A stretch of DNA of 64,000 bases from an uncultured Rhodospirillales bacterium (GTDB lineage Bacteria; Pseudomonadota; Alphaproteobacteria; ATCC43930; CGMCC-115725). The position numbers were made by a program, and so were the translations under genes. The notes below the pieces were generated by a model, which was given only the letters and a program-made list of their open reading frames with translations, searched no databases and was not told the origin of the DNA. Below, in pieces: positions 1-64,000 of this stretch. The DNA is taken from contig CAIJOA010000042.1 in NCBI GenBank assembly GCA_903822185.1, positions 62,001 to 126,000 of the forward strand. Reading direction: 5' to 3'. How positions within the stretch are numbered: position 1 is the first letter of the stretch; the number at the start of each line of letters is the position of its first letter.

Positions 1-72
1 CATGCCGGGCAATGTAGCGGGAGGAAACGGCGGTGCGCAGTGCCTATCGATGCACGCGACTAACGATTGGGC

Positions 73-97
73 GCCGACCGCTTTCGAAGCGGCCGGC
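73..97. terminator. Hairpin after the first Rieske oxygenase gene
   Basis: An 11-bp stem (one G-T pair) closes on a 3-nt loop just beyond the minus-strand stop codon at 106-108. No T-run follows, so it is a possible 3' end stabiliser or weak terminator. Bases 1-72 hold nothing I can assign; two reading frames are open from the window edge and end at 63 and 103. Confidence 0.35.
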
Positions 98-105
98 GTT
101 TGATC

Positions 106-1383
106 TTAAACCGAAACTTTAAAGGTCTCGGGGCGAGCGTCCATGATGTCGGCGACGGCTTCGCGCCACGCCGTGACGTCGCGCGGCAGCTCGGTCGCGA
201 GCGGACGGAGGCGGTAGGCTTCCGCATCGAGACCTTGCGGCTCCACGCCTTTTTCCAACGCCCGCGCGGCGATGACGAGGCGATGGCGCGTCTGGGCGAC
301 GATCAGATCGGACGCGACGAGATTTTCCTGCGTGCGGTCATAGAGCGGCCCCATGCTTTCAGTCATGGCGATGTCCTGTGCCTGCAGAGCGGTCACGCCC
401 ATCCAGGGCTGTGCCACCGGCGCAGCATTCGGGCCGGCATAGTCGTTGGTGACGTTCTGTGTCGGCATGAAAGTCACGGGATCGACCGGCGCGTGGATGT
501 CGCTGCCCTTGCGCATCATCGCGACTTCTTCGTCGCGCAGCGGGCGCGCGGGATGCCACGAGAAGGTGAAGACCCAGCACCATTCGTCGTCGATCGGCAC
601 CCAGGCATGACCGGCCTGGGGATTGTCGCCGGGGATCGGCCAGTTGGTGTAGCCGGGCACGAACCACTGATTGACGCGCCAGTAGTAGGTATCTTCTTCG
701 GCCTCGCGGCGTGCGGCCATCAGAAGGCCGCTCGACATCACCTGCGTCTTGATCTCGGGATGCTGCTCGCGCATCGCCCAGACGGCGGAACGGTTGCGCG
801 GATTGGCGGCGCGCTGCTTTAGCAAGTCGTTATGCAGAATGCTGAGATGGCTGGAATCGAGATCGCCTTCCATGCCTTGCGTCCAATGGCAGTGCTGCAG
901 CCGCTTCGAGACATAGACGTGGCTCGCCGGCACGGTCAGCCATTCGATATCGGGCAGGGCGGGCTTCTTGTCGGCCGGACCCATATAGGCCCAGACAACG
1001 CCGTTGCGCTCGATGCAGGGATAGGCGGTCTGCTTCACTTTGTCTTTGAACTGGGACGCCGGCGGCTCGTTCGGCTGATCGACGCAAGTGCCATCCAGGT
1101 CGTACTGCCAGCCGTGATAGAGGCAGCGCAGTTTGCAATTCTCGTTCTTGGCAAAATACAGCGACGCGCCGCGATGCGCGCAGCGTTCGGCGAATAGACC
1201 GACTTTGCCTTCGGTGTTGCGGATGGCGACGAGGTCTTCCCCCATCAAACGCACACGCACGGGAGAGCCACCGGCTTCCAGTTCGGAGGCGAGCAATGCT
1301 GCAGTCCAATAACGGCGCAGCAGATTTCCCATCGCGGTACCGGGACCGGTCTCGGCCAAAAGCTTGTGATCTTCAAGCTTCAT
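106..1383 (-). CDS. Rieske non-heme iron oxygenase, large subunit (copy 1)
   Basis: Probable cytoplasmic catalytic subunit of a ring-hydroxylating or demethylating oxygenase of the phthalate 4,5-dioxygenase type, 425 aa, fed electrons by a ferredoxin reductase. The Rieske [2Fe-2S] ligands are visible as C68-x-H70 and C87-x2-H90. The mononuclear iron motif is D176-x2-H179-x4-H184. I chose the ATG at 1383 because GGAGGAG precedes it by about 7 bases; seven in-frame codons further upstream have no such site. It is closely related to the protein at 10430-11716, with cluster and iron ligands at identical positions. It stands alone, divergent from the amidohydrolase at 1546, so its reductase is probably one of those at 13150 or 19456. 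The substrate cannot be read from sequence. Confidence 0.9.
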   Translation of the reverse strand: MKLEDHKLLAETGPGTAMGNLLRRYWTAALLASELEAGGSPVRVRLMGEDLVAIRNTEGKVGLFAERCAHRGASLYFAKNENCKLRCLYHGWQYDLDGTCVDQPNEPPASQFKDKVKQTAYPCIERNGVVWAYMGPADKKPALPDIEWLTVPASHVYVSKRLQHCHWTQGMEGDLDSSHLSILHNDLLKQRAANPRNRSAVWAMREQHPEIKTQVMSSGLLMAARREAEEDTYYWRVNQWFVPGYTNWPIPGDNPQAGHAWVPIDDEWCWVFTFSWHPARPLRDEEVAMMRKGSDIHAPVDPVTFMPTQNVTNDYAGPNAAPVAQPWMGVTALQAQDIAMTESMGPLYDRTQENLVASDLIVAQTRHRLVIAARALEKGVEPQGLDAEAYRLRPLATELPRDVTAWREAVADIMDARPETFKVSV

Positions 1384-1545
1384 TCTAGGAACTCCTCCAC
1401 CCAACCAATTGCGTTCTTCCTAGCACCATTTGAAAGGCCTTGCATTCACTTGCCATTCCCCGGTGTGTCGCTTGCCTCCGCTCAAGGACGCGGGTAATGC
1501 TGGCAACAATTGTTCGCGATTTTCACACGCTTTCCGGGGGAAACC

Positions 1546-2493
1546 ATGGCCATCGAACGCCGCGTTGACGTCCATCATCACTTCTATCCGCCGCAATATC
1601 TTGAGGCGATGAAGTCCGTCCCCGGCCGCGAAGGCGGCGGCACGGCGTTCCCCGGCGTCGGCCAATGGGTGCCGGCGCGCACCATCGAGGAAATGGACAA
1701 GCACAACACCCAGACGGCGATCCTATCGCTGTCGCCGCCCGGCCCGCGCATGCTCGACATCGAGGGCAACCGCAAGCTGGCGCGTATCTGCAACGATTAC
1801 GCCGCCAAAATGATCCAGGATTATCCGGGCCGTTTCGGTCTGTTCGCGCCGATGCCGATGCCCGATGTCGATGGCACGCTGAAAGAAATCGAATATGCCC
1901 TCGACGTGATCAAGGCCGACGGCATCGGTCTGATGACCAGCTATGGCGACAAGTGGGTTGGCGATCCGGCGTTCGATCCGGTGTTCGAAGAACTGAACCG
2001 TCGGAAAGCTCTCGTCTATATCCATCCGCTGGCGGCGAATTGCTCGCTCAATCTGATCGACTGGGTGCCGGACGCGCTGATCGAATATCCGCATGACACG
2101 AGCCGCGCGATCCTGAGCCTGCTGTTCAGCGGTACGCTGGCGCGCCTGCCGGACATTCGTTTCATCTTCTGCCACGGCGGCGGCACCATCCCGATGCTGG
2201 CCGGGCGCATCAATCATTCCGGCTCGAACCGCAAGTTCCTCGACCGCGCGCCCAAGGGCATCGATTACGAATTGCGTAAGCTGCATTACGATATCGCGCT
2301 CGCGTCGTTCAAGCCGTCGCTCTCGGCGCTGTTCGAATATGTGCCGGTGTCGCAGGTTCTGCTCGGCAGCGACTATCCGTTCTCCTCGATCGGTCTGTCG
2401 CTCAAGGGCATCGAAGAGATGAACCTGCCGGAAGCGACGGTGGATGCCGTCTATGGCGGCAACGCCGCGCGTCTCATTCCGCGCCTCAAATAA
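1546..2493 (+). CDS. Amidohydrolase, ACMSD/gamma-resorcylate decarboxylase-like
   Basis: A 315-aa TIM-barrel metal-dependent hydrolase or decarboxylase of the amidohydrolase-2 family (ACMSD, 5-carboxyvanillate and gamma-resorcylate decarboxylases). Expected metal ligands are H10-x-H12 in the N-terminal VDVHHHF, H160 (YIHP), H210 (FCHGGG) and D276 (GSDYPF). Family knowledge makes non-oxidative decarboxylation of an aromatic or ring-cleaved acid the likeliest reaction. The ATG at 1546 follows a GGGGGAAA ribosome site; an upstream in-frame start lacks one. It is transcribed away from the Rieske gene. Its stop codon is one base from the stop of the convergent binding-protein gene, leaving no room for a terminator. 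Confidence 0.85.
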   Translation: MAIERRVDVHHHFYPPQYLEAMKSVPGREGGGTAFPGVGQWVPARTIEEMDKHNTQTAILSLSPPGPRMLDIEGNRKLARICNDYAAKMIQDYPGRFGLFAPMPMPDVDGTLKEIEYALDVIKADGIGLMTSYGDKWVGDPAFDPVFEELNRRKALVYIHPLAANCSLNLIDWVPDALIEYPHDTSRAILSLLFSGTLARLPDIRFIFCHGGGTIPMLAGRINHSGSNRKFLDRAPKGIDYELRKLHYDIALASFKPSLSALFEYVPVSQVLLGSDYPFSSIGLSLKGIEEMNLPEATVDAVYGGNAARLIPRLK

Positions 2494-2494
2494 A

Positions 2495-3493
2495 TTACTT
2501 AAGACGTTTCGCTGCTTCGCCAACGAGGTCCAGTGCTGCATAGCGCTGGGCCTCGATTTGCGTTTTGAGGAAGCCCAACTGCCGCAGCAGGTCGAGATTG
2601 GCCTGCAACGCCTTCATGTTCGGCTGGCCATTCGGATCGCGGTAGTAATCGTGGTCGGTGAACAGCCATGGATCGAGCTGCTCCGGCGGCTGCTTGGTGA
2701 ATTGCGCGACGATCGCCACGGCTTCCTTGTGATTGGCCGGGTCGAAATAGAATCGCCGGGCGCGCAGCGCGTCTTCGAGGAAATCGATGATCGCCGCGCG
2801 GTTCTTCGTGATGAAATCCTGCCGTGCGCCGAAGACGATTTCTTCGGTTGTGCCCATGGCGTCGGTCTGGGTGAACAGCGTTCGCGAGGCCGAACTCAGT
2901 TCGGTATCCTGTGCCATTAAGGTGCTGGCGGCGATCAAATCGGCTTTCTTCTCGAGCAGGATCGCTTTCATGTTCGTCATCGCGATCTCGATGATCGTGT
3001 AGTCTTTTTTCTCTTCGAGATGATGGCTGCGCAGCATCGCGCGGAGCGCCACATCGCGGGCCGTGCCGATGCCCGGCGTTGCGACGACTTTGCCTTTCAG
3101 GTCTTCGATGGCGCGGATCGGGCTGTCCTTCAGCACCAGATAGCCATCGGAATAATGTCCGGGCACGCCGTCCTGAAATCCGTCCATCAAAATGCGCAGA
3201 TCGTCCATCTTCGCGTTCTCGATGGCGAGGCCGAAGGACGAATAGGAAAACACTGCAATGTCGAGATCGCCGCTGGCGGTTGCGGTCATCATCGCGGGCG
3301 TGCCCCGAAAATGGATTGGCTCGAAGCTGTATGAGGTATCGAGATGCTTGGCGATGCCGGGCTTCGCGAACAAAATCTCGACCAGATCGCCCGACGGCGC
3401 GACGCCGCCGACCCGGAGCTTCACCGGATCGGCTTGCACCGCTGTCGTCACCGTAAGACAAGTGACGGCAATGAGTGCGGCGGCGCGGATCAT
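2495..3493 (-). CDS. NMT1/ThiY-type ABC solute-binding protein (orphan, tandem copy 2)
   Basis: A 332-aa periplasmic binding protein with an N-terminal signal peptide (MIRAAALIAVTCLTVTTAVQA). Family landmarks are the DLDIAVFSYSS and LKGKVVATPGIG segments and a C-terminal DYYRDPNGQPNM block. It starts at ATG 3493, which overlaps the stop of the upstream paralogue as ATGA, so translation is coupled. It is a close paralogue of the protein at 3490-4500 and more distantly of 15411-16424. No permease or ATPase lies nearby, so it must borrow a distant transporter or act as a sensor or chaperone. The ligand is unknown; its neighbours suggest an aromatic-derived acid. Confidence 0.85.
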   Translation of the reverse strand: MIRAAALIAVTCLTVTTAVQADPVKLRVGGVAPSGDLVEILFAKPGIAKHLDTSYSFEPIHFRGTPAMMTATASGDLDIAVFSYSSFGLAIENAKMDDLRILMDGFQDGVPGHYSDGYLVLKDSPIRAIEDLKGKVVATPGIGTARDVALRAMLRSHHLEEKKDYTIIEIAMTNMKAILLEKKADLIAASTLMAQDTELSSASRTLFTQTDAMGTTEEIVFGARQDFITKNRAAIIDFLEDALRARRFYFDPANHKEAVAIVAQFTKQPPEQLDPWLFTDHDYYRDPNGQPNMKALQANLDLLRQLGFLKTQIEAQRYAALDLVGEAAKRLK

Positions 3494-4500
3494 TTGACGC
3501 GCTTCGCCGCTTCGGCGACGAGATCGAGACCGCTGTGTTTCTTCACGTCGATCTGTGCCTTGAGAAACCCGAGTTGCTTCAACAGATCTTCGTTCGCCTG
3601 CAGCGCGCCGAGGTCGGCCTGACCGTTCGGATCGCGGTAGTAATCGTGGCTGGTATAAATCCACTGATCGAGCTGTTCGGCGGGTTGCTTGGTGTATTGC
3701 GAGACGATCGCGACCGCTTCCTTGTGGTTGGCCGGATCGAAATAGAAATGCCGCGCGCTCAATGCGTCTTCGAGGAAGTCGATCACGGCGGCGCGGTTCT
3801 TTTCGAGGAAGCCGGCCCGCGCTGCGAACAAAATCATCTGCGTCCGGCCGACGGCTTGTTCCTGGGTGAAAAGAACCCGCGCACTCGATTTCAACATCGC
3901 ATCGGTGATAGCGGTGGTGCCGGCCGCGGCAAGATCGACTTTCTGGTCGAGCAACATCGCTTTCTGGTTCGGCAGGGCGGCCTCGATGATCGTGTAGTCC
4001 TTCTTCTCTTCCATGCTGTGTTTGCGCATCATCGCGCGCACGGCGATGTCGAGGGCAGTACCGGCACCCGGCGTGGCCACGAGCTTGCCTTTCAAGTCCT
4101 CGATCGTACGGATCGGGCTTTCGTTCCGGACCATGAATTCGCCGGTGTAATAACCGGGCACGCCGTCTTGGAATCCATCCATCACGACGCGCAGGTCATC
4201 CAACTTGGCGTTCTCGATGGCGAGCCCGAACGAGGAATAGGAAAAGACGCCGATATCCAGATCGCCCGAAGCGATGGCGGTGATGATCGGTGGCGTGCCG
4301 GCGAAATGCGTCGGCTTGTAGTCGTAGCTTTGACCCAGATGTTTCGCGACTTCGGGCTTGGCGAAAAGGATTTCGGTGAGGTCGGCGGAAGGCGCGACAC
4401 CGCCGGCGCGGATGGTGACTTTGTCGGCGGCCTGGGCCAGCGTGGCGCCCAGCATTATGACGGCGACGGCCAAGCCGCCGCGAACGTGTTTCCGGTTCAT
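3490..4500 (-). CDS. NMT1/ThiY-type ABC solute-binding protein (orphan, tandem copy 1)
   Basis: A 336-aa secreted binding protein. Its signal peptide (positively charged MNRKH, then a hydrophobic stretch ending in AQAA) is followed by mature sequence nearly parallel to the downstream gene product: GGVAPS, ILFAKPEVAKHLG, DGFQDGVPGYY, YRDPNGQ. The ATG at 4500 follows a GGGGG ribosome site. It is the first gene of a two-gene unit with 2495-3493, evidently a tandem duplication. No transport ATPase or permease is adjacent. The 151 bases upstream separate it from a divergent GST gene and hold the promoters; I could not identify boxes there. Confidence 0.85.
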   Translation of the reverse strand: MNRKHVRGGLAVAVIMLGATLAQAADKVTIRAGGVAPSADLTEILFAKPEVAKHLGQSYDYKPTHFAGTPPIITAIASGDLDIGVFSYSSFGLAIENAKLDDLRVVMDGFQDGVPGYYTGEFMVRNESPIRTIEDLKGKLVATPGAGTALDIAVRAMMRKHSMEEKKDYTIIEAALPNQKAMLLDQKVDLAAAGTTAITDAMLKSSARVLFTQEQAVGRTQMILFAARAGFLEKNRAAVIDFLEDALSARHFYFDPANHKEAVAIVSQYTKQPAEQLDQWIYTSHDYYRDPNGQADLGALQANEDLLKQLGFLKAQIDVKKHSGLDLVAEAAKRVK

Positions 4501-4651
4501 GCGTGTTCCCCCTGTAAGTGCAGCGTTTTCGCGGCGTCTTTAATCTTGGCCGTATCTTAAACGATTTTCGGAAAAGGGCAGCAAAAACGGCGACGTCTTG
4601 CCCGGTGCGCGATGATGGCTAAACTGCGCGCCAACATTTGGGAGGGACTCG

Positions 4652-5287
4652 ATGCTCAAACTTTTCTACGGCGCCGGCGCTTGCTCGCTCGCCTCGCACA
4701 TCACGCTCGAGGAAATCGGCAAGCCCTACGAGACCTATTCGGTCGCGATGGCGAAGGGCGAGCATAAGTCGCCGGAATATCTGAAAATGAATCCGCGCGG
4801 CAAGGTGCCGACCCTGCAGATCGACAATGAATTCCTGGTCGAGAACATCGCCATCCAGGATTACCTGGTGAAAAGCTCACCCGAAGCCAATCTCGCGCCG
4901 AAAGAACCGCTGGGCGAGGCGCGCTGGATTTCGGTCAATGCTTGGCTCTCGAATACGGTTCATCCGGCATTCGGCCGGTGGAATCGTCCGGGCAACATCA
5001 CCGCCGACGAAGCCGCGCACCCGGCGATCAAAGAAGCCGGTAAAAAAGCCTTCTGGGATTGCCTCACCGAGATCGACGGCATGCTTGCCGGCGGGCAATG
5101 GGTTCATGGCGCGCAATACACCACGTCGGACGCCTATGTGATGGTGTTCTACGGTTGGGGGCTGCGTATTCCCGAACTCAATCTGAAAGAGCTCAAGAAC
5201 TACACCGCACATAAGGATCGCATGTTGCAGCGCCCGGCGGTGAAGACCGTGCTGGAACGCGAGGGAAGCGCGCTGTTGAAGACCTGA
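4652..5287 (+). CDS. Glutathione S-transferase, beta-class-like
   Basis: A 211-aa cytoplasmic GST. The N-terminal thioredoxin-fold domain carries GAGACSLASHITLEE; C11 corresponds to the glutathione-binding cysteine of bacterial beta-class GSTs and the next residue is Ser. The segment MNPRGKVPTLQIDNEFLVENIAIQ has the cis-Pro and the Glu-Asn/Ser pattern that bind glutathione. The start is supported by GGGAGGG 8 bases upstream. A strong bidirectional terminator hairpin follows. GSTs beside ring-cleavage genes often isomerise maleyl-type intermediates or remove electrophiles; which applies here is not visible. Confidence 0.88.
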   Translation: MLKLFYGAGACSLASHITLEEIGKPYETYSVAMAKGEHKSPEYLKMNPRGKVPTLQIDNEFLVENIAIQDYLVKSSPEANLAPKEPLGEARWISVNAWLSNTVHPAFGRWNRPGNITADEAAHPAIKEAGKKAFWDCLTEIDGMLAGGQWVHGAQYTTSDAYVMVFYGWGLRIPELNLKELKNYTAHKDRMLQRPAVKTVLEREGSALLKT

Positions 5288-5310
5288 CGGCTGGACGCAG
5301 CACAAAATAA

Positions 5311-5340
5311 AAGCGGCGAAGCTGAAAGGCTTCGCCGCTT
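5311..5340. terminator. Bidirectional terminator between convergent GST and VOC genes
   Basis: A perfect 12-bp stem (AAGCGGCGAAGC and its complement) encloses a 6-nt loop. It is flanked by TCGTTT on the plus side and TTATTTT on the minus side. It sits between the stops of the genes ending at 5287 and 5362, so it can serve both. Confidence 0.85.
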
Positions 5341-5361
5341 TCGTTTAAAAGACCGCCGCGT

Positions 5362-6306
5362 TTAGCGGATGCCGTAATTCTTGAACTTCTGCGGCGTGTC
5401 GTCGCCCCACTGCGCGCGCAGGTCCGTCACCGGCGCGAGGTTCGAGCCGTTGGCGACGTTCAGCACATCGGTGTCGGTCCAATGCTCGTGAACGCGGCCC
5501 CACGGATCGCACCAGTAGTCGAACACTTGCGCGCCCAACTCGTGGCGGCCGACGCCCCACATATGCTCGTACTTCTTCTTGGCGACGAGATAGTCGTGGC
5601 CGAGCAACACGTCGTCGATATCCTCGACCTCGAACGAGAAGTGGTTGAGGCCGATATGATCGCTCTGCCAAGCGAAGAGGATATGGTGATCGACATATTC
5701 ATCGCCGCGGTCGGCGCGGTTGAGCGAAGCGATGATGTTGTCCGGCTTGCCGGCATAAATATCGTCTGAGCTGATCAGCCCGAAATTCTCGCGGTACCAG
5801 GCGAGCGACCCTTTCAGGTTGGTCGAGAGAATGACGCTATGGCCGATGCGTTTCACCTGTGACGGACGGTTCTTCAACCGCGTCAGCGTGCCGGAACGGC
5901 GATATTTGTCCGAGCCGCGATTGAGCTCGATCTTCTGCACGGGCAGGGCATCGACTTTCTCGATGCCCCAGACGACTTCGATCTGGAAGCCGTTCGGGTC
6001 GGTCAAGCGGACGCGCTTGCCGCCGCCCGGCTCGTCGATCGGCTCGATTTTCGAAGCGCCTTCGACGCGCGAAATCTTGTCGAGGTCTTCTTCGGCATTG
6101 GCGTAATAGGCCCAGCCGATCACACCCGGCTCGCCCTGTTCGGTGATGTGCAGGTGATGGGTCGGATCGGTGCCGCGCATATAGAGCGCGTTCGACGTCC
6201 GGGCCGCCTTCGCCATGCCGAAATCGGTCAGGAATTCTTCCTGCTGATCGATACTGGGCGATCGCAACCGCCCCCAGGCGATATCTTTAATTTTAATGAC
6301 AGGCAT
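5362..6306 (-). CDS. Extradiol-type ring-cleavage dioxygenase, VOC fold (copy 1)
   Basis: A 314-aa type I extradiol dioxygenase-like protein with two VOC domains (about residues 5-115 and 153-280). The C-terminal domain carries the iron triad H156, H222 and E274, with spacing close to that of BphC-type 2,3-dihydroxybiphenyl dioxygenases. Such enzymes cleave a catechol next to the hydroxyls. The start ATG at 6306 has GGAGGAAA just upstream; an in-frame ATG at 6360 lacks such a site. It diverges from its paralogue at 6508 across about 200 bases that must hold both promoters. The oxygenases and reductases nearby could supply its diol. Confidence 0.85.
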   Translation of the reverse strand: MPVIKIKDIAWGRLRSPSIDQQEEFLTDFGMAKAARTSNALYMRGTDPTHHLHITEQGEPGVIGWAYYANAEEDLDKISRVEGASKIEPIDEPGGGKRVRLTDPNGFQIEVVWGIEKVDALPVQKIELNRGSDKYRRSGTLTRLKNRPSQVKRIGHSVILSTNLKGSLAWYRENFGLISSDDIYAGKPDNIIASLNRADRGDEYVDHHILFAWQSDHIGLNHFSFEVEDIDDVLLGHDYLVAKKKYEHMWGVGRHELGAQVFDYWCDPWGRVHEHWTDTDVLNVANGSNLAPVTDLRAQWGDDTPQKFKNYGIR

Positions 6307-6507
6307 CGAATTTCCTCCGCAAACATACAGCCGTTGTTGGCGGACCATAGCATCGGCCATGGCGGCGGTGCCACACTACTTCGGTGCGACTTTCGCGGCC
6401 TGCTGGCGCAAGGCTAAAGCGCTGTAAAATGCACAAGACCGCGCGCTTCCGCCTCGCTAAGATGGGCACAAATCAACACCCATCGGATTGGGCACTGGGA
6501 GGTAAAA

Positions 6508-7452
6508 ATGGCGCTGAAGATAAAAGATATTGCATATGGCCGGCTGCGGGCTCCCGACCTCGATGTCATGGAAGAATTCCTCACCAATTTCGGCCTGGTC
6601 CGTGCGGCGCGTACGCCGAAGGCGCTTTATATGCGCGGCACCGATCCGAGCCATCATCTTCATGTCACGGAACTGGGCGAGCCGAAATTCGTCAGCCTCG
6701 GCTGGCATGCGGGCAGCGAAGATGATCTCAAGGCGGCGACGAAAATTCCGGGCGCCTCGGGCATCGAGAACATCGACGAGCCCGGCGGCGGCAAGCGCGT
6801 CCGCGTCAAAGAGCCGAACGGCTATGAGATGGAAATCGTCTATGGCATGGAAAAAGTGCCGGAACTGCCGGTTCGCTACCAGCATGTGAATAGCGGCATC
6901 GATCCGCACAAGCGCAAGGGCGAGGTCATGCGTCTGACCAAAGGTCCGTCGCAGGTGAAGCGCATCGCGCACGGCGTCATCGCATCGCCGGATGTGGTCG
7001 GCACGACCAAGTGGTTCCGTGACAATCTGGGCTTGGTGCAGTCGGACGATGTCTTCATCGGCAGCCCCGACAATCTGCTCGGCACCTTCAGCCGTCCCGA
7101 TCAAGGCGACGACTATGTCGATCATCATACCTTCTTCTGCTTCAAGCATGATTTCGCCGGCCTCAATCATCTGTCGTTCGAAGTCCACGACATCGACGAC
7201 GTGTTCCTCGGCCACGAGCATCTGAAGCGCACCGGCAAGTACGAACATCTTTGGGGCATCGGCCGTCATCTTCTGGGCAGCCAGGTCTATGACTACTGGG
7301 CCGACCCCTATGGCCGCGGCCACGAGCATTGGGCGGACAGCGATCGGCTTAATGCGCGCAACGAAGGCCATCTCGTCCCGATCGAGGAAGGTCTTGCTTC
7401 GCAGTGGGGCGACCAACCTCCCGAAAAATTCATGCATCTCGTTACGCCCTGA
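6508..7452 (+). CDS. Extradiol-type ring-cleavage dioxygenase, VOC fold (copy 2)
   Basis: A 314-aa paralogue of the divergent gene at 5362-6306, with the same two-domain layout and metal triad H155, H221 and E273. Shared blocks include YMRGTDPxHHLH, DEPGGGKRVR and GRxHEHW. A GGGAGGT ribosome site precedes the ATG. It heads a plus-strand series of small enzyme genes (cupin, carboxymuconolactone-decarboxylase-like, NmrA, aldolase) that may process the ring-cleavage product. Two retained copies suggest different catechol preferences, or flexibility for growth on related substrates. Confidence 0.87.
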   Translation: MALKIKDIAYGRLRAPDLDVMEEFLTNFGLVRAARTPKALYMRGTDPSHHLHVTELGEPKFVSLGWHAGSEDDLKAATKIPGASGIENIDEPGGGKRVRVKEPNGYEMEIVYGMEKVPELPVRYQHVNSGIDPHKRKGEVMRLTKGPSQVKRIAHGVIASPDVVGTTKWFRDNLGLVQSDDVFIGSPDNLLGTFSRPDQGDDYVDHHTFFCFKHDFAGLNHLSFEVHDIDDVFLGHEHLKRTGKYEHLWGIGRHLLGSQVYDYWADPYGRGHEHWADSDRLNARNEGHLVPIEEGLASQWGDQPPEKFMHLVTP

Positions 7453-7462
7453 GCGGCTGAAG

Positions 7463-7493
7463 CGGAGAAGCAGGCGTCATGCTTGCTTCTCCG
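7463..7493 (+). terminator. Intercistronic hairpin after dioxygenase copy 2
   Basis: A 10-bp perfect stem (CGGAGAAGCA and complement) with an 11-nt loop begins 11 bases after the stop at 7452. It is followed by a pyrimidine stretch rather than a clean T-run. It may partly terminate transcription or protect the upstream message; the next gene starts at 7604. Confidence 0.45.
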
Positions 7494-7603
7494 TCCCGCT
7501 TCTTCGCCGACCTCAAGACTGAATTCGTTATCCCCTGACTGCGTTGTACCGGTTTTCTCGCCGGATGCGCCGCAATGATCGATCGTTAAAGGAGTGGTTT
7601 CTA

Positions 7604-8149
7604 ATGGCTAACCAAGATGTGCGCCGCGTCGTCACGACTCATGATGCCGATGGCAAAGCCGTCGTTCTTTACGACAGCCTGACCCCGCATAAGCATGCCG
7701 CACCGGGCGGCGGTCCCGTCTCGCATGGCATGTGGGTCACGGGGCAGACCCCGGCCGATGTTGCCGGTCCGAACGACCGCTTCATCGGTCAGATGGGCAT
7801 CACCCCGCCGAAAAGCGGTTCGGTCTTCACCATCGTCGATTTCGCGCCCGTCGCCGGCGATCCGCCCCCAGGCGTCGATAATGCCGCGATGCAGAAGCGC
7901 CTCGGGCCGGAACATTCCTCGCCCAAGGCGAAGCCGCCGCGTCATCCGGCAATGCACCGTACCCGCACGATCGATTACGGCATCATCCTCTCGGGCGAAA
8001 TCGACATGATGCTCGACGACACCGAAGTGCATTTGAAGACCGGCGATGTCGTCATCCAGCAGGCGACCAATCACGCCTGGATCAATCGCGGCAAAGAGGT
8101 CTGCCGTATCGCCTTCATCCTCGTCGATGCGGTCGAACCCCTGACTTGA
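7604..8149 (+). CDS. Cupin-domain protein
   Basis: A 181-aa protein whose C-terminal half (about residues 120-175) is a single cupin barrel: DYGIILSGEIDMMLDDTEVHLKTGDVVIQ, then ATNHAWINRG. The second motif keeps a histidine (NHAW). The N-terminal half has no domain I recognise. Start ATG 7604 follows AAAGGAG with good spacing; an upstream in-frame ATG at 7544 has no ribosome site. Such cupins occur in aromatic degradation clusters as metal-dependent enzymes or accessory proteins. It lies between the ring-cleavage dioxygenase and the carboxymuconolactone-decarboxylase-like gene. Confidence 0.8.
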   Translation: MANQDVRRVVTTHDADGKAVVLYDSLTPHKHAAPGGGPVSHGMWVTGQTPADVAGPNDRFIGQMGITPPKSGSVFTIVDFAPVAGDPPPGVDNAAMQKRLGPEHSSPKAKPPRHPAMHRTRTIDYGIILSGEIDMMLDDTEVHLKTGDVVIQQATNHAWINRGKEVCRIAFILVDAVEPLT

Positions 8150-8166
8150 TCGAAAGGAATAAGGGC

Positions 8167-8595
8167 GTGGCCAAGAAAAAAGAAACCAAGCCAAAATCTG
8201 GCAAGACGGCCAAAGGCCTCGCGGCTGAGATCGAACGTTTTCGCGAAACCTATGTGAAGACGTTCGGCTCGATGCCACCGAGTCCCGGCAATCGGTTTGA
8301 ATTTTCGAGTGAGGTCAATCCGGATTATCTCGTCTATCTGGAGCAGCTTCGCGGCCACGCCATGTATTCCGACGTCTTCGACAACAAGACGTCACAAATG
8401 ATTCTCTTTGCGGTGATGCTGGGCGAGCATAATTTCGACGGCGCCGCGGCGCATGCCGCTGCCGCGCACCGATACGGTGCGACGTGGAAAGAGCTGCATA
8501 AAGTCGTCGAATTGGCGGCCACTTCGGTCGTAGTGTGGCGCTCGAACAAAGGTACCAACATGCTCAAAGCCCTGCGCGATAAAGAGCGCGGCTGA
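8167..8595 (+). CDS. Carboxymuconolactone decarboxylase-like (AhpD fold) protein without the cysteine pair
   Basis: A 142-aa all-helical protein with a Lys-rich N-terminus. The helix GEHNFDGAAAHAAAAHRYGATWKELHKVVE matches the CMD/AhpD signature helix. The two redox cysteines of AhpD-type members are absent (Asp and Ala occupy that region) while the histidines remain. That fits the hydrolytic or decarboxylating CMD branch rather than a peroxidase. I place the start at GTG 8167 behind AAAGGA; a TTG start at 8146 would overlap the previous stop. It sits 17 bases after the cupin gene, in the same unit. It may act on a lactone or acid from ring cleavage, but this is inferred only from context. Confidence 0.75.
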   Translation: MAKKKETKPKSGKTAKGLAAEIERFRETYVKTFGSMPPSPGNRFEFSSEVNPDYLVYLEQLRGHAMYSDVFDNKTSQMILFAVMLGEHNFDGAAAHAAAAHRYGATWKELHKVVELAATSVVVWRSNKGTNMLKALRDKERG

Positions 8596-8620
8596 AGGCA
8601 TCGGTAAAGGTTAGAAGTCA

Positions 8621-9499
8621 GTGGACAAGATCATTCTCGTCACCGGCGCGACCGGCAAGCAAGGCGGCGCCGTCGCGCACAGCCTGCTGGATAAGGGCTT
8701 TCGTGTCCGCGCTCTGACGCGTGATGCCAATCGCCCGGCGGCGCAGGAACTCGTCCGCCGTGGTGCCGAAATCGCGAACGGCGATCTCGACGATGCGGCC
8801 GCCCTTCGCCGCGCGCTCGACGGCGTTTATGGCGTCTTCACCTATGGCGTCTATAGCGCGCAGGCCGCGCATGAAGCCGGCGGCACACAGGAAGTACACG
8901 GCGAAGTTCGCCAGGGCTGTCTGCTTGCCGATCTCGCCGCTGAAGCGAAGGTCGCGCATTTCGTTTATGGCTCGGTCGGAAGCGGCAACCTCCATACCGG
9001 CGTGCCGCATTTCGATACCAAGGGTCAGGTCGAGGATCACATCCGCAGCCTCGATCTCAAGGCGACGATCTTGCGCCCGGTCTTCTTCATGCAGAATTGG
9101 GAACGGCTGCGCAAAGTCGTTCTCGAAACCGGCACGCTGCCGCAGCCTTTGAAACCGACGACGCGCCACATGCAGATCTCGGTGCAGGATATCGGCGCTT
9201 TCGCCGCTGTCGCGTTCGCCGCGCCCGACCGTTGGATCGGCAAGGCGATCGATCTCGCCGGCGACGCGCTGACGATGGAAGAAACCGTGGCGGTGATGAG
9301 CCGCGTGACCGGCCGGCCCGTGCGTTATGTGCAGGTGCCTTGGCCGGAATTCGAATCGAAACTCGGCCGCGAATCGGCCCTCATGTTCCATTTCTTCGAT
9401 GAGGTAGGATTCGTTGCAAAACCCGAAGAGCTACGTGCCGAAGTGCCGGGGGCGCATACGCTCGAGGCCTATCTGCGCGAGGCCGGCTGGGGTGGTTGA
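8621..9499 (+). CDS. NmrA-family NAD(P)-binding protein
   Basis: A 292-aa atypical short-chain dehydrogenase-fold protein. It begins with the Rossmann glycine motif TGATGKQGG (residues 8-16), followed by beta-strands typical of NmrA/HSCARG proteins, and has an FDTKGQVEDHIRS segment where SDRs have the catalytic helix. Members are NAD(P)H sensors or isoflavone-reductase-like enzymes. The start is GTG 8621, with TAAAGG upstream. It is 25 bases after the CMD-like gene and probably co-transcribed with it. Enzyme or sensor cannot be decided. Confidence 0.82.
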   Translation: MDKIILVTGATGKQGGAVAHSLLDKGFRVRALTRDANRPAAQELVRRGAEIANGDLDDAAALRRALDGVYGVFTYGVYSAQAAHEAGGTQEVHGEVRQGCLLADLAAEAKVAHFVYGSVGSGNLHTGVPHFDTKGQVEDHIRSLDLKATILRPVFFMQNWERLRKVVLETGTLPQPLKPTTRHMQISVQDIGAFAAVAFAAPDRWIGKAIDLAGDALTMEETVAVMSRVTGRPVRYVQVPWPEFESKLGRESALMFHFFDEVGFVAKPEELRAEVPGAHTLEAYLREAGWGG

Positions 9500-9541
9500 T
9501 CCCCGCGCAAATTAAATTTACGGAAAGCAGGAGCTAGACGA

Positions 9542-10303
9542 ATGACGATTGAAGCAGGTACCAAGCGAATCATATCCGACGAAGAATGGGCGGAACGCCG
9601 CAAGCTGGCGCTCCTCTGCCGCATTCTCGGCATGCAGAACTCGATCGGTCTTTACGGCCATGTGTCGATCCGTATGCCCGACAGCGACATCGTGCTGATG
9701 ACCCCCGGCGCCGGCTCGCGCAAGACGCGCGTCCGCACTGACCAAATCTTCGTCTTCACGATGGATGGCAAGATTCTTTATCACCCGGGTGGCGACAAGC
9801 CGATGCAGATTCCGGCGGAATGGCGCATCCATACCCAGATCCACAAGGATCGCCCGGACGCGATGTGCATTGCGCATCTTCACGCGCGCGCTTCGACCCT
9901 GATGGGTATCGCCGGCAAGGATCTCGAGCCGGTCTATTCACAGGGCAGCTTCACCTATGGCGGCATCCCGACCTGGGACGATCCGCGCATGGTGCTGGAT
10001 GACGCTGCCGCGGTCGAACTGTCAAAGAAGCTGGGCAAGGCGCAAGCCTGTCAGATGCGCGGCCATGGCTCGGTCGTCGTTGCCGATCACGCCGAATCCT
10101 GCCTGCAATACTGCACGTTCATCGAAGAGAACGCGCAGTACCAGATCGATGCGGTGGCGCTCGGTGGTCATAAGCCCTTCCCGGAAGAGCTTTGGACCAA
10201 GCTCGCGGCACAGCGCCGTCCCAGCCGTCCCGGCACTGGCGGTTCCGCTTTGCTGTGGAATTACTGGATGCAGTTCATCGACGAAGAAGGCATCCCGCTC
10301 TAG
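9542..10303 (+). CDS. Class II aldolase/adducin family protein (copy 1)
   Basis: A 253-aa zinc-dependent aldolase or decarboxylase family member. Likely ligands are H112-x-H114 (AHLHAR) and H175 (MRGHGSV), with E93 as acid/base. GLYGHVSIRMPD is the usual N-terminal signature. In aromatic pathways such enzymes cleave or decarboxylate hydroxy-keto acids, so it could carry out the last carbon-carbon cleavage after the extradiol dioxygenase. The ATG follows AAAGCAGGAG. A second family member lies at 25014-25760. Two terminator-like hairpins separate it from the convergent Rieske gene. Confidence 0.83.
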   Translation: MTIEAGTKRIISDEEWAERRKLALLCRILGMQNSIGLYGHVSIRMPDSDIVLMTPGAGSRKTRVRTDQIFVFTMDGKILYHPGGDKPMQIPAEWRIHTQIHKDRPDAMCIAHLHARASTLMGIAGKDLEPVYSQGSFTYGGIPTWDDPRMVLDDAAAVELSKKLGKAQACQMRGHGSVVVADHAESCLQYCTFIEENAQYQIDAVALGGHKPFPEELWTKLAAQRRPSRPGTGGSALLWNYWMQFIDEEGIPL

Positions 10304-10324
10304 GTCGAACGCTTCTTTCTAAAT

Positions 10325-10352
10325 CGTCACCCCCGCTTTCGCGGGGGTGACG
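10325..10352. terminator. Palindromic hairpin, REP-like
   Basis: A perfect 12-bp stem (CGTCACCCCCGC and complement) closes on a TTTC loop, followed by GAAAATAG. GTCA-C-runs with GCGAAAGC-type loops are common dispersed palindromes in alphaproteobacteria, so this may be both a repeat copy and a transcript end. Confidence 0.65.
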
Positions 10353-10380
10353 AAAATAGAGTGATGCGACAAATGAAAAA

Positions 10381-10402
10381 CCCTCCCCGGTGACGGGGAG
10401 GG
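10381..10402. terminator. Bidirectional rho-independent terminator
   Basis: A 9-bp stem (CCCTCCCCG and complement) with a GTGA loop is flanked by AAAAA before and TTTTTT after. It terminates the plus-strand aldolase unit and the minus-strand Rieske unit ending at 10430. Confidence 0.92.
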
Positions 10403-10429
10403 TTTTTTGTATTCGCGATGCGACGAAGA

Positions 10430-11716
10430 TCAGATGCCCGGCAGGAACGTCTCCGGCCGTGTGTCCATCTGATCGGCGACCGCTTCAGACCACGACTTGG
10501 TTTCGCGTGGCAAGATGACCGAGACGCCGCGCTTGCGGAAGCCTTTCGGATCGGTCGGCGGCTCTTTGCCTTCTTGCAGCTTCTTGGCTGCCTCGGTAAG
10601 GCGGCGGCGCGCATGGGCGATGACGATATCGGTGTTGCCGAGGAACTCGTCCTTGCGGTCGAAATTCGCGCCGATGCTTTCGGTGATCGCGGTGTCCTGG
10701 TCCTGGAAGATGGTGATCTTCTGCCACGGCTGCTTGCCCGGCGCGTCGGGTTCGGCATAGCCGTTCGACTTGTTGCGCTTGGCGACGAAACTGCCGGGGA
10801 TCATCGTCGAATGGATGCCGGTCGGCGTGCCTTCGTGGAACCAGGCCAGTTCCTGCTGCGTCAGCGCACGTTTCGGATGCCAGGAAATGCCGAAGGCCCA
10901 GACCTTGTTGTCATCGACCGGCACCCAGGCATGGCCGCCCAGCGCCGCATCGGCGGGGAAGGCGGGCAGGATAGTGAAGCAGGGCATCAGCCACGCGCCG
11001 ATGCGCCAATAGTAATTCTTGTCGTCGGCCTCGCGGCGCGCGCCCTGAAGAATGCCGTTCTCGGCATGGACGACTTCGAGTTTCGGATGCGTGCCCTGCG
11101 CGACGAGATTGGCCGAGCCGGCCATCATGTCGTGCTCGGTCGCCTTCTTCATGGCTTCGATGCCATGCAGGAATCCGAGATGGCTCGAATCGATGTCGCC
11201 TTCGAGGCCCTGCGTCCAATGGCAGTCCTGATAGCGCTTCGAGATATAGACGTTCTCGGGCGGCACGGTCAGCCATTCGAAGTCGGGCAGGGCGGGCTTA
11301 TGCTCGGCCGGGCCGAGATAGGCCATCACCACGCCGTTCTTTTCGAAACAGGGATAGGCCGGCTGCTTGACCTTTTCCTTGAACTGGCTGGCTGGCGGCT
11401 CGTTCGGCATGTCGAGGCAATTGCCCTCGGCATCGTATTTCCAGCCGTGATAGAGGCAGCGCAGACCGCAATCCTCGTTCTTGGCGAAGTAGAGCGACGC
11501 GCCGCGATGGGCGCAATGCTCGCGCACCAATCCGACGGTGCCGTTCGGGCTGCGGTAAGCGATCAGGTCCTCGCCCAAGAGGCGCAGCCGCATCGGCGAT
11601 CCACCGGCCTCGACTTCGCGCGACAAAAAGGCGGGGATCCAAAAGCGACGGAACAAATCGCCCATCGCCGTGCCGCGCGTCGTGCTGGATAGAAGTTGGC
11701 TTTCTTCGGAATTCAT
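10430..11716 (-). CDS. Rieske non-heme iron oxygenase, large subunit (copy 2)
   Basis: A 428-aa oxygenase subunit very similar to that at 106-1383. Rieske ligands are C68, H70, C87 and H90; the iron site is D176, H179 and H184. Family members of this length (phthalate dioxygenase type) work with a two-iron ferredoxin/flavin reductase, and just such a protein is encoded three genes upstream on the same strand at 13150-14187. The set 14187 to 10430 (reductase, small VOC protein, alpha/beta hydrolase, oxygenase) may therefore be one operon. It ends in a strong terminator. The substrate is unknown. Confidence 0.92.
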   Translation of the reverse strand: MNSEESQLLSSTTRGTAMGDLFRRFWIPAFLSREVEAGGSPMRLRLLGEDLIAYRSPNGTVGLVREHCAHRGASLYFAKNEDCGLRCLYHGWKYDAEGNCLDMPNEPPASQFKEKVKQPAYPCFEKNGVVMAYLGPAEHKPALPDFEWLTVPPENVYISKRYQDCHWTQGLEGDIDSSHLGFLHGIEAMKKATEHDMMAGSANLVAQGTHPKLEVVHAENGILQGARREADDKNYYWRIGAWLMPCFTILPAFPADAALGGHAWVPVDDNKVWAFGISWHPKRALTQQELAWFHEGTPTGIHSTMIPGSFVAKRNKSNGYAEPDAPGKQPWQKITIFQDQDTAITESIGANFDRKDEFLGNTDIVIAHARRRLTEAAKKLQEGKEPPTDPKGFRKRGVSVILPRETKSWSEAVADQMDTRPETFLPGI

Positions 11717-11731
11717 GATCGTCCTCTCTTC

Positions 11732-12532
11732 CTAGCGCGGCTGCTCGCCCGGCCAGAGGCCAAGCTTCGACAACAACTCGATCGTATATTGGTCATAGGC
11801 CCAGGGTGCTTCCTGCATCACCGCATGGCCCGCGCCTTCGACTTCTTTCAACGTCGAGGTCTTGATGTGTTTTTGCAGTTCGACCGCTGCCGCGTGGTTA
11901 CGGTCGGCGGTGCCGCTGATGATCACTGTCGGCATGGTCAGTGTATCGAAGAACGAATCCGGTTCTGCTTCGGCCGACAGGGCTTCGTTCATGGCGATGA
12001 TGCTGCCGACCGTCGCCGGGGTGTTCATCTCGCAGATCATCTTTGCGTAATATTGGACGTGCGGCAGTTTCTGCGCCGCCGGCGAGAAATGATCGAGGCA
12101 TTGCTTGTAACGCAGGTCGAGTCCTTCCTCGGCATAACGCTTCGCCCAGACTTTCATCGCGTCGCGCTGCGGCAGATAGCCGGTGCCGGAGATAATTAGC
12201 GCCAGGACGCGCTCGGGATGCTTCGATGCCATCTGCATGGCGATCATGCTGCCCATCGAATTGCCGTGAAGAATGATCGGCCCGTTGGTGAACTGGTCGG
12301 CGACTTCCCATGCGGCGTCGGCTTGATCGCCGACGGTCAGCCCTTTTTGCGCCGGCGCCGATTTGCCGTAACCGGCCATGTCGAGGGCGACGGTGCGGAA
12401 ATAAGACGAGAAGCGCGCCGTCTGATACATCCAAAGACGATGATCGTCCGGGGTGGAATGCAGGAACAGCATCGGCAGGCCCTGCGTGCCGTGCTGATCG
12501 AAGAAAAGCGGTCCCGGAATGTGGCGAGCCAA
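11732..12532 (-). CDS. Alpha/beta hydrolase, meta-cleavage-product-hydrolase type (copy 1)
   Basis: A 266-aa alpha/beta hydrolase with triad S92 (G-N-S-M-G elbow), D210 (SGTADRNH) and H236 (EGAGHA). The HSTPDDHRLW segment supplies the oxyanion-hole side. Proteins of this group hydrolyse carbon-carbon or ester bonds of ring-cleavage products. I place the start at TTG 12532, because GGAGG lies 4 bases before it and the paralogue at 17529 has the same arrangement (GGAGG, 5 bases, GTG, then ARHIPGPL). A longer reading would put the ribosome site inside the gene. It is 15 bases upstream of the Rieske gene, probably in one operon. Confidence 0.87.
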   Translation of the reverse strand: MARHIPGPLFFDQHGTQGLPMLFLHSTPDDHRLWMYQTARFSSYFRTVALDMAGYGKSAPAQKGLTVGDQADAAWEVADQFTNGPIILHGNSMGSMIAMQMASKHPERVLALIISGTGYLPQRDAMKVWAKRYAEEGLDLRYKQCLDHFSPAAQKLPHVQYYAKMICEMNTPATVGSIIAMNEALSAEAEPDSFFDTLTMPTVIISGTADRNHAAAVELQKHIKTSTLKEVEGAGHAVMQEAPWAYDQYTIELLSKLGLWPGEQPR

Positions 12533-12586
12533 AGCGTCCTCCAAAAGATTTTGTCTGTTATCTGCCGCCGATGTTAGCGGCGGCGG

Positions 12587-12612
12587 GGGCGTGGGAAAAG
12601 CTGCCCACGCCC
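12587..12612 (-). terminator. Intercistronic hairpin
   Basis: A 9-bp stem (GGGCGTGGG and complement) with an 8-nt loop lies between the small VOC gene and the hydrolase gene. A second small hairpin (CCGCCG, 6-nt loop) occupies 12565-12579. No T-run follows on the minus strand, so it is more likely an RNA-stability or partial attenuation element inside the operon. Confidence 0.4.
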
Positions 12613-12625
12613 TATCATCGAAAGA

Positions 12626-13135
12626 TCAGGTGGCCGCAGCCGGCGCGGCTTCTTCCTGGCCGAAACGGTCGCCAAAATCGAAGGCGTCGTCGTGCTGGAA
12701 CCCGTCGTAATACTGGAATTCCCACCAGTTATTATCGAGATCCTCGAAGTAGAACGAATAGACGCCGTGTTGCAGGACCGGGTCGTGAATGTGACCGATC
12801 TTGTATTGGTCTTTCAGCTCTTTGACGCGTTTGAAGGCGTCGTCGATTTCTTCCTTGCTGCGCAGCTCGAGGCCCCAATGCTGATGCAGATAGGCGCCGC
12901 GGGCATCCGGTCCGGCTTCCCACGCGACAATGTGGAACTTGTTGCCGCAGCGCAGAAAGGCCGCGCGCCGGCCCTGGCGCACGCATTCCATGCCGAGGAA
13001 TTCCTCGTAGAATTTGCGCGATTCTTTCAGGTTTTTGACCTGCATGGTGCCGTGCGACAGCATCACCGGCTTGACCGCTGATTTCTCATTCGGCGCGTCG
13101 AAAAACGGATTGGGGACTTCTTCGATCGTTTCCAT
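12626..13135 (-). CDS. Small single-domain VOC protein (copy 1)
   Basis: A 169-aa VOC-fold protein built from two beta-alpha-beta3 units. Candidate metal ligands are H28 (LSHGTM), H84 or H86 (LHQHWG) and E139 (NNWWEF). The pattern EFLGMECVRQG is shared with the paralogue at 18904-19428. The length and W-E-F/I ending resemble one-domain dioxygenases or glyoxalase-type isomerases. Start ATG 13135 follows GAGGAGAG. It lies 14 bases after the reductase gene. In both places where this family occurs here, it directly follows that reductase, which argues for a joint role. Confidence 0.82.
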   Translation of the reverse strand: METIEEVPNPFFDAPNEKSAVKPVMLSHGTMQVKNLKESRKFYEEFLGMECVRQGRRAAFLRCGNKFHIVAWEAGPDARGAYLHQHWGLELRSKEEIDDAFKRVKELKDQYKIGHIHDPVLQHGVYSFYFEDLDNNWWEFQYYDGFQHDDAFDFGDRFGQEEAAPAAAT

Positions 13136-13149
13136 GGGACTCTCCTCGG

Positions 13150-14187
13150 CTAGGCCGGCTCTTTGGCGAGTTCGGCCTCGGTAAAGAACGCATCGGCGAA
13201 AAACATATCGCCGGGCAATCTGCATTTTTGCGTGAAATCGTTGCGGGCGCTTTCGACCATTACGGGCGCCCCGCAGGCATAGACTTCATAGGCGGACAAG
13301 TCCGGAATGTCCGCGATCACGGCTTGATGAACGAAACCGGTGCGGCCGGTCCAGTTGTCTTCGGGTACGGCGTCCGACAGGACGGGCACGAAACGGAAAT
13401 TCTCGTGTTCGGCCGCCCATTTTTCGGCGAGGTCGAACAGGTAGAGATCACGCTTGGCGCGGCAACCCCAATACAGAGTCATGGGCCGCGTGATGTTGTA
13501 GGTGAAAGCATATTCGATCATCGCCTTGATCGGACCGAAGCCGGTGCCGCTGGCGAGGAAGACGATCGGCGCTTCGCTTTTGTCGCGCAGATGAAACGTG
13601 CCGAGCGGACCTTCGAACTGAAGAATGTCGGCGGGCTTCAACTGGTTGAAAACGAAATCGGTGAACTTGCCGCCGGGCAGATGACGGATGTGCAGTTCGA
13701 GATCCATCACCCCGGCCAGCGACGGCGGCGAAGCGATCGAATAACTACGCCGCGCACCATCCGGCAGAAGGAAATCGATATACTGGCCCGGCGCATAAAG
13801 CATGTTGTCGTTATAGGGAATGCGCAGCTTGAGCATCACGACATCGGGCGCGAGCTTCTTGATCTGCTTGACCCGGCACGGCGATTTGGTTGCCTTCGGC
13901 AACTGCCATTCGAGTTCTTTGACCTCAACGGTCAGATCGCTCAGCGGTTTTGCTTGGCACAGGAAGGCGTAGCCGGCGGCCTTGTCGGCCTCCGAAAAAT
14001 AGGTCGGATTGCTGCGGCCGTAGGTTACTTGGCCTTCGAGGATATGACCGCGGCAGGTCATGCAGGAACCGGTGCGGCAGCTATAGGGAAGGTTCAGCCC
14101 GGCATCGAGGCCCGCTGCGAGCACGGTCTTGTCATCCGTGACCTCGAAAGCGTGCCCGCTGGGCTGCAACGTCACCCGAAAACCCAT
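13150..14187 (-). CDS. Ferredoxin-FAD-NAD(P) oxidoreductase for a Rieske oxygenase (copy 1)
   Basis: A 345-aa electron-transfer protein, NAD(P)H to FAD to plant-type [2Fe-2S]. The N-terminal ferredoxin domain has ligands C37, C42, C45 and C77. The FAD domain has the R147-S-Y-S motif. The NAD domain begins with GTGFGPIKAM (214-223) and ends with YACGAPVMVESA. This is the order of benzoate/xylene/methane monooxygenase reductases, whereas phthalate dioxygenase reductase has its ferredoxin at the C-terminus. It is the first gene of the minus-strand unit leading to the Rieske oxygenase at 10430. The ATG has GGAGGGA directly upstream. Confidence 0.92.
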   Translation of the reverse strand: MGFRVTLQPSGHAFEVTDDKTVLAAGLDAGLNLPYSCRTGSCMTCRGHILEGQVTYGRSNPTYFSEADKAAGYAFLCQAKPLSDLTVEVKELEWQLPKATKSPCRVKQIKKLAPDVVMLKLRIPYNDNMLYAPGQYIDFLLPDGARRSYSIASPPSLAGVMDLELHIRHLPGGKFTDFVFNQLKPADILQFEGPLGTFHLRDKSEAPIVFLASGTGFGPIKAMIEYAFTYNITRPMTLYWGCRAKRDLYLFDLAEKWAAEHENFRFVPVLSDAVPEDNWTGRTGFVHQAVIADIPDLSAYEVYACGAPVMVESARNDFTQKCRLPGDMFFADAFFTEAELAKEPA

Positions 14188-14270
14188 TCCCTCCGCTCCG
14201 AATCGCGTGCTTGATCGGCGTGCCGTATGGCTTCCGCCGGGCGGGAAGAATAGGGCTCCGGGGCGTGCAG

Positions 14271-14286
14271 AGGCAACGCTCTTGCG
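14271..14286 (+). promoter_or_regulatory. Weak sigma-54-like promoter candidate
   Basis: AGGCAACGCTCTTGCG has GG-N10-GC spacing and a TTGC -12 element, but the -24 element departs from TGGCAC at two positions. It would start transcription near 14296, ahead of the gene at 14338. Such matches arise by chance in GC-rich DNA. Confidence 0.25.
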
Positions 14287-14337
14287 CTATTGAACGGTTG
14301 GCCGATAAGGAAACACCGTCCCAGGGAGGAGCCTCGT

Positions 14338-15315
14338 ATGCCCGATATCCGTCTGAATTTCGCCTGCGGGCTCTATGATCGGTTGTTGCCGCTTTATAAG
14401 GGCGACGTGAAGCCGGACGGCGTCGATCTGGAATTCCTGGCGATCGACGACCCGCGCCAGATTTTCGACCGGATGGCCAAAGGCGATTTCGATATCGCCG
14501 AAATGTCGAGCTCGGAACATCTGACTCGGATCGCCAACGGCAACACGTCGATGGTCGGTATTCCGGTATTCCCGTCGCGGAATTTCCGCCATGCCTTCGT
14601 CTTCATCAACAAGAAGTCGGGCATCAAGTCGCCGAAAGACCTATCCGGCAAGCGCATTGGCGTTTCCGCCTATGGCCAGACGGCGGCGGTATTTATCCGT
14701 GGCTTTTTGCAGCACGAATACGGCGTCGATTTTTCCGCGGTCAAATGGATACAGGGACCAATGAACGGCGTCGGCGGCCACCCGCATCTGCCGAAGCTGG
14801 CGAAGCCGATCGATATCGAACTCAACAACTCCGATCGCACGATCAGCCAGCTTCTGGGGGATGGCGAACTCGACGCGGTACTGGGCGCGCTCGTACCGGA
14901 CAGTTTCGGCAAGCATCCGGATGTGGTGCGGCTTTTCCCCGATTTTCGCACCGAGGAAAAAGCTTATTACAAACGCACCAAGATTTTTCCGATCATGCAC
15001 CTCGTCGCGATGAAGCGCGAGATTTACGAGAAAGATCCCTCGGTCGCGCAAAGCCTGTTCGATGCGCTGGAACGTTCAAAGCATCTTGCGGACGAGCGCA
15101 TGCGCGAGGTTGGCGCGCTGGCCTATATGCTGCCCTGGATGGCAGACGACATTCGCGAGATGGACGAGGTCTTTGGCGGCGATGCCTGGCCGAATGGCGT
15201 CGATGCCAATCGAACCGTGCTCGATGCGCTTGCAACCTACATGGTTGAACAAGGCTTGCTCGCCCGGAAAGTGTCGATCGAAGAGATGTTTGTGCCGGGC
15301 GTGGGCCCGCGCTGA
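14338..15315 (+). CDS. 4,5-dihydroxyphthalate decarboxylase-like protein (copy 1)
   Basis: A 325-aa protein of the family named for Pht5, which has a type II periplasmic-binding-protein fold but no signal peptide (it begins MPDIRLNFACGLYDRL). It therefore probably acts in the cytoplasm. Landmarks are FDIAEMSSSEH, GKRIGVSAYGQTAAVFIRGFL and FPIMHLVAMKR, all shared with the protein at 51244-52239. Known members decarboxylate dihydroxyphthalate; many others are mis-named binding proteins. GGGAGGA lies 7 bases before the ATG. It starts a plus-strand series with two secreted binding proteins. Confidence 0.82.
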   Translation: MPDIRLNFACGLYDRLLPLYKGDVKPDGVDLEFLAIDDPRQIFDRMAKGDFDIAEMSSSEHLTRIANGNTSMVGIPVFPSRNFRHAFVFINKKSGIKSPKDLSGKRIGVSAYGQTAAVFIRGFLQHEYGVDFSAVKWIQGPMNGVGGHPHLPKLAKPIDIELNNSDRTISQLLGDGELDAVLGALVPDSFGKHPDVVRLFPDFRTEEKAYYKRTKIFPIMHLVAMKREIYEKDPSVAQSLFDALERSKHLADERMREVGALAYMLPWMADDIREMDEVFGGDAWPNGVDANRTVLDALATYMVEQGLLARKVSIEEMFVPGVGPR

Positions 15316-15410
15316 TTTTCTCCACACCCTATCGTAGCGTCTGCTTGAGTTCGCCAAGGAACACGGGCATATCGTCGTCAAATCGCTTGCTTAAGTATCG
15401 GGAGGACTTC

Positions 15411-16424
15411 GTGGCTTTGATCAGATCGCTGATCGTAATTTTCACGCTTGCCGTTTTCGGCATTGCGACGGTGCCGGCGCAAAGCGCCGAGCCGGTGAAG
15501 CTTCGTGTCGTTTGGTATGTCGTGCCCTTCGCAGTGACGCCGGTGCTGTTCATGAAGCCCGAGCTGATGACCCATGTCGGCAAGACCTATAATATCGAAC
15601 TTGTCCATCTCGCTTCGGGCTCCAGCTTCCCGACCGCGCTTGCGGCGGGCGAGGTGGATATCGGTCCGATCTCGGCATTGCCGATGGCGACCTCGATCCA
15701 GAACGCCCACATGGATGACCTTCGTCTCATCGCCGACGAATACGAGGACGGCGTCGAAGGCTGGTATTCCGGTCAGTTCGTCGTGCTGAAAGACAGCCCG
15801 ATTCAAAAGATCGAAGATCTGAAAGGAAAGGTCGTCGCGAATCTGGGCGTCGGCAGCTCCGGCGACATGGCGATGCGGTTCATGCTGCGCCAGCACGGCC
15901 TCGAAGCAAAGCGCGACTACACCACGCTCGAAGCCTCGCCCGGCAACATGCCGGCGATGCTGCTGGCCAACAAGGTTGAGCTGATCAACACCACCGGCCT
16001 GACCTCGCGCGCGCAGAACGTCATCGATAACACCCGCGTGCTGTTTGATCGCCGCCAAGCTTTCGGTGGGCCGACGCAAGAAGCCACCGTCGTTTCGCGC
16101 GCCGGCTTCCTCGAAAAGAACCGCGCCGCCGTCGTCGATTATCTCGAAGATTACTTCCGCGCCATGCGCTGGTTCTACGATCCGAAGAATCACGACGAGG
16201 CGATCAAAACCGTGTCGGCTTTCAACAAGGCGCCGGAAAAGCAGTTCGATTGGATGTTCACCAGCGGCGACGAATATCGCGACCCGAACGGCATGCCGAA
16301 CATGCAGGGCCTGCAAAAGAGCATCGACGTGTTGGCCGAATTCGGTCTGATCAAGACGGGGCTGGATATCAGCAAATACACCGACTTCAGCCTGGTCAAA
16401 GAAGCGACGGCGCGGATCAAATAA
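15411..16424 (+). CDS. NMT1-type ABC solute-binding protein (orphan)
   Basis: A 337-aa secreted binding protein. The GTG at 15411 follows GGGAGG and opens a signal peptide (VALIRSLIVIFTLAVFGIA) ending near AQSAEPVKL. The C-terminal block YRDPNGMPNMQGLQKSIDVLAEFGLIK matches the tandem pair at 2495-4500, so these three form a family within the window. No permease or ATPase gene is near. It follows a decarboxylase-like gene and precedes another binding protein. Confidence 0.83.
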   Translation: MALIRSLIVIFTLAVFGIATVPAQSAEPVKLRVVWYVVPFAVTPVLFMKPELMTHVGKTYNIELVHLASGSSFPTALAAGEVDIGPISALPMATSIQNAHMDDLRLIADEYEDGVEGWYSGQFVVLKDSPIQKIEDLKGKVVANLGVGSSGDMAMRFMLRQHGLEAKRDYTTLEASPGNMPAMLLANKVELINTTGLTSRAQNVIDNTRVLFDRRQAFGGPTQEATVVSRAGFLEKNRAAVVDYLEDYFRAMRWFYDPKNHDEAIKTVSAFNKAPEKQFDWMFTSGDEYRDPNGMPNMQGLQKSIDVLAEFGLIKTGLDISKYTDFSLVKEATARIK

Positions 16425-16521
16425 TCGCCGCCAAACGAGATAACCCGAACCGGCTCGTCCTGCGCTATATAATTCGGTGAATCGTCTCGAAGACGGCAAA
16501 TGATTTCTGGAGGAGCGGACC

Positions 16522-17448
16522 ATGCTTAGGAAGATTGCCTTCGGCCTTGTGTTCAGCGCGTTCGTCGCCCACGGCGCAGCCGCGCAAACCAAGCTCGTCG
16601 CGAGCTATGGTCCCGGCTATCCGTGGATGTCGGCTTTCGTCGCCAAGGATCAGGGCTTCTTCGCCAAACATGGTCTCGACGTCACGCTCCAATTCATCGC
16701 GGTCGGATCGAACCAGCCGGCAGCGCTGATTTCCGGCGCGTCGCAGATCGCGGGCGTCAATCCGACCATCGTGCTGTTCGCGGACGAAGGCGGCGCTGAT
16801 ATCCAGATCATGGCCGGCGCGAACGGTCAGGCAAAAACCGGATCGTCGGGCGGCGCCTTGGCCCGCACGGGACTCGAGATCAAAAGCTCGGCCGATTTCC
16901 GCGGCAAGAAGGTCGGCGTGCCGGGGCTGCAAAGCGTCATTCACGTCGCCTTCATGAAATGGCTGAAGATGAAAGGCGTCGATCCGAAATCGGTGACCTA
17001 TATCGAAACGCCGATCAATCAGATGAACGATGCGCTGAAGACCGGCCTCATCGACATTGCCCTGCCGGCCGCGCCTTTCACCGATCAGATTTTGCAAGCC
17101 AAGACCGGTTATTCGGTCGGCGATTACCAAGCGGACCTGGCCGATCCCTTCACGGTCTATTCGGTCTGGGCGATGCAGCATGACTACATCAAGGCGCATC
17201 CCGACGTCGCGCCCGCCTTCCGTGCCGCGCTGCAGGAAGCGATCGACTGGATCGGCAAGAACGAGACCGAGGCGCGCAAGACGCTGATCACCTATCTCAA
17301 GCTGCCCGAACCGGTGGCGATGTCGGTAAAAATCGGCGGCTTCACCTCCGAGGTCACGCCTGCCCAGATGCAGTGGTGGATCGACGCTTGCAAGGAATTA
17401 GGGTTGTCGAAAGGCGACATCAAAGTCAGCGACGTGTTGGCGAAGTAA
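16522..17448 (+). CDS. NMT1/TauA-type ABC solute-binding protein (orphan)
   Basis: A 308-aa secreted binding protein with signal peptide MLRKIAFGLVFSAFVAHGAAA. Domain 1 contains KDQGFFAKHGLDVTLQF, the usual motif of nitrate/sulfonate/taurine-type binding proteins, and domain 2 has KKVGVPGLQSVIH. It differs from the family at 15411. GGAGGAGCG precedes the ATG. A TATAAT hexamer at 16468-16473 could be a -10 box but lacks a good -35. No transporter partner is adjacent; the following gene is a hydrolase. Confidence 0.83.
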   Translation: MLRKIAFGLVFSAFVAHGAAAQTKLVASYGPGYPWMSAFVAKDQGFFAKHGLDVTLQFIAVGSNQPAALISGASQIAGVNPTIVLFADEGGADIQIMAGANGQAKTGSSGGALARTGLEIKSSADFRGKKVGVPGLQSVIHVAFMKWLKMKGVDPKSVTYIETPINQMNDALKTGLIDIALPAAPFTDQILQAKTGYSVGDYQADLADPFTVYSVWAMQHDYIKAHPDVAPAFRAALQEAIDWIGKNETEARKTLITYLKLPEPVAMSVKIGGFTSEVTPAQMQWWIDACKELGLSKGDIKVSDVLAK

Positions 17449-17528
17449 CCAACGGCTTTTAATTTGACGCTGCGCCGCGGCGTCTTTACATCACGGCGCT
17501 TCGATGAAGCGCGCTTATGGAGGTTTTT

Positions 17529-18314
17529 GTGGCGAGACATATCCCGGGTCCCCTTTATTACGAGCAGCAAGGCGCCACAGGCATCCCGATGCTGTTCCTC
17601 CATTCGACGCCGGACGATCACCGTCTGTGGATGTTCCAAACCGCGCATTTCTCAGCCTGGTACCGCACGATCGCGCTCGACTTCGCCGGCTACGGCCGCT
17701 CCCCGGCGCCGCAACAGGGCGTGCAGATCATCGACCAGGCAGACGCCGCGTGGGAGGTTGTCGATCGGGTCACGTCCGGTCCGATCATCATCCAGGGCAA
17801 CTCGATGGGCAGCATGGTCGCCCGCATTATGGCGGCGCAGCGGCCGGAACGCACTCTGGCGCTGATTATTTCAGGCTGCGCCTATCAGCCGGTGCGTACC
17901 CAAATGAAGGAATGGGGCGAACGCTTCCGCAACGAAGGGCTGAAGCTGCGCCACGAGCAGATCCTCTATCACTTCGCGCCCGATCATCGCGACCGGCCTT
18001 TCATGCGCTGGTATGCCGACATGCTGTGCGAACTGAACAATGTCAGCACGGTCGAAAGCGTCGTCGCCATGAACGACGCGCTGCAGACGACGCATCCGGC
18101 GGAGTTCGGCGAAGGCATTACGTCGCCGGCGCTGCTGATCAGCGGCTCGGCCGATCGCAACCATCCGAACGCCCCTGAACTTGCCCGCCGAATCAAAGGC
18201 TGCGAGTTCAAGACGATCGAAGGCGCGGGCCATTCCTCGAACATGGAAGAGCCGGCGCAGTTCAATCAGCTCTGCATCGAGTTCCTCAAAAAGCACAACC
18301 TCTTCCCCGGTTGA
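17529..18314 (+). CDS. Alpha/beta hydrolase, meta-cleavage-product-hydrolase type (copy 2)
   Basis: A 261-aa paralogue of 11732-12532 with triad S92 (GNSMG), D209 (SGSADRNH) and H235 (EGAGHS). The first 30 residues are nearly the same (MARHIPGPL, HSTPDDHRLW). GTG 17529 is the start: GGAGG is 5 bases upstream and the product then aligns exactly with the paralogue; an ATG at 17517 would contain the ribosome site. The DoxX gene follows 7 bases later. Together with the small VOC protein and reductase at 18904-20511 it forms a second version of the 11732-14187 module, in a different gene orientation. Confidence 0.86.
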   Translation: MARHIPGPLYYEQQGATGIPMLFLHSTPDDHRLWMFQTAHFSAWYRTIALDFAGYGRSPAPQQGVQIIDQADAAWEVVDRVTSGPIIIQGNSMGSMVARIMAAQRPERTLALIISGCAYQPVRTQMKEWGERFRNEGLKLRHEQILYHFAPDHRDRPFMRWYADMLCELNNVSTVESVVAMNDALQTTHPAEFGEGITSPALLISGSADRNHPNAPELARRIKGCEFKTIEGAGHSSNMEEPAQFNQLCIEFLKKHNLFPG

Positions 18315-18321
18315 GCGTTTC

Positions 18322-18810
18322 ATGATCGATCCGGCGAGCGCATCGGCGCCTTTGCTTGTGCCGTCGCTCGGCGGATTTTACGCAACGCTTCTGCCCTACG
18401 CAGAAGCGTTGTTGCGTTTCACCGCCGGCATCGTGCTGCTGCCGCATGCTTTGCAGAAATTCTTCGGCTTCTTTCCCGAAAGCAAAGTCCCGGCGAATCT
18501 GCGCCAGCTCGCGACATCGCTCGATAATTGGGGTTACTGCCCGGGTATGTTTTGGGCAGTGATCGTCGCGCTGACCGAACTGTTCGCCGGACCACTGCTG
18601 GCGTTCGGGCTTTTCACCCGTGTTGCCGCGCTACCGGTGTTTATTTTTCTGGCGTTATCGGCGGCGGCACACGGCAAGCGCGACGGGTTTTTCTGGACTG
18701 TCCACGGTGCCGAATATCCGCTCGTCTGGGCCGTGATCGCGTTTTACTTCCTGATCAACGGCGGCGGCGTAATTTCCCTCGACCGGCTCTGGCTCGGTTT
18801 CGAGCTTTAA
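18322..18810 (+). CDS. DoxX-family inner-membrane protein
   Basis: A 162-aa protein with four hydrophobic segments (roughly residues 24-45, 75-97, 101-120 and 130-150). It has the DoxX features R-F-x-A-G near TM1 (LLRFTAGIVLLPHALQKFFG), an E-L-F-A-G in TM2 and a GKRDGFFWT loop. DoxX proteins relate to the small subunit of thiosulfate:quinone oxidoreductase and often accompany redox enzymes; the exact role is unknown. Start ATG 18322 lies 7 bases after the hydrolase stop, without a clear ribosome site, suggesting coupling. Confidence 0.8.
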   Translation: MIDPASASAPLLVPSLGGFYATLLPYAEALLRFTAGIVLLPHALQKFFGFFPESKVPANLRQLATSLDNWGYCPGMFWAVIVALTELFAGPLLAFGLFTRVAALPVFIFLALSAAAHGKRDGFFWTVHGAEYPLVWAVIAFYFLINGGGVISLDRLWLGFEL

Positions 18811-18820
18811 ACAAATACTT

Positions 18821-18899
18821 TGTCATTGCGAGGAGCGCAGCGACGAAGCAATCCAGTCCGATTACACACTGGATTGCTTCGCTGCGCTCGCAATGACGA
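18821..18899. repeat. Long palindromic repeat element of alphaproteobacterial type
   Basis: Two arms, 18821-18857 and 18868-18899, pair into a stem of about 30 bp with two 3-nt bulges and a loop of about 10 nt. The arm reads GTCATTGCGAG...AAGCAATCCAGT. This sequence type is a widespread dispersed palindrome in alphaproteobacterial genomes. It fills the gap between the convergent DoxX and small VOC genes and can also end both transcripts. Confidence 0.85.
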
Positions 18900-18903
18900 T
18901 ATT

Positions 18904-19428
18904 TTAGGAACGCGTCTCGCGAAGGTCTTCGATGACGGGGTTCGCGTCGCCGGCAAAGCGGTCGCCGAAATCGAAAGCGTCGTCATGCTGGAAGCCGTCG
19001 TAGTACAGAATCTCCCACCAGTTATGGTCGAGATCCTCGAAATAGAAGGAATAGACGCCGTGGCCGAAGCTCGGTGCGTGAACCGTGCCGATTTTGTATT
19101 TTTCCTTGAGGTCTTTTGCCGCCTGATTTATGCGGTCAACTTCGGCGCGGCTGCCGACTTCGAGGCCCCAATGATTGTGCAGATGCGCGCCCTTCAGGGA
19201 ATTGCCCGCTTGCACCGCGACGATATGAAATTTGGTGCCGCAGCGAACGAACAGCGCCGGCTTGCCTTGGCGTACGCATTCGAGCCCCAGAAACTCTTCG
19301 TAGAATTTGCGCGTCTCGTTGAGGTCATAGGCTTCCATCGTGCCATGCGAAAGCATTGCTGCCTTCACGACGGATTCTTTGTTGTTTGCTTCGAATACCG
19401 GATTCTCGATCGTTGTCGGGTTATCCAT
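18904..19428 (-). CDS. Small single-domain VOC protein (copy 2)
   Basis: A 174-aa paralogue of 12626-13135. It keeps LSHGTM, RKFYEEFLGLECVRQG, LHNHWGLEV and DHNWWEILYYDGFQHDDAFDFGDRF, so the metal ligands His, His and Glu appear conserved. It is 27 bases downstream of the second reductase, the same order as in copy 1. Start ATG 19428 follows AGGAGAAG. Catalytic role unknown: one-domain dioxygenase, or an isomerase acting on the oxygenase product. Confidence 0.83.
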   Translation of the reverse strand: MDNPTTIENPVFEANNKESVVKAAMLSHGTMEAYDLNETRKFYEEFLGLECVRQGKPALFVRCGTKFHIVAVQAGNSLKGAHLHNHWGLEVGSRAEVDRINQAAKDLKEKYKIGTVHAPSFGHGVYSFYFEDLDHNWWEILYYDGFQHDDAFDFGDRFAGDANPVIEDLRETRS

Positions 19429-19455
19429 AGGGCTTCTCCTTGGAGATGGAAATGA

Positions 19456-20511
19456 TCAGACGGTCGCGGGGCTGGCTTGCCCCAGTTCGGCCTCGGTAAG
19501 GAAAGAATCGGCGAAAAATTCCATCGGCGGCAGGCCGCCTGTGGCGACGAAATCCTTGCGGGCGGAATCGACCATGATCGGCGCGCCGCAAGCATAGACT
19601 TGATGGCCGGACAGATCCGGGAAGTCTTCCATCACCGCGCGATGAACGAAGCCGGTACGGCCGGTCCATTCGTCTTCCGCTAGTGGCTCGGACAGCACCG
19701 GCACGAAGGTGAAGTTCGGCATCTCGGCCGCCCATTGTTGCGCCGTCTCCAGCATGTAGAGGTCCTGCTTGCTGCGGCAGCCCCAATAGAGCGCGATGGG
19801 CCGCGTCTCTGAAAGCTTGCGTCGGTTGGCATGCTCGATCATCGCTTTGATTGGTCCAAAGCCGGTGCCGCTGGCCAGGAAGATGATCGGCTTGGCGCTT
19901 TCCTCGCGCAGATAAAAGGTGCCGAGCGGTCCTTCGAACTTCAGAACCTCGTTGACCTTCAGCTTGTTGAAAACCCGATCGGTGAACAATCCGCCGGGGT
20001 TATGCCGGACATGAATCTCGATATCCATCATGCCGGTTTCCAGCATCGGCGGCGTGGCGATCGAATAGGACCGGCGCTTACCGCCATCCAACAGAAAATC
20101 GATATATTGCCCGGCGGCAAACAGCATATTGTCGTTGTACGGCGTGCGCAGATGCAGCACGACGACATCGGGCGCGACTTTGCGGATTTGCTTCACCCGG
20201 CACGGCACGACGCTGGGCGTCGCCAGATGGAGTTTCAGCTCTTCGATCTCGATGGTGAGGTCGCTCTTGGGCTTGGCCTGACACAGCAGGGCAAAGCCTT
20301 GCTCCCGCATCCAGTGTGGAAGGTAGGTTTCAGTCGAAAGCGCATGATCGACCGTGCCATCGGCGATATGGGCCTTGCAGGTCGAACATCCGCCGGCGCG
20401 GCAGCTATAGGGAAGGTTGTATCCGGCTTCGAGCGCGGATTTGAGAACGTTTTGTCCTTCCGCTGCTTCGAAACTATGCCCGCTGGGGTGCAGCGTGACC
20501 CGAAATCCCAT
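19456..20511 (-). CDS. Ferredoxin-FAD-NAD(P) oxidoreductase for a Rieske oxygenase (copy 2)
   Basis: A 351-aa paralogue of the reductase at 13150-14187. [2Fe-2S] ligands are C37, C42, C45 and C77, the FAD motif is RSYS at 147-150, and the NAD glycine motif is GTGFGPIKAM. Residues differ most in the ferredoxin loop (CRAGGCSTCKA against CRTGSCMTCRG), which may tune partner choice. No Rieske oxygenase gene adjoins it; the likely partners are those at 106 or 10430. The ribosome site before ATG 20511 is weak (GGAG 9 bases upstream). Confidence 0.9.
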   Translation of the reverse strand: MGFRVTLHPSGHSFEAAEGQNVLKSALEAGYNLPYSCRAGGCSTCKAHIADGTVDHALSTETYLPHWMREQGFALLCQAKPKSDLTIEIEELKLHLATPSVVPCRVKQIRKVAPDVVVLHLRTPYNDNMLFAAGQYIDFLLDGGKRRSYSIATPPMLETGMMDIEIHVRHNPGGLFTDRVFNKLKVNEVLKFEGPLGTFYLREESAKPIIFLASGTGFGPIKAMIEHANRRKLSETRPIALYWGCRSKQDLYMLETAQQWAAEMPNFTFVPVLSEPLAEDEWTGRTGFVHRAVMEDFPDLSGHQVYACGAPIMVDSARKDFVATGGLPPMEFFADSFLTEAELGQASPATV

Positions 20512-20609
20512 CCCGAATGCTCCGATATTTTCGCGCCGCGTGCCGGTGACGGCGCCTGCGTTCGCGTAGCACTAACCGGGCTTGCTCGTCAATTTCTACA
20601 GGGATGGGT

Positions 20610-20888
20610 TTACGCGGACGGGGCGCGAGACGGATGGGCCTTATTCCGCAGGTAAATCCACTGGCCGATGATCGCGGTGAGCAGCATCAGCGCGTTGGTC
20701 GTGACAAACACCCAATCGCGCTGAATCCAACTATAGACCACGAAACCGACCGACGCCGCGGTTTGGCCGATGAACAGCCAGTGCGATACCCCTTGGCTCG
20801 TCTTATCACGCCACTGGGTATAGACCTGACGCCCGATCGTCAGCAGCAGGATAACGGCTGCTGCCCAGCCGATAAGATCGGTGCTCAT
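20610..20888 (-). CDS. PQ-loop/SemiSWEET-like small membrane protein
   Basis: A 92-aa protein with three transmembrane segments (about residues 5-22, 37-56 and 62-80). It has a SWEET/PQ-loop-like pattern: QGVSHWLFIGQTAASVGFVVYS, then VFVTTNALMLLTAIIGQW. SemiSWEETs dimerise to move sugars; related small MtN3 proteins have unknown substrates. A GGGGGT site precedes ATG 20888. It is divergent from the F420-type oxidoreductase gene, with which it shares a 134-base intergenic region. Confidence 0.72.
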   Translation of the reverse strand: MSTDLIGWAAAVILLLTIGRQVYTQWRDKTSQGVSHWLFIGQTAASVGFVVYSWIQRDWVFVTTNALMLLTAIIGQWIYLRNKAHPSRAPSA

Positions 20889-21022
20889 GATACCCCCAGA
20901 TTAAAATGCTTGTCGGTCTCGTACGCCTCGACAAATAGAAAATGACGGCTGAGCGGGATGGTTCCGCCGCTGGAACCCGGTGCGTATGGGCGAGTTGTCC
21001 TCTTAACCCCAGAGGATAGATC

Positions 21023-22066
21023 ATGGATACCCTCGTCGATATCGAAGCGATTACGGCAGATACGCCGCCGGTGACGTCGCTTCCGAAAAACACCATCGGC
21101 TATATGCTGGCGCACGAACAATTCAATGTGCGTGAATTGGTCGATATCGGCGCGATGGCTGCGAAGGCTGGGTTTGGCCTGCTCGCGGCGAGCGATCACT
21201 TTCAGCCCTGGCAGGCGAATGAAGGTCATGCCGGTGAAGCCTGGGTGACGATGGCGGCGTTGGGTGATCGCGCCGGTGAGGCGTGGATGGGAACGACGGT
21301 GACATGCCCGACGATGCGCTACAATCCGGCGGTCGTTGCCGAAGCCTTTGCCTCGCTCAGCATCTTGTTTCCCGGCCGGATTTTTCTTGGCGTTGGCTCG
21401 GGCGAGGCGCTGAATGAGCAAGCCGCGACCGGCGAATGGCCCGATTGGCAAGAACGGTGGGATCGACTGATCGAAGCGATACACGTCATCCGCTCGTTGT
21501 GGTCCGGCGAGCCTCTGCATCACAAAGGAAAATTTTATGCGGTCGATGCGCGGCTCTACGATCCGCCGGCGCAACCGATTCCGATCCTGACAGCGGCGAA
21601 CGGCAAGAAATCGATGAAGCTTGCCGGTCAATATGGCGACGGTCTCATCACCGATCCGGTCACTTGGAAGCAGTATAAATCCGAGTGGGAAATCGGCGCG
21701 CTGGATGCCGGCAAGAATCCGTCGGCTATGCTGGTCTTGATCGAGCAGTTCGTGGTTGTCGGCGACCAGGACGATGCCCGCAAAGCGGCCGAGCTATGGC
21801 GCTTCCTGCCCAAAGCCTTCAAGCAATATTACGATGTGCGCGACCCGGCGAAGATCGAGGAACGCGCCGACTCAGAAGTCCCGCTGGAAAAGGTTATGGA
21901 AGGTTGGCCGATCAGCCGCGAGCCAGGACGGCATATCGAGGCGATTCAAGAATTATTCGATAGCGGCGCGACGATCGTCAACATTCATGCCGGACAGCAC
22001 GACCAGAAAGCTGTTCTCGAATTCTACGGCGAGCAGGTCTTACCGCATTTCAAGAACAAGCCGTAA
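21023..22066 (+). CDS. F420-dependent glucose-6-phosphate-dehydrogenase-like LLM oxidoreductase
   Basis: A 347-aa luciferase-like TIM-barrel protein whose core closely resembles the mycobacterial F420-dependent glucose-6-phosphate dehydrogenase Fgd1: SDHFQPW, TTVTCPTMRYNPAVVAEAFA and LGVGSGEALNE. Residues matching the Fgd1 catalytic His, Trp and Glu are H59, W63 and E128. From memory of Fgd1, one of its phosphate-binding arginines seems replaced (MEGWPIS), so the substrate may not be a sugar phosphate. AGAGGA precedes the ATG. It implies the host makes F420, or that this branch has switched to FMN; no F420 biosynthesis gene is in the window. Confidence 0.82.
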   Translation: MDTLVDIEAITADTPPVTSLPKNTIGYMLAHEQFNVRELVDIGAMAAKAGFGLLAASDHFQPWQANEGHAGEAWVTMAALGDRAGEAWMGTTVTCPTMRYNPAVVAEAFASLSILFPGRIFLGVGSGEALNEQAATGEWPDWQERWDRLIEAIHVIRSLWSGEPLHHKGKFYAVDARLYDPPAQPIPILTAANGKKSMKLAGQYGDGLITDPVTWKQYKSEWEIGALDAGKNPSAMLVLIEQFVVVGDQDDARKAAELWRFLPKAFKQYYDVRDPAKIEERADSEVPLEKVMEGWPISREPGRHIEAIQELFDSGATIVNIHAGQHDQKAVLEFYGEQVLPHFKNKP

Positions 22067-22096
22067 TCGCGAGAGCGCGTATTTGCGCTCCCGCGA
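22067..22096 (+). terminator. Terminator hairpin after the F420-type oxidoreductase gene
   Basis: A 12-bp stem with one A-C mismatch (TCGCGAGAGCGC against GCGCTCCCGCGA) has a 6-nt loop and begins at the stop codon. A T-rich stretch follows at 22113-22120. The convergent amidohydrolase ends at 22108. Confidence 0.5.
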
Positions 22097-22107
22097 CTGT
22101 TCCGAGC

Positions 22108-23535
22108 CTACTTTTTCTTTTGTTCTTCTTCGGCAGCGCGCTTCGTCAAGTAGTCCTGCGAGCTTTTGACGACGCTGCGCACGCGCTTCATGTCGATACC
22201 GACAAGTTGGCCGTTGCGCTTCTTCACTTTGCCATCGACGAAGACCCAGCTGACATCGCTCGGCCGTCCCTGCAGAAGTCCGGTGGCGACGGGATCGCCG
22301 TTGACCGGGATCAACTGGATGTCCGACATATCCATGATCACGATGTCGGCCCGTTTGCCGGGTGTCAGCGAGCCGATCTTCTTATCGAGGCCCAGCGTAT
22401 GCGCACCGTCGAGCGTTGCAAACGACAATGCTTCCCGCAGCGGCAACAGATTCGAGCGCCGGCCTTCCTTGCCTGCGCGCGCTATTTCCTGGCCGCGATC
22501 GGACATCAGCAACGCCCGGATCAGGTTGAACATATCCGACGGCAGGCGGGTTTCGTTGTCGCTGCTGAGCGAAGGCCGCAATCCAAAGCTCAGCCATTGC
22601 TGTACGTTTGGGAACGAGCCTTGCGACATCATCTCGGCCATCGGCGCACAGGAGAGCGTACCGTTGGTCGAAGCGATCATCTTGAACTCTTCGTCCGAAA
22701 TACCGGTCGGGTGGACATAGGTGACGTCCGATCCCAGCAGCCCCAAGTCGTTCAGCTTGGTGATACCGCGAATCTTCGCCGTGGTGACGCCGACATGCAT
22801 GGTGATCGGAATGCCCAGCTTGCGGGCGAATTTCATATCCGCGACACAGCCGTCGAACGTCTTGGCATCGGCCGACCGGACCGACATGCCCAGGGTCAGA
22901 AGCTGGTCCTTCGAGGTGAAATATTGCTTCTGGATACGCTCGACATAATCGGGCGTATTGAGATCGATCGGCGTGATCGGAATGCCGGGCGAAAAGACCG
23001 CACGGACGCCGGAATCGGTCAGGCCGCTGATCGCGCCATCGGCATGGGCCGGCGTGTTCATGATATGCGACCAATCGAGGATGGTCGTGATGCCGTCATT
23101 GATGGCGCTCACACCGCCCAGCAGATCGCCGGCATAGACGTCGTCGGGCCGATAATGCGTGCCGCGTTCCTCGTCGATGACCTTCATATAGATCGGGAAA
23201 TCGCCATCCGGAATCATGCCGCGCAACGTCGTTGACCAAGTATGGCGATGCGTGTCGATGAAACCGGGCATGACCAGCTTCCCGGCGGCATTGACGATCT
23301 CGGCATCGGTCGCGTGGATGTTCGCGCCGACTTGGACGATCGTGTTGCCGTCGATCAGGACGTCGCCGACCGGGATTTCGCCAATCGCTTTATCGACCGA
23401 CGCGACATAGCCGCCTTTAATCAGCGTCTTACGCTTGCCGCCGGTCGCGACGGCGGCTTTCGCCACGGCGGGAATAAGCGGTAGGGCCGCCGTTGCGGCG
23501 ACGCCCTGCAATAGGTTTCTACGTTTAATGTCCAT
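22108..23535 (-). CDS. Tat-exported metal-dependent amidohydrolase (chlorohydrolase/cytosine deaminase-like)
   Basis: A 475-aa amidohydrolase of the TrzN/AtzA/SsnA/cytosine-deaminase type. Metal ligands are H96-x-H98 (FIDTHRHTW), H247 (ITMHVG), H275 (TYVHPTG) and D326 (SSDNE). A twin-arginine signal leads the protein (MDIKRRNLLQGVAATAALPLIP), so it should be exported folded to the periplasm, unusual for this mostly cytoplasmic group. The C-terminus is Lys-rich. It could deaminate, dechlorinate or deamidate a heterocycle outside the cytoplasm before import. The promoter lies in 23536-23595. Confidence 0.85.
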   Translation of the reverse strand: MDIKRRNLLQGVAATAALPLIPAVAKAAVATGGKRKTLIKGGYVASVDKAIGEIPVGDVLIDGNTIVQVGANIHATDAEIVNAAGKLVMPGFIDTHRHTWSTTLRGMIPDGDFPIYMKVIDEERGTHYRPDDVYAGDLLGGVSAINDGITTILDWSHIMNTPAHADGAISGLTDSGVRAVFSPGIPITPIDLNTPDYVERIQKQYFTSKDQLLTLGMSVRSADAKTFDGCVADMKFARKLGIPITMHVGVTTAKIRGITKLNDLGLLGSDVTYVHPTGISDEEFKMIASTNGTLSCAPMAEMMSQGSFPNVQQWLSFGLRPSLSSDNETRLPSDMFNLIRALLMSDRGQEIARAGKEGRRSNLLPLREALSFATLDGAHTLGLDKKIGSLTPGKRADIVIMDMSDIQLIPVNGDPVATGLLQGRPSDVSWVFVDGKVKKRNGQLVGIDMKRVRSVVKSSQDYLTKRAAEEEQKKK

Positions 23536-23595
23536 GCGTTCCCCCTCGATACGCGCTAACGATGCGCCATTGTCGGGGGCAATATTAACAGGATC

Positions 23596-23638
23596 AGCGT
23601 GGACAACATCCCCGAAAATCGGCGACGTTGCCCACGCT
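23596..23638 (-). terminator. Hairpin between the small hypothetical gene and the amidohydrolase gene
   Basis: A 12-bp stem with one mismatch (AGCGTGGACAAC and GTTGCCCACGCT) encloses 19 bases that contain a smaller CCGA/TCGG hairpin. It lies just beyond the minus-strand stop at 23646 and probably ends that message. Confidence 0.4.
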
Positions 23639-23645
23639 CCCGTCG

Positions 23646-23939
23646 TTAGACTTCGGCTTTTTGATCTGGTTCGATCGCCGGCGGTGTTTCGCCCGCTTCG
23701 ATCTCGGCTTCGACGACTTGGCGCGTGGCGTCGCTGATCGCTTTCTCGCGCGGCGTAACGGCTGCTTCTTCAGGCTGGCCCACCGGACCGCCTGCGCCGA
23801 CACGCTCCCGCTCGCCCAATTCGCGGTCCCGGACGCCGTGGGGTTTGTGCAAGGGCACACCCGACTGTCCTTGGCCGACTTCGCCGCCGGCACCGAGCCG
23901 GTCGTAACCCGGTTCCGCGGGCTTTTTGGCTTGCTGCAT
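23646..23939 (-). CDS. Small hydrophilic hypothetical protein
   Basis: A 97-aa protein I do not recognise. It is rich in Gly, Pro, Glu and Arg, has no hydrophobic segment and looks disordered. The N-terminal part has repeated Gly (GYDRLGAGGEVGQGQSGVPLHKPHG); the C-terminal part is a charged helix ending DQKAEV. The case for a real gene is the ATG at 23939 with AGGAG 6 bases upstream, and a stem-loop right after the stop. It is divergent from the binding-protein gene at 23998. Confidence 0.5.
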   Translation of the reverse strand: MQQAKKPAEPGYDRLGAGGEVGQGQSGVPLHKPHGVRDRELGERERVGAGGPVGQPEEAAVTPREKAISDATRQVVEAEIEAGETPPAIEPDQKAEV

Positions 23940-23997
23940 GACGCACTCCTATTGGTGATCTACAACAACCCTTTCGCTGCCTCTAAGTTTCCTCGGG

Positions 23998-25017
23998 ATG
24001 ACAATGCAAAAGAAGAGATGGGCTGCGGCGTGGTTTGCGTTGTCGATCTGGCTGATGGCCGGGACGGCTTCGGCGCAAACCCTGCAGCCAATCAAAATCG
24101 GCGCGGTGCGTCTGACGGGATCGATTCCGATTTATGTCGCACTCGACAAAGGTTATTTCCGCGACGAAGGACTCGATGCCCAGATCATCTGGTTCGATGC
24201 TTCGGCGGCGTTGCCGGTGGCGATCACCTCGGGTGATATCGATTTCGGCTCGGCCGCCTTCACCGGCGCGTTGTTCAATCTCGGCGCCAAGGGCAGCCTG
24301 ACATTGATCGCGTCGCAGCTTCGCGATGCACCAGGCTATCGCCTCAACGCGCTGATGGCGACACGGAGCGCCGATGTGGCCGGCTTCAAGCGGATTGCGG
24401 ACCTGCCGGGCAAGCGCATCGGTATGACGACGGTCGGCTCGACCATGCATTACACGATCGCGCTGCTGGCGCAAAAATACGGCTTCGCTTTATCCCAAGT
24501 CACGATGGTGCCGCTGCAAAGCCTCAGCAATCTCAACGCGGCTTTTGCCGGCGGGCAGATCGACGGTGGCGTCATCGGCGCGGCGGCGGCTAGTCAGTTT
24601 GCGGCTGACGGCACCGGCAAGGTCATCGCCTGGACAGGCGATGAGGCGCCATGGCAACTGGGCGCGCAGATCACCCGTCCGCAATTGATCAAGGAACATC
24701 GCGACACGGTCGCGAAATTCGTCCGGGCCTATCAGAAGGGCATTTCCGCCTATCAGGCGGCGGTGATGATCTCACCCAGCGGCATAATGACCAAGGGGAA
24801 GGACTACGACGCTGTCGCCGCGATAATCGCGCGGTATCTCAATCTGACGCCTGACAAATTGACGAACATCTTTCCATCCTTCGATCCGACCGGGGCGCTC
24901 GATATCGCCGACGTGAAGAATCAGGTCCGCTTCTATCAGGCGGAGGGCATGGTCGATAAGGCGGCCGACGTCGATGCGATGACGGACCTGTCGTTTCTCA
25001 ACAGTCCGAAGCGTTAG
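23998..25017 (+). CDS. NMT1/SsuA-type ABC solute-binding protein (orphan)
   Basis: A 339-aa secreted binding protein. The signal peptide (MTMQKKRWAAAWFALSIWLMAG) ends near ASAQ; residues 52-70 have DKGYFRDEGLDAQIIWFDAS, typical of nitrate/sulfonate/taurine binders. ATG 23998 or ATG 24004 could be the start; no clear ribosome site separates them. No permease or ATPase is near. Its stop overlaps the stop of the convergent aldolase gene (TTAG, 25014-25017). Neighbouring genes encode an exported amidohydrolase and an aldolase, so the ligand may be a heterocyclic or carboxylic compound. Confidence 0.83.
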   Translation: MTMQKKRWAAAWFALSIWLMAGTASAQTLQPIKIGAVRLTGSIPIYVALDKGYFRDEGLDAQIIWFDASAALPVAITSGDIDFGSAAFTGALFNLGAKGSLTLIASQLRDAPGYRLNALMATRSADVAGFKRIADLPGKRIGMTTVGSTMHYTIALLAQKYGFALSQVTMVPLQSLSNLNAAFAGGQIDGGVIGAAAASQFAADGTGKVIAWTGDEAPWQLGAQITRPQLIKEHRDTVAKFVRAYQKGISAYQAAVMISPSGIMTKGKDYDAVAAIIARYLNLTPDKLTNIFPSFDPTGALDIADVKNQVRFYQAEGMVDKAADVDAMTDLSFLNSPKR

Positions 25018-25760
25018 CGCTTCGGCGGCTCGCCCAACCGATCGGCGCAACCGGCGCTGATCGCCCAATATTCCCAGGCGCGCCATGCCTCCGGCGTGGT
25101 CGGGCCATGCGCGGTCTTCTTGGTTTCGATCTCGTTGAACGACAGCGGATTGATCCCGCCACCCAGCCGCATCGCCGCCATCTGAACGCGTGCGTTGCGC
25201 GGCAAGTAGATCGCGGTGCGCACGACTTCATGAATCGAATATTGCGCGGCGGCAAAGCCATGGCCACGCATCAGGCAGACCGAGTTATCCGCGATACGTT
25301 TCGCCAGGTCGCGGCCATGCTCCATGTTCGAGACCAGCAGGTTAGTCGCGTCACCGAACTTCTCGCGAATGTCCCAGACCGGCACGTCATGACCCAGGTC
25401 GCTGCCCGGCGCGATCACGGCTTCCAGCTTCACCGTGCTGATGCTGAAGGGCAGAATGTCCTCGGCATGGGCATGGATGACCGAATTGACCTCGGGCCGC
25501 GACTCATAGATGCCGCCGTGGATGAAGCGCTCGAGATAGGCCGGCCGCCGGTCGTCATTGACCGGCTTGCCGTCGAGCGTGAATTCCATGATGTCGCTCT
25601 CATCGACAAGCTGCGGGCTGCGCGACCGCGCCAACAGATAGCGGTCGGGACGATCCGGATGACGCATGCTGATATGACCATAGGCATCGCAGACATTCTC
25701 ATGCGCCAGAACGCGGTTGGCGATGACGAGGTCGCGAAACGCTTGCTTGAGATCGGACAT
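25014..25760 (-). CDS. Class II aldolase/adducin family protein (copy 2)
   Basis: A 248-aa zinc enzyme family member. Probable ligands are H96-x-H98 (IHAHAED) and H167 (MRGHGFA), with E77 (YLERFIH) as catalytic acid/base. NVCDAYGHISMRHPD is the family signature. It is last in the minus-strand unit amidohydrolase, Rieske ferredoxin, aldolase. Such proteins cleave or decarboxylate hydroxy-acids from ring cleavage. It is only distantly like copy 1 at 9542, so the two probably act on different intermediates. Confidence 0.83.
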   Translation of the reverse strand: MSDLKQAFRDLVIANRVLAHENVCDAYGHISMRHPDRPDRYLLARSRSPQLVDESDIMEFTLDGKPVNDDRRPAYLERFIHGGIYESRPEVNSVIHAHAEDILPFSISTVKLEAVIAPGSDLGHDVPVWDIREKFGDATNLLVSNMEHGRDLAKRIADNSVCLMRGHGFAAAQYSIHEVVRTAIYLPRNARVQMAAMRLGGGINPLSFNEIETKKTAHGPTTPEAWRAWEYWAISAGCADRLGEPPKR

Positions 25761-25789
25761 GGTTTCTCCGTTATTCGGTATGGCGACGA

Positions 25790-26158
25790 TCAGCCGGGAA
25801 GATCGAGATAGACCTCGTCGGCTTGAACGCGGGCAGGAATGGCGCGAAGGCGATAATGCGAATGGCCGGCATGGCGGCCGGTCTTCAGATCGAACTCGAC
25901 GCCGTGCCAGGGGCAGATGATGTGCTCTTCCGGTGCGAAGCGCAGGCCGCGGCTCGACTGATCGTCGCCCAGCCGCTCTTCGACGCGATGCAGGATCTTG
26001 CCCTGGCAGACCGGTCCGCCGTAATGCGGGCAGCGATTTTCGTAAGCATAAAATGTCGTGCCGCGCCGGAAGACGCCGACCTCGAAGCCGTCGATATCGA
26101 TGATGCGATAATCGCCGTCGGGAAATTCTTTCAAAGTTCCGATCAGGGTTTCGGTCAT
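25790..26158 (-). CDS. Rieske-type [2Fe-2S] ferredoxin
   Basis: A 122-aa single Rieske domain with cluster ligands C43-x-H45 (RCPHYGG) and C82-x2-H85 (CPWHG). There is no signal or transmembrane anchor, so it is a soluble ferredoxin component or a regulatory subunit of an oxygenase. The stretch between the two ligand pairs is longer (about 37 residues) than in most small ferredoxins. Its ATG overlaps the upstream amidohydrolase stop (ATGA at 26155-26158), giving coupled translation. No oxygenase subunit is in this unit; it could serve one of the Rieske oxygenases elsewhere. Confidence 0.87.
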   Translation of the reverse strand: MTETLIGTLKEFPDGDYRIIDIDGFEVGVFRRGTTFYAYENRCPHYGGPVCQGKILHRVEERLGDDQSSRGLRFAPEEHIICPWHGVEFDLKTGRHAGHSHYRLRAIPARVQADEVYLDLPG

Positions 26159-27417
26159 CGGATTACGGGCTCCGGCTTCTTGGCAAGTTTCTGCTTGGGA
26201 ATTTCGATGTTGAACAGCTTAGCCGAGTTGAGGCCGAGGATGTTGCGTTTCTTCTGCTCGCTAAGGAACGGCAGATCGGCGATCGAATTGGGCGGATTGA
26301 AATCCCAGTGCGGCCAGTCCGATGAATACAGCACCTGCGTCTCGGCATTGACCGCGTCGAAAATCGCCTCGGTCAATTTCATGTTGCCGGTTTCGAGCGG
26401 CTGAGTCGTGAAGTACATCTCGCGGATATAGTCGCTGGGCAGACGCTTCAGCAGCGGCGCCTCGGAACTGCGCATGACATATTCGGAATCGAGCCGTTGC
26501 ATCAAGAACGCGACCCAGGCGAGACCGCTCTCGACCCAGACGGTTTTCAGTTTCGGGAAACGTTCTGGCATGCCGTTCAGTACCCAGTTCGTCACATGCA
26601 GCATATTGAACTGGACGAATGACAAGGCGTGCATGCCGATGAAGCGATTTATCTGCAGCATCGCCGGATCGCCCCAGTGATAGCCGGCATGGAACGCGAG
26701 CGGCTTGCCCGATTCCTGGATCATCGAATAGAGACGCATATAGGAATTGTGATGGATCGGCTTGTAGCGCGTCGAACACACGGTGAACCCGATGACGCCG
26801 GGCTTGTTGCCGAATTCCTTGACCGCCTTTTCGCATTCTTCCGGGTCGATGAACGGCAGATAGACGAGCCCTTTCATCCGCGTGTCCTGCGGCAGAATTT
26901 TCTCGGTCATCCAGCGGTTGTAGGCGTGGGATAATTCGATCTCGACCTCGGGCTGCGGATGAACGCCCAGTTGCAGCATCGGGGTCGGGAACACGACCAT
27001 GTAATCGATGCCCATGCTGTCCATCGCGCGCCGAGTCATGACGACCTGAGGATGAACGTCTTTCTCGGTCACGGGTTCGCGCGGCCCGTCGTCATGCGGG
27101 ATGCGGCCCGACATGCCCTGATAGGCGATGCCGGTCTGGAGGTTCATCAGTGCCGGAATAGCGGCCGAGCGTGACCGCATTTCGGCGGCGACATGGCGAT
27201 AAACGTCGCTATCGATCAGCCCGGTGATCTCGTCCCAAAAGGCGAGCTCGGTCACATGGGCGTCGATGTCGATAATGAAGTAGTCTTTTAGCCGCTCGGC
27301 GTCTTTCGCCGCATGGGCAAGGACGTCGCGCGTATCCGAGGCACGGTCGATCTTCGGCAGATCGCGCATTTTGCGCGGCGTCCGCTTGGTCCCGTTTCCT
27401 CCACTGGCATTCGGCAT
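26155..27417 (-). CDS. Amidohydrolase-2 (ACMSD-like) family protein
   Basis: A 420-aa TIM-barrel amidohydrolase with a 45-residue basic N-terminal extension. Metal ligands likely include D52-x-H54 (IDIDAHV), H243 (LAFHAG) and D367 (SSDWPH). The usual histidine after the sixth strand is replaced in the segment VWVESG, a variation common in this large subfamily of aromatic decarboxylases and hydrolases. ATG 27417 has only a weak ribosome site (GAGAGAG), itself inside a potential hairpin, and a structured leader precedes it. It opens the amidohydrolase, ferredoxin, aldolase set. Confidence 0.84.
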   Translation of the reverse strand: MPNASGGNGTKRTPRKMRDLPKIDRASDTRDVLAHAAKDAERLKDYFIIDIDAHVTELAFWDEITGLIDSDVYRHVAAEMRSRSAAIPALMNLQTGIAYQGMSGRIPHDDGPREPVTEKDVHPQVVMTRRAMDSMGIDYMVVFPTPMLQLGVHPQPEVEIELSHAYNRWMTEKILPQDTRMKGLVYLPFIDPEECEKAVKEFGNKPGVIGFTVCSTRYKPIHHNSYMRLYSMIQESGKPLAFHAGYHWGDPAMLQINRFIGMHALSFVQFNMLHVTNWVLNGMPERFPKLKTVWVESGLAWVAFLMQRLDSEYVMRSSEAPLLKRLPSDYIREMYFTTQPLETGNMKLTEAIFDAVNAETQVLYSSDWPHWDFNPPNSIADLPFLSEQKKRNILGLNSAKLFNIEIPKQKLAKKPEPVIR

Positions 27418-27424
27418 TCTTTTT

Positions 27425-27540
27425 CTCTCTCAAAGCCTGAGAGAGGTTTTAGCGTAGCCTCCCGGCTTAGTGAACAGCCGATCATCACCACCATGCAGCG
27501 TGCTTCCAACGATTGAGCCGGGCCGGGAACTCTCTCAGGC
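27425..27540 (-). promoter_or_regulatory. Structured RNA leader with mutually exclusive pairings before the amidohydrolase
   Basis: Three complementary arms are visible on the minus strand. Arm 1 is GCCTGAGAGAG (27540-27530), arm 2 is CTCTCTCAGGC (27445-27435) and arm 3 is TGAGAGAG (27432-27425). Arm 2 can pair with arm 1 over 11 bp, or with arm 3 over 8 bp through a 5-nt loop. Arm 3 holds the only candidate ribosome site of the gene starting at 27417. CCCGGCT/AGCCGGG (27461-27467 and 27516-27522) can form an inner helix of the long form. This looks like a switch between a masked and a free ribosome site. Confidence 0.5.
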
Positions 27541-27567
27541 TGCGAATTCCGCGATCCGGCGTGCCAT
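27535..27567 (-). CDS. Putative 10-residue leader peptide
   Basis: ATG 27567 opens MARRIAEFAA and stops at TGA 27535-27537. AAGGGGGAA, 4 bases upstream, is a better ribosome site than that of the amidohydrolase itself, and it overlaps the stop of the GST gene. The last sense codon and stop fall inside arm 1 of the alternative RNA structure, so a ribosome finishing the peptide would cover that arm. The geometry is typical of a control peptide, but so short a frame can arise by chance. Confidence 0.4.
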   Translation of the reverse strand: MARRIAEFAA

Positions 27568-27578
27568 TCGTTCCCCCT

Positions 27579-28355
27579 TCAGGCGAGGGCGAGCATGGTT
27601 TTGACGGTCGGCCAGGCGGCCCGGCCTTTCTCGTCCATCAGGGGCAGATACTTTGCGTTGAACTGCGATGCGAGCGCCGATTGATAGGCGGGGCGCGCCT
27701 TGATTCTTTCATACCAGTCGGCGACGCGCGGATGCCGCATGAACAGCCCATCGAACTTCAGGTGATCGAGCCGCGTGATGTAGGGCGCATAAGCAATGTC
27801 GGCGAGGGTGTAAGTCGAACCGACCAGCCAAGGACCAAGGGCCAGCGCGGCATCCATATCGGTGACCATTTTGTAGAGACGCTTGATCGCATCCGGGAAA
27901 GCGGGATTTTCGACGCCCTTCTGCAATTGCCGGAAGCGCTGGAGATAGGCCGGGCCGCGTAGTTGCGTCAGCTGCTCGATGATCTCGGGCGTATATTGAT
28001 GATGGAAGGCTACGCTCAGGCTGACGGTGCCGGTGGCAGCGAAAATGCCGTCGTCGATATGCTTGGTCCACCACCGCATGCGGGCGCGCCCCGCTGCATC
28101 GGCTGGCTTCAGCGGCGGTTCGGGAAATGCGTCGTCAATATATTCATTGATGACGACGGATTCGGTCACGACGACATCGTCATGCACCAGCGTCGGCACC
28201 ACCGCCTTGGGGTTGAGTTTGAGATAGGCCGGATCACGCTGATCGCCGGCACGCAAATTCATGTGTCGCGCCTCATGCGGCACGCCTTTCTCAGCCAGCG
28301 CCAACCGTACTTTCTGCGCGCAGACAGACATGTCGTTGTGATAAAGCGTCAGCAT
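27579..28355 (-). CDS. Glutathione S-transferase (GST cluster, member 1)
   Basis: A 258-aa GST. The thioredoxin-like domain starts MLTLYHNDMSVCAQKVRLALAEKG, with S/C at the glutathione site. LKLNPKAVVPTLVHDD is followed by ESVVINEYIDD, the cis-Pro and the Glu-Ser contact. The long C-terminal helical domain resembles LigE/LigF-type and other hydrophobic-substrate GSTs more than housekeeping ones. Start ATG 28355 has GGAAGGA upstream. It is third in a minus-strand run after a TetR regulator and another GST. Confidence 0.86.
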   Translation of the reverse strand: MLTLYHNDMSVCAQKVRLALAEKGVPHEARHMNLRAGDQRDPAYLKLNPKAVVPTLVHDDVVVTESVVINEYIDDAFPEPPLKPADAAGRARMRWWTKHIDDGIFAATGTVSLSVAFHHQYTPEIIEQLTQLRGPAYLQRFRQLQKGVENPAFPDAIKRLYKMVTDMDAALALGPWLVGSTYTLADIAYAPYITRLDHLKFDGLFMRHPRVADWYERIKARPAYQSALASQFNAKYLPLMDEKGRAAWPTVKTMLALA

Positions 28356-28398
28356 GTGGCTTCCTTCCCCGTCATGGTCTTCGCGTTCGGCGCGCGGT

Positions 28399-29100
28399 TT
28401 ACGGCTTGAGACTGGCGGCGGTCTGACCGAACAGCAAGGCGCGCGATGCGGCATCGCCGACCGTCGGCGCTGTGTTGACGGCTTTGCCTTTTTCATAGGC
28501 GCTGATTGTCGCGGGACGTGCGGCAATGGCGGCCTTCCACCGCTTCAAATGCGGAAAGTCCTCAATGTTCTGTGCCTGCATCTGCGGATTGATCCACGGA
28601 TAGCTGGCCATGTCGGCGATCGTGTAATCGTCGCCTGCGAGGAACGGTCGATCGGCAAACCGGTTGTTGAGCACCCCATAGAGGCGATTCACCTCTTTGG
28701 TATAGCGGTCGATCGCATAGGCGATCTTTTCCGGCGCGTAATTCCGGAAATGGCTGCTTTGTCCAGCCATCGGACCCAGTCCGCCCATCTGCCAGAACAG
28801 CCATTGCAGCACTTCGACACGGCCCGGCAGATCGGGATAGATGAATTTGCCGGTCTTCTCGGCGAGATACAGCAAGATCGCGCCCGATTCGAACACCGAG
28901 ATCGGCCCCTTGCCGGATTGCGGCTCATGATCGACAAGCGCCGGCATGCGATTGTTTGGCGATATCTTCAGGAACTCGGGCGTGAACTGCTCGCCCTTGC
29001 CGATATTCACCGGCTTGATGGTGTAGGGGATGCCAGCTTCCTCGGCGAACAACAGAACCTTGTAGCCGTTGGGTGTGGTCCAGAAATAAATATCGTGCAT
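28399..29100 (-). CDS. Glutathione S-transferase, YfcG/nu-class-like (GST cluster, member 2)
   Basis: A 233-aa GST of the YfcG/YghU type. It starts IYFWTTPNGYKVLLFAEEAG; the T-x-N motif replaces the catalytic Ser/Tyr/Cys, as in disulfide-reductase GSTs of this class. FESGAILLYLAEKTG binds glutathione, and the C-terminal domain has GxGPMxGQxxHF (residues 107-118), a nu-class marker. It lies 12 bases after the TetR gene, in its operon. It could reduce disulfides or conjugate electrophiles formed during ring degradation. Confidence 0.86.
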   Translation of the reverse strand: MHDIYFWTTPNGYKVLLFAEEAGIPYTIKPVNIGKGEQFTPEFLKISPNNRMPALVDHEPQSGKGPISVFESGAILLYLAEKTGKFIYPDLPGRVEVLQWLFWQMGGLGPMAGQSSHFRNYAPEKIAYAIDRYTKEVNRLYGVLNNRFADRPFLAGDDYTIADMASYPWINPQMQAQNIEDFPHLKRWKAAIAARPATISAYEKGKAVNTAPTVGDAASRALLFGQTAASLKP

Positions 29101-29112
29101 GACGATTTCCTT

Positions 29113-29697
29113 TTATCTGTCGAGGCAACGCAGCATCACCATGGCGATGTCTTCGAGGGCGGCGCGGTCCGGATTGGCTTTCCCGACCAGCCGTAGCCCC
29201 TGGATGCTTGCGGTGAGGAAGCGGGCGAGGGCGACGACATCGGCATCCGACGGTAGTTCGCCGCGTTTTTTCCCGGCGATCAGTCCGGCGCGAAAGAACG
29301 CTTCGTTACAGGCTAGGGCATCGCGGATATGCGCCATCGCCGTGCGGTCCTGGCGCGCAATTTCGGCGGCGCAGTTGCCGATAAAACAGCCGCGGCGGCC
29401 GGGGCCGGCGACGATCGCATCGATGAAATCATGCAGCAGATCGGACAAAGCATCCCGGAAGGGTATTTTCCGCAGCAGCGCATTTCCAATGCGCTCGTCA
29501 CCCTTTTGAACGTAATGCGACAACGATTCGAGAAGCAGGTTACGCTTGTCACCGAACGTTGCATAAAGACTTGAACGGCTAAGGCCCGTCGCCTCGCATA
29601 GATCATCAAGGGACGCCGTCTCATAGCCCTTCGACCAAAAGACCTGCATGGCGCTATCGAGCGCCGTCTCGACATCGAATTCGCGCGGTCGCGCCAT
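29113..29697 (-). CDS. TetR-family transcriptional regulator
   Basis: A 194-aa repressor. The N-terminal helix-turn-helix (ARPREFDVETALDSAMQVFWSKGYETASLDDLCEATGLSRSSLYATFGDKRNLL) occupies residues 2-55. The C-terminal ligand domain contains GCFIGNCAAEIA, typical of the subfamily that controls quinone- or electrophile-responsive genes. I chose ATG 29697 because the HTH pattern begins right there; a start at 29754 would run through the operator. It should control itself, the two GSTs downstream and the divergent GST pair through the palindrome at 29724-29737. Confidence 0.88.
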   Translation of the reverse strand: MARPREFDVETALDSAMQVFWSKGYETASLDDLCEATGLSRSSLYATFGDKRNLLLESLSHYVQKGDERIGNALLRKIPFRDALSDLLHDFIDAIVAGPGRRGCFIGNCAAEIARQDRTAMAHIRDALACNEAFFRAGLIAGKKRGELPSDADVVALARFLTASIQGLRLVGKANPDRAALEDIAMVMLRCLDR

Positions 29698-29723
29698 CGA
29701 AAGATTGTCCGCTGTGTTATTCT

Positions 29724-29754
29724 GGACTATATAGTCCGTAACAATAGGGTTCAA
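29724..29754 (-). promoter_or_regulatory. tetR promoter with overlapping operator palindrome
   Basis: The 14-bp perfect palindrome GGACTATATAGTCC (29724-29737) lies in the divergent region. On the minus strand it covers the -10 box TATAGT of a promoter with -35 TTGAAC (29749-29754) at 17-base spacing. A plus-strand -10 (TATATA) also lies in the palindrome. This is the expected layout for an autorepressing TetR protein. Confidence 0.7.
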
Positions 29755-29790
29755 TCACAACCGGCTTTTACAGCCGTCGGGAGGCCATCG

Positions 29791-30546
29791 ATGTTGGAGC
29801 TCTATCACGCGCTCACCTCGACCTGCAGTCAGAAAGTTCGCATCGTTCTTTTCGAGAAAAATCTCCAATGGGTCGATCGTTCGGTCAATCTGGCGGCGAA
29901 CGAACATCTGACGCCGGCTTATCTCGCGCTTAATCCCAACGGCGTTGTGCCGACGTTGGTGCATGATGGACACGCGATCGTCGATTCGAGCGTTATTTGT
30001 GAATATCTCGACGAGGTTTTCCCGACACCGTCTTTGACCCCGGCCGATCCGGTGCGTCGCGCCGAAATGCGTGCCTGGATGCGCTTTCTCGAGGAAGTGC
30101 CGACGGCGGCGATCCGTGTACCGTCCTTTCATATGGCTCTGGCGCGTCGTTTCGAGAGTCTCGATGCCGACGGCTTTCAGACCAAGGTGGCCGACATCCG
30201 CCCGCTGCGGAAACATTTCTATCGCCGCATGGGTACCGAAGGTTTCAAGCAGCAAGAGGTCGAAGAATCGCTCGACGAGCTGGAACGGACGATGGAACGG
30301 ATGGAGACAGCACTGGCGAAAGGGCCGTGGCTTATGGGCGCCGATTTCACCCTGGCCGACGTCGTCGTCATGCCGTCAATCGACCGGCTGGCGGATCTTG
30401 GCCTCGCGAAGATGTGGGAAGAAGGCTATCCGCGGGTCGGTGACTGGTATGCGCGGCTTCAGGCGCGTCCGGCTTTCGCCAAGACCTATCCCAAAGGCAG
30501 CCGCTTGTCGGAAGGCATGAAGATTCGGCCGCTCGCCTGGGCGTGA
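29791..30546 (+). CDS. Glutathione S-transferase (GST cluster, member 3)
   Basis: A 251-aa GST starting MLELYHALTSTCSQKVRIVLFEKN (glutathione-site S/C in TSTCSQK). NPNGVVPTLVHDG and DSSVICEYLDE supply the cis-Pro and glutathione contacts. The C-terminal domain has two helices rich in Glu/Arg followed by GPWLMGADFTLADV, the GST folding motif. It is divergent from tetR and probably shares its operator. The next gene, 28 bases downstream, is a related GST. Confidence 0.86.
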   Translation: MLELYHALTSTCSQKVRIVLFEKNLQWVDRSVNLAANEHLTPAYLALNPNGVVPTLVHDGHAIVDSSVICEYLDEVFPTPSLTPADPVRRAEMRAWMRFLEEVPTAAIRVPSFHMALARRFESLDADGFQTKVADIRPLRKHFYRRMGTEGFKQQEVEESLDELERTMERMETALAKGPWLMGADFTLADVVVMPSIDRLADLGLAKMWEEGYPRVGDWYARLQARPAFAKTYPKGSRLSEGMKIRPLAWA

Positions 30547-30574
30547 GGCTGCAAAAACATCAAGGGAGAACGCG

Positions 30575-31309
30575 ATGACGCTCGAACTCTATCACTCCGG
30601 TTTGACCTCCTGCTCGAAGAAGGCCCGGCTGGGCCTGAAGGAGAAGGGGCTTGCCTATAAAAGCCATTTCATCCGGCTCGATAAGTTCGAACATCACGAT
30701 CCGGCCTATCTCAAGCTCAACCCGAACGGTCTGGTGCCGACGCTCGTTCATGACGGCAAGGTCATTATCGAATCCGGCGTCATCAACGAATATATCGACG
30801 AGGTCTTTCCCGATAAGCCGCTGAAGCCGGCCGATGCCTATGGCCGCGCGCAGATGCGCATCTTCTGCAAAATGGCGGACGAATACGGTCTGCCGGCGAC
30901 GCGCATCCCGACTTGGACCAGGACCAAGGCTGAGCAGATAAAGTCGATGCCGCAGGCCGAATTCGACAAGATCGTCAGCGAGACCCCTTTGGTCGATCAT
31001 CGCTTGAAGTTGGAAGCCCTCAAAGGCGAAGGCTTCACCAAAAAGGAATTCGACGAGGCTTACGGCAAGATGGATTACATCTTCAAACGCTGCGAGACCG
31101 CGCTCGCCGAAGGACCGTATCTTGCCGGCGATATGTACACGCTCGCCGATATCGCGATGCTGCCTTATATCGCCGCGTTCAAGGATGTGCGCCCGGATTT
31201 GCTGAAGGCACATCCCCATACGAATGGTTGGCTGGAACGGGTGATGGCGCGGCCGGCGGTGCAGGCGACCTATCTGCCTTCTGCGGAAACAGTACCGGCC
31301 GGCGCTTAA
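30575..31309 (+). CDS. Glutathione S-transferase (GST cluster, member 4)
   Basis: A 244-aa GST starting MTLELYHSGLTSCSKKARLGLKEKG. NPNGLVPTLVHDGKVIIESGVINEYIDEVFP is very like the equivalent stretch of members 1 and 3, so these three arose by duplication. AGGGAGAA precedes the ATG. A weak hairpin (GCGTCAT, 7-nt loop, ATGACGC; 31329-31349) follows the stop. Related cluster GSTs in aromatic degraders act as beta-etherases or detoxifying enzymes; the substrate cannot be told here. Confidence 0.86.
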   Translation: MTLELYHSGLTSCSKKARLGLKEKGLAYKSHFIRLDKFEHHDPAYLKLNPNGLVPTLVHDGKVIIESGVINEYIDEVFPDKPLKPADAYGRAQMRIFCKMADEYGLPATRIPTWTRTKAEQIKSMPQAEFDKIVSETPLVDHRLKLEALKGEGFTKKEFDEAYGKMDYIFKRCETALAEGPYLAGDMYTLADIAMLPYIAAFKDVRPDLLKAHPHTNGWLERVMARPAVQATYLPSAETVPAGA

Positions 31310-31388
31310 GCGCACTCATTCATATAGCGCGTCATTCTTGGCATGACGCTTGCTCGGCATTTCGTGCGCAGTCGATGCGGAGGGATGT

Positions 31389-31580
31389 ATGAGCGGCATT
31401 GTTCGAAAGCTATGGATCGGCTTCGGCCATTTCGGTCGCCGCGCGTTTAACACCGTCGAGGCCACTTCCTGGGCAAGTGATCATTCGATTTCCATTCTGA
31501 AGCTGGAATGGTCGGATGATCCCGCGCGCATCGCCGATCGCGACGGGCACAGCAACGGTGCAGTTAAAAAAAGTCGCTAG
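31389..31580 (+). CDS. Small hypothetical protein
   Basis: A 63-aa frame I do not recognise, starting MSGIVRKLWIGFGHFGRRAF. GGAGGG 4 bases upstream of the ATG favours translation. Against it, the NtrC-like dyad at 31547-31561 lies inside its last codons, which suggests the stretch is upstream regulatory DNA. No domain, signal or membrane segment is visible. Confidence 0.35.
   Translation: MSGIVRKLWIGFGHFGRRAFNTVEATSWASDHSISILKLEWSDDPARIADRDGHSNGAVKKSR
31547..31561. promoter_or_regulatory. NtrC-type enhancer site
   Basis: GCAC-N7-GTGC (GCACAGCAACGGTGC) matches the dyad arms and spacing of the NtrC consensus TGCACY-N5-RGTGCA. Its centre is about 109 bases upstream of the sigma-54 -24 element and about 134 from the expected transcription start, a usual distance for NtrC enhancers. 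The inner positions are less ideal. Confidence 0.5.
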
Positions 31581-31660
31581 CGGAATTCGACATTAATTTC
31601 CGCCGCTTGCTGGTGAACGATCAGGGCCGCGTTGCCCGGTCGTATAGACAAGCTCCCCAA

Positions 31661-31678
31661 TTGGCACCCTGATTGCAT
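31661..31678 (+). promoter_or_regulatory. Sigma-54 (RpoN) promoter of the N-heterocycle operon
   Basis: TTGGCACCCTGATTGCAT is an almost exact -24/-12 promoter: TGGCAC, 5 bases, TTGCA, with GG at 31663-31664 and GC at 31675-31676 (GG-N10-GC). Transcription should start near 31688, leaving about 77 bases before the TTG start at 31765. I found no comparable sigma-70 promoter here. Sigma-54 control means an activator such as NtrC is needed. Confidence 0.75.
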
Positions 31679-31713
31679 AGCGAATTGCATACAAGATTGC
31701 ATGCCGATTGCTC
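31671..31713 (+). repeat. Short direct repeats ATTGCAT with 12-base period
   Basis: ATTGCAT occurs at 31672, 31684 and 31696, and ATTGCT at 31707, so steps are 12, 12 and 11 bases. The first copy is the -12 element of the sigma-54 promoter. The others cover the start-site region and could bind a regulator or be promoter-derived duplications. Confidence 0.5.
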
Positions 31714-31764
31714 AAAGCGCGAGCAGGGCAGCAATCGGTTCGCAGCGATTGGAGACCGAGGCCC

Positions 31765-32880
31765 TTGTTCGAGGCTCAAGTCATTACGGTACCGATGGCC
31801 AGTCCGGACGACGTCAGTTCGGTGGCGCAGCTATTCGACAGCGGCAAGGTCGATGCCGCCCATGTCGTTGCGATCATTGCACAAACCGAGGGCGACGGCT
31901 TTGCGCGGGGCTATTCCTCGCTGTCGCTGCAGCATCTCTTCGCTCAGCGCCTGGGGCTGACGCCCGCCGAAATCTTCGACCGCATTCCGATGCTGATGAT
32001 CGGTGGGACAGCGGGGCTGATGAGCCCGCACTTCACGCTCTTCATCAACAAGCCGGCGACTGCCGCTACGAAAGGCACCGCGCCGCGTCTCGCGATCGGT
32101 GTCGCCAGCACGCGCCGCCTCCTGCCGGAAGAATACGGCACGATGCTGGAGATCGAGTTGGTCGCCGCCGGCGTGCGCGAGGCGATGGCGAGTGCCGGGA
32201 TTGCGACGGCCGCAGACGTCGTTTGCGTCGAATTGAAAACCCCGCAAATGACGACGCAGCGCGTGCAGGATGCGGAATCGCGCGGCAAAAAGACTGTCGA
32301 TACCAACATGATGGCGGCGTCGTCGAAGGGGCGCGGTGCGGCGGCGTTGGGCGCCGCGATGGCGCTGGGCGAGGTCTCGCCGGCGGATATATCCGACGCG
32401 ATCGTCGGCCGCCGTCTCGATCTCTATTCCGACAAGGTCTCGGCCTCGTCGGGCAACGAGCAGAATGCGGTGCGTATCGTCGTGATCGGTAATGTCGCCG
32501 GCGCGCCGGGTGATTACATCGCAGGCAACGGCGTGATGAAAAATCAGCTCGACCTGCCGGGCGCGCGTGCGGCATTCAGCGCGGCGGGCCTCTTGCTGGA
32601 AGACGGCATCGTCGTGCCGGCAGACAGAGCCAAGATCGCCGCCGTGTTCTGCAACGCGGGCGCCAACGCCCTGCCGAATTGTCTCGGCCATCGCACCACG
32701 ATGACGACCGATCTTCTTGCGCCCTACGCGGGCCATGTCGCGAAGGCCATCGTGCATGCCAATGTCGCGGCGATCGCGCAAACGCCGATGGTCCTGGCCA
32801 GCGCGGGTTTCGAGCATCAAGGCGCGCTCGGCTCCAATCTTATTTGCGTCATCGCCAATCACGCCGCGAATCAGGGCTGA
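31765..32880 (+). CDS. Ring-opening amidohydrolase, cyanuric acid hydrolase/barbiturase family
   Basis: A 371-aa enzyme of the AtzD/TrzD/barbiturase family, known only for opening cyanuric acid or barbituric acid rings with three internal-repeat domains and a Ser-Lys mechanism. The three serine motifs are visible as IGGTAGLMSPH, SASSGNEQNAV and ASAGFEHQGALGSN. Start TTG 31765 lies 10 bases after GGAG; the product then has the normal family length and begins FEAQVITVPMASPDD. It heads the operon under the sigma-54 promoter. With a biuret-hydrolase-like gene in the same operon, cyanuric acid or a related ring is the likeliest substrate; a barbiturate-like pyrimidine is the alternative. Confidence 0.88.
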   Translation: MFEAQVITVPMASPDDVSSVAQLFDSGKVDAAHVVAIIAQTEGDGFARGYSSLSLQHLFAQRLGLTPAEIFDRIPMLMIGGTAGLMSPHFTLFINKPATAATKGTAPRLAIGVASTRRLLPEEYGTMLEIELVAAGVREAMASAGIATAADVVCVELKTPQMTTQRVQDAESRGKKTVDTNMMAASSKGRGAAALGAAMALGEVSPADISDAIVGRRLDLYSDKVSASSGNEQNAVRIVVIGNVAGAPGDYIAGNGVMKNQLDLPGARAAFSAAGLLLEDGIVVPADRAKIAAVFCNAGANALPNCLGHRTTMTTDLLAPYAGHVAKAIVHANVAAIAQTPMVLASAGFEHQGALGSNLICVIANHAANQG

Positions 32881-32885
32881 CCGCG

Positions 32886-33665
32886 ATGTACACGCTCTCG
32901 CGCCATACCATCCGCACCGTCGTCAGCCCGATCGCGTTCGGGCTCGGGTTGATTCTCACCTGGGAATTGGTCTGCGACGCCTTCAAGGTGTCGAAATTCA
33001 TCATTCCGCGCCCGGCCGCCATTGGGCCGATGTTCTTCTCGCATTGGTCGGTGATCTGGCCGAACGCGCTGCAGACGCTGGCGACGACTTTCAGCGGTTT
33101 TGCCATCGGCATCTCGGCGGGGTTCCTGCTGGGCGTCGCGCTGGGCGCCTCGGCCAATCTTCATAAGACGATCTTCGCGACGCTGATCGGGATCAACAAC
33201 ATCCCAAAGGTCGCTTTCACCCCGCTGATCGTTCTGTCGGTCGGGCTGGGGACCGTGCCCGCCGTCATCACCTCGGCATTGATCGTCGTCTTTCCGATCG
33301 CGATCGTGGTCTCGGCATCGGTCGCGCAGATGGATCCGGAACTCAACGACGTGATGCGCTCGCTCGGCGCCAGCCGCTATCTCGCCATGGTCAAGATCGG
33401 TATTCCGCAGGCGATGCCTTCTTTCTTCGCCGCGCTGAAGATCGCGATCACGCTGGCCCTGGTCGGCTCGTTCCTCTCGGAAACCGTCGCCGCCAATCGC
33501 GGCCTTGGTTACATGATGAGCCGCGCCGCGTCCGACTTCGATGTCGAACTCGTCTTCAGCGGTCTCACCATGCTCGTCGTCATCGCCATCATCCTCTACG
33601 TGCTCGTGATCGTTGCCGAGCGGCGCGTGGTGGGGTGGGCTTATCGCAAAGGCGGTTCAACTTGA
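32886..33665 (+). CDS. ABC transporter permease (TauC/SsuC type), first
   Basis: A 259-aa inner-membrane permease with about six hydrophobic segments. The EAA-type cytoplasmic loop is LNDVMRSLGASRYLAMVKIGIPQAMP, where the ATPase docks. It belongs to the nitrate/sulfonate/taurine BPD-transport family. ATG 32886 is 5 bases after the ring-opening enzyme stop, so translation is probably coupled. A second permease at 35606 shares this operon; the two may form a heterodimer, unlike most relatives, which use one permease gene. Confidence 0.9.
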   Translation: MYTLSRHTIRTVVSPIAFGLGLILTWELVCDAFKVSKFIIPRPAAIGPMFFSHWSVIWPNALQTLATTFSGFAIGISAGFLLGVALGASANLHKTIFATLIGINNIPKVAFTPLIVLSVGLGTVPAVITSALIVVFPIAIVVSASVAQMDPELNDVMRSLGASRYLAMVKIGIPQAMPSFFAALKIAITLALVGSFLSETVAANRGLGYMMSRAASDFDVELVFSGLTMLVVIAIILYVLVIVAERRVVGWAYRKGGST

Positions 33666-33738
33666 TCGCCGACAAAAATGCCAGGGAACGGAATTGCCGT
33701 CGCCATTCGCCCCGAAGCCATTTTCGAAGGAGGTCAGC

Positions 33739-34788
33739 ATGACACTATTCGTTCGCTCGATGATTTCACCGGCCGTCGCATTCGCACTTACGTTGGGGGC
33801 ACTTGCCCTCCCGGCAAAACCGGCCGCAGCCCTTGAAAAAATCCCGCTCTCGCTGGCCTGGACTATCGGGGGCTCGAATGGGCCTCTTTATATCGCAATG
33901 GATCGAGGCTACTTCGCCGCCGAGGGGCTGGAGATCGATGCGGTGCCGGGTGACGGCTCCGCCAATGTCGTCAATCGGCTGGCGAGTGGGGCTTATCAGA
34001 TCGGGTTTGGCGATGTCCCGTCGGTGATCAAGTACGACACGCTTAATCCCGATAAGAAAGTGATGGTGATCTATAACCAGTTTCCCTCCGATCTGAGTAT
34101 CGTTTCGCTCAAAGGTCGCGGCATTTCCACGCCGCAGGATCTCAAAGGCAAGACCATCGGCGCGCCGACCGGCGATACCGCCTACAAGATGTTCGCCGCC
34201 TTCGCATCTGCCAACAAAATCTCCGCCGACGACATGAAGTGGGAACACATGGCGATCACGTTGCGTGAGCCGATGCTGATCCAGGGCAAGGTCGATGCGA
34301 TCACCGCGAACGAAAGCACCGCCTATTTCGCCCTGAAGGGCGCGGGCATTCCCGACTCCGACATGGTCTTCATCCGCTATCCCGAACACGGCATCAATCT
34401 GGTCGGCAGCGGCATGATGGTGAACGAATCCTATGCCAAAGAACATCCCGATACCGTCCGGAAGATCGTCAAAGCCTTCAATCATGGTTGGGAAGACAGC
34501 TTTGCCGATCCTAAGGCTTCGCTTGATGCGGCGCTGAAGCGTGACCCGTTGCTGAAGCCCGACATCGAAATGGGCCGCCTGAAATACGCGATAAAAGGCA
34601 TGGTCGGTCAGCCGGATGCGAAGAAAGCCGGTATCGGTGCCTATACCGATGAAACGCTTGCCGCTTCGATCGATATCATCGCCGCTTCCGAGAAGCTGAC
34701 GACCAAGATCGCGCCCAAGGATATGTCGGATATGAGCTTCCTGCCGCCGATAGCGGAACGGCATCTGCCGACGGCGACGATCAATTGA
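33739..34788 (+). CDS. NMT1-type ABC solute-binding protein of the N-heterocycle operon (1)
   Basis: A 349-aa periplasmic protein with signal peptide (MTLFVRSMISPAVAFALTLG) ending near AAALEK. Motifs are GPLYIAMDRGYFAAEGLEID, GDGSANVVNRLASG and GAPTGDTAYKMFAAF. It is a clear paralogue of 39348-40370 in the same operon. The start is set by AAGGAGGT 6 bases before ATG 33739. It is positioned between permease and ATPase, so it surely serves this importer. The presumed ligand is the N-heterocycle or its breakdown product. Confidence 0.9.
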   Translation: MTLFVRSMISPAVAFALTLGALALPAKPAAALEKIPLSLAWTIGGSNGPLYIAMDRGYFAAEGLEIDAVPGDGSANVVNRLASGAYQIGFGDVPSVIKYDTLNPDKKVMVIYNQFPSDLSIVSLKGRGISTPQDLKGKTIGAPTGDTAYKMFAAFASANKISADDMKWEHMAITLREPMLIQGKVDAITANESTAYFALKGAGIPDSDMVFIRYPEHGINLVGSGMMVNESYAKEHPDTVRKIVKAFNHGWEDSFADPKASLDAALKRDPLLKPDIEMGRLKYAIKGMVGQPDAKKAGIGAYTDETLAASIDIIAASEKLTTKIAPKDMSDMSFLPPIAERHLPTATIN

Positions 34789-35609
34789 GCGCCGACGGCT
34801 TTTCCCCGATGCCGCCGCTGGTCGATCTCGACCGGGTGACGCTGACCTACGGCGAGGGCCGGCGCGGAACGCCGGCACTCTCCGACACAACCCTGCGGAT
34901 TGCCGAGGGCGAGTTCGTCGCCTTCGTCGGTCCCAGCGGCTGCGGGAAGTCGTCTTTGCTGAAGCTTGTCTCGGGCCTCGTGCCGGCGACGACGGGCAAT
35001 GTCATCGTGGCGCAACGCGAGGTCACCGAGCCGATCAAGATCGTCGGCATGGCCTTCCAAAATCCCAACTTGCTGCCGTGGCGCAACACCTTGAGCAACG
35101 TGTTGCTGCCGGTGGAGATCGTTCAACCGCATCGCAGCCGCTTGCGGCAGGACCGGGATGCCTATGTTACGCGCGCACGGTCGCTGCTGAAGACCGTCGG
35201 GCTTGCCGATTTCGAGGACAAGCTGCCCTGGCAATTATCCGGCGGCATGCAGCAACGCGCCTCCTTGTGCCGCGCGCTGATGCACGAGCCGTCCCTGCTG
35301 CTGCTCGACGAGCCCTTCGGCGCGCTCGATGCCTTCACGCGCGAAGAATTATGGTCGGTGCTTCAGACATTGTGGATGGAACGCCGCTTTACCGTCGTGC
35401 TGGTGACTCATGACCTGCGCGAGGCGCTTTATCTCTCCGACACGATTTACGTGATGAGCGCGCGGCCGGGCCGCATCTTGGTCCGGCACGAGGTTACCTT
35501 TCCACGGCCTCGGACCCTCGCCAGCACTTACGAGCCGGCCTTCGTCGATGCGTTATCCGAACTGCGCGGCCATATCTCCGAAGCGCGTGGGGGCGCGGCG
35601 CCGGTATGA
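34785..35609 (+). CDS. ABC transporter ATP-binding protein (TauB/SsuB type)
   Basis: A 274-aa ATPase with Walker A GPSGCGKSS (49-57), Q-loop Q92, signature LSGGMQQR (151-158), Walker B with DEP (175-177) and switch H209. The TTG at 34785 overlaps the binding-protein stop (TTGA), and an ATG at 34809 is an alternative; neither has a strong ribosome site. Its stop overlaps the next permease start as ATGA. The single ATPase must energise both permeases. Confidence 0.93.
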   Translation: MSADGFSPMPPLVDLDRVTLTYGEGRRGTPALSDTTLRIAEGEFVAFVGPSGCGKSSLLKLVSGLVPATTGNVIVAQREVTEPIKIVGMAFQNPNLLPWRNTLSNVLLPVEIVQPHRSRLRQDRDAYVTRARSLLKTVGLADFEDKLPWQLSGGMQQRASLCRALMHEPSLLLLDEPFGALDAFTREELWSVLQTLWMERRFTVVLVTHDLREALYLSDTIYVMSARPGRILVRHEVTFPRPRTLASTYEPAFVDALSELRGHISEARGGAAPV

Positions 35610-36448
35610 CCCTGTCCCTCGGCAAAGCGAGATCGGCGATGGCGGTTCCGCCGGCGGATGACGAACCCCGTTTTCGCCTACCGAAGATATCGCGCCGCGT
35701 TCTGGCGAATGTCTTTTTGCCGATCAGTTTCGTCTTATTCCTTCTCTTGGTCTGGCAAATCAGCACGCAGGCTTTTCACATCCCGCCTTACATCCTGCCG
35801 TCGCCGAGCGCCTTCCTCTCCGTGCTGGTTCAGCGTTCCGACGTGCTGCTGATGATGGCGAAGCAGACCGCCGAGGCGACGCTGATGGGGTTCGCCGTCG
35901 GCGTGACCGTCGGTCTCGCGATCGGCGGGTTGATGGGGTCGTCGCGCGTGATGTACGACATGATCTATCCCTCGCTGATCGGTGTTCATGCCGTGCCCAG
36001 CGTCGCGCTCATCCCCGTGTTCATCGTCTGGGTCGGGATCGGGCCGCAGATCGCTGTCATCACCGGCGCCATCGCTAGCTTCTTTCCCGTCACGGTGATC
36101 GTCGCTTCGGCGATCGCGGCATCTTCCCCGGAACTCGACGACGTTTTGCGTTCGCTCGGTGCGCGCAAGATCGATGTGTTGCTTAAAGTGTCGATCCCGC
36201 AGGCGCTGCCGCAATTTTTCGGCTCGATCAAACTCGCCATCTCGGGGGCCTTCATCGGCACCATCGTTGCCGAGATTGTCGCCGGTAGTGTCGGCATCGG
36301 CCATGTGATGGTGATCGCGACCAACAACATGGACGGCCCGTTGGCTTACGCCGGCCTGACCATTCTCGCGACCATGGGCGTGACGCTCTACCTCATCGCC
36401 GTGCTGATCGAGAAGCGCATGACCGGCTGGGCGTATCGCCGGAATTAA
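35606..36448 (+). CDS. ABC transporter permease (TauC/SsuC type), second
   Basis: A 280-aa permease with a 35-residue cytoplasmic N-terminus, about six membrane segments and the EAA loop LDDVLRSLGARKIDVLLKVSIPQALP. It is co-translated with the ATPase (ATGA overlap at 35606-35609). It differs clearly from the first permease at 32886. Either the two make a mixed pore, or each pairs with one of the two binding proteins of the operon. Confidence 0.92.
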   Translation: MTLSLGKARSAMAVPPADDEPRFRLPKISRRVLANVFLPISFVLFLLLVWQISTQAFHIPPYILPSPSAFLSVLVQRSDVLLMMAKQTAEATLMGFAVGVTVGLAIGGLMGSSRVMYDMIYPSLIGVHAVPSVALIPVFIVWVGIGPQIAVITGAIASFFPVTVIVASAIAASSPELDDVLRSLGARKIDVLLKVSIPQALPQFFGSIKLAISGAFIGTIVAEIVAGSVGIGHVMVIATNNMDGPLAYAGLTILATMGVTLYLIAVLIEKRMTGWAYRRN

Positions 36449-36464
36449 TCGAAGGGACATTATC

Positions 36465-37943
36465 ATGACCGACAATCTGGCCCTTGCCTCCGCCACCGAA
36501 CTCTCGGCGCTCTATCGCGCCAAGAAGGCGTCGCCTGTCGAGACGATGAAGGCGGTGCTGACGCAGATCGACAAACTCAATCCGCTGCTCAACGCTTTCT
36601 GCTGGCTTGATGCCGATGCTGCCTTGGCCTCGGCGCAAGGCAGCGAGGATCGCTGGATGCGCGGCGCGCCGAAAAGCGGCGTTGATGGCATTCCGACGAC
36701 GGTGAAGGATCTCTCCTATACGCGCGGCTGGCCGACACGGCGCGGCAGCCTGGCGATCCGCGCACGCGGACCCTGGCTCGAGGATTCACCGTCGGTCGCC
36801 CGCATGCGCGAAGCCGGTGCCGTGATCTTCGCCAAGACCAGCGTTCCCGAATTCGCGGCGATGAACCTGACCAAGTCGGTGCTGTGCGGCGTAACCCGCA
36901 ATCCGTTCAACCCGGAAAAGACGTCGGGTGGGTCGAGCGGTGGTGCGGCAACGTCGCTCGCCGCCGGTATGGGCACGCTGGCGTTGGCGTCGGATGCGTC
37001 CGGATCGATCCGGTCGCCGTCGTCCTATACCGGTGTGTTCGGTCTGAAGACGACATTCGGCAGTGTCGCCGATTATCCGTCGAGCTATCTCGGTTCCAAA
37101 GCCGTCATCGGCCCGATGGCGCGCACCGTCGCCGATGCTGCTTTGTGTATGAGCATCATCACCCGCCCCGATGCGCGTGACTCCTATGCCCTGCCGCAAC
37201 TGCCGGATGATTTTGTCGGTGTCCTGTCGAAAGGCATCAAGGGCCTGCGCATCGCCTACAGTCCGACCCTAGGGTATAGCGAAGTCGATCCCGAGATCGC
37301 GACCATCGTCGAGAAGGCGGTGAAGCTGCTGACCGAACTCGGCGCCGAGGTCGATATCGTCGATCACGTCTTCGATGACCCGGCAAGCTGTAACGCCGTC
37401 ATCTCGGCGGCGGGTTCGGCGAATATGTTCCGCTTCCTCGGCATCACCGAAGCCGACAAGAAATTGATTAGCCCGCATCTCGTCCAGCGTGCCGAAGCCG
37501 GCATGAAAGTCAGCGCGCTCGACTATCTCATCGCCCGAGAGCAGCGCGAGAATCTCGGCGCACTGATGCGCAAATTCCATGAAAAATATGACCTGCTGGT
37601 CACGCCGACCCTGGCGCATCCGGCACTCGGCGCCGAGGAAGAGGTCATAACCAATCCGCGTTACACCAAATTCAAGGGCCTCTCCGCATTCGGTCCGGCC
37701 TTCAACCTGACGAAGCAGCCCGCCGCGTCCGTTCCCGTTGGAATGACTGCCGATGGGTTGCCGGTGGGGATGCAGGTCGTCGGCCCGCTCTATGCCGATG
37801 CCCTGGTCATGCGGCTCTGTCATGCCGTCGAAATGGCGCAACCCTTTGCCAGGCCGAATCTGTCGCGTCTGCCGATCGGCGGCGGCATGCCGCGCGGCCT
37901 TGCCAGCATGCACGAGGCTTTGCCCGAAGTGGCGGCAGCATGA
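36465..37943 (+). CDS. Amidase-signature hydrolase of the N-heterocycle operon
   Basis: A 492-aa cytoplasmic amidase. The Ser-cisSer-Lys triad is K81 (TVKDLSY), S157 (GGSSGG, 155-160) and S181 (DASGSIRSP). The family includes AtzE (1-carboxybiuret amidohydrolase), the N-terminal part of allophanate hydrolase AtzF, and ureidomalonase of the barbiturate pathway. It lacks the extra C-terminal domain of AtzF. Its place between importer and monooxygenases, in an operon with ring-opening and biuret-type hydrolases, supports a role on an acyl-urea intermediate. The ribosome site is GAAGGGA. Confidence 0.9.
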   Translation: MTDNLALASATELSALYRAKKASPVETMKAVLTQIDKLNPLLNAFCWLDADAALASAQGSEDRWMRGAPKSGVDGIPTTVKDLSYTRGWPTRRGSLAIRARGPWLEDSPSVARMREAGAVIFAKTSVPEFAAMNLTKSVLCGVTRNPFNPEKTSGGSSGGAATSLAAGMGTLALASDASGSIRSPSSYTGVFGLKTTFGSVADYPSSYLGSKAVIGPMARTVADAALCMSIITRPDARDSYALPQLPDDFVGVLSKGIKGLRIAYSPTLGYSEVDPEIATIVEKAVKLLTELGAEVDIVDHVFDDPASCNAVISAAGSANMFRFLGITEADKKLISPHLVQRAEAGMKVSALDYLIAREQRENLGALMRKFHEKYDLLVTPTLAHPALGAEEEVITNPRYTKFKGLSAFGPAFNLTKQPAASVPVGMTADGLPVGMQVVGPLYADALVMRLCHAVEMAQPFARPNLSRLPIGGGMPRGLASMHEALPEVAAA

Positions 37944-37974
37944 ATCCGATCCTTTCCATCTGCGGAGATGCGCG

Positions 37975-39336
37975 ATGACGAAGATGATGAATCTGATCAC
38001 GGCGTTGCATTCGATCGGCTACCACCCGGGCGGCTGGCGTCATCCCGAAGCCTGGTCGCAGCCGTCGGTCAATTTCGAGCAGAATCTTCAAACCGCTAAA
38101 ACAGCCGAACGTGGCAAGTTCGACATGCTGTTCACCGGCGACAGCAACAGCGTCAAAATGGGCTCGCGCGAATTGCTGCGCGCCGGCTCGATGAACGGCC
38201 GTCCGGTCGCGTTCGAACCGGTGACCCTGCTCTCGGCGATCGCGATGCACACCAAGAATATCGGTCTCCTCGCCACAGCAACGACGACCTATGAAGAACC
38301 TTGGACGCTGGCGCGCAAATTCGCCTCGCTGGATCACATCAGCGGCGGCCGCGCCTGTTGGAATGTGGTCACGACCTCGACGTTTGCCGACGCGCTCAAT
38401 TTCAGCAAGACCGAGCATCTGCCCGCCGATCAGCGATATGAGCGCGCCCGCGAATGCGTCGAGGTGTGCAAAGGCCTTTGGGATAGCTGGGCCGACGATG
38501 CTTTTACCCAGGACAAAGAAAGCGGTCAGTTCCTCGATCCGGACAAGCTTCATGTCCTCGATCACAAGGGAAAATATTTCGGCGTCAAAGGTCCGTTGAA
38601 CATCCGTCGTCCGCCGCAAGGCCATCCGGTGCTGTTCATGGCCGGCCAGTCCGAACCGGGGCGCGAATTCGCCGCTTCCACCGCGGATTGTCAATTCGCC
38701 GTGACGCCGTCGAAGGAGATGGCGATCGGTTTCTATGCCGATGTCAAAAGCCGCATGGCTAAATACGGCCGCTCCACCGAAGAACTGCGCATCCTGCCTG
38801 GCGTCGGCGTCGGCGTCTATGTCGGCCGGACGGCCGAAGAGGCCGATGAATTCATCGAACAGCTCGAATCGCGCGTCTCGCCGGTGCAGGGCGTACAGCA
38901 TCTCTCGGCGCATCTCGGCATGGATCTCTCCGGTTATCCGATCGATGGACCGGTGCCGGAAATCACCGGCGACAATCTCGGCGTCTCCAGCCGCCGATTT
39001 GCCGTCGCCGAAATGGCGAAGCGCGAAAACCTAACGATCCGGCAAACTTATCTGCGCGTCATCCGCTCGCTCGGCCATGTCGTGATGAAGGGCAGCGGTA
39101 AGCAGGTCGCCGATCAGATGGAAGACTGGTTCACGAGCAACGCTTGCGACGGTTTCAACGTCCATGTGCCGATTCAGCCCGGCGGTCTCAATCGCTTCGT
39201 CGATCTGGTCATCCCCGAACTGCAGCGGCGCGGCCTCTTCCGCACGGAATATAGCGGCAAGAGCCTGCGTGAAGAGATGGGCCTGCCTGTCGCCACCAAT
39301 CCCTTTTTCCCCGCACATGTCGCTGCCGCGCAATGA
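37975..39336 (+). CDS. NtaA/SnaA/DszA-family FMN-dependent monooxygenase (1)
   Basis: A 453-aa luciferase-like monooxygenase of the group that includes nitrilotriacetate (NtaA) and dibenzothiophene-sulfone (DszA) monooxygenases, which use FMNH2 from a separate reductase. Signatures are [64 protein letters not shown] and [19 protein letters not shown] lies 6 bases before ATG 37975. It is a paralogue of 40404-41756. Oxidative attack on a carbon-nitrogen bond, as RutA does with uracil, would suit the pathway. No flavin reductase gene is in the operon. Confidence 0.9.
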   Translation: MTKMMNLITALHSIGYHPGGWRHPEAWSQPSVNFEQNLQTAKTAERGKFDMLFTGDSNSVKMGSRELLRAGSMNGRPVAFEPVTLLSAIAMHTKNIGLLATATTTYEEPWTLARKFASLDHISGGRACWNVVTTSTFADALNFSKTEHLPADQRYERARECVEVCKGLWDSWADDAFTQDKESGQFLDPDKLHVLDHKGKYFGVKGPLNIRRPPQGHPVLFMAGQSEPGREFAASTADCQFAVTPSKEMAIGFYADVKSRMAKYGRSTEELRILPGVGVGVYVGRTAEEADEFIEQLESRVSPVQGVQHLSAHLGMDLSGYPIDGPVPEITGDNLGVSSRRFAVAEMAKRENLTIRQTYLRVIRSLGHVVMKGSGKQVADQMEDWFTSNACDGFNVHVPIQPGGLNRFVDLVIPELQRRGLFRTEYSGKSLREEMGLPVATNPFFPAHVAAAQ

Positions 39337-39347
39337 AGGATATCCGC

Positions 39348-40370
39348 ATGAAAGCGATTGCCGCCGCTTCCCTCGCCGTCATTTTGGCGCTGGCCAGTAC
39401 GCCGGCCCACGCGCTCGAAAAACTTTCCTTCTCGCTGGCATCGACGATCGACGGACGCAGCGGCGCGATCCTGCTCGCTTATGACCGGGGTTATTTCAAG
39501 GACCAAGGCATCGATCTCGATATCGTGCCCGGCAACGGATCGGCGAATGTCGTCAATCGTCTTGCCAGCGGCACGTTCCAGATGGGCTCGGGCGATATCG
39601 CATCGGTCATCAAGTTCGACATGGCCAATCCCGATAAGCTCGTCAAAGCCGTCTATAACGAAAAGCTCGCCGACCTGGTCATCGTTTCACTCAAGGGACG
39701 CGGCATCACCGCGCCGACGGATTTGAAGGGCCGCACCGTCGGCGCGCCGACCGGCGACACCGCTTACAAGATGTTCGGCGCGTTCAGCACCGCGACCGGC
39801 GTCAAAGCCGACGACATCAAATGGGAACATATGGATATGACCATCCGCGAGGCCATGCTGGTCCAGGGGAAGGTCGATGCCATCACAGCGTCTTGGGCTT
39901 CGGCGTTTTTCAATCTGAAGGCGCTTGGCATTCCCGATGAGAACATGGTGTTCATCCGCTATTCGAGTTATGGCGTGAACATCGTCGGCAATGGCTGGAT
40001 GGCCAACGAATCTTTCATCAAGGAACATCCCGACACCGTCCGTAAGATGCTGGCCGCGTTCAACCGCGGCTGGCGTGACACGCTCGCCGATCCCAACGCC
40101 GCGCTCGATTCCGTGTTCAAACGCGAACCGTTGCTGAAGCGCGAGCTCGAACTGCCGAAGCTGCTGGACGCGGCGGCCTCCCTGACCGACCAGCCCGACG
40201 CCAAGGCCGGCGGCTTCGGCAACTACAGTGAAGAGACGATCAAATATACCGTCGGCGTCGTCGCCGCCGCGGAAAAGACCGAGCCGAAGATCGCCTTCTC
40301 CGACATCGTCGATCTCAGCTTCCTGCCGCCGCTCGCCGAGCGAACCCTTCCCGCGAAAGCGACCCATTAA
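39348..40370 (+). CDS. NMT1-type ABC solute-binding protein of the N-heterocycle operon (2)
   Basis: A 340-aa periplasmic protein with signal peptide MKAIAAASLAVILALASTPAHA. It is a paralogue of 33739-34788: DRGYFKDQGIDLDIVPGNGSANVVNRLASG and GAPTGDTAYKMFGAF are nearly unchanged. I prefer ATG 39348 (AAGGA 6 bases upstream) to ATG 39333, which overlaps the monooxygenase stop. A second binding protein suggests that the single importer takes two related compounds. Confidence 0.9.
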   Translation: MKAIAAASLAVILALASTPAHALEKLSFSLASTIDGRSGAILLAYDRGYFKDQGIDLDIVPGNGSANVVNRLASGTFQMGSGDIASVIKFDMANPDKLVKAVYNEKLADLVIVSLKGRGITAPTDLKGRTVGAPTGDTAYKMFGAFSTATGVKADDIKWEHMDMTIREAMLVQGKVDAITASWASAFFNLKALGIPDENMVFIRYSSYGVNIVGNGWMANESFIKEHPDTVRKMLAAFNRGWRDTLADPNAALDSVFKREPLLKRELELPKLLDAAASLTDQPDAKAGGFGNYSEETIKYTVGVVAAAEKTEPKIAFSDIVDLSFLPPLAERTLPAKATH

Positions 40371-40403
40371 ACACAGCGACCGCCGTTACCGAGGAGAAGC
40401 ATC

Positions 40404-41756
40404 ATGATGAATTTGATTACCGGCCTCAGCGGCATCGGATATCACCCGGGCAGTTGGCGCCATCCGTCGTCCTGGACGCGGCCGCTGATGAATCTGGAAT
40501 ATCTGATCGAAGTGGCGCATACGGCCGAGCGCGGCAAGTTGGATATGCTGTTCCTGGCTGACGGCAATAGCGTGCGTATGAGTGCGCCGCACGTTCTCGC
40601 CGCCGGCGGTTTGCTGAGCCGTCCCGCGATCCATGAGCCGGTGACGCTGCTCACGGCGATCGCGCAGCACACCAAGAATATCGGTCTGCTGGCGACGGCA
40701 ACGACGACTTACGAAGAGCCCTTCACGCTGGCGCGCAAATTCGCCTCGCTGGATCATCTCAGCAACGGCCGCGCTTCGTGGAATGTCGTCACGACGTCCA
40801 ATCCGGGCGACGCCTATAATTTCAGCCGCGACAGCCATATGGCGCGTGTCGATCGTTACGAGCGCGCGCGCGAATTCGTTCAGGTCGTCAAGGGGCTTTG
40901 GGACAGTTGGGCGGATGACGCGCTGACCCAGGATCGTGAGACCGGACAGATTCTCGATCCGGCGAAAATTCACGTTCTCAATCACAAGGGAAAGCATCTG
41001 TCGGTGAAGGGGCCGCTCAATTGCGCCCGTCCGCCGCAGGGCTATCCCGTTCTTTTCATGGCCGGCCAGTCCGAGCCGGGACGCGATCTCTCTGCCTCGA
41101 TGGCCGATTGCCAATTTGCCGTGACGCCGACCAAGGAAGAGGCGATGGCGTATTATGCCGATCTTAAAGCGCGGTTGCCGAAATATGGCCGCCGGCCCGA
41201 AGATCTGCGTGTCATGCCCGGTGCGACCATCTATGTCGGCCGTACCTCCGAGGAAGCGGACGAGTTCTTCGAGGAACTGCAATCGCGCATTCCGCCGGAA
41301 CTCGGCGTCGATTATCTCTCGGGCCTGATGAGCATGGATCTGACGCAACTGCCGATCGATGGCCCGGTGCCCGAGCCTCAGGAGATCGTCGGCGGGTCGA
41401 GCCGCCGTTATGTGATCTACGACATGGCGAAGCGCGAGAACCTCACCATTCGCCAGACCTATGAGCGTGTGATCCCAACCGTCGGCCATGTGCTGATGAA
41501 GGGCAACGGCAAGCAGGTCGCCGAGCAGATGATCGACTGGTATCGCAGCAAGGCCTGCGATGGCTTCAACGTCCATATTCCGCATCAGCCGAGCGGCCTG
41601 ACCAATTTCGTCGATTTCGTCATTCCGGAGCTTCAGCATGCCGGCGCCTTCCGCAAGGAATATGAAGGTCGCAACCTGCGCGAACGGATGGGCCTGCCGG
41701 TGCCGTCCAATCCGTATTTTACGGAAGCAGCCGAACCGATGCCGCAGAGCGCCTGA
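40404..41756 (+). CDS. NtaA/SnaA/DszA-family FMN-dependent monooxygenase (2)
   Basis: A 450-aa paralogue of 37975-39336 with the same motifs ([66 protein letters not shown]). GAGGAG precedes ATG 40404. The alternation monooxygenase, binding protein, monooxygenase looks like an ancestral pair that was duplicated. Two enzymes may oxidise successive positions, or two different ring compounds. Confidence 0.9.
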
Positions 41757-41770
41757 GCCAGGAGGCATTC

Positions 41771-42454
41771 ATGTCCGAGAAATATGTCCCGGCCGATCCC
41801 TATCCGTGGCCCTATAACGGTGATCTGCGGCCTGATAACACGGCGCTGATCGTCATCGACATGCAGACCGATTTTTGTGGCATCGGCGGCTATGTCGATC
41901 GCATGGGCTACGATCTCAACATGACGCGCGCGCCACTCGGCCCGATCTCAAAGGTGCTGGCGGCGATGCGCGCCAAGGGCTTCACGATCATCCATACCCG
42001 CGAAGGTCATCGCCCCGATCTCGCCGACTTGCCGGCGAACAAACGGTGGCGGTCGCGGCGCATCGGTGCGGGCATCGGCGATGACGGTCCCTGCGGCCGC
42101 ATCCTCGTGCGTGGCGAACCCGGATGGGAGATCGTTCCCGAGGTGGCGCCGTTGCCGGGTGAACCGATCATCGACAAACCCGGCAAAGGATCGTTCTGCG
42201 CCACCGATCTCGAATTGATCCTGAGGCAGAAGGGTATCGACAATATCGTCCTGACGGGCATCACCACCGATGTCTGCGTTCATACGACGATGCGCGAAGC
42301 CAATGACCGCGGCTTCGAATGCCTGTTGTTAGAGGATTGCTGCGGTGCGACCGATCAGGGCAACCACGATCATGCGATCAAGATGGTGAAAATGCAGGGC
42401 GGGGTCTTCGGCACGGTGACGAATTCGCAAAGCCTGATTGCGGCGCTGGCCTGA
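41771..42454 (+). CDS. biuH: Probable biuret hydrolase (isochorismatase-like cysteine hydrolase)
   Basis: A 227-aa cysteine hydrolase. The catalytic triad D30 (VIDMQTDF), K136 (IDKPGKGSF) and C169 (TDVCVHTT) has exactly the spacing I recall for rhizobial BiuH. Stretches I know from BiuH also occur: [21 protein letters not shown]-type histidine loop, [16 protein letters not shown], and KMQGG near the C-terminus with Q209. BiuH turns biuret into allophanate plus ammonia; the related triuret hydrolase and RutB are alternatives. AGGAGG precedes the ATG. Its presence with a cyanuric-acid-hydrolase-family gene links both to one route. Confidence 0.87.
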
Positions 42455-42468
42455 AGAATTGAACTATC

Positions 42469-42504
42469 TTGACAATGGTACAGTGTGCGGGCGCATGGTA
42501 TGGT
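42469..42504 (+). promoter_or_regulatory. Possible promoter/operator of the GntR gene
   Basis: A perfect -35-like TTGACA (42469-42474) is followed by two ATGGTA copies (42475-42480 and 42495-42500), 20 bases apart, two helical turns. A good -10 at normal spacing is missing. The repeats could be half-sites for the GntR protein encoded just downstream. Confidence 0.35.
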
Positions 42505-42551
42505 CGCGGCCCTTACGCGCGCCTCGGCTTTCGTAACGATAGGATTTGATT

Positions 42552-43256
42552 TTGTCCGAGTTTTTGCAGGTTCCGGCGTTCGACACTCCAGTTGATACGA
42601 CGCTCGCGCCGCGCCGTTCTGGAACGCGTACCGAGGAATTGCGCATTCTTCTGGCCGACGAAATCGTTCGCGGAAAGCTGTCGCCGGGCATGCCGCTGGA
42701 AGAAGCCGAAATAGCGCGGCGCTTCGGCGTCTCGCGCACGCCCGTCCGCGAGGCGATTCGCGAGTTGGCGGCATCGGGTCTGGTTGAAACCCGCGCGCAT
42801 CGCAGCGCAATCGTGGCGCGTCCTTCGTCGGAACGGCTGCGCGGCATGTTCGATGTTCTCGCCGAACTCGAATCACTCTGCGCCGGGCTCTCGGCAATCA
42901 AGATGACCTCGGATGAGCGTCAGGCGTTGCAGGAACTCCACGCCGAATTGGGCGAACTGGTTCTCGAGGGTGATCCAAAACCCTATCACGAGATGAACGA
43001 GCAGTTTCACAGCCTGATCTATATCGGCAGTCACAACGCCTATCTGACCGAGCTGACCTTCGCGACGCGGACGCGCTTGTCGCCGTTCAGCCATATGCAA
43101 TTCCGGGCCATGGGGCGTTTGACGCGTTCTCATGAGGAACATGACCGCGTGGTCGCCGCGATAATCGAGGGCGATCAAGCAACGGCGTCTGCCGAAATGC
43201 GCTCCCACATCACGACCGTCGAGATTACCTACGAGCGGTACGTCGAAAGCGCTTAA
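42552..43256 (+). CDS. GntR-family (FCD) transcriptional regulator
   Basis: A 234-aa regulator. The winged HTH (residues about 28-90, with LEEAEIARRFGVSRTPVREAIRELAASGLVE) is followed by an all-helical FCD ligand domain (ALQELH...PYHEMNEQFHSLIY...SHEEHDRVVAAI). Its metal/ligand residues are probably D/H in MNEQFHS and HEEHDR. AGGA lies 7 bases before TTG 42552, so I prefer that to an upstream TTG at 42546. It is last in the plus-strand series and likely senses a pathway intermediate. Its stop overlaps the convergent pdeM stop. Confidence 0.88.
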   Translation: MSEFLQVPAFDTPVDTTLAPRRSGTRTEELRILLADEIVRGKLSPGMPLEEAEIARRFGVSRTPVREAIRELAASGLVETRAHRSAIVARPSSERLRGMFDVLAELESLCAGLSAIKMTSDERQALQELHAELGELVLEGDPKPYHEMNEQFHSLIYIGSHNAYLTELTFATRTRLSPFSHMQFRAMGRLTRSHEEHDRVVAAIIEGDQATASAEMRSHITTVEITYERYVESA

Positions 43257-43954
43257 CTCGCTATTTGGGGGACGAATTCGCGCCGCACGAGCCGGCCCCT
43301 GATCATCAGATCGACGCGATAGCGCGTCGGGAACAATGCCCGGATCGGCGGGCTGTCGATATGAAGGCCGCCGGTATAGGCGCCGAAGGATGGCAGGATA
43401 ATTCGCCGCTCATCGTGGATGAAGCACATGCCGCTCAGGCGGCGGCCCTGCACGTCGATATGCGACTTGGGATGATAGTGTCCGCTGACTTCGCCGACCG
43501 GCGTATCGCCGGCTTGATGCTGAAAAGTAAGACCGTTGAGACGAAGCGCGTCGGTGACGATCTGCCCGCCGAGCGAGCGCGGCAAAGCGGTATCGTGATT
43601 GCCGGTCAGCCAGATCCATTCATGCGTATTCACCAGCCGCGCCAGCGCCATGGCGTCATCGAAACTGAGCGAGGCAGGGCCTTTCCCATCGTGAAAGCTA
43701 TCACCGAGACAGATGATGCGGCGAATTTTCGGGCCAATCGCCGCCGCAAGGCGGGCTAGCGTCGCGGCGGTGTCATAAGGCGGCAGATGCACGCCGCGCC
43801 GCGCGAAGCTCGATCCTTTTTCGAAATGCAGGTCCGCGACGATCAAGGTTGCCGTCGCCGGCCACCACAAGACGCCGCTCGGTTCGGCGATCAACTCGAT
43901 GCCATTGACGATGAGGCGGCCAACGTCGCCGTGTTGGGGTCGAATGGGCGTCAT
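43253..43954 (-). CDS. pdeM: Ligase-associated DNA damage response phosphoesterase
   Basis: A 233-aa metallophosphoesterase of the type that accompanies bacterial LigC-like repair ligases. The two-metal motifs are all present: D41-x-H43 (ADLHFEKG), D85 (GDSFHDG), N119-H120-D121 (GNHD) and H159-x-H161 (GHYHPK). Start ATG 43954 is one base after the helicase stop, so translation is coupled. It is the downstream member of the helicase/esterase pair; the exonuclease/ligase pair is divergent. Confidence 0.92.
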   Translation of the reverse strand: MTPIRPQHGDVGRLIVNGIELIAEPSGVLWWPATATLIVADLHFEKGSSFARRGVHLPPYDTAATLARLAAAIGPKIRRIICLGDSFHDGKGPASLSFDDAMALARLVNTHEWIWLTGNHDTALPRSLGGQIVTDALRLNGLTFQHQAGDTPVGEVSGHYHPKSHIDVQGRRLSGMCFIHDERRIILPSFGAYTGGLHIDSPPIRALFPTRYRVDLMIRGRLVRREFVPQIAS

Positions 43955-43955
43955 C

Positions 43956-46370
43956 TCAGTCCGGTGCGGCTTCACGCAGTAATTCATCGACGTCGGCTTT
44001 ATCGATGAGCGCATCGATCGCCGAGCCATAGACGGTTTCGCGTCCGATTTCGAGCAGGATCGGCACGGCCAGCGGTGAAACCCGATCCAGCGCGCGATGG
44101 GTGATATGGCCTTTGATACGGGCCAGCATCAGGCCAAGCCGGCGGATGTCGGTCAAACCGGTGGCGGCGTCGGCGTTCGTGGCGCGCAGCAGGATATGAT
44201 CCGGTTGATGCCGGCGCAGCACGTCATAGATCAGGTCGGAATTGAAGGTCACTTGGCGTCGGTTCTTTTCATGGCCGGGCAGGCGGCGTTCGATCAATCC
44301 CGCGATGACCGCGACGTTACGAAAGCTTCGCCGCAGCATCGACGATTCGGCCATCCATTCTTCGAGATCGTCCCCTAGCATGTCTTGCGCGAACAGTTGG
44401 TCAATGTCGCGCGCCGGTTCGAGACTCCAGATCGCCAGCACATAATCGGTCGCAACAAAGCCGAGCGGCTTTAATCCCGCGCGCTCCATTCGCCGCGTCA
44501 ACAACATACCCAACGTCTGATGGGCAGGCCGGCCCTCGAAGCCATAAGCGACAAGGTAGTGATAAGAGCCGCGCGGAAAGGTTTCGACCAGCAAGCCTTT
44601 GCGGTCCGGAAGTAGTGAGCGTTGTTTCTGCGCTTTCAGCCAGTCGCGCACGGGCGGTGGCAGGTCTTTCCACGATCGAGGCTGTTGCAATAACCCGCGC
44701 ACGCGTTCGGCCAGATGCGTCGAAAGCGGCAACTTGCCGCCGTCATAGCTGGGAATTTTGGGCTCTTTTTTGCCTTTGGCGCGGGACGCCCAAAGTTCCA
44801 TGCCCTGGATGCGATCGAAGGCGAGGATCTGGCCGGCAAACAAAAAGGTGTCGCCGTTGCGGAGGCCCAGGGCGAAGTTCTCCTCAACCTCGCCGATGAC
44901 TTTGCCGCCCCGGATACGCACGCGCAGCATCGCCGCTTCGACGATGGTGCCGATATTCATGCGATAGCGCCGCGCCACTTGCGGCGAGACGATGTGATAT
45001 TGGCCGAGGCTGTCGCGAAACAGATGCCGCCATTGATCATAGGCCTGCAACGCATAGCCGCCGGTTTCGACATAACTCAGCACATCGTCGAAATCGTTGC
45101 GCGGCAACGCGGCATAGGGCGCTGCTGAGGTGACCTCGGCATACATCGCGTCGGCGGTAAACGGGGCGGCACAGGCCATGCCGAGGACGTGCTGCGCCAA
45201 GACATCGAGTCCACCGGGGCGCGGCTTCTCACCGTCGAGTTCGCGTGCTGCGATGGCGCCCAGCGCGGCGCGGCATTCCAATGCCTCAAAGCGATTGGCC
45301 GGAACCAGCAAAGCTTCGCTGGGCGTATCGAGCCGATGATTGGCGCGACCGACACGTTGCGTCAGGCGTGACACGCCTTTCGGCGCGCCGATTTGAATGA
45401 CGAGATCGACCGCGCCCCAATCGATGCCGAGATCGAGCGACGAGGTCGCGACGACGGCACGCAGCTTGCCCGCCGCCATCGCGGCCTCGACCTTGCGACG
45501 TTGCTCGACCACCAGACTGCCGTGATGCAGCGCGATCGGCAGATTGGCTTCGTTATGTTTCCACAATTCCTGGAAAACGAGTTCGGCCTGGGCGCGCGTA
45601 TTGACGAAGACGAGCGTCGTTTGATGCTGCCCGATTTTCCGATAGACCTCGCCCAGCGCGTGCAGCCCCATATGCCCGGCCCAGGGGAGTTCCTCGCCCG
45701 GTTCCAACATCGTGACCTGCGGCAACGGCCCCTCGTCGCCGGCAATGCGATGCACCTTTTTCCCGCCCGATCCGATCCAGGCAGCCAGTTCGTCGGGCCA
45801 TGCGATGGTTGCCGACAACCCGACATGGCGCGCTTCCGGCGCGAGCTTAGCCAGACGTGCCAGACCCAACGCCAATAGGTCGCCGCGCTTGCCGCCGGCG
45901 AGGGCATGAACCTCGTCGATAATGACCGCGCGCAGGCTGCCAAAGGTTTTGTCGGCATCCTGGTGCGAGAGCATCAACGCCAGCGACTCCGGCGTCGTCA
46001 TCAGCATATGCGGCGGGTCTTCGCGCTGACGTTGCCGCCGTGCCGCTGGCGTGTCCCCGGTGCGGGTTTCGAGCCGGATCGGAAGTTTCAACTCCTCGAT
46101 CGGCGCGCCGAGATTGCGGTGGATATCGACCGCCAGAGCTTTGAGGGGCGAGATATAGAGCGTGTGAAGCGAAGGCGGCGGATTTTGCGCCAATTCGATC
46201 AGGCTCGGCAGAAATCCTGCCAGAGTCTTACCGCCGCCTGTCGGCGCCGTCAGCAGCACCGACTGCCCGGCTTGCGCCGCCTCGATCATGGCGCGCTGAT
46301 GCGGGTGCAGCGTCCAACGGCGGGACGCGAACCATTGCGCGAGACTGGAGGGAAGGGCGTCGAGCGGCAT
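43956..46370 (-). CDS. Ligase-associated DNA damage response DExH helicase (Lhr-core type)
   Basis: An 804-aa superfamily 2 helicase. Motif I is GGGKT (45-49), the Walker B box is DEVH (152-155) and the SF2 C-terminal motif RVGRANHR is near residue 343. A winged-helix and Lhr-specific C-terminal domain follow, giving the Lhr-core length. Relatives are 3'-5' single-strand-DNA-dependent translocases implicated in repair of cross-links or breaks. It is encoded with pdeM, opposite the exonuclease and ligase genes. The 83 bases to the exonuclease start hold both promoters. Confidence 0.94.
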   Translation of the reverse strand: MPLDALPSSLAQWFASRRWTLHPHQRAMIEAAQAGQSVLLTAPTGGGKTLAGFLPSLIELAQNPPPSLHTLYISPLKALAVDIHRNLGAPIEELKLPIRLETRTGDTPAARRQRQREDPPHMLMTTPESLALMLSHQDADKTFGSLRAVIIDEVHALAGGKRGDLLALGLARLAKLAPEARHVGLSATIAWPDELAAWIGSGGKKVHRIAGDEGPLPQVTMLEPGEELPWAGHMGLHALGEVYRKIGQHQTTLVFVNTRAQAELVFQELWKHNEANLPIALHHGSLVVEQRRKVEAAMAAGKLRAVVATSSLDLGIDWGAVDLVIQIGAPKGVSRLTQRVGRANHRLDTPSEALLVPANRFEALECRAALGAIAARELDGEKPRPGGLDVLAQHVLGMACAAPFTADAMYAEVTSAAPYAALPRNDFDDVLSYVETGGYALQAYDQWRHLFRDSLGQYHIVSPQVARRYRMNIGTIVEAAMLRVRIRGGKVIGEVEENFALGLRNGDTFLFAGQILAFDRIQGMELWASRAKGKKEPKIPSYDGGKLPLSTHLAERVRGLLQQPRSWKDLPPPVRDWLKAQKQRSLLPDRKGLLVETFPRGSYHYLVAYGFEGRPAHQTLGMLLTRRMERAGLKPLGFVATDYVLAIWSLEPARDIDQLFAQDMLGDDLEEWMAESSMLRRSFRNVAVIAGLIERRLPGHEKNRRQVTFNSDLIYDVLRRHQPDHILLRATNADAATGLTDIRRLGLMLARIKGHITHRALDRVSPLAVPILLEIGRETVYGSAIDALIDKADVDELLREAAPD

Positions 46371-46379
46371 GCTTCGAGA

Positions 46380-46444
46380 ATATGGGGATCAAGTCCGCTT
46401 TTCGCACGAGATTCAGCTACGAAAAGCGGCGCCCGTTCCCATAT
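46380..46444. promoter_or_regulatory. Nested inverted repeats in the divergent repair-gene promoter region
   Basis: CCGCTTTTCG (46395-46404) faces CGAAAAGCGG (46420-46429) around 15 bases. Outside them ATATGGG (46380-46386) faces CCCATAT (46438-46444). The symmetrical array fills nearly the whole gap between helicase and exonuclease starts. I see no standard alphaproteobacterial LexA box (GTTC-N7-GTTC). It may bind a damage-response regulator. Confidence 0.5.
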
Positions 46445-46453
46445 AGATCGGAC

Positions 46454-47467
46454 ATGTCCGAACCCTCGAAATCCCCCGATTGGCTGAAACCGACCCCGCG
46501 CGGGCTTTATTGCGAAGCCGGCGATTTTTATGTCGATCCGGTCTATCCGGTGGAGCGGGCCGTCATCACCCATGGCCATAGCGACCATGCCCGGGCGGGC
46601 CATGGCGCTGTGCTGGCGACACCCGAGACTTTGGCGATTATGCGCCAACGTTTCGGTGAGAATGCCGGCGGTTCGCACCAGCCGCTTGCCTATGGCGAGG
46701 CGATCAGCCTCGGCGGTGTTGACGTCAAATTGGTCCCGGCCGGCCATATCCTCGGCAGCGCCCAGGCTGTGCTCGATTATCGCGGCAGCCGGATCGTTGT
46801 CTCCGGCGACTATAAACGCCGCGCCGACCTGACCTGTCCGCCGTTCGAGCCGCAGCCCTGCGATGTCTTCATCACCGAAGCGACCTTCGGCCTGCCGGTC
46901 TTTCGTCATCCGCCGGATACCGAGGAGATCGATAAGCTTCTCCACTCGCTGAAACTTTTTCCGGAACGCGCGCATCTCGTCGGCACTTATGCGCTCGGGA
47001 AATGCCAGCGCGTTATCACCCTGCTGCGCCGCCAGGGGTATGAGGAACCGATCTATCTGCACGGTGCGCTCCAAGCTTGCTGCAAGACCTATCAGGATTT
47101 CGGCGTCGAACTGGGCGCGCTGCTACCGGTGCTTGGCACCACGAAAGACGAATTGCGCGGCAAGATCGTTCTGGCACCGCCCTCGGCCGCGACCGAACCC
47201 TGGGCACGCCGACTGCCTGACGCGTTGGTGGCGCAGGCGTCGGGCTGGATGCGGGTGCGGCAACGCGCGCGTCAGCGCGGCGTCGAACTGCCGCTGGTGA
47301 TTTCCGATCATGCCGACTGGGACGAATTGCTGGCGACGATCGACGAGGTGAAGCCGGGCGAGATTTGGATCACCCATGGCGCGGAGGAAGCCTTGCTGCG
47401 CCAAGCCGGCCTGATGGGTTATCGCGCGCGGGCCTTGTCGCTGGTCGGGTTTGAGGAAGAGGACTGA
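46454..47467 (+). CDS. Ligase-associated DNA damage response exonuclease
   Basis: A 337-aa metallo-beta-lactamase/beta-CASP nuclease. The two-metal motif H40-x-H42-x-D44-H45 (THGHSDHA) is followed by GHILGSAQ and a D (SGDYKRR). Relatives of this cluster protein are predicted DNA 3' end-processing enzymes acting before ligation. ATG 46454 is chosen over an ATG at 46382 because the domain begins immediately after it. The ligase gene follows 2 bases later. Confidence 0.92.
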   Translation: MSEPSKSPDWLKPTPRGLYCEAGDFYVDPVYPVERAVITHGHSDHARAGHGAVLATPETLAIMRQRFGENAGGSHQPLAYGEAISLGGVDVKLVPAGHILGSAQAVLDYRGSRIVVSGDYKRRADLTCPPFEPQPCDVFITEATFGLPVFRHPPDTEEIDKLLHSLKLFPERAHLVGTYALGKCQRVITLLRRQGYEEPIYLHGALQACCKTYQDFGVELGALLPVLGTTKDELRGKIVLAPPSAATEPWARRLPDALVAQASGWMRVRQRARQRGVELPLVISDHADWDELLATIDEVKPGEIWITHGAEEALLRQAGLMGYRARALSLVGFEEED

Positions 47468-47469
47468 GG

Positions 47470-49035
47470 GTGAAACGTTTCGCGCCCTTGCTCGATGCGC
47501 TCGTCTTCATGCCCTCGCGGCTGGGGAAGCTACGTCTTCTGCGCGAATATTTCGCGACCACGCCGGACCCCGATCGCGGCTGGGCGCTGGCGGCGCTGAC
47601 CGGTGAATTGTCGTTCAGTGGCGTGAAATCGACGCAAATCCGCAAGCTTGTGCAGGACCGCGTTGATCCGCAACTTTTCGAACTCTCCTATGATTTCGTC
47701 GGCGATCTCGCCGAAACCGTCGCCCTTATCTGGCCGCAAAAGCCCGGCGCCAATTATCAGCCGACTTTGTCGGATGTCGTCGATGGCATGGCGTCAGCGA
47801 CGCGCGCCAATGCCGCGGCCCTGATCACGGGTTGGCTGGATGCGTTGGATGCGACCGAACGATGGGCGCTGTTAAAGCTTGCGACCGGTGCGTTGCGTGT
47901 CGGGGTATCGGCACGTCTCGCAAAAACCGCCTTGGCCGAATGGTCGAATGTCCCGATCGAACAAATCGAAGGCATCTGGCACGGTCTTCAACCCCCTTAC
48001 GCCGACTTGTTCGCCTGGCTGGAGGGACGCGCACCGCAGCCCGAGCGCGGCAATCTGCCGACTTTCACCCCGTTGATGCTGGCGCAGCCGCTGGAAGACG
48101 AAGATATCCCAAAGCTCGATCCGGCAGCCTATCGCGCCGAATGGAAATGGGATGGCATTCGCGTGCAGCTTGTCGGTCGTGGCGGCGAGCGCCGGCTTTA
48201 TTCACGATCCGGCGACGATCTCGGGGCGGCCTTTCCGGATTTGCTCGCGGCGCTGCACGACGATGTCGTGCTCGACGGTGAATTGCTGGTGATGCGCGAT
48301 GGGGACATCGCGCCGTTCAACGATTTGCAGCAACGCCTCAACCGCAAGACCGCGACGCCGAAGCTGATTACCGATTACCCGGCATGGGTCCGGCTTTACG
48401 ACATCCTTGAAGAAAAGGGCGAAGACCTTCGCGGGCTGTCGTTTGATGAACGTCGCGGACGCCTCGATCGATGGTATCAAGCCGCGCCGCGCCCGCAGAT
48501 GGATCTATCGCCGCTTCTCCCGTTCGGAAGCTGGGACGAACTATCGCAAATGCGCGACGGCGCACGCGAACGGTCGATCGAAGGACTGATGCTGAAGCGG
48601 GGCGATTCAACCTATGTGACGGGGCGGCCGAAAGGCCCCTGGTTCAAATGGAAGCGTGATGCGCTGACGGTCGATACCGTGCTGATGTATGCGCAGCGTG
48701 GACACGGCAAGCGCTCGTCTTTTTATTCGGATTATACATTCGGCGTTTGGCGCGATCAGGAACTCGTGCCGGTGGGTAAAGCTTATTTCGGCTTTACCGA
48801 CGAAGAATTGCGTCAACTCGATAAATGGATTCGCGATCATACGGTCGATCGCTTTGGTCCGGTGCGGTCGGTCGCGCCACTTCTCGTTCTGGAAGTGGCA
48901 TTCGACAGCATCAATCGATCAACGCGGCATAAATCGGGACTCGCAATGCGGTTCCCCCGTATCCATCGTATCCGCTGGGATAAGCCCGCTGCTGAGGCGG
49001 ATCAGCTACCCACCCTCGAAAAGCTCGTGTCATGA
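47470..49035 (+). CDS. ATP-dependent DNA ligase (cisplatin damage response type)
   Basis: A 521-aa ATP-dependent ligase. The adenylated lysine is K226 in the motif K-W-D-G (226-229); later nucleotidyltransferase motifs include DGELLVM and LMLKR, and an OB-fold follows. An N-terminal helical domain of about 200 residues matches the LigB-like enzymes of the exonuclease/ligase/helicase/esterase quartet. GTG 47470 is 2 bases after the exonuclease stop, with GAGG overlapping. The gene ends at a bidirectional hairpin. Confidence 0.94.
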   Translation: MKRFAPLLDALVFMPSRLGKLRLLREYFATTPDPDRGWALAALTGELSFSGVKSTQIRKLVQDRVDPQLFELSYDFVGDLAETVALIWPQKPGANYQPTLSDVVDGMASATRANAAALITGWLDALDATERWALLKLATGALRVGVSARLAKTALAEWSNVPIEQIEGIWHGLQPPYADLFAWLEGRAPQPERGNLPTFTPLMLAQPLEDEDIPKLDPAAYRAEWKWDGIRVQLVGRGGERRLYSRSGDDLGAAFPDLLAALHDDVVLDGELLVMRDGDIAPFNDLQQRLNRKTATPKLITDYPAWVRLYDILEEKGEDLRGLSFDERRGRLDRWYQAAPRPQMDLSPLLPFGSWDELSQMRDGARERSIEGLMLKRGDSTYVTGRPKGPWFKWKRDALTVDTVLMYAQRGHGKRSSFYSDYTFGVWRDQELVPVGKAYFGFTDEELRQLDKWIRDHTVDRFGPVRSVAPLLVLEVAFDSINRSTRHKSGLAMRFPRIHRIRWDKPAAEADQLPTLEKLVS

Positions 49036-49040
49036 AAAAA

Positions 49041-49064
49041 GCCCCGAACCATAAGGTTCGGGGC
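49041..49064. terminator. Rho-independent terminator
   Basis: A 10-bp perfect stem (GCCCCGAACC and complement) with an ATAA loop is flanked by AAAAAA on the left. On the minus strand that reads as a T6 run, making it a strong terminator for the gene ending at 49091. On the plus strand it follows the ligase stop. Confidence 0.88.
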
Positions 49065-49090
49065 TCTCATTCATTATCTAAAGACTGGAT

Positions 49091-49699
49091 TTAGAGACCA
49101 GCGTTATACCGGCGACGTTCGGCCTCAACTTCGGCCGTCGTGTAAGGCGGCGCTTTGGGATCGAATTCGTTCCAGCCGGCTTCGCGGTAGAGATTGACGC
49201 GATGCGTCGGATTGACCGAGCGGCGGACCAAAATCTGCTCGGCGACGACTTCGTATTTATCGCTCGGCTTCACGGTGACGAGCGTGCCGCCACGTCGAAC
49301 GCCTTCGGCATAGAAGTTAGCGTCTTCACGGCTGACACCGGCGGCGATTAGCGAACCGGCTAGGCCGCCGGCACCCGCGCCGACGGCTGCACCCGCGACG
49401 GCGCCCGCTGCGGCCGCGACAAGCCAACCGGCCGCGACGACCGGGCCGATACCGGGAATGGCCAGCATGCCCAGGCCGGCGAGAACACCGGCCGCACCGC
49501 CGGCGACGCCGCCGACAGCAGCGCCCGTACCGGCGCCCGCGCCGGCTTCAGTGGTCGGAATCGACTTCGAACGGCCGTCATAGTCGTTCGCGACAAGGCT
49601 GATGTCGCGCGCCGGAATGCCGGCTTCTTCGAGATCGCGGACGGCTTGCGCCGCGTCGTCGTAATTATCGAACAGTCCCGAGATGGTACGTGTGGTCAT
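49091..49699 (-). CDS. General stress protein-like, glycine-zipper membrane protein
   Basis: A 202-aa protein. Residues 1-45 (MTTRTISGLFDNYDDAAQAVRDLEEAGIP) resemble the general stress protein 17M-like domain. Residues 50-120 are a long Gly/Ala zipper (GAGAGTGAAVGGVAGGAAGV and so on) that can cross or lie on the membrane. The C-terminus is hydrophilic and ends in a charged helix. It is a single-gene unit with AAAGGG before the ATG and a strong terminator. Function is unknown; relatives are induced by stress. Confidence 0.78.
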   Translation of the reverse strand: MTTRTISGLFDNYDDAAQAVRDLEEAGIPARDISLVANDYDGRSKSIPTTEAGAGAGTGAAVGGVAGGAAGVLAGLGMLAIPGIGPVVAAGWLVAAAAGAVAGAAVGAGAGGLAGSLIAAGVSREDANFYAEGVRRGGTLVTVKPSDKYEVVAEQILVRRSVNPTHRVNLYREAGWNEFDPKAPPYTTAEVEAERRRYNAGL

Positions 49700-49745
49700 G
49701 TCAGACCCTTTCCATATGGAAGATGATGGGGCGAGCGCGTTGGCG

Positions 49746-50072
49746 TTATTGGTTTACGATGTTGCCTTGGTAATCGAGCGCAACGGAAACCTTCGCGCCG
49801 CCTTTCATGGCAGTGCCACGCCAGATCGATTGCTGATCTTGTTGAAGGGCGGAAACGTCGGAGTAGCCGAAGGATTCAAGGCGCTTCTTGGCTTCGGCTT
49901 CGGTGAAACTGTTTTTGCCGGCAACCGGGGCCGCCGTGGTCTTCGCTTCGGCATTCGACGTGCTGATGGCGGGCGGGGTCGTTGTCGTCCGTTGATCCTG
50001 GTCAGCGGCAAGGCTCGGCGAGACGCTGGCGGCAAGCAGCGCCAATGCCGGAATTACATGTAGAACGCGCAT
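49746..50072 (-). CDS. Small secreted protein with PepSY-like C-terminus
   Basis: A 108-aa protein with a clear signal peptide (MRVLHVIPALALLAASVSPSLA). A Thr/Ala-rich linker is followed by a 45-residue fold (FTEAEAKKRLESFGYSDVSALQQDQQSIWRGTAMKGGAKVSVALDYQGNIV) of PepSY/BLIP-like type. The periplasmic role is unknown; such domains bind or inhibit peptidases. GAGGAG lies upstream of ATG 50072. Bases 50073-50250 contain no further gene. Confidence 0.75.
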   Translation of the reverse strand: MRVLHVIPALALLAASVSPSLAADQDQRTTTTPPAISTSNAEAKTTAAPVAGKNSFTEAEAKKRLESFGYSDVSALQQDQQSIWRGTAMKGGAKVSVALDYQGNIVNQ

Positions 50073-50250
50073 CTGAAACTCTCCTCGTGATGAAGTAGTC
50101 CCTCAACACGAAGGCGATGCGAACGTTGCTCATATCTTTTGCAGTGGCCAACAAAGGCGTTTTGATGACGAACCTATGACGTTGACGGCCCGAAGGCCCT
50201 TGCGTATCAAGGAGCGCATCGATCTTTTCCCGTCGCCTTTGTGAGCATTC

Positions 50251-51240
50251 ATGATCACCAGCCATACCTGTATCGGCGACGGCAAAGGCACGCTCATCAA
50301 CGATGACGCGGCGGGGCTGCCACCGGATACGGTCTGGGTCGATATTTTCGATGCCGATGCCGCGGAGGTCGCCTTTATCGAAAAGGTGACGGGGCTGCAC
50401 GTGCCGTCATCCGCCGAACTCGGTGAAATCGAGAGTTCAAGCCGATTGCGCGTTGAAAAGAACACGCTCTATCTCAGCATGCCGCTGGTCTATGCGATGG
50501 AGACAGGGTTGCCGGTGACGACATCGGTCGGTTTCGTGTTACGCAAAGACCTTCTCATCACCGTTCGGTTCGCCGATCTCAGGGTTTTTCGCAATTTCAC
50601 CGATGCGGTTGCTCTGTCGGGCGCGATTCATCACAGCAGCGCGGGCGCTTTCGTCGGGCTGCTCGAAGCGATCATCGATCGCATGGCGGATGGGCTCGAA
50701 CGCGTCGGCGCGGATCTCGATTCAATCTCGAACCGTATCTTTCGCAATGAATTGAAAGAAAAGCGTCATCGACCCGCGAAGGAAGATGCCGATCTGCGGG
50801 AGGTCCTTCGCCGGATTGGCCGCGACGGCGATCTGACGTCGAAGATCCGTGATACGTTGCTGGGGCTGGGCCGGATCGTTTCGTATGTGATGAATCTGGG
50901 TACGGAATGGCTTGTGCCCGAGGTGCGGGCTCATCTTGAAACCGTGCGTCGCGACGTTACCTCGCTTAATGACTATGACGCGCAGATGACCAACAATGTT
51001 CAGCTTCTGCTGGACGCGACCTTGGGTCTCATCAATATCGAGCAGAACAACATCATCAAGGTTCTGACCATCGTCTCCGTGGTCGGTGTGCCGCCGACGC
51101 TTGTCGCCAGCATGTACGGCATGAATTTCCACAATATGCCGGAGCTCGACTGGGCCTGGGGCTATCCTTACGGTCTCGCGCTGATCGCGGTGAGCGCGAT
51201 CCTGCCGCTGGCTTGGTTCAAGCTGCGCGGCTGGCTCTAG
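50251..51240 (+). CDS. CorA/ZntB-family divalent cation transporter
   Basis: A 329-aa transporter. A large cytoplasmic funnel (residues 1-270) ends in two membrane helices. The pore signature Y-G-M-N-F is in VASMYGMNFHNMPE, between them. The long central helix (GLLEAIIDRMADGLERVGADLDSISNRIF) is typical. It moves magnesium or another divalent metal. The ribosome site is weak. It is not related to the catabolic genes and converges with the decarboxylase-like gene 3 bases from its stop. Confidence 0.9.
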   Translation: MITSHTCIGDGKGTLINDDAAGLPPDTVWVDIFDADAAEVAFIEKVTGLHVPSSAELGEIESSSRLRVEKNTLYLSMPLVYAMETGLPVTTSVGFVLRKDLLITVRFADLRVFRNFTDAVALSGAIHHSSAGAFVGLLEAIIDRMADGLERVGADLDSISNRIFRNELKEKRHRPAKEDADLREVLRRIGRDGDLTSKIRDTLLGLGRIVSYVMNLGTEWLVPEVRAHLETVRRDVTSLNDYDAQMTNNVQLLLDATLGLINIEQNNIIKVLTIVSVVGVPPTLVASMYGMNFHNMPELDWAWGYPYGLALIAVSAILPLAWFKLRGWL

Positions 51241-51243
51241 GCC

Positions 51244-52239
51244 TTAGATCTTCGACGTGTCGAGCGTCGAGGGTGCGAACAGGGTTTCCCAAGACATCGG
51301 CGTCGCGATCAGCCCTTGCTCGTACGAATAGCGCATGAAGACATCGAGGATATGTCGATTATTCTCGGTGTTGCCGTAGGCCCAATAATCGTCACCGATG
51401 ATTTCTTTCGCCCGTTCTTGCGCCGCGACGGGCCAGGGCAGCGTCACGGCGAGATGGCCGATGATGCTCAGCTCATGCACTGCGATCTCTTTGGCTTGAA
51501 CAAAGGCCTTGAAGACGCTGGCCGGCAGCCAGGGGTATTTCTCGACCAGCGAGCGGCGGATGCCGATCAAATGCATGATCGGAAAAATTTTCGTCTTCTT
51601 GAAATAGGCTTCTTCGACCGGAACATAATCGGGGAACAGCCGGCCGATATTCGGCATCTTCTTTATGAAGGCCGACGGCACCCGCGCGGTCATCATGCCG
51701 TCGATCTCGCCCTTGATGAACATGTCGGACAAAGTGCGGTCATTCGGGATTGATTGCAGGTCGATGCCGGGCGGCAGATTGATCGGCGCGCGCTCGCCGC
51801 GGCCCGGTTCCTCGATGCCGCCGCTGCGCCACTTGATGTCGGTCGCTTTGACGCCGTGCTCGTCCTGCAGGAAACCACGGACGAAGACATTGGCCGTCTG
51901 CTGATATTCGGGAATGCCGATGACCTTGCCCTTCAAATCCTCGGGCCGGTTGATGCCGCGGTCGGTGCGGATGTAGATCGCGCTATGGCGGAAGACGCGG
52001 GAGGTGAAGGCCGGTATGCCGATATATTCGGCCCTGCCGGCGCCGGTCATCACCGTATGGCTGCTGAGTGACATCTCGGTGATGTCGAAATCGGCCGTCT
52101 TGAACGCGCGGTGAAAACATTCCTCGGGCAGCAGCGGCACCGGATTAAGGTCGCAGCCTTCGATCTGCACCTGGCCGTCGAACAAGGGGAAGGTCCGATC
52201 GTAGAGGCCGACCGACAGGCTGATGGGAAGCTTCGACAT
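51244..52239 (-). CDS. 4,5-dihydroxyphthalate decarboxylase-like protein (copy 2)
   Basis: A 331-aa protein without signal peptide (MSKLPISLSVGLYDRTFPL), of the same family as 14338-15315: FDITEMSLSSH, GKVIGIPEYQQTANVFVRGFLQDE and KIFPIMHLIGIRR. It probably acts in the cytoplasm as a decarboxylase, or as a ligand-binding protein if the family name misleads. It lies 108 bases downstream of the MarR gene and could be the last gene of the importer operon. GGAGCC precedes the ATG. Confidence 0.82.
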   Translation of the reverse strand: MSKLPISLSVGLYDRTFPLFDGQVQIEGCDLNPVPLLPEECFHRAFKTADFDITEMSLSSHTVMTGAGRAEYIGIPAFTSRVFRHSAIYIRTDRGINRPEDLKGKVIGIPEYQQTANVFVRGFLQDEHGVKATDIKWRSGGIEEPGRGERAPINLPPGIDLQSIPNDRTLSDMFIKGEIDGMMTARVPSAFIKKMPNIGRLFPDYVPVEEAYFKKTKIFPIMHLIGIRRSLVEKYPWLPASVFKAFVQAKEIAVHELSIIGHLAVTLPWPVAAQERAKEIIGDDYWAYGNTENNRHILDVFMRYSYEQGLIATPMSWETLFAPSTLDTSKI

Positions 52240-52347
52240 GGACGCGGCTCCTAGGGCTTCGTGATGTAGGCGTGGAGAAGGGCGCTTCGGCGACGGCCTG
52301 AACTCACATCATCCCGCATCTTCATCCCTCGAAGCGAAACGGCATGG

Positions 52348-52926
52348 CTATTTCTTGCGCCGTGCCGGTGCTTTGCGACGCGGCCGCAGTACGGCGGCAT
52401 TGGCGCCGGCCGGGGCACGGGCAATGAACTCGTCCAGGTTGGTGATGATCTGGCGAATGACCGTGGTGAAGACTTTAAGCTCGTCGGCCTCGATGCCCTT
52501 GGTGAAGGTGCGCGCGCCGGTTTCCAGCGACCGTATCAACTCGCGTGACGCCAAGCGCGCCTTGTTTGTCAGATAGAAGCGGAACGTGCGCATGTCGTTT
52601 TTCCCTTGCTCGCGGCGAACGAAGCCGTCGCGCTCCATCCGGTCGAGATGCTCGGCGACGGTCGATTGTTCCATGTTGGAACGCTCGACCAGTTCTTTCT
52701 GGATCAAGCCGTCTTCCTCGAGCAGCCACATGATCAGCGGAATTTGGCCGGGCCAAGCACCGAGGGCTCCCATGCGAATGCGAGCCGCCTTGCCGGTCAG
52801 TCGCGCGGCGAGGTTGATCAGGGTCGTCACCTGCGCCTCGTGAGCCAGGCGTGGAATATTCACTTTGCCTTTGCGGGCGGTGCCGGTTTCCGGCGTGGTC
52901 GAATTGTCCGAGGCGTCTGGTGTCAT
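52348..52926 (-). CDS. MarR-family transcriptional regulator
   Basis: A 192-aa regulator. The winged HTH (LLEEDGLIQKELVERSNMEQSTVAEHLDRMERDGFVRREQGKNDMRTFRFYLTNKA) spans about residues 67-123. The DxRxxxxxLT wing is present as NDMRTFRFYLT. Both ends have extra disordered tails, the C-terminal one very basic (RPRRKAPARRKK). It follows the ABC permease by 2 bases, so it is made with the importer. I infer that it binds the repeated element at 55690-55723 in front of this operon and at 62089-62110. Confidence 0.88.
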   Translation of the reverse strand: MTPDASDNSTTPETGTARKGKVNIPRLAHEAQVTTLINLAARLTGKAARIRMGALGAWPGQIPLIMWLLEEDGLIQKELVERSNMEQSTVAEHLDRMERDGFVRREQGKNDMRTFRFYLTNKARLASRELIRSLETGARTFTKGIEADELKVFTTVIRQIITNLDEFIARAPAGANAAVLRPRRKAPARRKK

Positions 52927-52928
52927 CG

Positions 52929-53699
52929 TCAGGTCCCGTTACGAAATGCCCAATGCGCCACGCGGCGTTCCAGCATGGCGCAGGCAGAATACATGACGAC
53001 GGCCATCGCGGCGATTGCCGTAATTCCGGCGAATACCAACGGGACCTGGAAGCGCGCCGACGCCGCCAGCATGAGATAACCGATGCCGTGATTGGACCCG
53101 ACCGTTTCGGCGATGACCGACCCGGTGAAGGCGAGGGTTAGGGATACTTTCAACGATGCGAAGAAATAGGGCATCGACCGCGGCACACCGACTTTCGACA
53201 GAATTTCGGTCTGGGTTGCGCCGAGCGATTTCATCAAATCGTGCATTTCCGGATCGACCGTCGCGAACCCGGTGGCGACGTTGACGATGATCGGAAAGAC
53301 CGAGATGGCGAAGGCGGTCAGGACCGCCGGAACGGCGCCGATGCCGAACCAGATGGCGAAAACCGGCACCAGCGCAACCTTGGGCACGGAATTGAACGCG
53401 ACCAGAATCGGATAAATGCCCTTATAGACCAACGCCGACGCGCCGATGGCGAGTCCTACGACCATACCGATGACGACGGCGAAGCCGAACCCGATTACCG
53501 TCGTCACCAGGGTCCAAAGCGCATTCTCATAGATCGCGTTGCGAAACTGAAACAGCGCAGTCGCGATCGAAGAGGGCGAGGGCAGGACGAATTCGGGAAT
53601 CTTAAAGAGGCGGCAGGCGCTTTCCCAAAGCACGATCAAAAAGATCGTTACGACCCATGGTGCGAGGCGTTGTTGGATGCGTTTGTGGCGGGCGCTCAC
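52929..53699 (-). CDS. ABC transporter permease (TauC/SsuC type) of the MarR operon
   Basis: A 256-aa permease with about six membrane spans and the EAA loop MHDLMKSLGATQTEILSKVGVPRSMP. GTG 53699 overlaps the ATPase stop by four bases (GTGA), so they are co-translated. With the ATPase and the binding protein it makes a complete three-gene importer of the nitrate/sulfonate/taurine family. The substrate is probably an aromatic or amide compound used by the neighbouring oxygenase genes. Confidence 0.92.
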   Translation of the reverse strand: MSARHKRIQQRLAPWVVTIFLIVLWESACRLFKIPEFVLPSPSSIATALFQFRNAIYENALWTLVTTVIGFGFAVVIGMVVGLAIGASALVYKGIYPILVAFNSVPKVALVPVFAIWFGIGAVPAVLTAFAISVFPIIVNVATGFATVDPEMHDLMKSLGATQTEILSKVGVPRSMPYFFASLKVSLTLAFTGSVIAETVGSNHGIGYLMLAASARFQVPLVFAGITAIAAMAVVMYSACAMLERRVAHWAFRNGT

Positions 53700-54550
53700 G
53701 ACGCCCGTACCTCGGTGATCTTGGCGCGAAGTTCGTGAACGATCTCGATGAAGTCGGGTTCGAAGGTCGATTCGAGCGTCCGTGGCCGTTTCAAATCGAT
53801 CTTGCGGCTAAGCACGATCTTCCCTGGCCGGTTGCTCATGACGTGAACCGTATCGGCCAGAAAAACGGCTTCGCGCAGGTCATGCGTTACCAAGACGGCG
53901 CTGAACCGCCGCTCCAGCCACAAATCCTGCATCACGATCCAGAGTTCTTCCCGCGTGAAGGCGTCGAGCGCGGCGAAGGGCTCGTCGAGCATCAGTAACT
54001 TTGGCTGGTGGATAAGCGCCCGGCAGAGATTGGCGCGTTGCTGCATGCCGCCGGACAATTGCCAGGGAAAGCGGTCGCGAAAATCGTGCAGGCCCACCGA
54101 AGCGAGCATCCGGTCGGCCAATTCTTCATATCCCGCGCGGTTCGAACGCAGGCGGGCTTTGTGCGGCTGAACGACCTCGAGCGGCAGCATGACGTTATGC
54201 TTCGTCGTGCGCCACGGCATCAGAGTCGCGTTCTGGAACGCCATGCCGACATCCTTGATCGGCTGCGTGACGCGGGCGCCATCGACGAGGACGGCCCCGG
54301 CGCTGGGCGGCAACAATCCCGTGACCAGCTTCATCAGGGTGGATTTGCCGCAACCCGATGGTCCGACCACCGCGACGAATTCGCCGCGCTGCATCGTCAT
54401 GCGCAGATGATCGACGGCCATCATGCCGTCTTCGCCTTCCCCATAAAGAAGGCTGACGTCACGCAATTCGACGAACGGCGTCTCGGCAGCAGGGATTACT
54501 CCCGCCGTCGAAAGCGATGCGCCGAATTCCGCGACGTCCGGCGGGGACAT
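53696..54550 (-). CDS. ABC transporter ATP-binding protein (TauB/SsuB type) of the MarR operon
   Basis: A 284-aa ATPase with Walker A GPSGCGKST (63-71), Q106, LSGGMQQR (165-172), DEP (189-191) and H223. Its ATG shares one base with the stop of the binding-protein gene (TGATG). It is related to the ATPase at 34785 but with its own 25-residue N-terminal extension. It powers the importer with the permease at 52929. Confidence 0.94.
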   Translation of the reverse strand: MSPPDVAEFGASLSTAGVIPAAETPFVELRDVSLLYGEGEDGMMAVDHLRMTMQRGEFVAVVGPSGCGKSTLMKLVTGLLPPSAGAVLVDGARVTQPIKDVGMAFQNATLMPWRTTKHNVMLPLEVVQPHKARLRSNRAGYEELADRMLASVGLHDFRDRFPWQLSGGMQQRANLCRALIHQPKLLMLDEPFAALDAFTREELWIVMQDLWLERRFSAVLVTHDLREAVFLADTVHVMSNRPGKIVLSRKIDLKRPRTLESTFEPDFIEIVHELRAKITEVRAS

Positions 54551-55602
54551 CAGGGTGCCGAAACCATGCGGTCTTTTGCCGGCGGCAGATAGGCGGCGGT
54601 CCAGACCTTGTCGGCCTCGGGTTTCGGGATTGAATAGGCCAGCGAAATCTGACCCAGGATTTTCTCGAGCCGCGCCGGATCGACGTTGCTGAGACCGTTC
54701 TTTTTGACGTTCGGCGTCAGTACCGAAAATTCGTTCGAGAAGTTCAACTCGTTCAGCGCCTGTTTTTCATCAAGCATCGAGTTGTGCGGTTTCAGTGAAT
54801 CGACGGCGGCCTGTTGGTTGGCGATCGCGCCTTTCATGCCCTCGGCGGCGCAGACCATGAATGCCTTCAGGGCCGCGGCATGCGCGGTCGCCCAGGAGGA
54901 TTTGACGACGGCCGTATTGCCGAAAATATCGACGCCGTAATTGGCGTAGGGCATGACGACGACATCTTCGTCTTTGACGCCGATCGCGCGCAAGCCGCTG
55001 GTGATCGTGTACATATGGCCGGCGGCCGCATCGAATTCGCCGCGCATAAGGCTGGGCTGACGCAGGTTGGGCGCGACATTGATCCAACTGACACCGGCCG
55101 GGTCGATGCCGTTGGCTGCGGCGAAGGCGGGGAACAGTTCGCGGCTGGCCTCACCGACATTGTCGCCGATCTTCTTGCCGGCAAGATCCTTGGGTGTCTT
55201 GATGCCGCTGCTTTTCAGCGCGACGATCGAGGTTGGCGCGCGGTCCACCATGATATAGGCCGCCATCAGGCCCTGTTCCGGCTGTTTGGCGTTAAAGAGC
55301 AGCAGCGAGGTGAAATCGGCGATGCCGATTTCGTAGGCACCTGTCGCAACTTTAGTCAGCGCATCGCCCGAACCCGCGCCACCATCGATGGTGACGCTCA
55401 ATCCTTCGCGTTTGTAGCAGCCATTGGTTTCCGACAACGTCCAATTGCCGAGTGCACCTTGGAATGAGAAGGGCAGTACGACCTTCAGGGACGTCGTATC
55501 CGCTGCGTGCGTTGGTGAGCTACCCAGCAGGGCAACGCCAAGCACCGCGCAAAGAGGCCAAAGGCGACGGCGCAACGATGATGAAGATGCCAGCTTTTCC
55601 AT
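54550..55602 (-). CDS. NMT1/TauA-type ABC solute-binding protein of the MarR operon
   Basis: A 350-aa periplasmic protein with a signal peptide (MEKLASSSSLRRRLWPLCAVLGVALLG) ending near THAAD. Mature features are NGCYKREGLSVTIDGGAGSGDALTKVATG and IADFTSLLLFNAK. AAGGAG lies 8 bases before ATG 55602. It is the first gene of the importer and MarR operon, read leftward from the repeated element at 55690-55723. The ligand is unknown. Confidence 0.9.
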   Translation of the reverse strand: MEKLASSSSLRRRLWPLCAVLGVALLGSSPTHAADTTSLKVVLPFSFQGALGNWTLSETNGCYKREGLSVTIDGGAGSGDALTKVATGAYEIGIADFTSLLLFNAKQPEQGLMAAYIMVDRAPTSIVALKSSGIKTPKDLAGKKIGDNVGEASRELFPAFAAANGIDPAGVSWINVAPNLRQPSLMRGEFDAAAGHMYTITSGLRAIGVKDEDVVVMPYANYGVDIFGNTAVVKSSWATAHAAALKAFMVCAAEGMKGAIANQQAAVDSLKPHNSMLDEKQALNELNFSNEFSVLTPNVKKNGLSNVDPARLEKILGQISLAYSIPKPEADKVWTAAYLPPAKDRMVSAP

Positions 55603-55683
55603 TCGAAATGCTCCTTGCCAAACGCGCGATCTGCTCAAGGCTTTTGCACTCTTTGTGCCAAACCTATCACGCGCCTATCTGCG

Positions 55684-55711
55684 TTGACAATTATATCGGC
55701 ACCGTTATATA
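55684..55711 (+). promoter_or_regulatory. Promoter of the mini-HTH/Rieske operon
   Basis: A consensus -35 TTGACA (55684-55689) stands 16 bases before TATATA (55706-55711), giving a start near 55719. The spacer and the -10 are covered by the repeated operator-like element. The target operon starts at 55784. Confidence 0.65.
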
Positions 55712-55723
55712 GGTACCGTTATT
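55690..55723. promoter_or_regulatory. Tandem operator-like repeats (candidate MarR sites)
   Basis: TTATATCGGCACCG (55691-55704) is followed directly by TTATATAGGTACCG (55705-55718) and then TTATTG, a 14-base direct repeat. The first unit with flanking bases is also a dyad: ATTATA at the left and TATA at the right of GGCACC. It lies between divergent operons, over a promoter. A near-identical element occurs at 62089-62110. Confidence 0.65.
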
Positions 55724-55783
55724 GTTCGGCTTTTAACGAAAATAGGCCGTCCTGACGGCGGTTTCTTCATTCGAAGGTGTTTC

Positions 55784-56023
55784 ATGAAATCCGCTATAGA
55801 AAATCGCGATTTCGGATTCGACCCGCGGGAATTCAATACTGATCCGATCGAGGCCGCTTATCGCGACGCGCTGGGTGACGGACTCGAACGTGTCCTTGGC
55901 GGCGGCGCCGATACGCTCGGAGATCTCGTCAACGGACTAAACGAAATTCACGTCACGGCGCCCGACGGCAGTGCCTGGACAGAAGACACACTTGCCGCCG
56001 AACTGAATCGTCTGGCTCAGTAA
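55784..56023 (+). CDS. Small recombinase-like helix-turn-helix domain protein
   Basis: A 79-aa acidic protein (Pro/Asn-rich start, then IEAAYRDALGDGLERVLGGGADTLGDLVNGLNEI, TPDG-like turn, WTEDTLAAELNRLAQ). It resembles small proteins called recombinase-like HTH domain proteins that are often found next to Rieske oxygenase genes. The resemblance to a recombinase HTH need not mean DNA binding; an accessory role to the oxygenase is possible. It is 23 bases upstream of the Rieske gene, in its operon. Confidence 0.72.
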   Translation: MKSAIENRDFGFDPREFNTDPIEAAYRDALGDGLERVLGGGADTLGDLVNGLNEIHVTAPDGSAWTEDTLAAELNRLAQ

Positions 56024-56046
56024 TCCTTCAGGAAGGACACGCCGTG

Positions 56047-57084
56047 ATGACGGGAACGCAACAACCCAAATCGATCGACGATCTGCTTGAGGTCGGTCTT
56101 CTCAATCAATGGTATCTCGTTTGCCGCGATACCGAGATCGGGAATAAGCCGGTCGCGTTGAAACGTCTCAACCGCGATCTCGTCCTGTGGCGGGACAAAA
56201 GCGGCAAGGTCAACGCACTCGAAGATTTCTGCCCGCATCGCGGCGCGCGCTTGTCGCTCGGCAATGTCTGCAACGGCGACATCGCCTGTGCTTATCACGG
56301 TTTGCAATTCAATGGTGAAGGCACCCTCACAGCGACGCCGCCCACCCCCGATAGCGCCTTCGTCGGGAAGAAGCTGGCGGTTGCTTACCCTTGCCGCGAA
56401 GCGCAGGGCGCCATCTGGGTTTTCGTTCACGACGGCACGCTGACGGGGGAGCCGCTCGAGCTGCGTTTCCCGGATGAGTTCACCAATGGTGAATGGTCGG
56501 GTTTCGTCGATATCCGCGAATTCGAAGCCAATTGGCAGCTCGTCCGCGACAATCAATTCGATCCGGTTCATGGCAGCTATCTCCATGTCGGAACCCATAT
56601 TCTCGATGGCGGGCGCAAGGACGCCGATCTGGGGTTTGAGCGTCAGGAAGGTGGCTTCGTTGTCTGGCGCAAGAATCAGCAGGGGGTCAATCTCGACCGT
56701 ACTTGGCTGACACACTATCCCGGCAGCGGCTACTGGGCGATTACCGATCTGCCCTATCCGAAAAAAGAAGGCGGTGGCTTGGGCCGGCTTTTCCGTTACC
56801 CGACGCCGATCGATCGCGACACGACCCTGGTGTGGAATTACCGCATGCAGAAGATGTCGGGTTGGAAACGCGATGCCTGGCGGTTCCTTTATCGGAATCG
56901 CGGTTCGGAACGCGGCGAACATGTGCTCGAACAGGACCGTGTCGCGCTTGCCGGGATCAGCAAAGGCGCGATCCATCGCGAAAGTCTTCTGCAATGCGAC
57001 ATCGGCGTTGCGCATATCCGGCGGCTTTATCGCCAGGAAGCGGAACAGCAACTGAATGCGCTGACTTCGGTTGCGGCTGAGTGA
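56047..57084 (+). CDS. Rieske oxygenase, vanillate demethylase-like short type
   Basis: A 345-aa oxygenase component. Rieske ligands are C62, H64, C81 and H84 (CPHRG, CAYHG). The iron site is D172-x2-H175-x4-H180 in DNQFDPVHGSYLH. The length and motif match the VanA/dicamba-demethylase branch, which removes methyl groups or hydroxylates rings with a separate reductase. ATG 56047 (or GTG 56044) follows AAGGA. No reductase gene is near; those at 13150 or 19456 could serve. It is clearly different from the two long oxygenases of the left half. Confidence 0.9.
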   Translation: MTGTQQPKSIDDLLEVGLLNQWYLVCRDTEIGNKPVALKRLNRDLVLWRDKSGKVNALEDFCPHRGARLSLGNVCNGDIACAYHGLQFNGEGTLTATPPTPDSAFVGKKLAVAYPCREAQGAIWVFVHDGTLTGEPLELRFPDEFTNGEWSGFVDIREFEANWQLVRDNQFDPVHGSYLHVGTHILDGGRKDADLGFERQEGGFVVWRKNQQGVNLDRTWLTHYPGSGYWAITDLPYPKKEGGGLGRLFRYPTPIDRDTTLVWNYRMQKMSGWKRDAWRFLYRNRGSERGEHVLEQDRVALAGISKGAIHRESLLQCDIGVAHIRRLYRQEAEQQLNALTSVAAE

Positions 57085-57263
57085 TTGGATTGGGGCGCGC
57101 CCTATTGATCCGGCGCGTCTCAAACCTTCTCGACCGAACGGGCTTTTGCCGCAGGCGATTTTGCGATACTGACTCTCGATGCTGCCTCGCCTGATGTCGG
57201 CAGCAAAGATATGATCGGGACGCGGCTGCCCACGCTCATGCCGTATTCCCGCGACGGAGACGA

Positions 57264-58625
57264 ATGTCCATGAAGCCTGTCCGCATTTCTTATCTTGCTG
57301 CACAAAACGCTTTCGCCGCGGGTACCGATACACCCAGCGATTTTCTCGAACGCTGCCTTGCAACTTTGGCCGAACGCGAGCCGACGGTCGGGGCGTTCGT
57401 GACGACCAATCTGCCGGCCGCACGGACCGCTGCGGCGCAATCGACCGAACGCTGGCGCGCCGGTAAGCCGTTGTCGGCCATCGACGGCATGCCGGTCGGC
57501 ATCAAAGACATTATGGAAACCGCCGATATGCCGACGGGGCAGGGATCGCCGCTCTTCACCGATTGGCGCACCCATCGTGATGCGGCGGCCGTCGCCGCCT
57601 TGCGCGAAGCCGGTGCGGTCATTGTCGGCAAGACCGTCACTACCGAATTCGCCGCGACGGTGCCCGGCAAGACGTCGAACCCCTGGGATGCGGCGCGAAC
57701 CCCCGGCGGCTCCAGCAGCGGCTCGGCCGCGGCGGTTGGTTGCGGCATGGTGCCCGCCGCGCTGGGCACGCAGGTGATCGGATCGATCCTGCGTCCGGCT
57801 AGCTATTGCGGTTGCTATGGATTCAAGCCGAGCCTCGGCGGTATCAATCGCGGCGGCAGCTATGACGGAATGAGCCAAAGCTGTTCCGGCGTTCTCGCAT
57901 CGACTCTCGACGAGGCTTGGATCGTGGCACGGGCCATCTCTGCACGCGTCGGCGGCGATCCCGGCCAACTTGGCTTGTCGGGCCCGATGGATATGCCTGC
58001 CGCGCAAAAGCCAAAGGCGATCGCCTTCCTCGAAACGGCGGGCTGGTCGGTGGCGATCAAAGAATCGAAATCGTACCTTCAGGCCGTACTGGCCAAGCTG
58101 AAAGCAGCCGGGATCGAGATCGTCGATCGGCACCGCGATCCGGATATCGAGGCGGTGGAAAAAGCGATCTTCGATGTGACGACCTTGTCGCGCAAGATCA
58201 ATGCCTGGGAATCGCGCTGGCCGCTCAACACTTATTCCCGCGATATGAACCGCGATGGCCTCAGCAAGGTGATGCAGGACCGTCTCGTCGAAGCCGAAGG
58301 AATGACGCTTGAGGAAAATCAGGCGAATCTGCGCGAACGTCAGGCCGTGCGGGATATCTACGCGAAACTGGCAGCGAAATACGATGCTTGCGTTACCCTG
58401 ACGGCGCCCGGACCGGCGCCGATGGGATTGGCCGCCACCGGCAATCCGATCTTTGTCGTGCCGGGTAGCCTCTTGGGCGTGCCGGCGCTGACCTTGCCGT
58501 ATCTCGAAGCCAGCAGCCTGCCGCTCGGCATGCAGCTTCTTGGTTTCCTCAATGCCGATGCGGCGTTGTTTGGCGTTGCCGCCTCGATCCGGGCTATCAT
58601 CGCCCCGGCGCGGGCCGAGGCATGA
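57264..58625 (+). CDS. Amidase-signature hydrolase
   Basis: A 453-aa amidase. The triad is K81 (GIKDIME), S150 (GGSSSG, 148-153) and S174 (QVIGSILRP), the standard Ser-cisSer-Lys spacing. It is distinct from the amidase at 36465. The ATG follows GGAGAC. A 178-base gap separates it from the Rieske gene and holds only a small TGCTGCC/GGCAGCA hairpin (57180-57205). It may release an aromatic acid from an amide before or after oxygenation. Confidence 0.89.
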   Translation: MSMKPVRISYLAAQNAFAAGTDTPSDFLERCLATLAEREPTVGAFVTTNLPAARTAAAQSTERWRAGKPLSAIDGMPVGIKDIMETADMPTGQGSPLFTDWRTHRDAAAVAALREAGAVIVGKTVTTEFAATVPGKTSNPWDAARTPGGSSSGSAAAVGCGMVPAALGTQVIGSILRPASYCGCYGFKPSLGGINRGGSYDGMSQSCSGVLASTLDEAWIVARAISARVGGDPGQLGLSGPMDMPAAQKPKAIAFLETAGWSVAIKESKSYLQAVLAKLKAAGIEIVDRHRDPDIEAVEKAIFDVTTLSRKINAWESRWPLNTYSRDMNRDGLSKVMQDRLVEAEGMTLEENQANLRERQAVRDIYAKLAAKYDACVTLTAPGPAPMGLAATGNPIFVVPGSLLGVPALTLPYLEASSLPLGMQLLGFLNADAALFGVAASIRAIIAPARAEA

Positions 58626-58653
58626 TCGGACGCGATAGAGAAGGAATGACGCA

Positions 58654-59040
58654 ATGCCGATGAACAAACCCCATCTCGAATTCCACAAGCTCGATCTCAA
58701 TGAAGGCTGGCATACGCTTAAGGGCTATCCGCCGACCATAACGGAAAAGATTCTCGCCAGCGATCTCGACGAAACCAACAAGATGGGCAGCCGCACGCGC
58801 CTGTTGAAGTTCGAGCCCGGTGCCTTCACGACCTATCCCTTCGTTCACGATCATTGGGAAGAAGTCTATCTTTATCAGGGCGATCTGACCGTCGGGAACG
58901 ACGACAAGGGCGAAGGCGGCGAAGCCTTCCAGGCCCCGACCTATGCCTGCCGTCCGCCGGGCGCTTATCACGGCCCGTTCAAGTCCGAGAAGGGCTGCGT
59001 CCTTTACGAGATTCATTATTACGACGAGAGCAAGAAATAG
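58654..59040 (+). CDS. Cupin-domain protein, ChrR-like
   Basis: A 128-aa single cupin. The metal motif is H-D-H-W-E-E (VHDHWEEVYLYQGDL, residues about 66-80), and the second motif has CRPPGAYHGPFKSEKG. It should bind a metal through the two His, the Glu and the later His. It could be a small dioxygenase or isomerase of the pathway, or a sensor. GAGAAGGAATG-type spacing is present upstream. It is 28 bases after the amidase and 24 before the FAD monooxygenase gene. Confidence 0.82.
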   Translation: MPMNKPHLEFHKLDLNEGWHTLKGYPPTITEKILASDLDETNKMGSRTRLLKFEPGAFTTYPFVHDHWEEVYLYQGDLTVGNDDKGEGGEAFQAPTYACRPPGAYHGPFKSEKGCVLYEIHYYDESKK

Positions 59041-59064
59041 TGCCGTCTGTGGCGGGAGAATGGT

Positions 59065-60300
59065 GTGGTTGCTGACGACCGTCGCGTTGTGATTTCAGGG
59101 GGCGGCCCGGTTGGGCTGCTCTGTGCATTGCTCTTGGGCCGGCGCGGCTTGCCGGTCCGTATCTTCGATGAAAATCTGTCGCCGCAGGACGATCCCCGTG
59201 CCGCGACCACCCATCCGGCGACGCTCGAAGTGCTCGCCGAGGCGGGGTTGGTCGAGGATATGGCGCGGCTCGGTCTTGTCGCGCCGATCACGCAGTTCTG
59301 GGACCGGCCCAGCGGCGCGAAGATCGCCGAATTCGATCACGTCGTTCTGAAGGACGATACGGCTTTTCCCTATGTCATCCAGTGCGAGCAGTTCAAAACA
59401 TCGCTGTTGCTGATCGAACGGCTGCGCTCGCTGCCGAATGTCGAATTGATGCTTGGCCATACCGTGACGGGTGTCACCCAGACGGCCAATGACGTGACGG
59501 TGCAGGTCAAAGGGCCCGAAGGCGAAACCAGCCATACGGGCGCTTATCTGATCGGCGCTGATGGCGGACGCAGCACGGTGCGTAAACAATGCGGCATCGA
59601 ATTCGCGGGCTTCACCTGGCCGGAACGTTTCATCGTTTTGACCACGCCATTCGATTTCGAGGCGTCGCGCGGCTATTGCCCGCGCAGCTATTTCGCCGAC
59701 CCGGAAGAATGGTGCAATTGCTTCAAGGTGTCGGCGGACGGCCCGCCGGGACTTTGGCGTACCGTCTATCCGACCAATCCGTCGTTGTCGGATGAAGAAC
59801 TGATGAGCGATGCCTCGGTGCAGGCGCGGATGCAGAAATTCTTCCCGTCGTCCGAGCCATACGAGATCATTCACCGCAACCTTTATGTGACGCATCAGCG
59901 CGTTGCTGCGACCTTCCGCAAAGGCCGCGTGGTTTTGGCCGGCGATTCCGCTCATGTGAACAATCCGATCGGCGGCATGGGATTGAATGGCGGTCTGCAG
60001 GACGCCGCGAACTTGTCGGAGAAGTTGAGCGGCATCCTTCTCGACGGCCGTTCCGACCGCGAACTCGATCTTTATAATTTGCAGCGCCGCACGGTTGCGA
60101 CCGAGTTTGTCCAGGAACAATCGATCGAAAACAAAAAGCGTCTTGAAGCGCAGGAGCCGGAAGTGCGGGCCAAGAATCTCGACGAGCTCCGGCGCATTGC
60201 GGAAGATCCGGCGCGGGCCCGGCAATTTCTCCTCCGCGCTTCTCTGATATCGGCGCAGCGGAAGGTAAATGCGATGACCCTCGACAATGTGCCGGCATGA
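59065..60300 (+). CDS. FAD-dependent aromatic monooxygenase
   Basis: A 411-aa class A flavoprotein hydroxylase (PheA/UbiH/salicylate hydroxylase type). The dinucleotide-binding motif is G-G-G-P-V-G (12-17), the DG motif is in IGADGGRSTVR, and the GD motif is in VVLAGDSAHVNNPIGGMGLN. It uses NAD(P)H and oxygen to hydroxylate a ring, often a phenol or aminobenzoate. It starts at GTG 59065 behind GGGAGAA. Its stop overlaps the start of the binding-protein-fold gene (ATGA). Confidence 0.92.
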   Translation: MVADDRRVVISGGGPVGLLCALLLGRRGLPVRIFDENLSPQDDPRAATTHPATLEVLAEAGLVEDMARLGLVAPITQFWDRPSGAKIAEFDHVVLKDDTAFPYVIQCEQFKTSLLLIERLRSLPNVELMLGHTVTGVTQTANDVTVQVKGPEGETSHTGAYLIGADGGRSTVRKQCGIEFAGFTWPERFIVLTTPFDFEASRGYCPRSYFADPEEWCNCFKVSADGPPGLWRTVYPTNPSLSDEELMSDASVQARMQKFFPSSEPYEIIHRNLYVTHQRVAATFRKGRVVLAGDSAHVNNPIGGMGLNGGLQDAANLSEKLSGILLDGRSDRELDLYNLQRRTVATEFVQEQSIENKKRLEAQEPEVRAKNLDELRRIAEDPARARQFLLRASLISAQRKVNAMTLDNVPA

Positions 60301-61220
60301 AGATCGCGCTCCCCGATCTCATTTCGAATTCATACTTTCCCGCTGCGGCGGCGGTTGAACTCAGCTTCTTCAAGGCCGAAGGGTTGAACGTCGATCTCGA
60401 ACTGATCTTTCCGGTCGATAAGGCATATGCCGCCTTGCGCGACGGCGCGGTCGATTTTGTTGCCGGTTCGGCCCATTCGGCCTTGGCGGCATTTTCCGAT
60501 TGGAAAGGCGTCAAACTGCTCTGCGCGCAAGGGCAGGGCATGTACTGGTTCTTGGTCATGCACAAACGCTTTGCGGCAAAGCGTGGAGATCTCAGCGTCG
60601 TCAAAGGCCGCAGCATCGGCGCCGCGCCCTGGGTCGATATGGGGTTGAAGCGTCTGCTGATCGCGGGCGGCATCGATCTCGAACAGGACAAGGTAACGAT
60701 CGCGCCGGTGCCTGGCACGCAAGGCGCGGGTGTCAATTTCGGTGTCACAGCAGCGAAAGCCTTGGAAGAGGGCAAGATCGACGGCTTCTGGGCGAACGGC
60801 ATGGGGACGGAAGTCGCCGTCCAGCGTGGCATCGGCGATGTGGTCATCGATGTCCGCCGCGGCGACGGGCCGAAGGAATGTTTCAACTACACGATGGCGT
60901 CAATCGCGACGACGGATGCGCTGATCGCACGCGCCCCCGAACAGGCCGCCGCTGCAATTAGAGCGATTACGAAGACACACGCAGCATTGAAGCAAGATGT
61001 GACGCGCGCGGCAGAGGTTGGTCGCAAGCTCTTCCCACCGGCTGAGGCTGAGCTGATCGCCGAATTGATCCGGCGCGATCTGCCCTATTACAGCCCGGTC
61101 ATCTCGGAAGATTTCGTCGCCGGCATGAACGGTTTTGGCCGTGATCTCGGCATTCTCAAAGGGCCAGTCCGCTATGGCGACGTCGTCGCCACGCAGTTCA
61201 CCGATCTTTGGGCATCGTAA
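60297..61220 (+). CDS. NMT1/THI5-like binding-protein-fold protein without signal peptide
   Basis: A 307-aa protein with the type II binding-protein fold (SNSYFPAAAAVELSFFKAEGLNVDLELIF; GAAPWVDMGLKRLLIAGG) but starting MKIALPDLIS, with no signal peptide. It is translated together with the FAD monooxygenase (ATGA overlap). Thus it is probably cytoplasmic: a decarboxylase-like enzyme, a THI5-type protein or a ligand carrier. Its stop abuts that of the convergent TauD-type gene without a gap. Confidence 0.8.
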   Translation: MKIALPDLISNSYFPAAAAVELSFFKAEGLNVDLELIFPVDKAYAALRDGAVDFVAGSAHSALAAFSDWKGVKLLCAQGQGMYWFLVMHKRFAAKRGDLSVVKGRSIGAAPWVDMGLKRLLIAGGIDLEQDKVTIAPVPGTQGAGVNFGVTAAKALEEGKIDGFWANGMGTEVAVQRGIGDVVIDVRRGDGPKECFNYTMASIATTDALIARAPEQAAAAIRAITKTHAALKQDVTRAAEVGRKLFPPAEAELIAELIRRDLPYYSPVISEDFVAGMNGFGRDLGILKGPVRYGDVVATQFTDLWAS

Positions 61221-62036
61221 TCAGGCGGCGACGGGCGCGGCCGATCCTTTGATCTGGACGCGGAAGCCCGAACGCACGTTCGGGTAATAATCCCAAATCG
61301 CGCGATGATGCGTGCAGCGATTGTCCCAGAAGGCGATCGAATCCGGCTTCCAGCGGAAACGCAGTTGGAAATCCGGATGCGCGCAATGTTGATAAAGGAA
61401 GCCGAGGACGGCATCGCTTTCGTCGCGCGGTACTTCGTTGATGTGCGAGGTCTGCCCGCGATTGATGTAAAGCAGCTTCCGGCCGGAAATCGGATGCTTC
61501 GCGACGATCGGATGAATGTTCACCGGCGCGTTCGGGCCGAACACTTTCCGCCCGTCATGCGTTGCGGTCAGTTTGTCGAGATAGCCCTTCATCCGATCCG
61601 ATAGGGCGTCGTAAGCGGCATACATGCTGGCGAACATGGTGTCGCCGCCGCCGTCGGGTGGCACGGTGTGCAGATAGAGAATGCTGCCCAAAGGCGGGAT
61701 GGCGGCGCAGCTTTGATCGGTGTGCCAGACTTCGCCCGCAACCCGTTCCGAATTGGCGTCGAAATGCAGCGCGCGCACTTCGGGTTCGCCGGCAACGGGA
61801 ACGCTCTCGGTCGAAGGGCCGACATGGATATGAAGCTCGCCGAACTGGCGCGCGAGGGCCTTGTGGGCTTCGTGATCGATCTTTTGATCGCGGAAAAAGA
61901 TCACCTGGTATTGGGCAAAGGCCTGATGAAGTTCTTCAATCTGGCGATTGCCCAGGGGCTTGGTCAGATCGATATTACCGATTTCCGCGCCGATATTGGG
62001 CGACAGCGGCGTTGCTGAAATCGTTTCATAGGCCAT
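61221..62036 (-). CDS. TauD/TfdA-type Fe(II)/2-oxoglutarate dioxygenase
   Basis: A 271-aa dioxygenase. Iron ligands are H105-x-D107 (WHTDQSC) and H244 (WDNRCTHHRA); the 2-oxoglutarate arginine is R255 or R259. The family hydroxylates taurine, sulfonates, phenoxyacetates and related ethers, releasing a sulfonate, aldehyde or phenol. AAGGAG precedes the ATG. The repeated operator-like element lies 53 bases upstream, over a predicted promoter, which ties this gene to the divergent operons at 55602/55784. Confidence 0.92.
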   Translation of the reverse strand: MAYETISATPLSPNIGAEIGNIDLTKPLGNRQIEELHQAFAQYQVIFFRDQKIDHEAHKALARQFGELHIHVGPSTESVPVAGEPEVRALHFDANSERVAGEVWHTDQSCAAIPPLGSILYLHTVPPDGGGDTMFASMYAAYDALSDRMKGYLDKLTATHDGRKVFGPNAPVNIHPIVAKHPISGRKLLYINRGQTSHINEVPRDESDAVLGFLYQHCAHPDFQLRFRWKPDSIAFWDNRCTHHRAIWDYYPNVRSGFRVQIKGSAAPVAA

Positions 62037-62088
62037 AAGCCGATCTCCTTCAGGACGCGCATCCGGCGCGACGCAACCGACAATCCAA

Positions 62089-62116
62089 ATTATACAGGCA
62101 CCGATATAATGTAAAG
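62089..62116 (-). promoter_or_regulatory. TauD-gene promoter with operator-like element
   Basis: On the minus strand TTTACA (-35), then TTATATCGGTGCCTG, then TATAAT (-10) reproduces the layout of the promoter at 55684-55711. The element 62089-62110 is a 22-base dyad with arms ATTATA and TATAAT around GGCACCG, nearly the same as 55690-55711. The same protein should bind both. Confidence 0.65.
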
Positions 62117-62135
62117 CGCCTCGGTCGGCAGCGTT

Positions 62136-64000
62136 TCAGAGGGAAGCTTGCCTGCGAGCGTCGCGTAACGCGCGCCACAGCCGCTCCGGCTGCAGCGGCA
62201 TTTCGATATGCTCGATGCCATATTCGCGAAGGGCATCGATGGCGGCGCTGACGATGGCAGGCGCCGCACCGGTCGGACCACTTTCGCCGATGCCCTTGAT
62301 GCCGAGCCTATTGGTCGGCGACGCAACTTCTTGGAAGATCACGTCGATATTCGGCAGGTCGTCGGCACGGGGCATGCCGTAATCCTGGAACGATGCGGTC
62401 AATAACTGTCCCGATGCGTCATAGACGATGTTTTCGAGCATGGCTTGGCCGATGCCCTGAGTAATGCCGCCGTGCATCTGCCCTTCGGCGATCATCGGGT
62501 TGATCAAACGGCCGGCGTCATCGACGGCGGTGTAACGTTCGAGCGTCATCTTGCCGGTGTCGGGATCAATCTCGACTTCGCAGATATGCGTGCCGCTGGG
62601 GAAGTTGCAGGCGAAAGTCGAATAATCGACGGCCCGCGCCAGCGGCCCGCGTAAATCCTCGGGAAGATCGGGACACGTTGCAGCGAAATCGGCGATCTCG
62701 AACAGCGAGCAGGCGAAATTGGTATGGGGGACTTTGAGACCGCCTTCGTCATAAAGAACGGAGTCGGCATCGACTTCGTAACGGAACGCGGCGAGGCGCT
62801 TTGCCCTGTCGATCACGCCGTCGCATCCCTGCGCGATGATCTCGCTGCCTTTGAATAGCGAGCGGGAGCCATGCGTGCCGCCGCCGGACGTGACGATTTT
62901 CGTATCGCCTTCGATGAGTTTGACCTGATCGACACCGATCTGCAGGCGGCTGGCAAGAATCTGGGCAAAGCTGGTCGCATGACCCTGGCCGTGGCTATGC
63001 GTGCCGATGTGAAGTTCGACGATCCCGTCCGGCCGTACCAAGACATTGCCCCATTCTGCGGGCGCGCCGCCCGATACCTGCACATAGTTCGAGAAGCCGA
63101 TGCCGCGCATCATGCCGCGCCGTTTCGCGTCGCCGCGGCGGGCGGCGAAACCGTCCCAATCGGCTTTTTTCAACGCGAGGTCCATTCCCGCGCCGTAATC
63201 GCCGCTGTCATAGGTGGCGCCGGTCGGGCTGAGATAGGGAAAGGCCGCGCTGGCGAGGATATTACGCCGCCGCAATTCGATGCGGTCGATGCCCAGTTTC
63301 GTGGCCGCGAGATCGAGCAGCCGTTCGATAAGATAGACGGCTTCCGGCTGTCCTGCGCCGCGATAAGGTGCGACCGTTCCCGTGTTGGTGAAGACGACGC
63401 CGACTAGCGCATGCAGCGCCGGGACCTTGTAGCAGCCGGTCTGCACCCGTGGCCCCGCGGATACCGGAACCAACGGCCCCGCATGGCCCGGATAAGCGCC
63501 CAGATTCGACAGCGTCCTCACCCGCATACCCGCGATATGGCCATCGTCGTCGAAAGCGAGCGACGCGTTCCACACGCCATCGCGGCCATGAGTATCGCTG
63601 AGAAAACATTCCGAACGGTCGCCCTGCCATTTGATCGGGCGTTTCAACGCGCGGGCAGTCCATAGAACGAAGATGAATTCCGAAAAACATTGCGAGCGCG
63701 TTCCGAAACCACCACCCATGTCAGGGCTGATGACGCGAATCTTGTCGCGCGGGTGATGAAAGACATGGTCGGCGAGCGTGTCGCGATTGTTGTTCGGAGA
63801 CTGCGTGCCGCTGATCAGCGTGAAGCTGTCGGTGGCCGGGTCGAAGTCGCCCAAGGCCGCGCGCGGCTCCATCGGCGCGCCGGTGATGCGATTATTGACA
63901 ACCTCCAGCGAAACGACATGAGCCGCGCCGGCGAAAGCCTGGGCACAAGCTTCGGCATCGCCGATATCGAGTTCGCAGCAAAGATTTCCCGGTGCTTCGT
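62136..64000 (-). CDS. CoxL-like molybdenum hydroxylase large subunit (5' part beyond window)
   Basis: About 620 aa of a xanthine-dehydrogenase/CO-dehydrogenase family molybdopterin subunit; the frame stays open to the window end, so the N-terminus (some 150-170 residues) is missing. MGGGFG, then PYRGAGQPEAVY at the active-site loop, HSHGQGHATSFAQ, and the catalytic glutamate in GIGESGPTGAAP are visible. The AYRGAG-type loop marks form II CoxL-like enzymes rather than true CO dehydrogenase (which has a CSFR loop). It probably hydroxylates an N-heterocycle or aldehyde. Partner FAD and FeS subunits are expected upstream, beyond 64000. Confidence 0.9.
   Translation of the reverse strand, partial: EAPGNLCCELDIGDAEACAQAFAGAAHVVSLEVVNNRITGAPMEPRAALGDFDPATDSFTLISGTQSPNNNRDTLADHVFHHPRDKIRVISPDMGGGFGTRSQCFSEFIFVLWTARALKRPIKWQGDRSECFLSDTHGRDGVWNASLAFDDDGHIAGMRVRTLSNLGAYPGHAGPLVPVSAGPRVQTGCYKVPALHALVGVVFTNTGTVAPYRGAGQPEAVYLIERLLDLAATKLGIDRIELRRRNILASAAFPYLSPTGATYDSGDYGAGMDLALKKADWDGFAARRGDAKRRGMMRGIGFSNYVQVSGGAPAEWGNVLVRPDGIVELHIGTHSHGQGHATSFAQILASRLQIGVDQVKLIEGDTKIVTSGGGTHGSRSLFKGSEIIAQGCDGVIDRAKRLAAFRYEVDADSVLYDEGGLKVPHTNFACSLFEIADFAATCPDLPEDLRGPLARAVDYSTFACNFPSGTHICEVEIDPDTGKMTLERYTAVDDAGRLINPMIAEGQMHGGITQGIGQAMLENIVYDASGQLLTASFQDYGMPRADDLPNIDVIFQEVASPTNRLGIKGIGESGPTGAAPAIVSAAIDALREYGIEHIEMPLQPERLWRALRDARRQASL

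Follow-up and report, generated by a model that had tools for sequence, protein, structure and literature searches.

Eleven genes on one strand of the window (the whole stretch of DNA analysed, 64,000 nucleotides) may form a catabolic operon that imports an N-heterocycle, or an N-substituted relative of one, and uses it as a nitrogen source, a reading to which we assign a probability of about one half. The ring-opening enzyme encoded by the first gene (CAHL) is, judged by its sequence, not a typical cyanuric acid hydrolase (CAH) or barbiturase, and the ring it opens is unlikely to be cyanuric acid or barbituric acid in free form. The open frames occupy positions 31,765 to 43,256, and neighbours overlap or lie less than 100 bp apart:

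31765..32880, + strand: CAHL, a ring-opening amidohydrolase (PF09663) of the Gln42/Ile85/Asn296 subfamily; longest ORF from 31708
32886..33665, + strand: ABC permease 1 (BPD_transp_1; PF00528)
33739..34788, + strand: SBP1, substrate-binding protein 1 (NMT1/THI5-like)
34785..35609, + strand: ABC ATPase; top NCBIfam models of the taurine/nitrate type, scores under their cut-offs
35606..36448, + strand: ABC permease 2 (PF00528)
36465..37943, + strand: amidase-signature hydrolase (PRK06169, 549 bits, cut-off 506)
37975..39336, + strand: LLM1, NtaA/DmoA-family FMN-dependent monooxygenase (TIGR03860, 523 bits, cut-off 280)
39333..40370, + strand: SBP2, substrate-binding protein 2 (NMT1/THI5-like), 56% identical to SBP1
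40404..41756, + strand: LLM2, NtaA/DmoA-family FMN-dependent monooxygenase (TIGR03860, 506 bits, cut-off 280), 66% identical to LLM1
41771..42454, + strand: BiuH, biuret amidohydrolase with Asp30/Lys136/Cys169 (NF050097, 424 bits, cut-off 370)
42546..43256, + strand: GntR/FCD regulator

The initial annotation had named this co-directional set, and profile searches bear out its family assignments. The ten junctions, computed from the chosen start codons, are in order 5 bp, 73 bp, an overlap, an overlap, 16 bp, 31 bp, an overlap, 33 bp, 14 bp and 91 bp, a spacing that appears compatible with one transcript. The full eleven-gene order was not seen in the other genomes searched, but parts of it were. 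The order CAHL-permease-SBP-ATPase is shared by one MAG (L050), with the first three 58, 58 and 51% identical, respectively, and the ATPase 71% identical over the 38 residues preceding the contig end. A second MAG (L062) shares the order CAHL-amidase-LLM (49, 57 and 58-59% identical), and its LLM clusters with LLM1 and LLM2 in the tree (support 0.898). Because these sub-blocks recur in other genomes, the gene set is not a chance assembly.

From the computed gene content and family membership, the loss of active-site residues in CAHL and its repeated linkage to acylurea-cleaving families, we infer a pathway, including its substrate, step order, what CAHL and the amidase produce, how the genes are regulated and that they are co-transcribed. 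Two paralogous SBPs would feed one NMT1/ThiY-type ABC importer, and two paralogous FMN monooxygenases would carry out an oxidation or N-dealkylation, either on the compound or on its ring-opened form (they may act before ring opening, and equally after it). CAHL would open the ring hydrolytically through a single Ser-Lys-Glu centre to give an acylurea (a ureido or biuret-type product), BiuH would hydrolyse the biuret unit to ammonia, the amidase would cleave the remaining amide or allophanate-type product, and the GntR/FCD regulator would control the operon. The single catabolic operon of the initial annotation stays the most economical reading as to an imported N-rich compound and ring opening followed by biuret-type hydrolysis; its identification of the ring is not supported (see below). 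That the system is complete, as had been suggested, is doubtful: no flavin reductase is found among the eleven genes, and no allophanate hydrolase (AtzF) scores above cut-off in the window's genome, which is 95% complete.

CAHL belongs to a separate clade within its family (support 0.998 in the tree) that spans Firmicutes and Proteobacteria, with loci from Paenibacillus camelliae (L065) and from Erysipelotrichaceae (L056) among them. Within the stretch examined, a gene for an isochorismatase-type hydrolase or for AllF/G/H (oxamate-carbamoyltransferase subunit) is present in 31 of 38 CAHL loci and in 4 of 28 controls, a contrast that is suggestive and carries no formal test: most CAHL loci, unlike the controls, are from Firmicutes, some contigs in both sets are short and genes neighbouring CAHL supplied most of the sequences behind the profiles. 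The control loci (L175-L202), all from the window's class or family, carry PF09663 enzymes other than CAHL, a few of them distant. Isochorismatase-type hydrolases occur in 16 CAHL loci and AllF/G/H in 16, with both in one CAHL locus and in none of the controls. Neither occurs in L046, L050, L062, L072, L073, L074 or L081; contig ends shorten L050, L062, L074 and L081, and L046, L072 and L073, which are not truncated close to CAHL on its downstream side, have no ureido-cleaving gene. In most loci of the clade CAHL thus has an exchangeable ureido-cleaving gene as neighbour, which points to an acylurea product. This linkage is new, as is the AtzC-like deaminase beside CAHL in Firmicutes. In the literature as far as its text was available, no description was found of a CAH-family ring-opener linked with oxamate-carbamoyltransferase genes; PMC12625717 has terms for both a cyanuric acid hydrolase and a carbamoyltransferase, and reports that its nitrifier MAGs had no atzD.

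BiuH aligns over residues 4-226 with PDB 6AZO (430 bits) and has D30, K136, C169 and Q209, the first three of which we take to be the Asp/Lys/Cys triad of the reference biuret hydrolase. By these features it is a canonical biuret hydrolase; it is not RutB (108 bits against a cut-off of 378). It is 81% identical to a protein of Rhizobium leguminosarum WSM1325 and 74-83% identical to its best 29 alphaproteobacterial matches, itself excluded. Among 12 orthologue loci examined, the cluster is of another type, or at least lacks the window's ring-opener and monooxygenase neighbours. GntR shares 47% identity, across 202 residues, with its counterpart in the WSM1325 BiuH/CAH cluster and 47-51% with regulators of canonical biuret/triuret-type clusters. 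These identities would suit two modules, in which a CAHL/ABC/amidase/LLM pathway without biuret was joined by a biuH-gntR pair that came from a canonical biuret/triuret cluster and serves biuret from the environment. L062 would suit them too, since the genes next to its CAHL-amidase-LLM block encode a 2OG-Fe(II) oxygenase and a thiolase rather than BiuH. We consider two modules rather unlikely, given the 14 bp that separate LLM2 from BiuH and the isochorismatase-type or AllF/G/H genes of most CAHL loci, which lead one to expect such an enzyme in the pathway. Within a single operon, BiuH could also serve biuret alone and merely sit among the other genes. Oxonate or 5-azauracil was considered as a natural biuret source and dropped when no supporting literature was found.

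The claim that no known route joins a ring-opener and a biuret hydrolase is contradicted by R. leguminosarum, where such clusters have been noted and BiuH serves cyanuric acid catabolism (PMC5806882). A cluster of ring-opener, BiuH, ABC importer and GntR is therefore already known in this species. The WSM1325 cluster (L203) resembles the window in having an ABC importer, a PF09663 ring-opener, BiuH, an amide hydrolase and GntR. Its ring-opener, unlike CAHL (36% identical), is of the true CAH type with GKTEGNGCVND and MSGGTEG motifs, and its ABC importer is BMP-type rather than NMT1/ThiY-type. It has a cupin and an extra cysteine hydrolase (45% identical to the window's BiuH; presumably TrtA-like, our label), a formamidase where the window has the amidase-signature enzyme and, unlike the window, no monooxygenase inside the cluster; its GntR is encoded on the opposite strand.

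As to CAHL itself, the assignment to the cyanuric-acid-hydrolase/barbiturase family stands at the level of PF09663 (E=7.6e-104; best PDB cyanuric acid hydrolase match 1.8e-70) and not at that of the NCBIfam cyanuric-acid-hydrolase equivalog, where CAHL scores 290 bits, below the 360-bit cut-off. Only Lys162/Ser233 of the three Ser-Lys dyads (42/85, 162/233 and 296/344) is intact; the other positions hold Gln42, Ile85 and Asn296, with Ser344 kept. The same pattern runs through an alignment of 37 CAHL-clade sequences (the window, L046 and L049-L084 minus L082, a split ORF that was dropped; L048, a duplicate of L046, was left out). All 37 retain Lys162, Ser233 and Glu237, 35 retain Ser344, and Gln/Ile/Asn/Gly replace Lys42/Ser85/Lys296/Glu298 (the last a metal-site Glu) in all 37, Gln42 being partly a selection effect since the search that yielded 37 CAHL loci used two peptide patterns, AQTEGD being contained in one; Ile85, Asn296 and Gly298 were not part of the patterns. 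In the 29 non-CAHL family members compared (L015-L045 minus L021, a duplicate, and L040, no match), Lys42 and Ser85 are present in 29, Lys296 in 28 (one gap) and Glu298 in 23; the barbiturase and three CAHs in the comparison have all four. Three of the 29 have Phe aligned with Ser233, which points either to misalignment of these sequences or to a residue that is not universal in the family. A barbiturase identity was ruled out by columns 195, 345 and 346, which are Arg, Ala and Gly in CAHL (Asn195, Val345 and Ser/Ala346 in barbiturase), and by a tree position outside the clade holding PDB 5hwe.

Single Ser or Lys changes in a genuine CAH reduce activity on cyanuric acid about 10^4- to 10^9-fold (PMC4051656). 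Because such changes cripple the genuine enzyme and the equivalents of Lys42, Ser85, Lys296 and Glu298 are missing from CAHL, the cyanurate- or barbiturate-like ring of the initial annotation is not supported. A genuine cyanuric (or barbituric) acid pathway, in which the monooxygenases would convert a substituted triazine or pyrimidine into cyanurate or barbiturate, CAHL with its altered active site would still open that ring, and BiuH and the amidase would finish, is unlikely. The role of BiuH in R. leguminosarum would agree with it, as would the retained Ser-Lys-Glu centre, argued in PMC4051656 to hold the nucleophile. At least one member of the clade, L056, passes the NCBIfam CAH cut-off (366 against 360 bits; L076 fails with 295), a warning that the current model can accept a one-dyad member. 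Set against this are the loss of the four residues throughout the clade, the inactivity on both compounds of the Group V enzyme AZC_3203, similar at residues 345/346, and the FAH (17 of 38) and PucR (25 of 38) genes in CAHL loci, many of them Firmicutes, neighbours that we judge unusual for a triazine route.

We know of no substrate for the CAHL branch of the family. The AtzD/barbiturase-family literature, as far as its text was available, deals mainly with cyanuric acid enzymes and holds one branch without a known substrate, Group V (Peat et al. 2013), which lists Bacillus alcalophilus and whose tested enzyme AZC_3203 was inactive on both cyanuric and barbituric acid (PMC3758960). Ala345/Gly346 of CAHL would be compatible with the residues published for Group V, and the relatives of CAHL include Alkalihalobacillus trypoxylicola and Halalkalibacter. 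There are two differences: Group V is reported to lack position 195, where Lys/Arg aligns in the CAHL clade, and the dyads are described as conserved throughout the family, from which this clade departs.

The amidase carries Lys81 and a GGSSGG motif with Ser158, which we take to be its catalytic motif; AtzE and AtzF identities were rejected (205 bits against 426 for TIGR02715, and 134 against 511 for TIGR02713). The solved relatives of SBP1 include the pyrimidine-binding ThiY and THI5, and those closest to LLM2 are YtnJ/MoxC, NTA monooxygenase and DszA, RutA being weakly similar. The LLM2 relatives, and SsuA as the best NCBIfam model for both SBPs, would fit monooxygenases and SBPs that serve an organosulfur or N-substituted compound (NtaA/DszA/SsuA-like) with the ring-opener as a side function, but this is very unlikely, as the SBPs lie far below the SsuA cut-off (74 and 66 bits against 163.5), C-N bond hydrolases flank the LLMs, and CAHL neighbours the transporter in L050 and amidase-LLM in L062. 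Any LLM within the stretch examined was found in only 3 of 38 CAHL loci. The LLM matches of the congener L046 share only 27-36% identity with the window's LLMs, and its copy of the locus breaks off in the binding protein or immediately behind it. Another tandem pair of monooxygenases in the window's genome (L171) was considered as a possible duplicate of the system; it had no CAHL match in the 20 kb examined. No literature on biuret together with a luciferase-like monooxygenase was found.

The Firmicutes loci have an AtzC-like deaminase next to CAHL, and many also have genes for amide hydrolases close by; the best solved relative of a representative (L083) is AtzC (4cqb, E=5.8e-60). The window's genome had no such deaminase at E <= 1e-10 in a search without a positive control. 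The Firmicutes arrangement resembles the lower atrazine pathway (AtzC-AtzD-AtzE/F) in pairing this deaminase with an AtzD-like ring-opener, and differs in that CAHL keeps one dyad and AllF/G/H or isochorismatase genes replace AtzE/F; the window differs further in lacking the deaminase. The Rut pyrimidine pathway likewise pairs a flavin monooxygenase with an isochorismatase-family hydrolase acting on a ureido product, whereas the window's LLMs are of the NtaA family and its hydrolase is BiuH, not RutB. We tentatively suggest, at somewhat less than even odds, that CAHL represents a widespread ring-opening family with a single Ser-Lys-Glu centre and its own natural substrate, in an acylurea pathway with an interchangeable last step. 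BiuH would take this step in the window; many Bacilli would use a RutB-like hydrolase, and other Firmicutes the ATP-conserving, oxamate-carbamoyltransferase-type AllFGH together with carbamate kinase. An AtzC-like deaminase would supply the ring in Firmicutes and flavin monooxygenases in the window's lineage. If so, this would be a native Firmicutes pathway from which the enzyme pairing of the lower atrazine route could have been drawn. The exchangeable ureido-cleaving neighbour that most loci of the CAHL clade have also makes this orphan branch testable.

Eleven overlapping or closely spaced (<100 bp) plus-strand genes make up the putative operon at 31,765-43,256 in a draft genome of 4.27 Mb (50 contigs, 95% complete). 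Pfam and NCBIfam assign them as listed, in agreement with the gene calls of the initial annotation.

Genes of the putative operon (31,765-43,256, plus strand), in order
CAHL, ring-opening amidohydrolase (PF09663)
permease
SBP1, NMT1/THI5-like binding protein
ATPase
permease
amidase
LLM1, NtaA/DmoA-family monooxygenase
SBP2, second binding protein
LLM2, second such monooxygenase
BiuH, biuret hydrolase
GntR/FCD regulator

CAHL passes the TIGR02714 subfamily model and falls short of the NCBIfam cyanuric acid hydrolase (CAH) equivalog (290 against 360 bits). In an alignment to AtzD, TrzD, Moorella CAH and barbiturase, CAHL has four fewer residues in the NGCVND stretch and carries Lys42 to Gln, Ser85 to Ile, Lys296 to Asn and Glu298 to Gly. 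Lys162, Ser233 with the Glu after it, and Ser344 are retained. All four substitutions, and the retained Lys162, Ser233 and Glu, occur in 37/37 members of the CAHL clade (Ser344 in 35/37), which is separate in the FastTree tree (support 0.998) and within which a subclade (0.987) unites the window, its congener (L046) and loci L050 and L062. The other family members retain Lys42 and Ser85 in 29/29 cases, and three of these 29 align Phe at Ser233. In the available text of Peat et al. (PMC3758960), the family has six groups, of which Group V is without known substrate, one Group V member is inactive on cyanuric and barbituric acid, and the dyad residues are stated to be conserved throughout 68 sequences. 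The available text of Cho et al. (PMC4051656) gives Ser226/Lys156 as the only dyad absolutely conserved in 119 sequences and reports CAH crippled by loss of any of its serines or lysines. Judged by sequence, CAHL is not an ordinary CAH. Its changed dyad residues, taken with the Group V and dyad results, point to CAHL most likely being an active enzyme with another substrate, and it is a probable candidate for Group V. The cyanurate- or barbiturate-like ring proposed initially is not supported, as CAHL lacks equivalents of Lys42, Ser85, Lys296 and Glu298. The ring-opener at L056:10013-11107 (Erysipelotrichaceae) exceeds the NCBIfam CAH cut-off (366 against 360), yet has one intact Ser-Lys dyad only; such proteins may be over-annotated as CAH.

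Neighbouring genes at 38 CAHL loci (including L046 and the window; mostly Firmicutes) versus 28 control loci carrying non-CAHL PF09663 enzymes, a few of them distant (all of the window's class or family); contigs are short in some of both sets
AtzC-like deaminase: 32/38, 5/28
PucR regulator: 25/38, 0/28
NMT1 binding protein: 22/38, 4/28
amidase: 20/38, 13/28
FAH-family hydrolase: 17/38, 0/28
isochorismatase: 16/38, 3/28
AllG: 16/38, 1/28
AllF: 11/38, 1/28
AllH: 7/38, 0/28
carbamate kinase: 3/38, 0/28
LLM: 3/38, 0/28

Oxalurate, ureidomalonate and biuret have in common the acylurea unit R-CO-NH-CO-NH2. According to the available part of PMC11326118, AllFGH convert oxalurate to oxamate and carbamoyl phosphate. 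An isochorismatase or any of AllF/G/H is found at 31/38 CAHL loci versus 4/28 controls, and both kinds together at one versus none. With gene profiles derived mainly from CAHL surroundings, this contrast is suggestive. Taken with the shared unit, the interchange of neighbours suggests, by analogy, an acylurea as the CAHL product. The deaminase representative has AtzC as its best solved relative, and 4/5 control deaminase matches are in loci with a barbiturase-clade enzyme. Loci L053-L059, L063, L064, L070 and L083 (mostly Firmicutes) combine an AtzD-like enzyme, an AtzC-like deaminase and at least one of AllF/G/H, with carbamate kinase also present in L059, L063 and L070; AllF/G/H with this kinase beside an AtzD-like enzyme would permit ATP gain from ring degradation. 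At L184 (G159:C268), a non-CAHL ring-opener of the Lys42/Ser85 type likewise adjoins AllG and AllF genes.

BiuH scores above its equivalog cut-off, and its residues 4-226 align with the Rhizobium leguminosarum enzyme (PDB 6AZO) at 430 bits. With Asp30, Lys136, Cys169 and Gln209, which we take to be reference residues 36, 142, 175 and 215, its sequence is that of a canonical BiuH. The initial claim that no known route adds a monooxygenase pair and a biuret hydrolase to a ring-opener is not supported as regards the hydrolase, given the R. leguminosarum WSM1325 cluster (L203: GntR, BMP-type ABC, formamidase, BiuH, CAH, a second cysteine hydrolase and a cupin), which already unites CAH, BiuH, ABC and GntR, although its ABC is BMP-type and its amide hydrolase a formamidase. 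CAH-BiuH clusters of this kind are noted in the available text of Esquirol et al. (PMC5806882). Among 12 BiuH loci (L009-L012, L165-L169, L172, L173 and L203), an LLM gene is present in just one, at a distance of nearly 9 kb and with other genes between. On another contig of the congener (L164, G012:C2:31000-50999), a GntR gene 74% identical to the window's has a BiuH-like gene (50%) ~9 kb away, and these 20 kb hold no match to the window's ring-opener or monooxygenases.

The gene order recurs elsewhere in sub-blocks, and the complete eleven-gene order is absent from every other locus examined. In L050 (a Beijerinckiaceae MAG), CAHL, permease, SBP and ATPase follow one another as in the window, the first three at 58, 58 and 51% identity and the ATPase at 71% over 38 matched residues up to the contig end. 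CAHL-amidase-LLM occurs in L062 (an alphaproteobacterial MAG) at 49, 57 and 58-59%, and in the congener CAHL-permease-SBP (75, 77 and 81%, the SBP over 270 residues) is followed by a secretion-ATPase-type gene. In FastTree trees, LLM1 and LLM2, which share 66% identity, form a weakly supported sister pair (0.694), joined by the L062 LLM at 0.898. The congener's SBP is the partner of SBP1 (0.982); SBP2 is placed with that of L050 at just 0.496, so the timing of the binding-protein duplication is not fixed by the tree. Elsewhere in the same genome, L171 (G000:C32:146000-165999) carries a tandem pair of NtaA-family monooxygenases sharing 75% identity, accompanied by a Rieske oxygenase, a 2OG-Fe(II) oxygenase, an isochorismatase-family hydrolase and an ABC importer of the NMT1 type, and no CAHL match.

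The gene set is real, conserved in parts and mechanistically coherent, with a putative chemistry. A compound would be imported, oxidised or N-dealkylated by LLM1/LLM2, opened by CAHL and then acted on by BiuH and the amidase, in this order or one close to it. The solved relatives of SBP1 (the unspecified binding protein 4nmy first, then others including pyrimidine-binding ThiY and THI5) hint weakly at a pyrimidine-like ligand. Those of LLM2 differ in substrate and do not settle its reaction. The eleven genes include no flavin reductase. BiuH would be expected to yield allophanate, for which the draft genome has no hydrolase (AtzF) scoring above cut-off. In the available text of PMC12625717, a GatA-like amidase beside BiuH in ammonia-oxidising archaea is proposed for an allophanate role; by analogy, such a role would fit the operon's amidase.

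Immediately upstream of the operon (28402-31309) lie three glutathione S-transferase genes and a TetR regulator. Downstream (43253-49035), a probable DNA-repair cluster comprises a metallophosphoesterase, an Lhr-type helicase, a metallo-beta-lactamase-fold protein and an ATP-dependent DNA ligase. A further amidase-like stretch at 57438-58631 (G000:C42:119438-120631, plus strand) contains one in-frame TGA.
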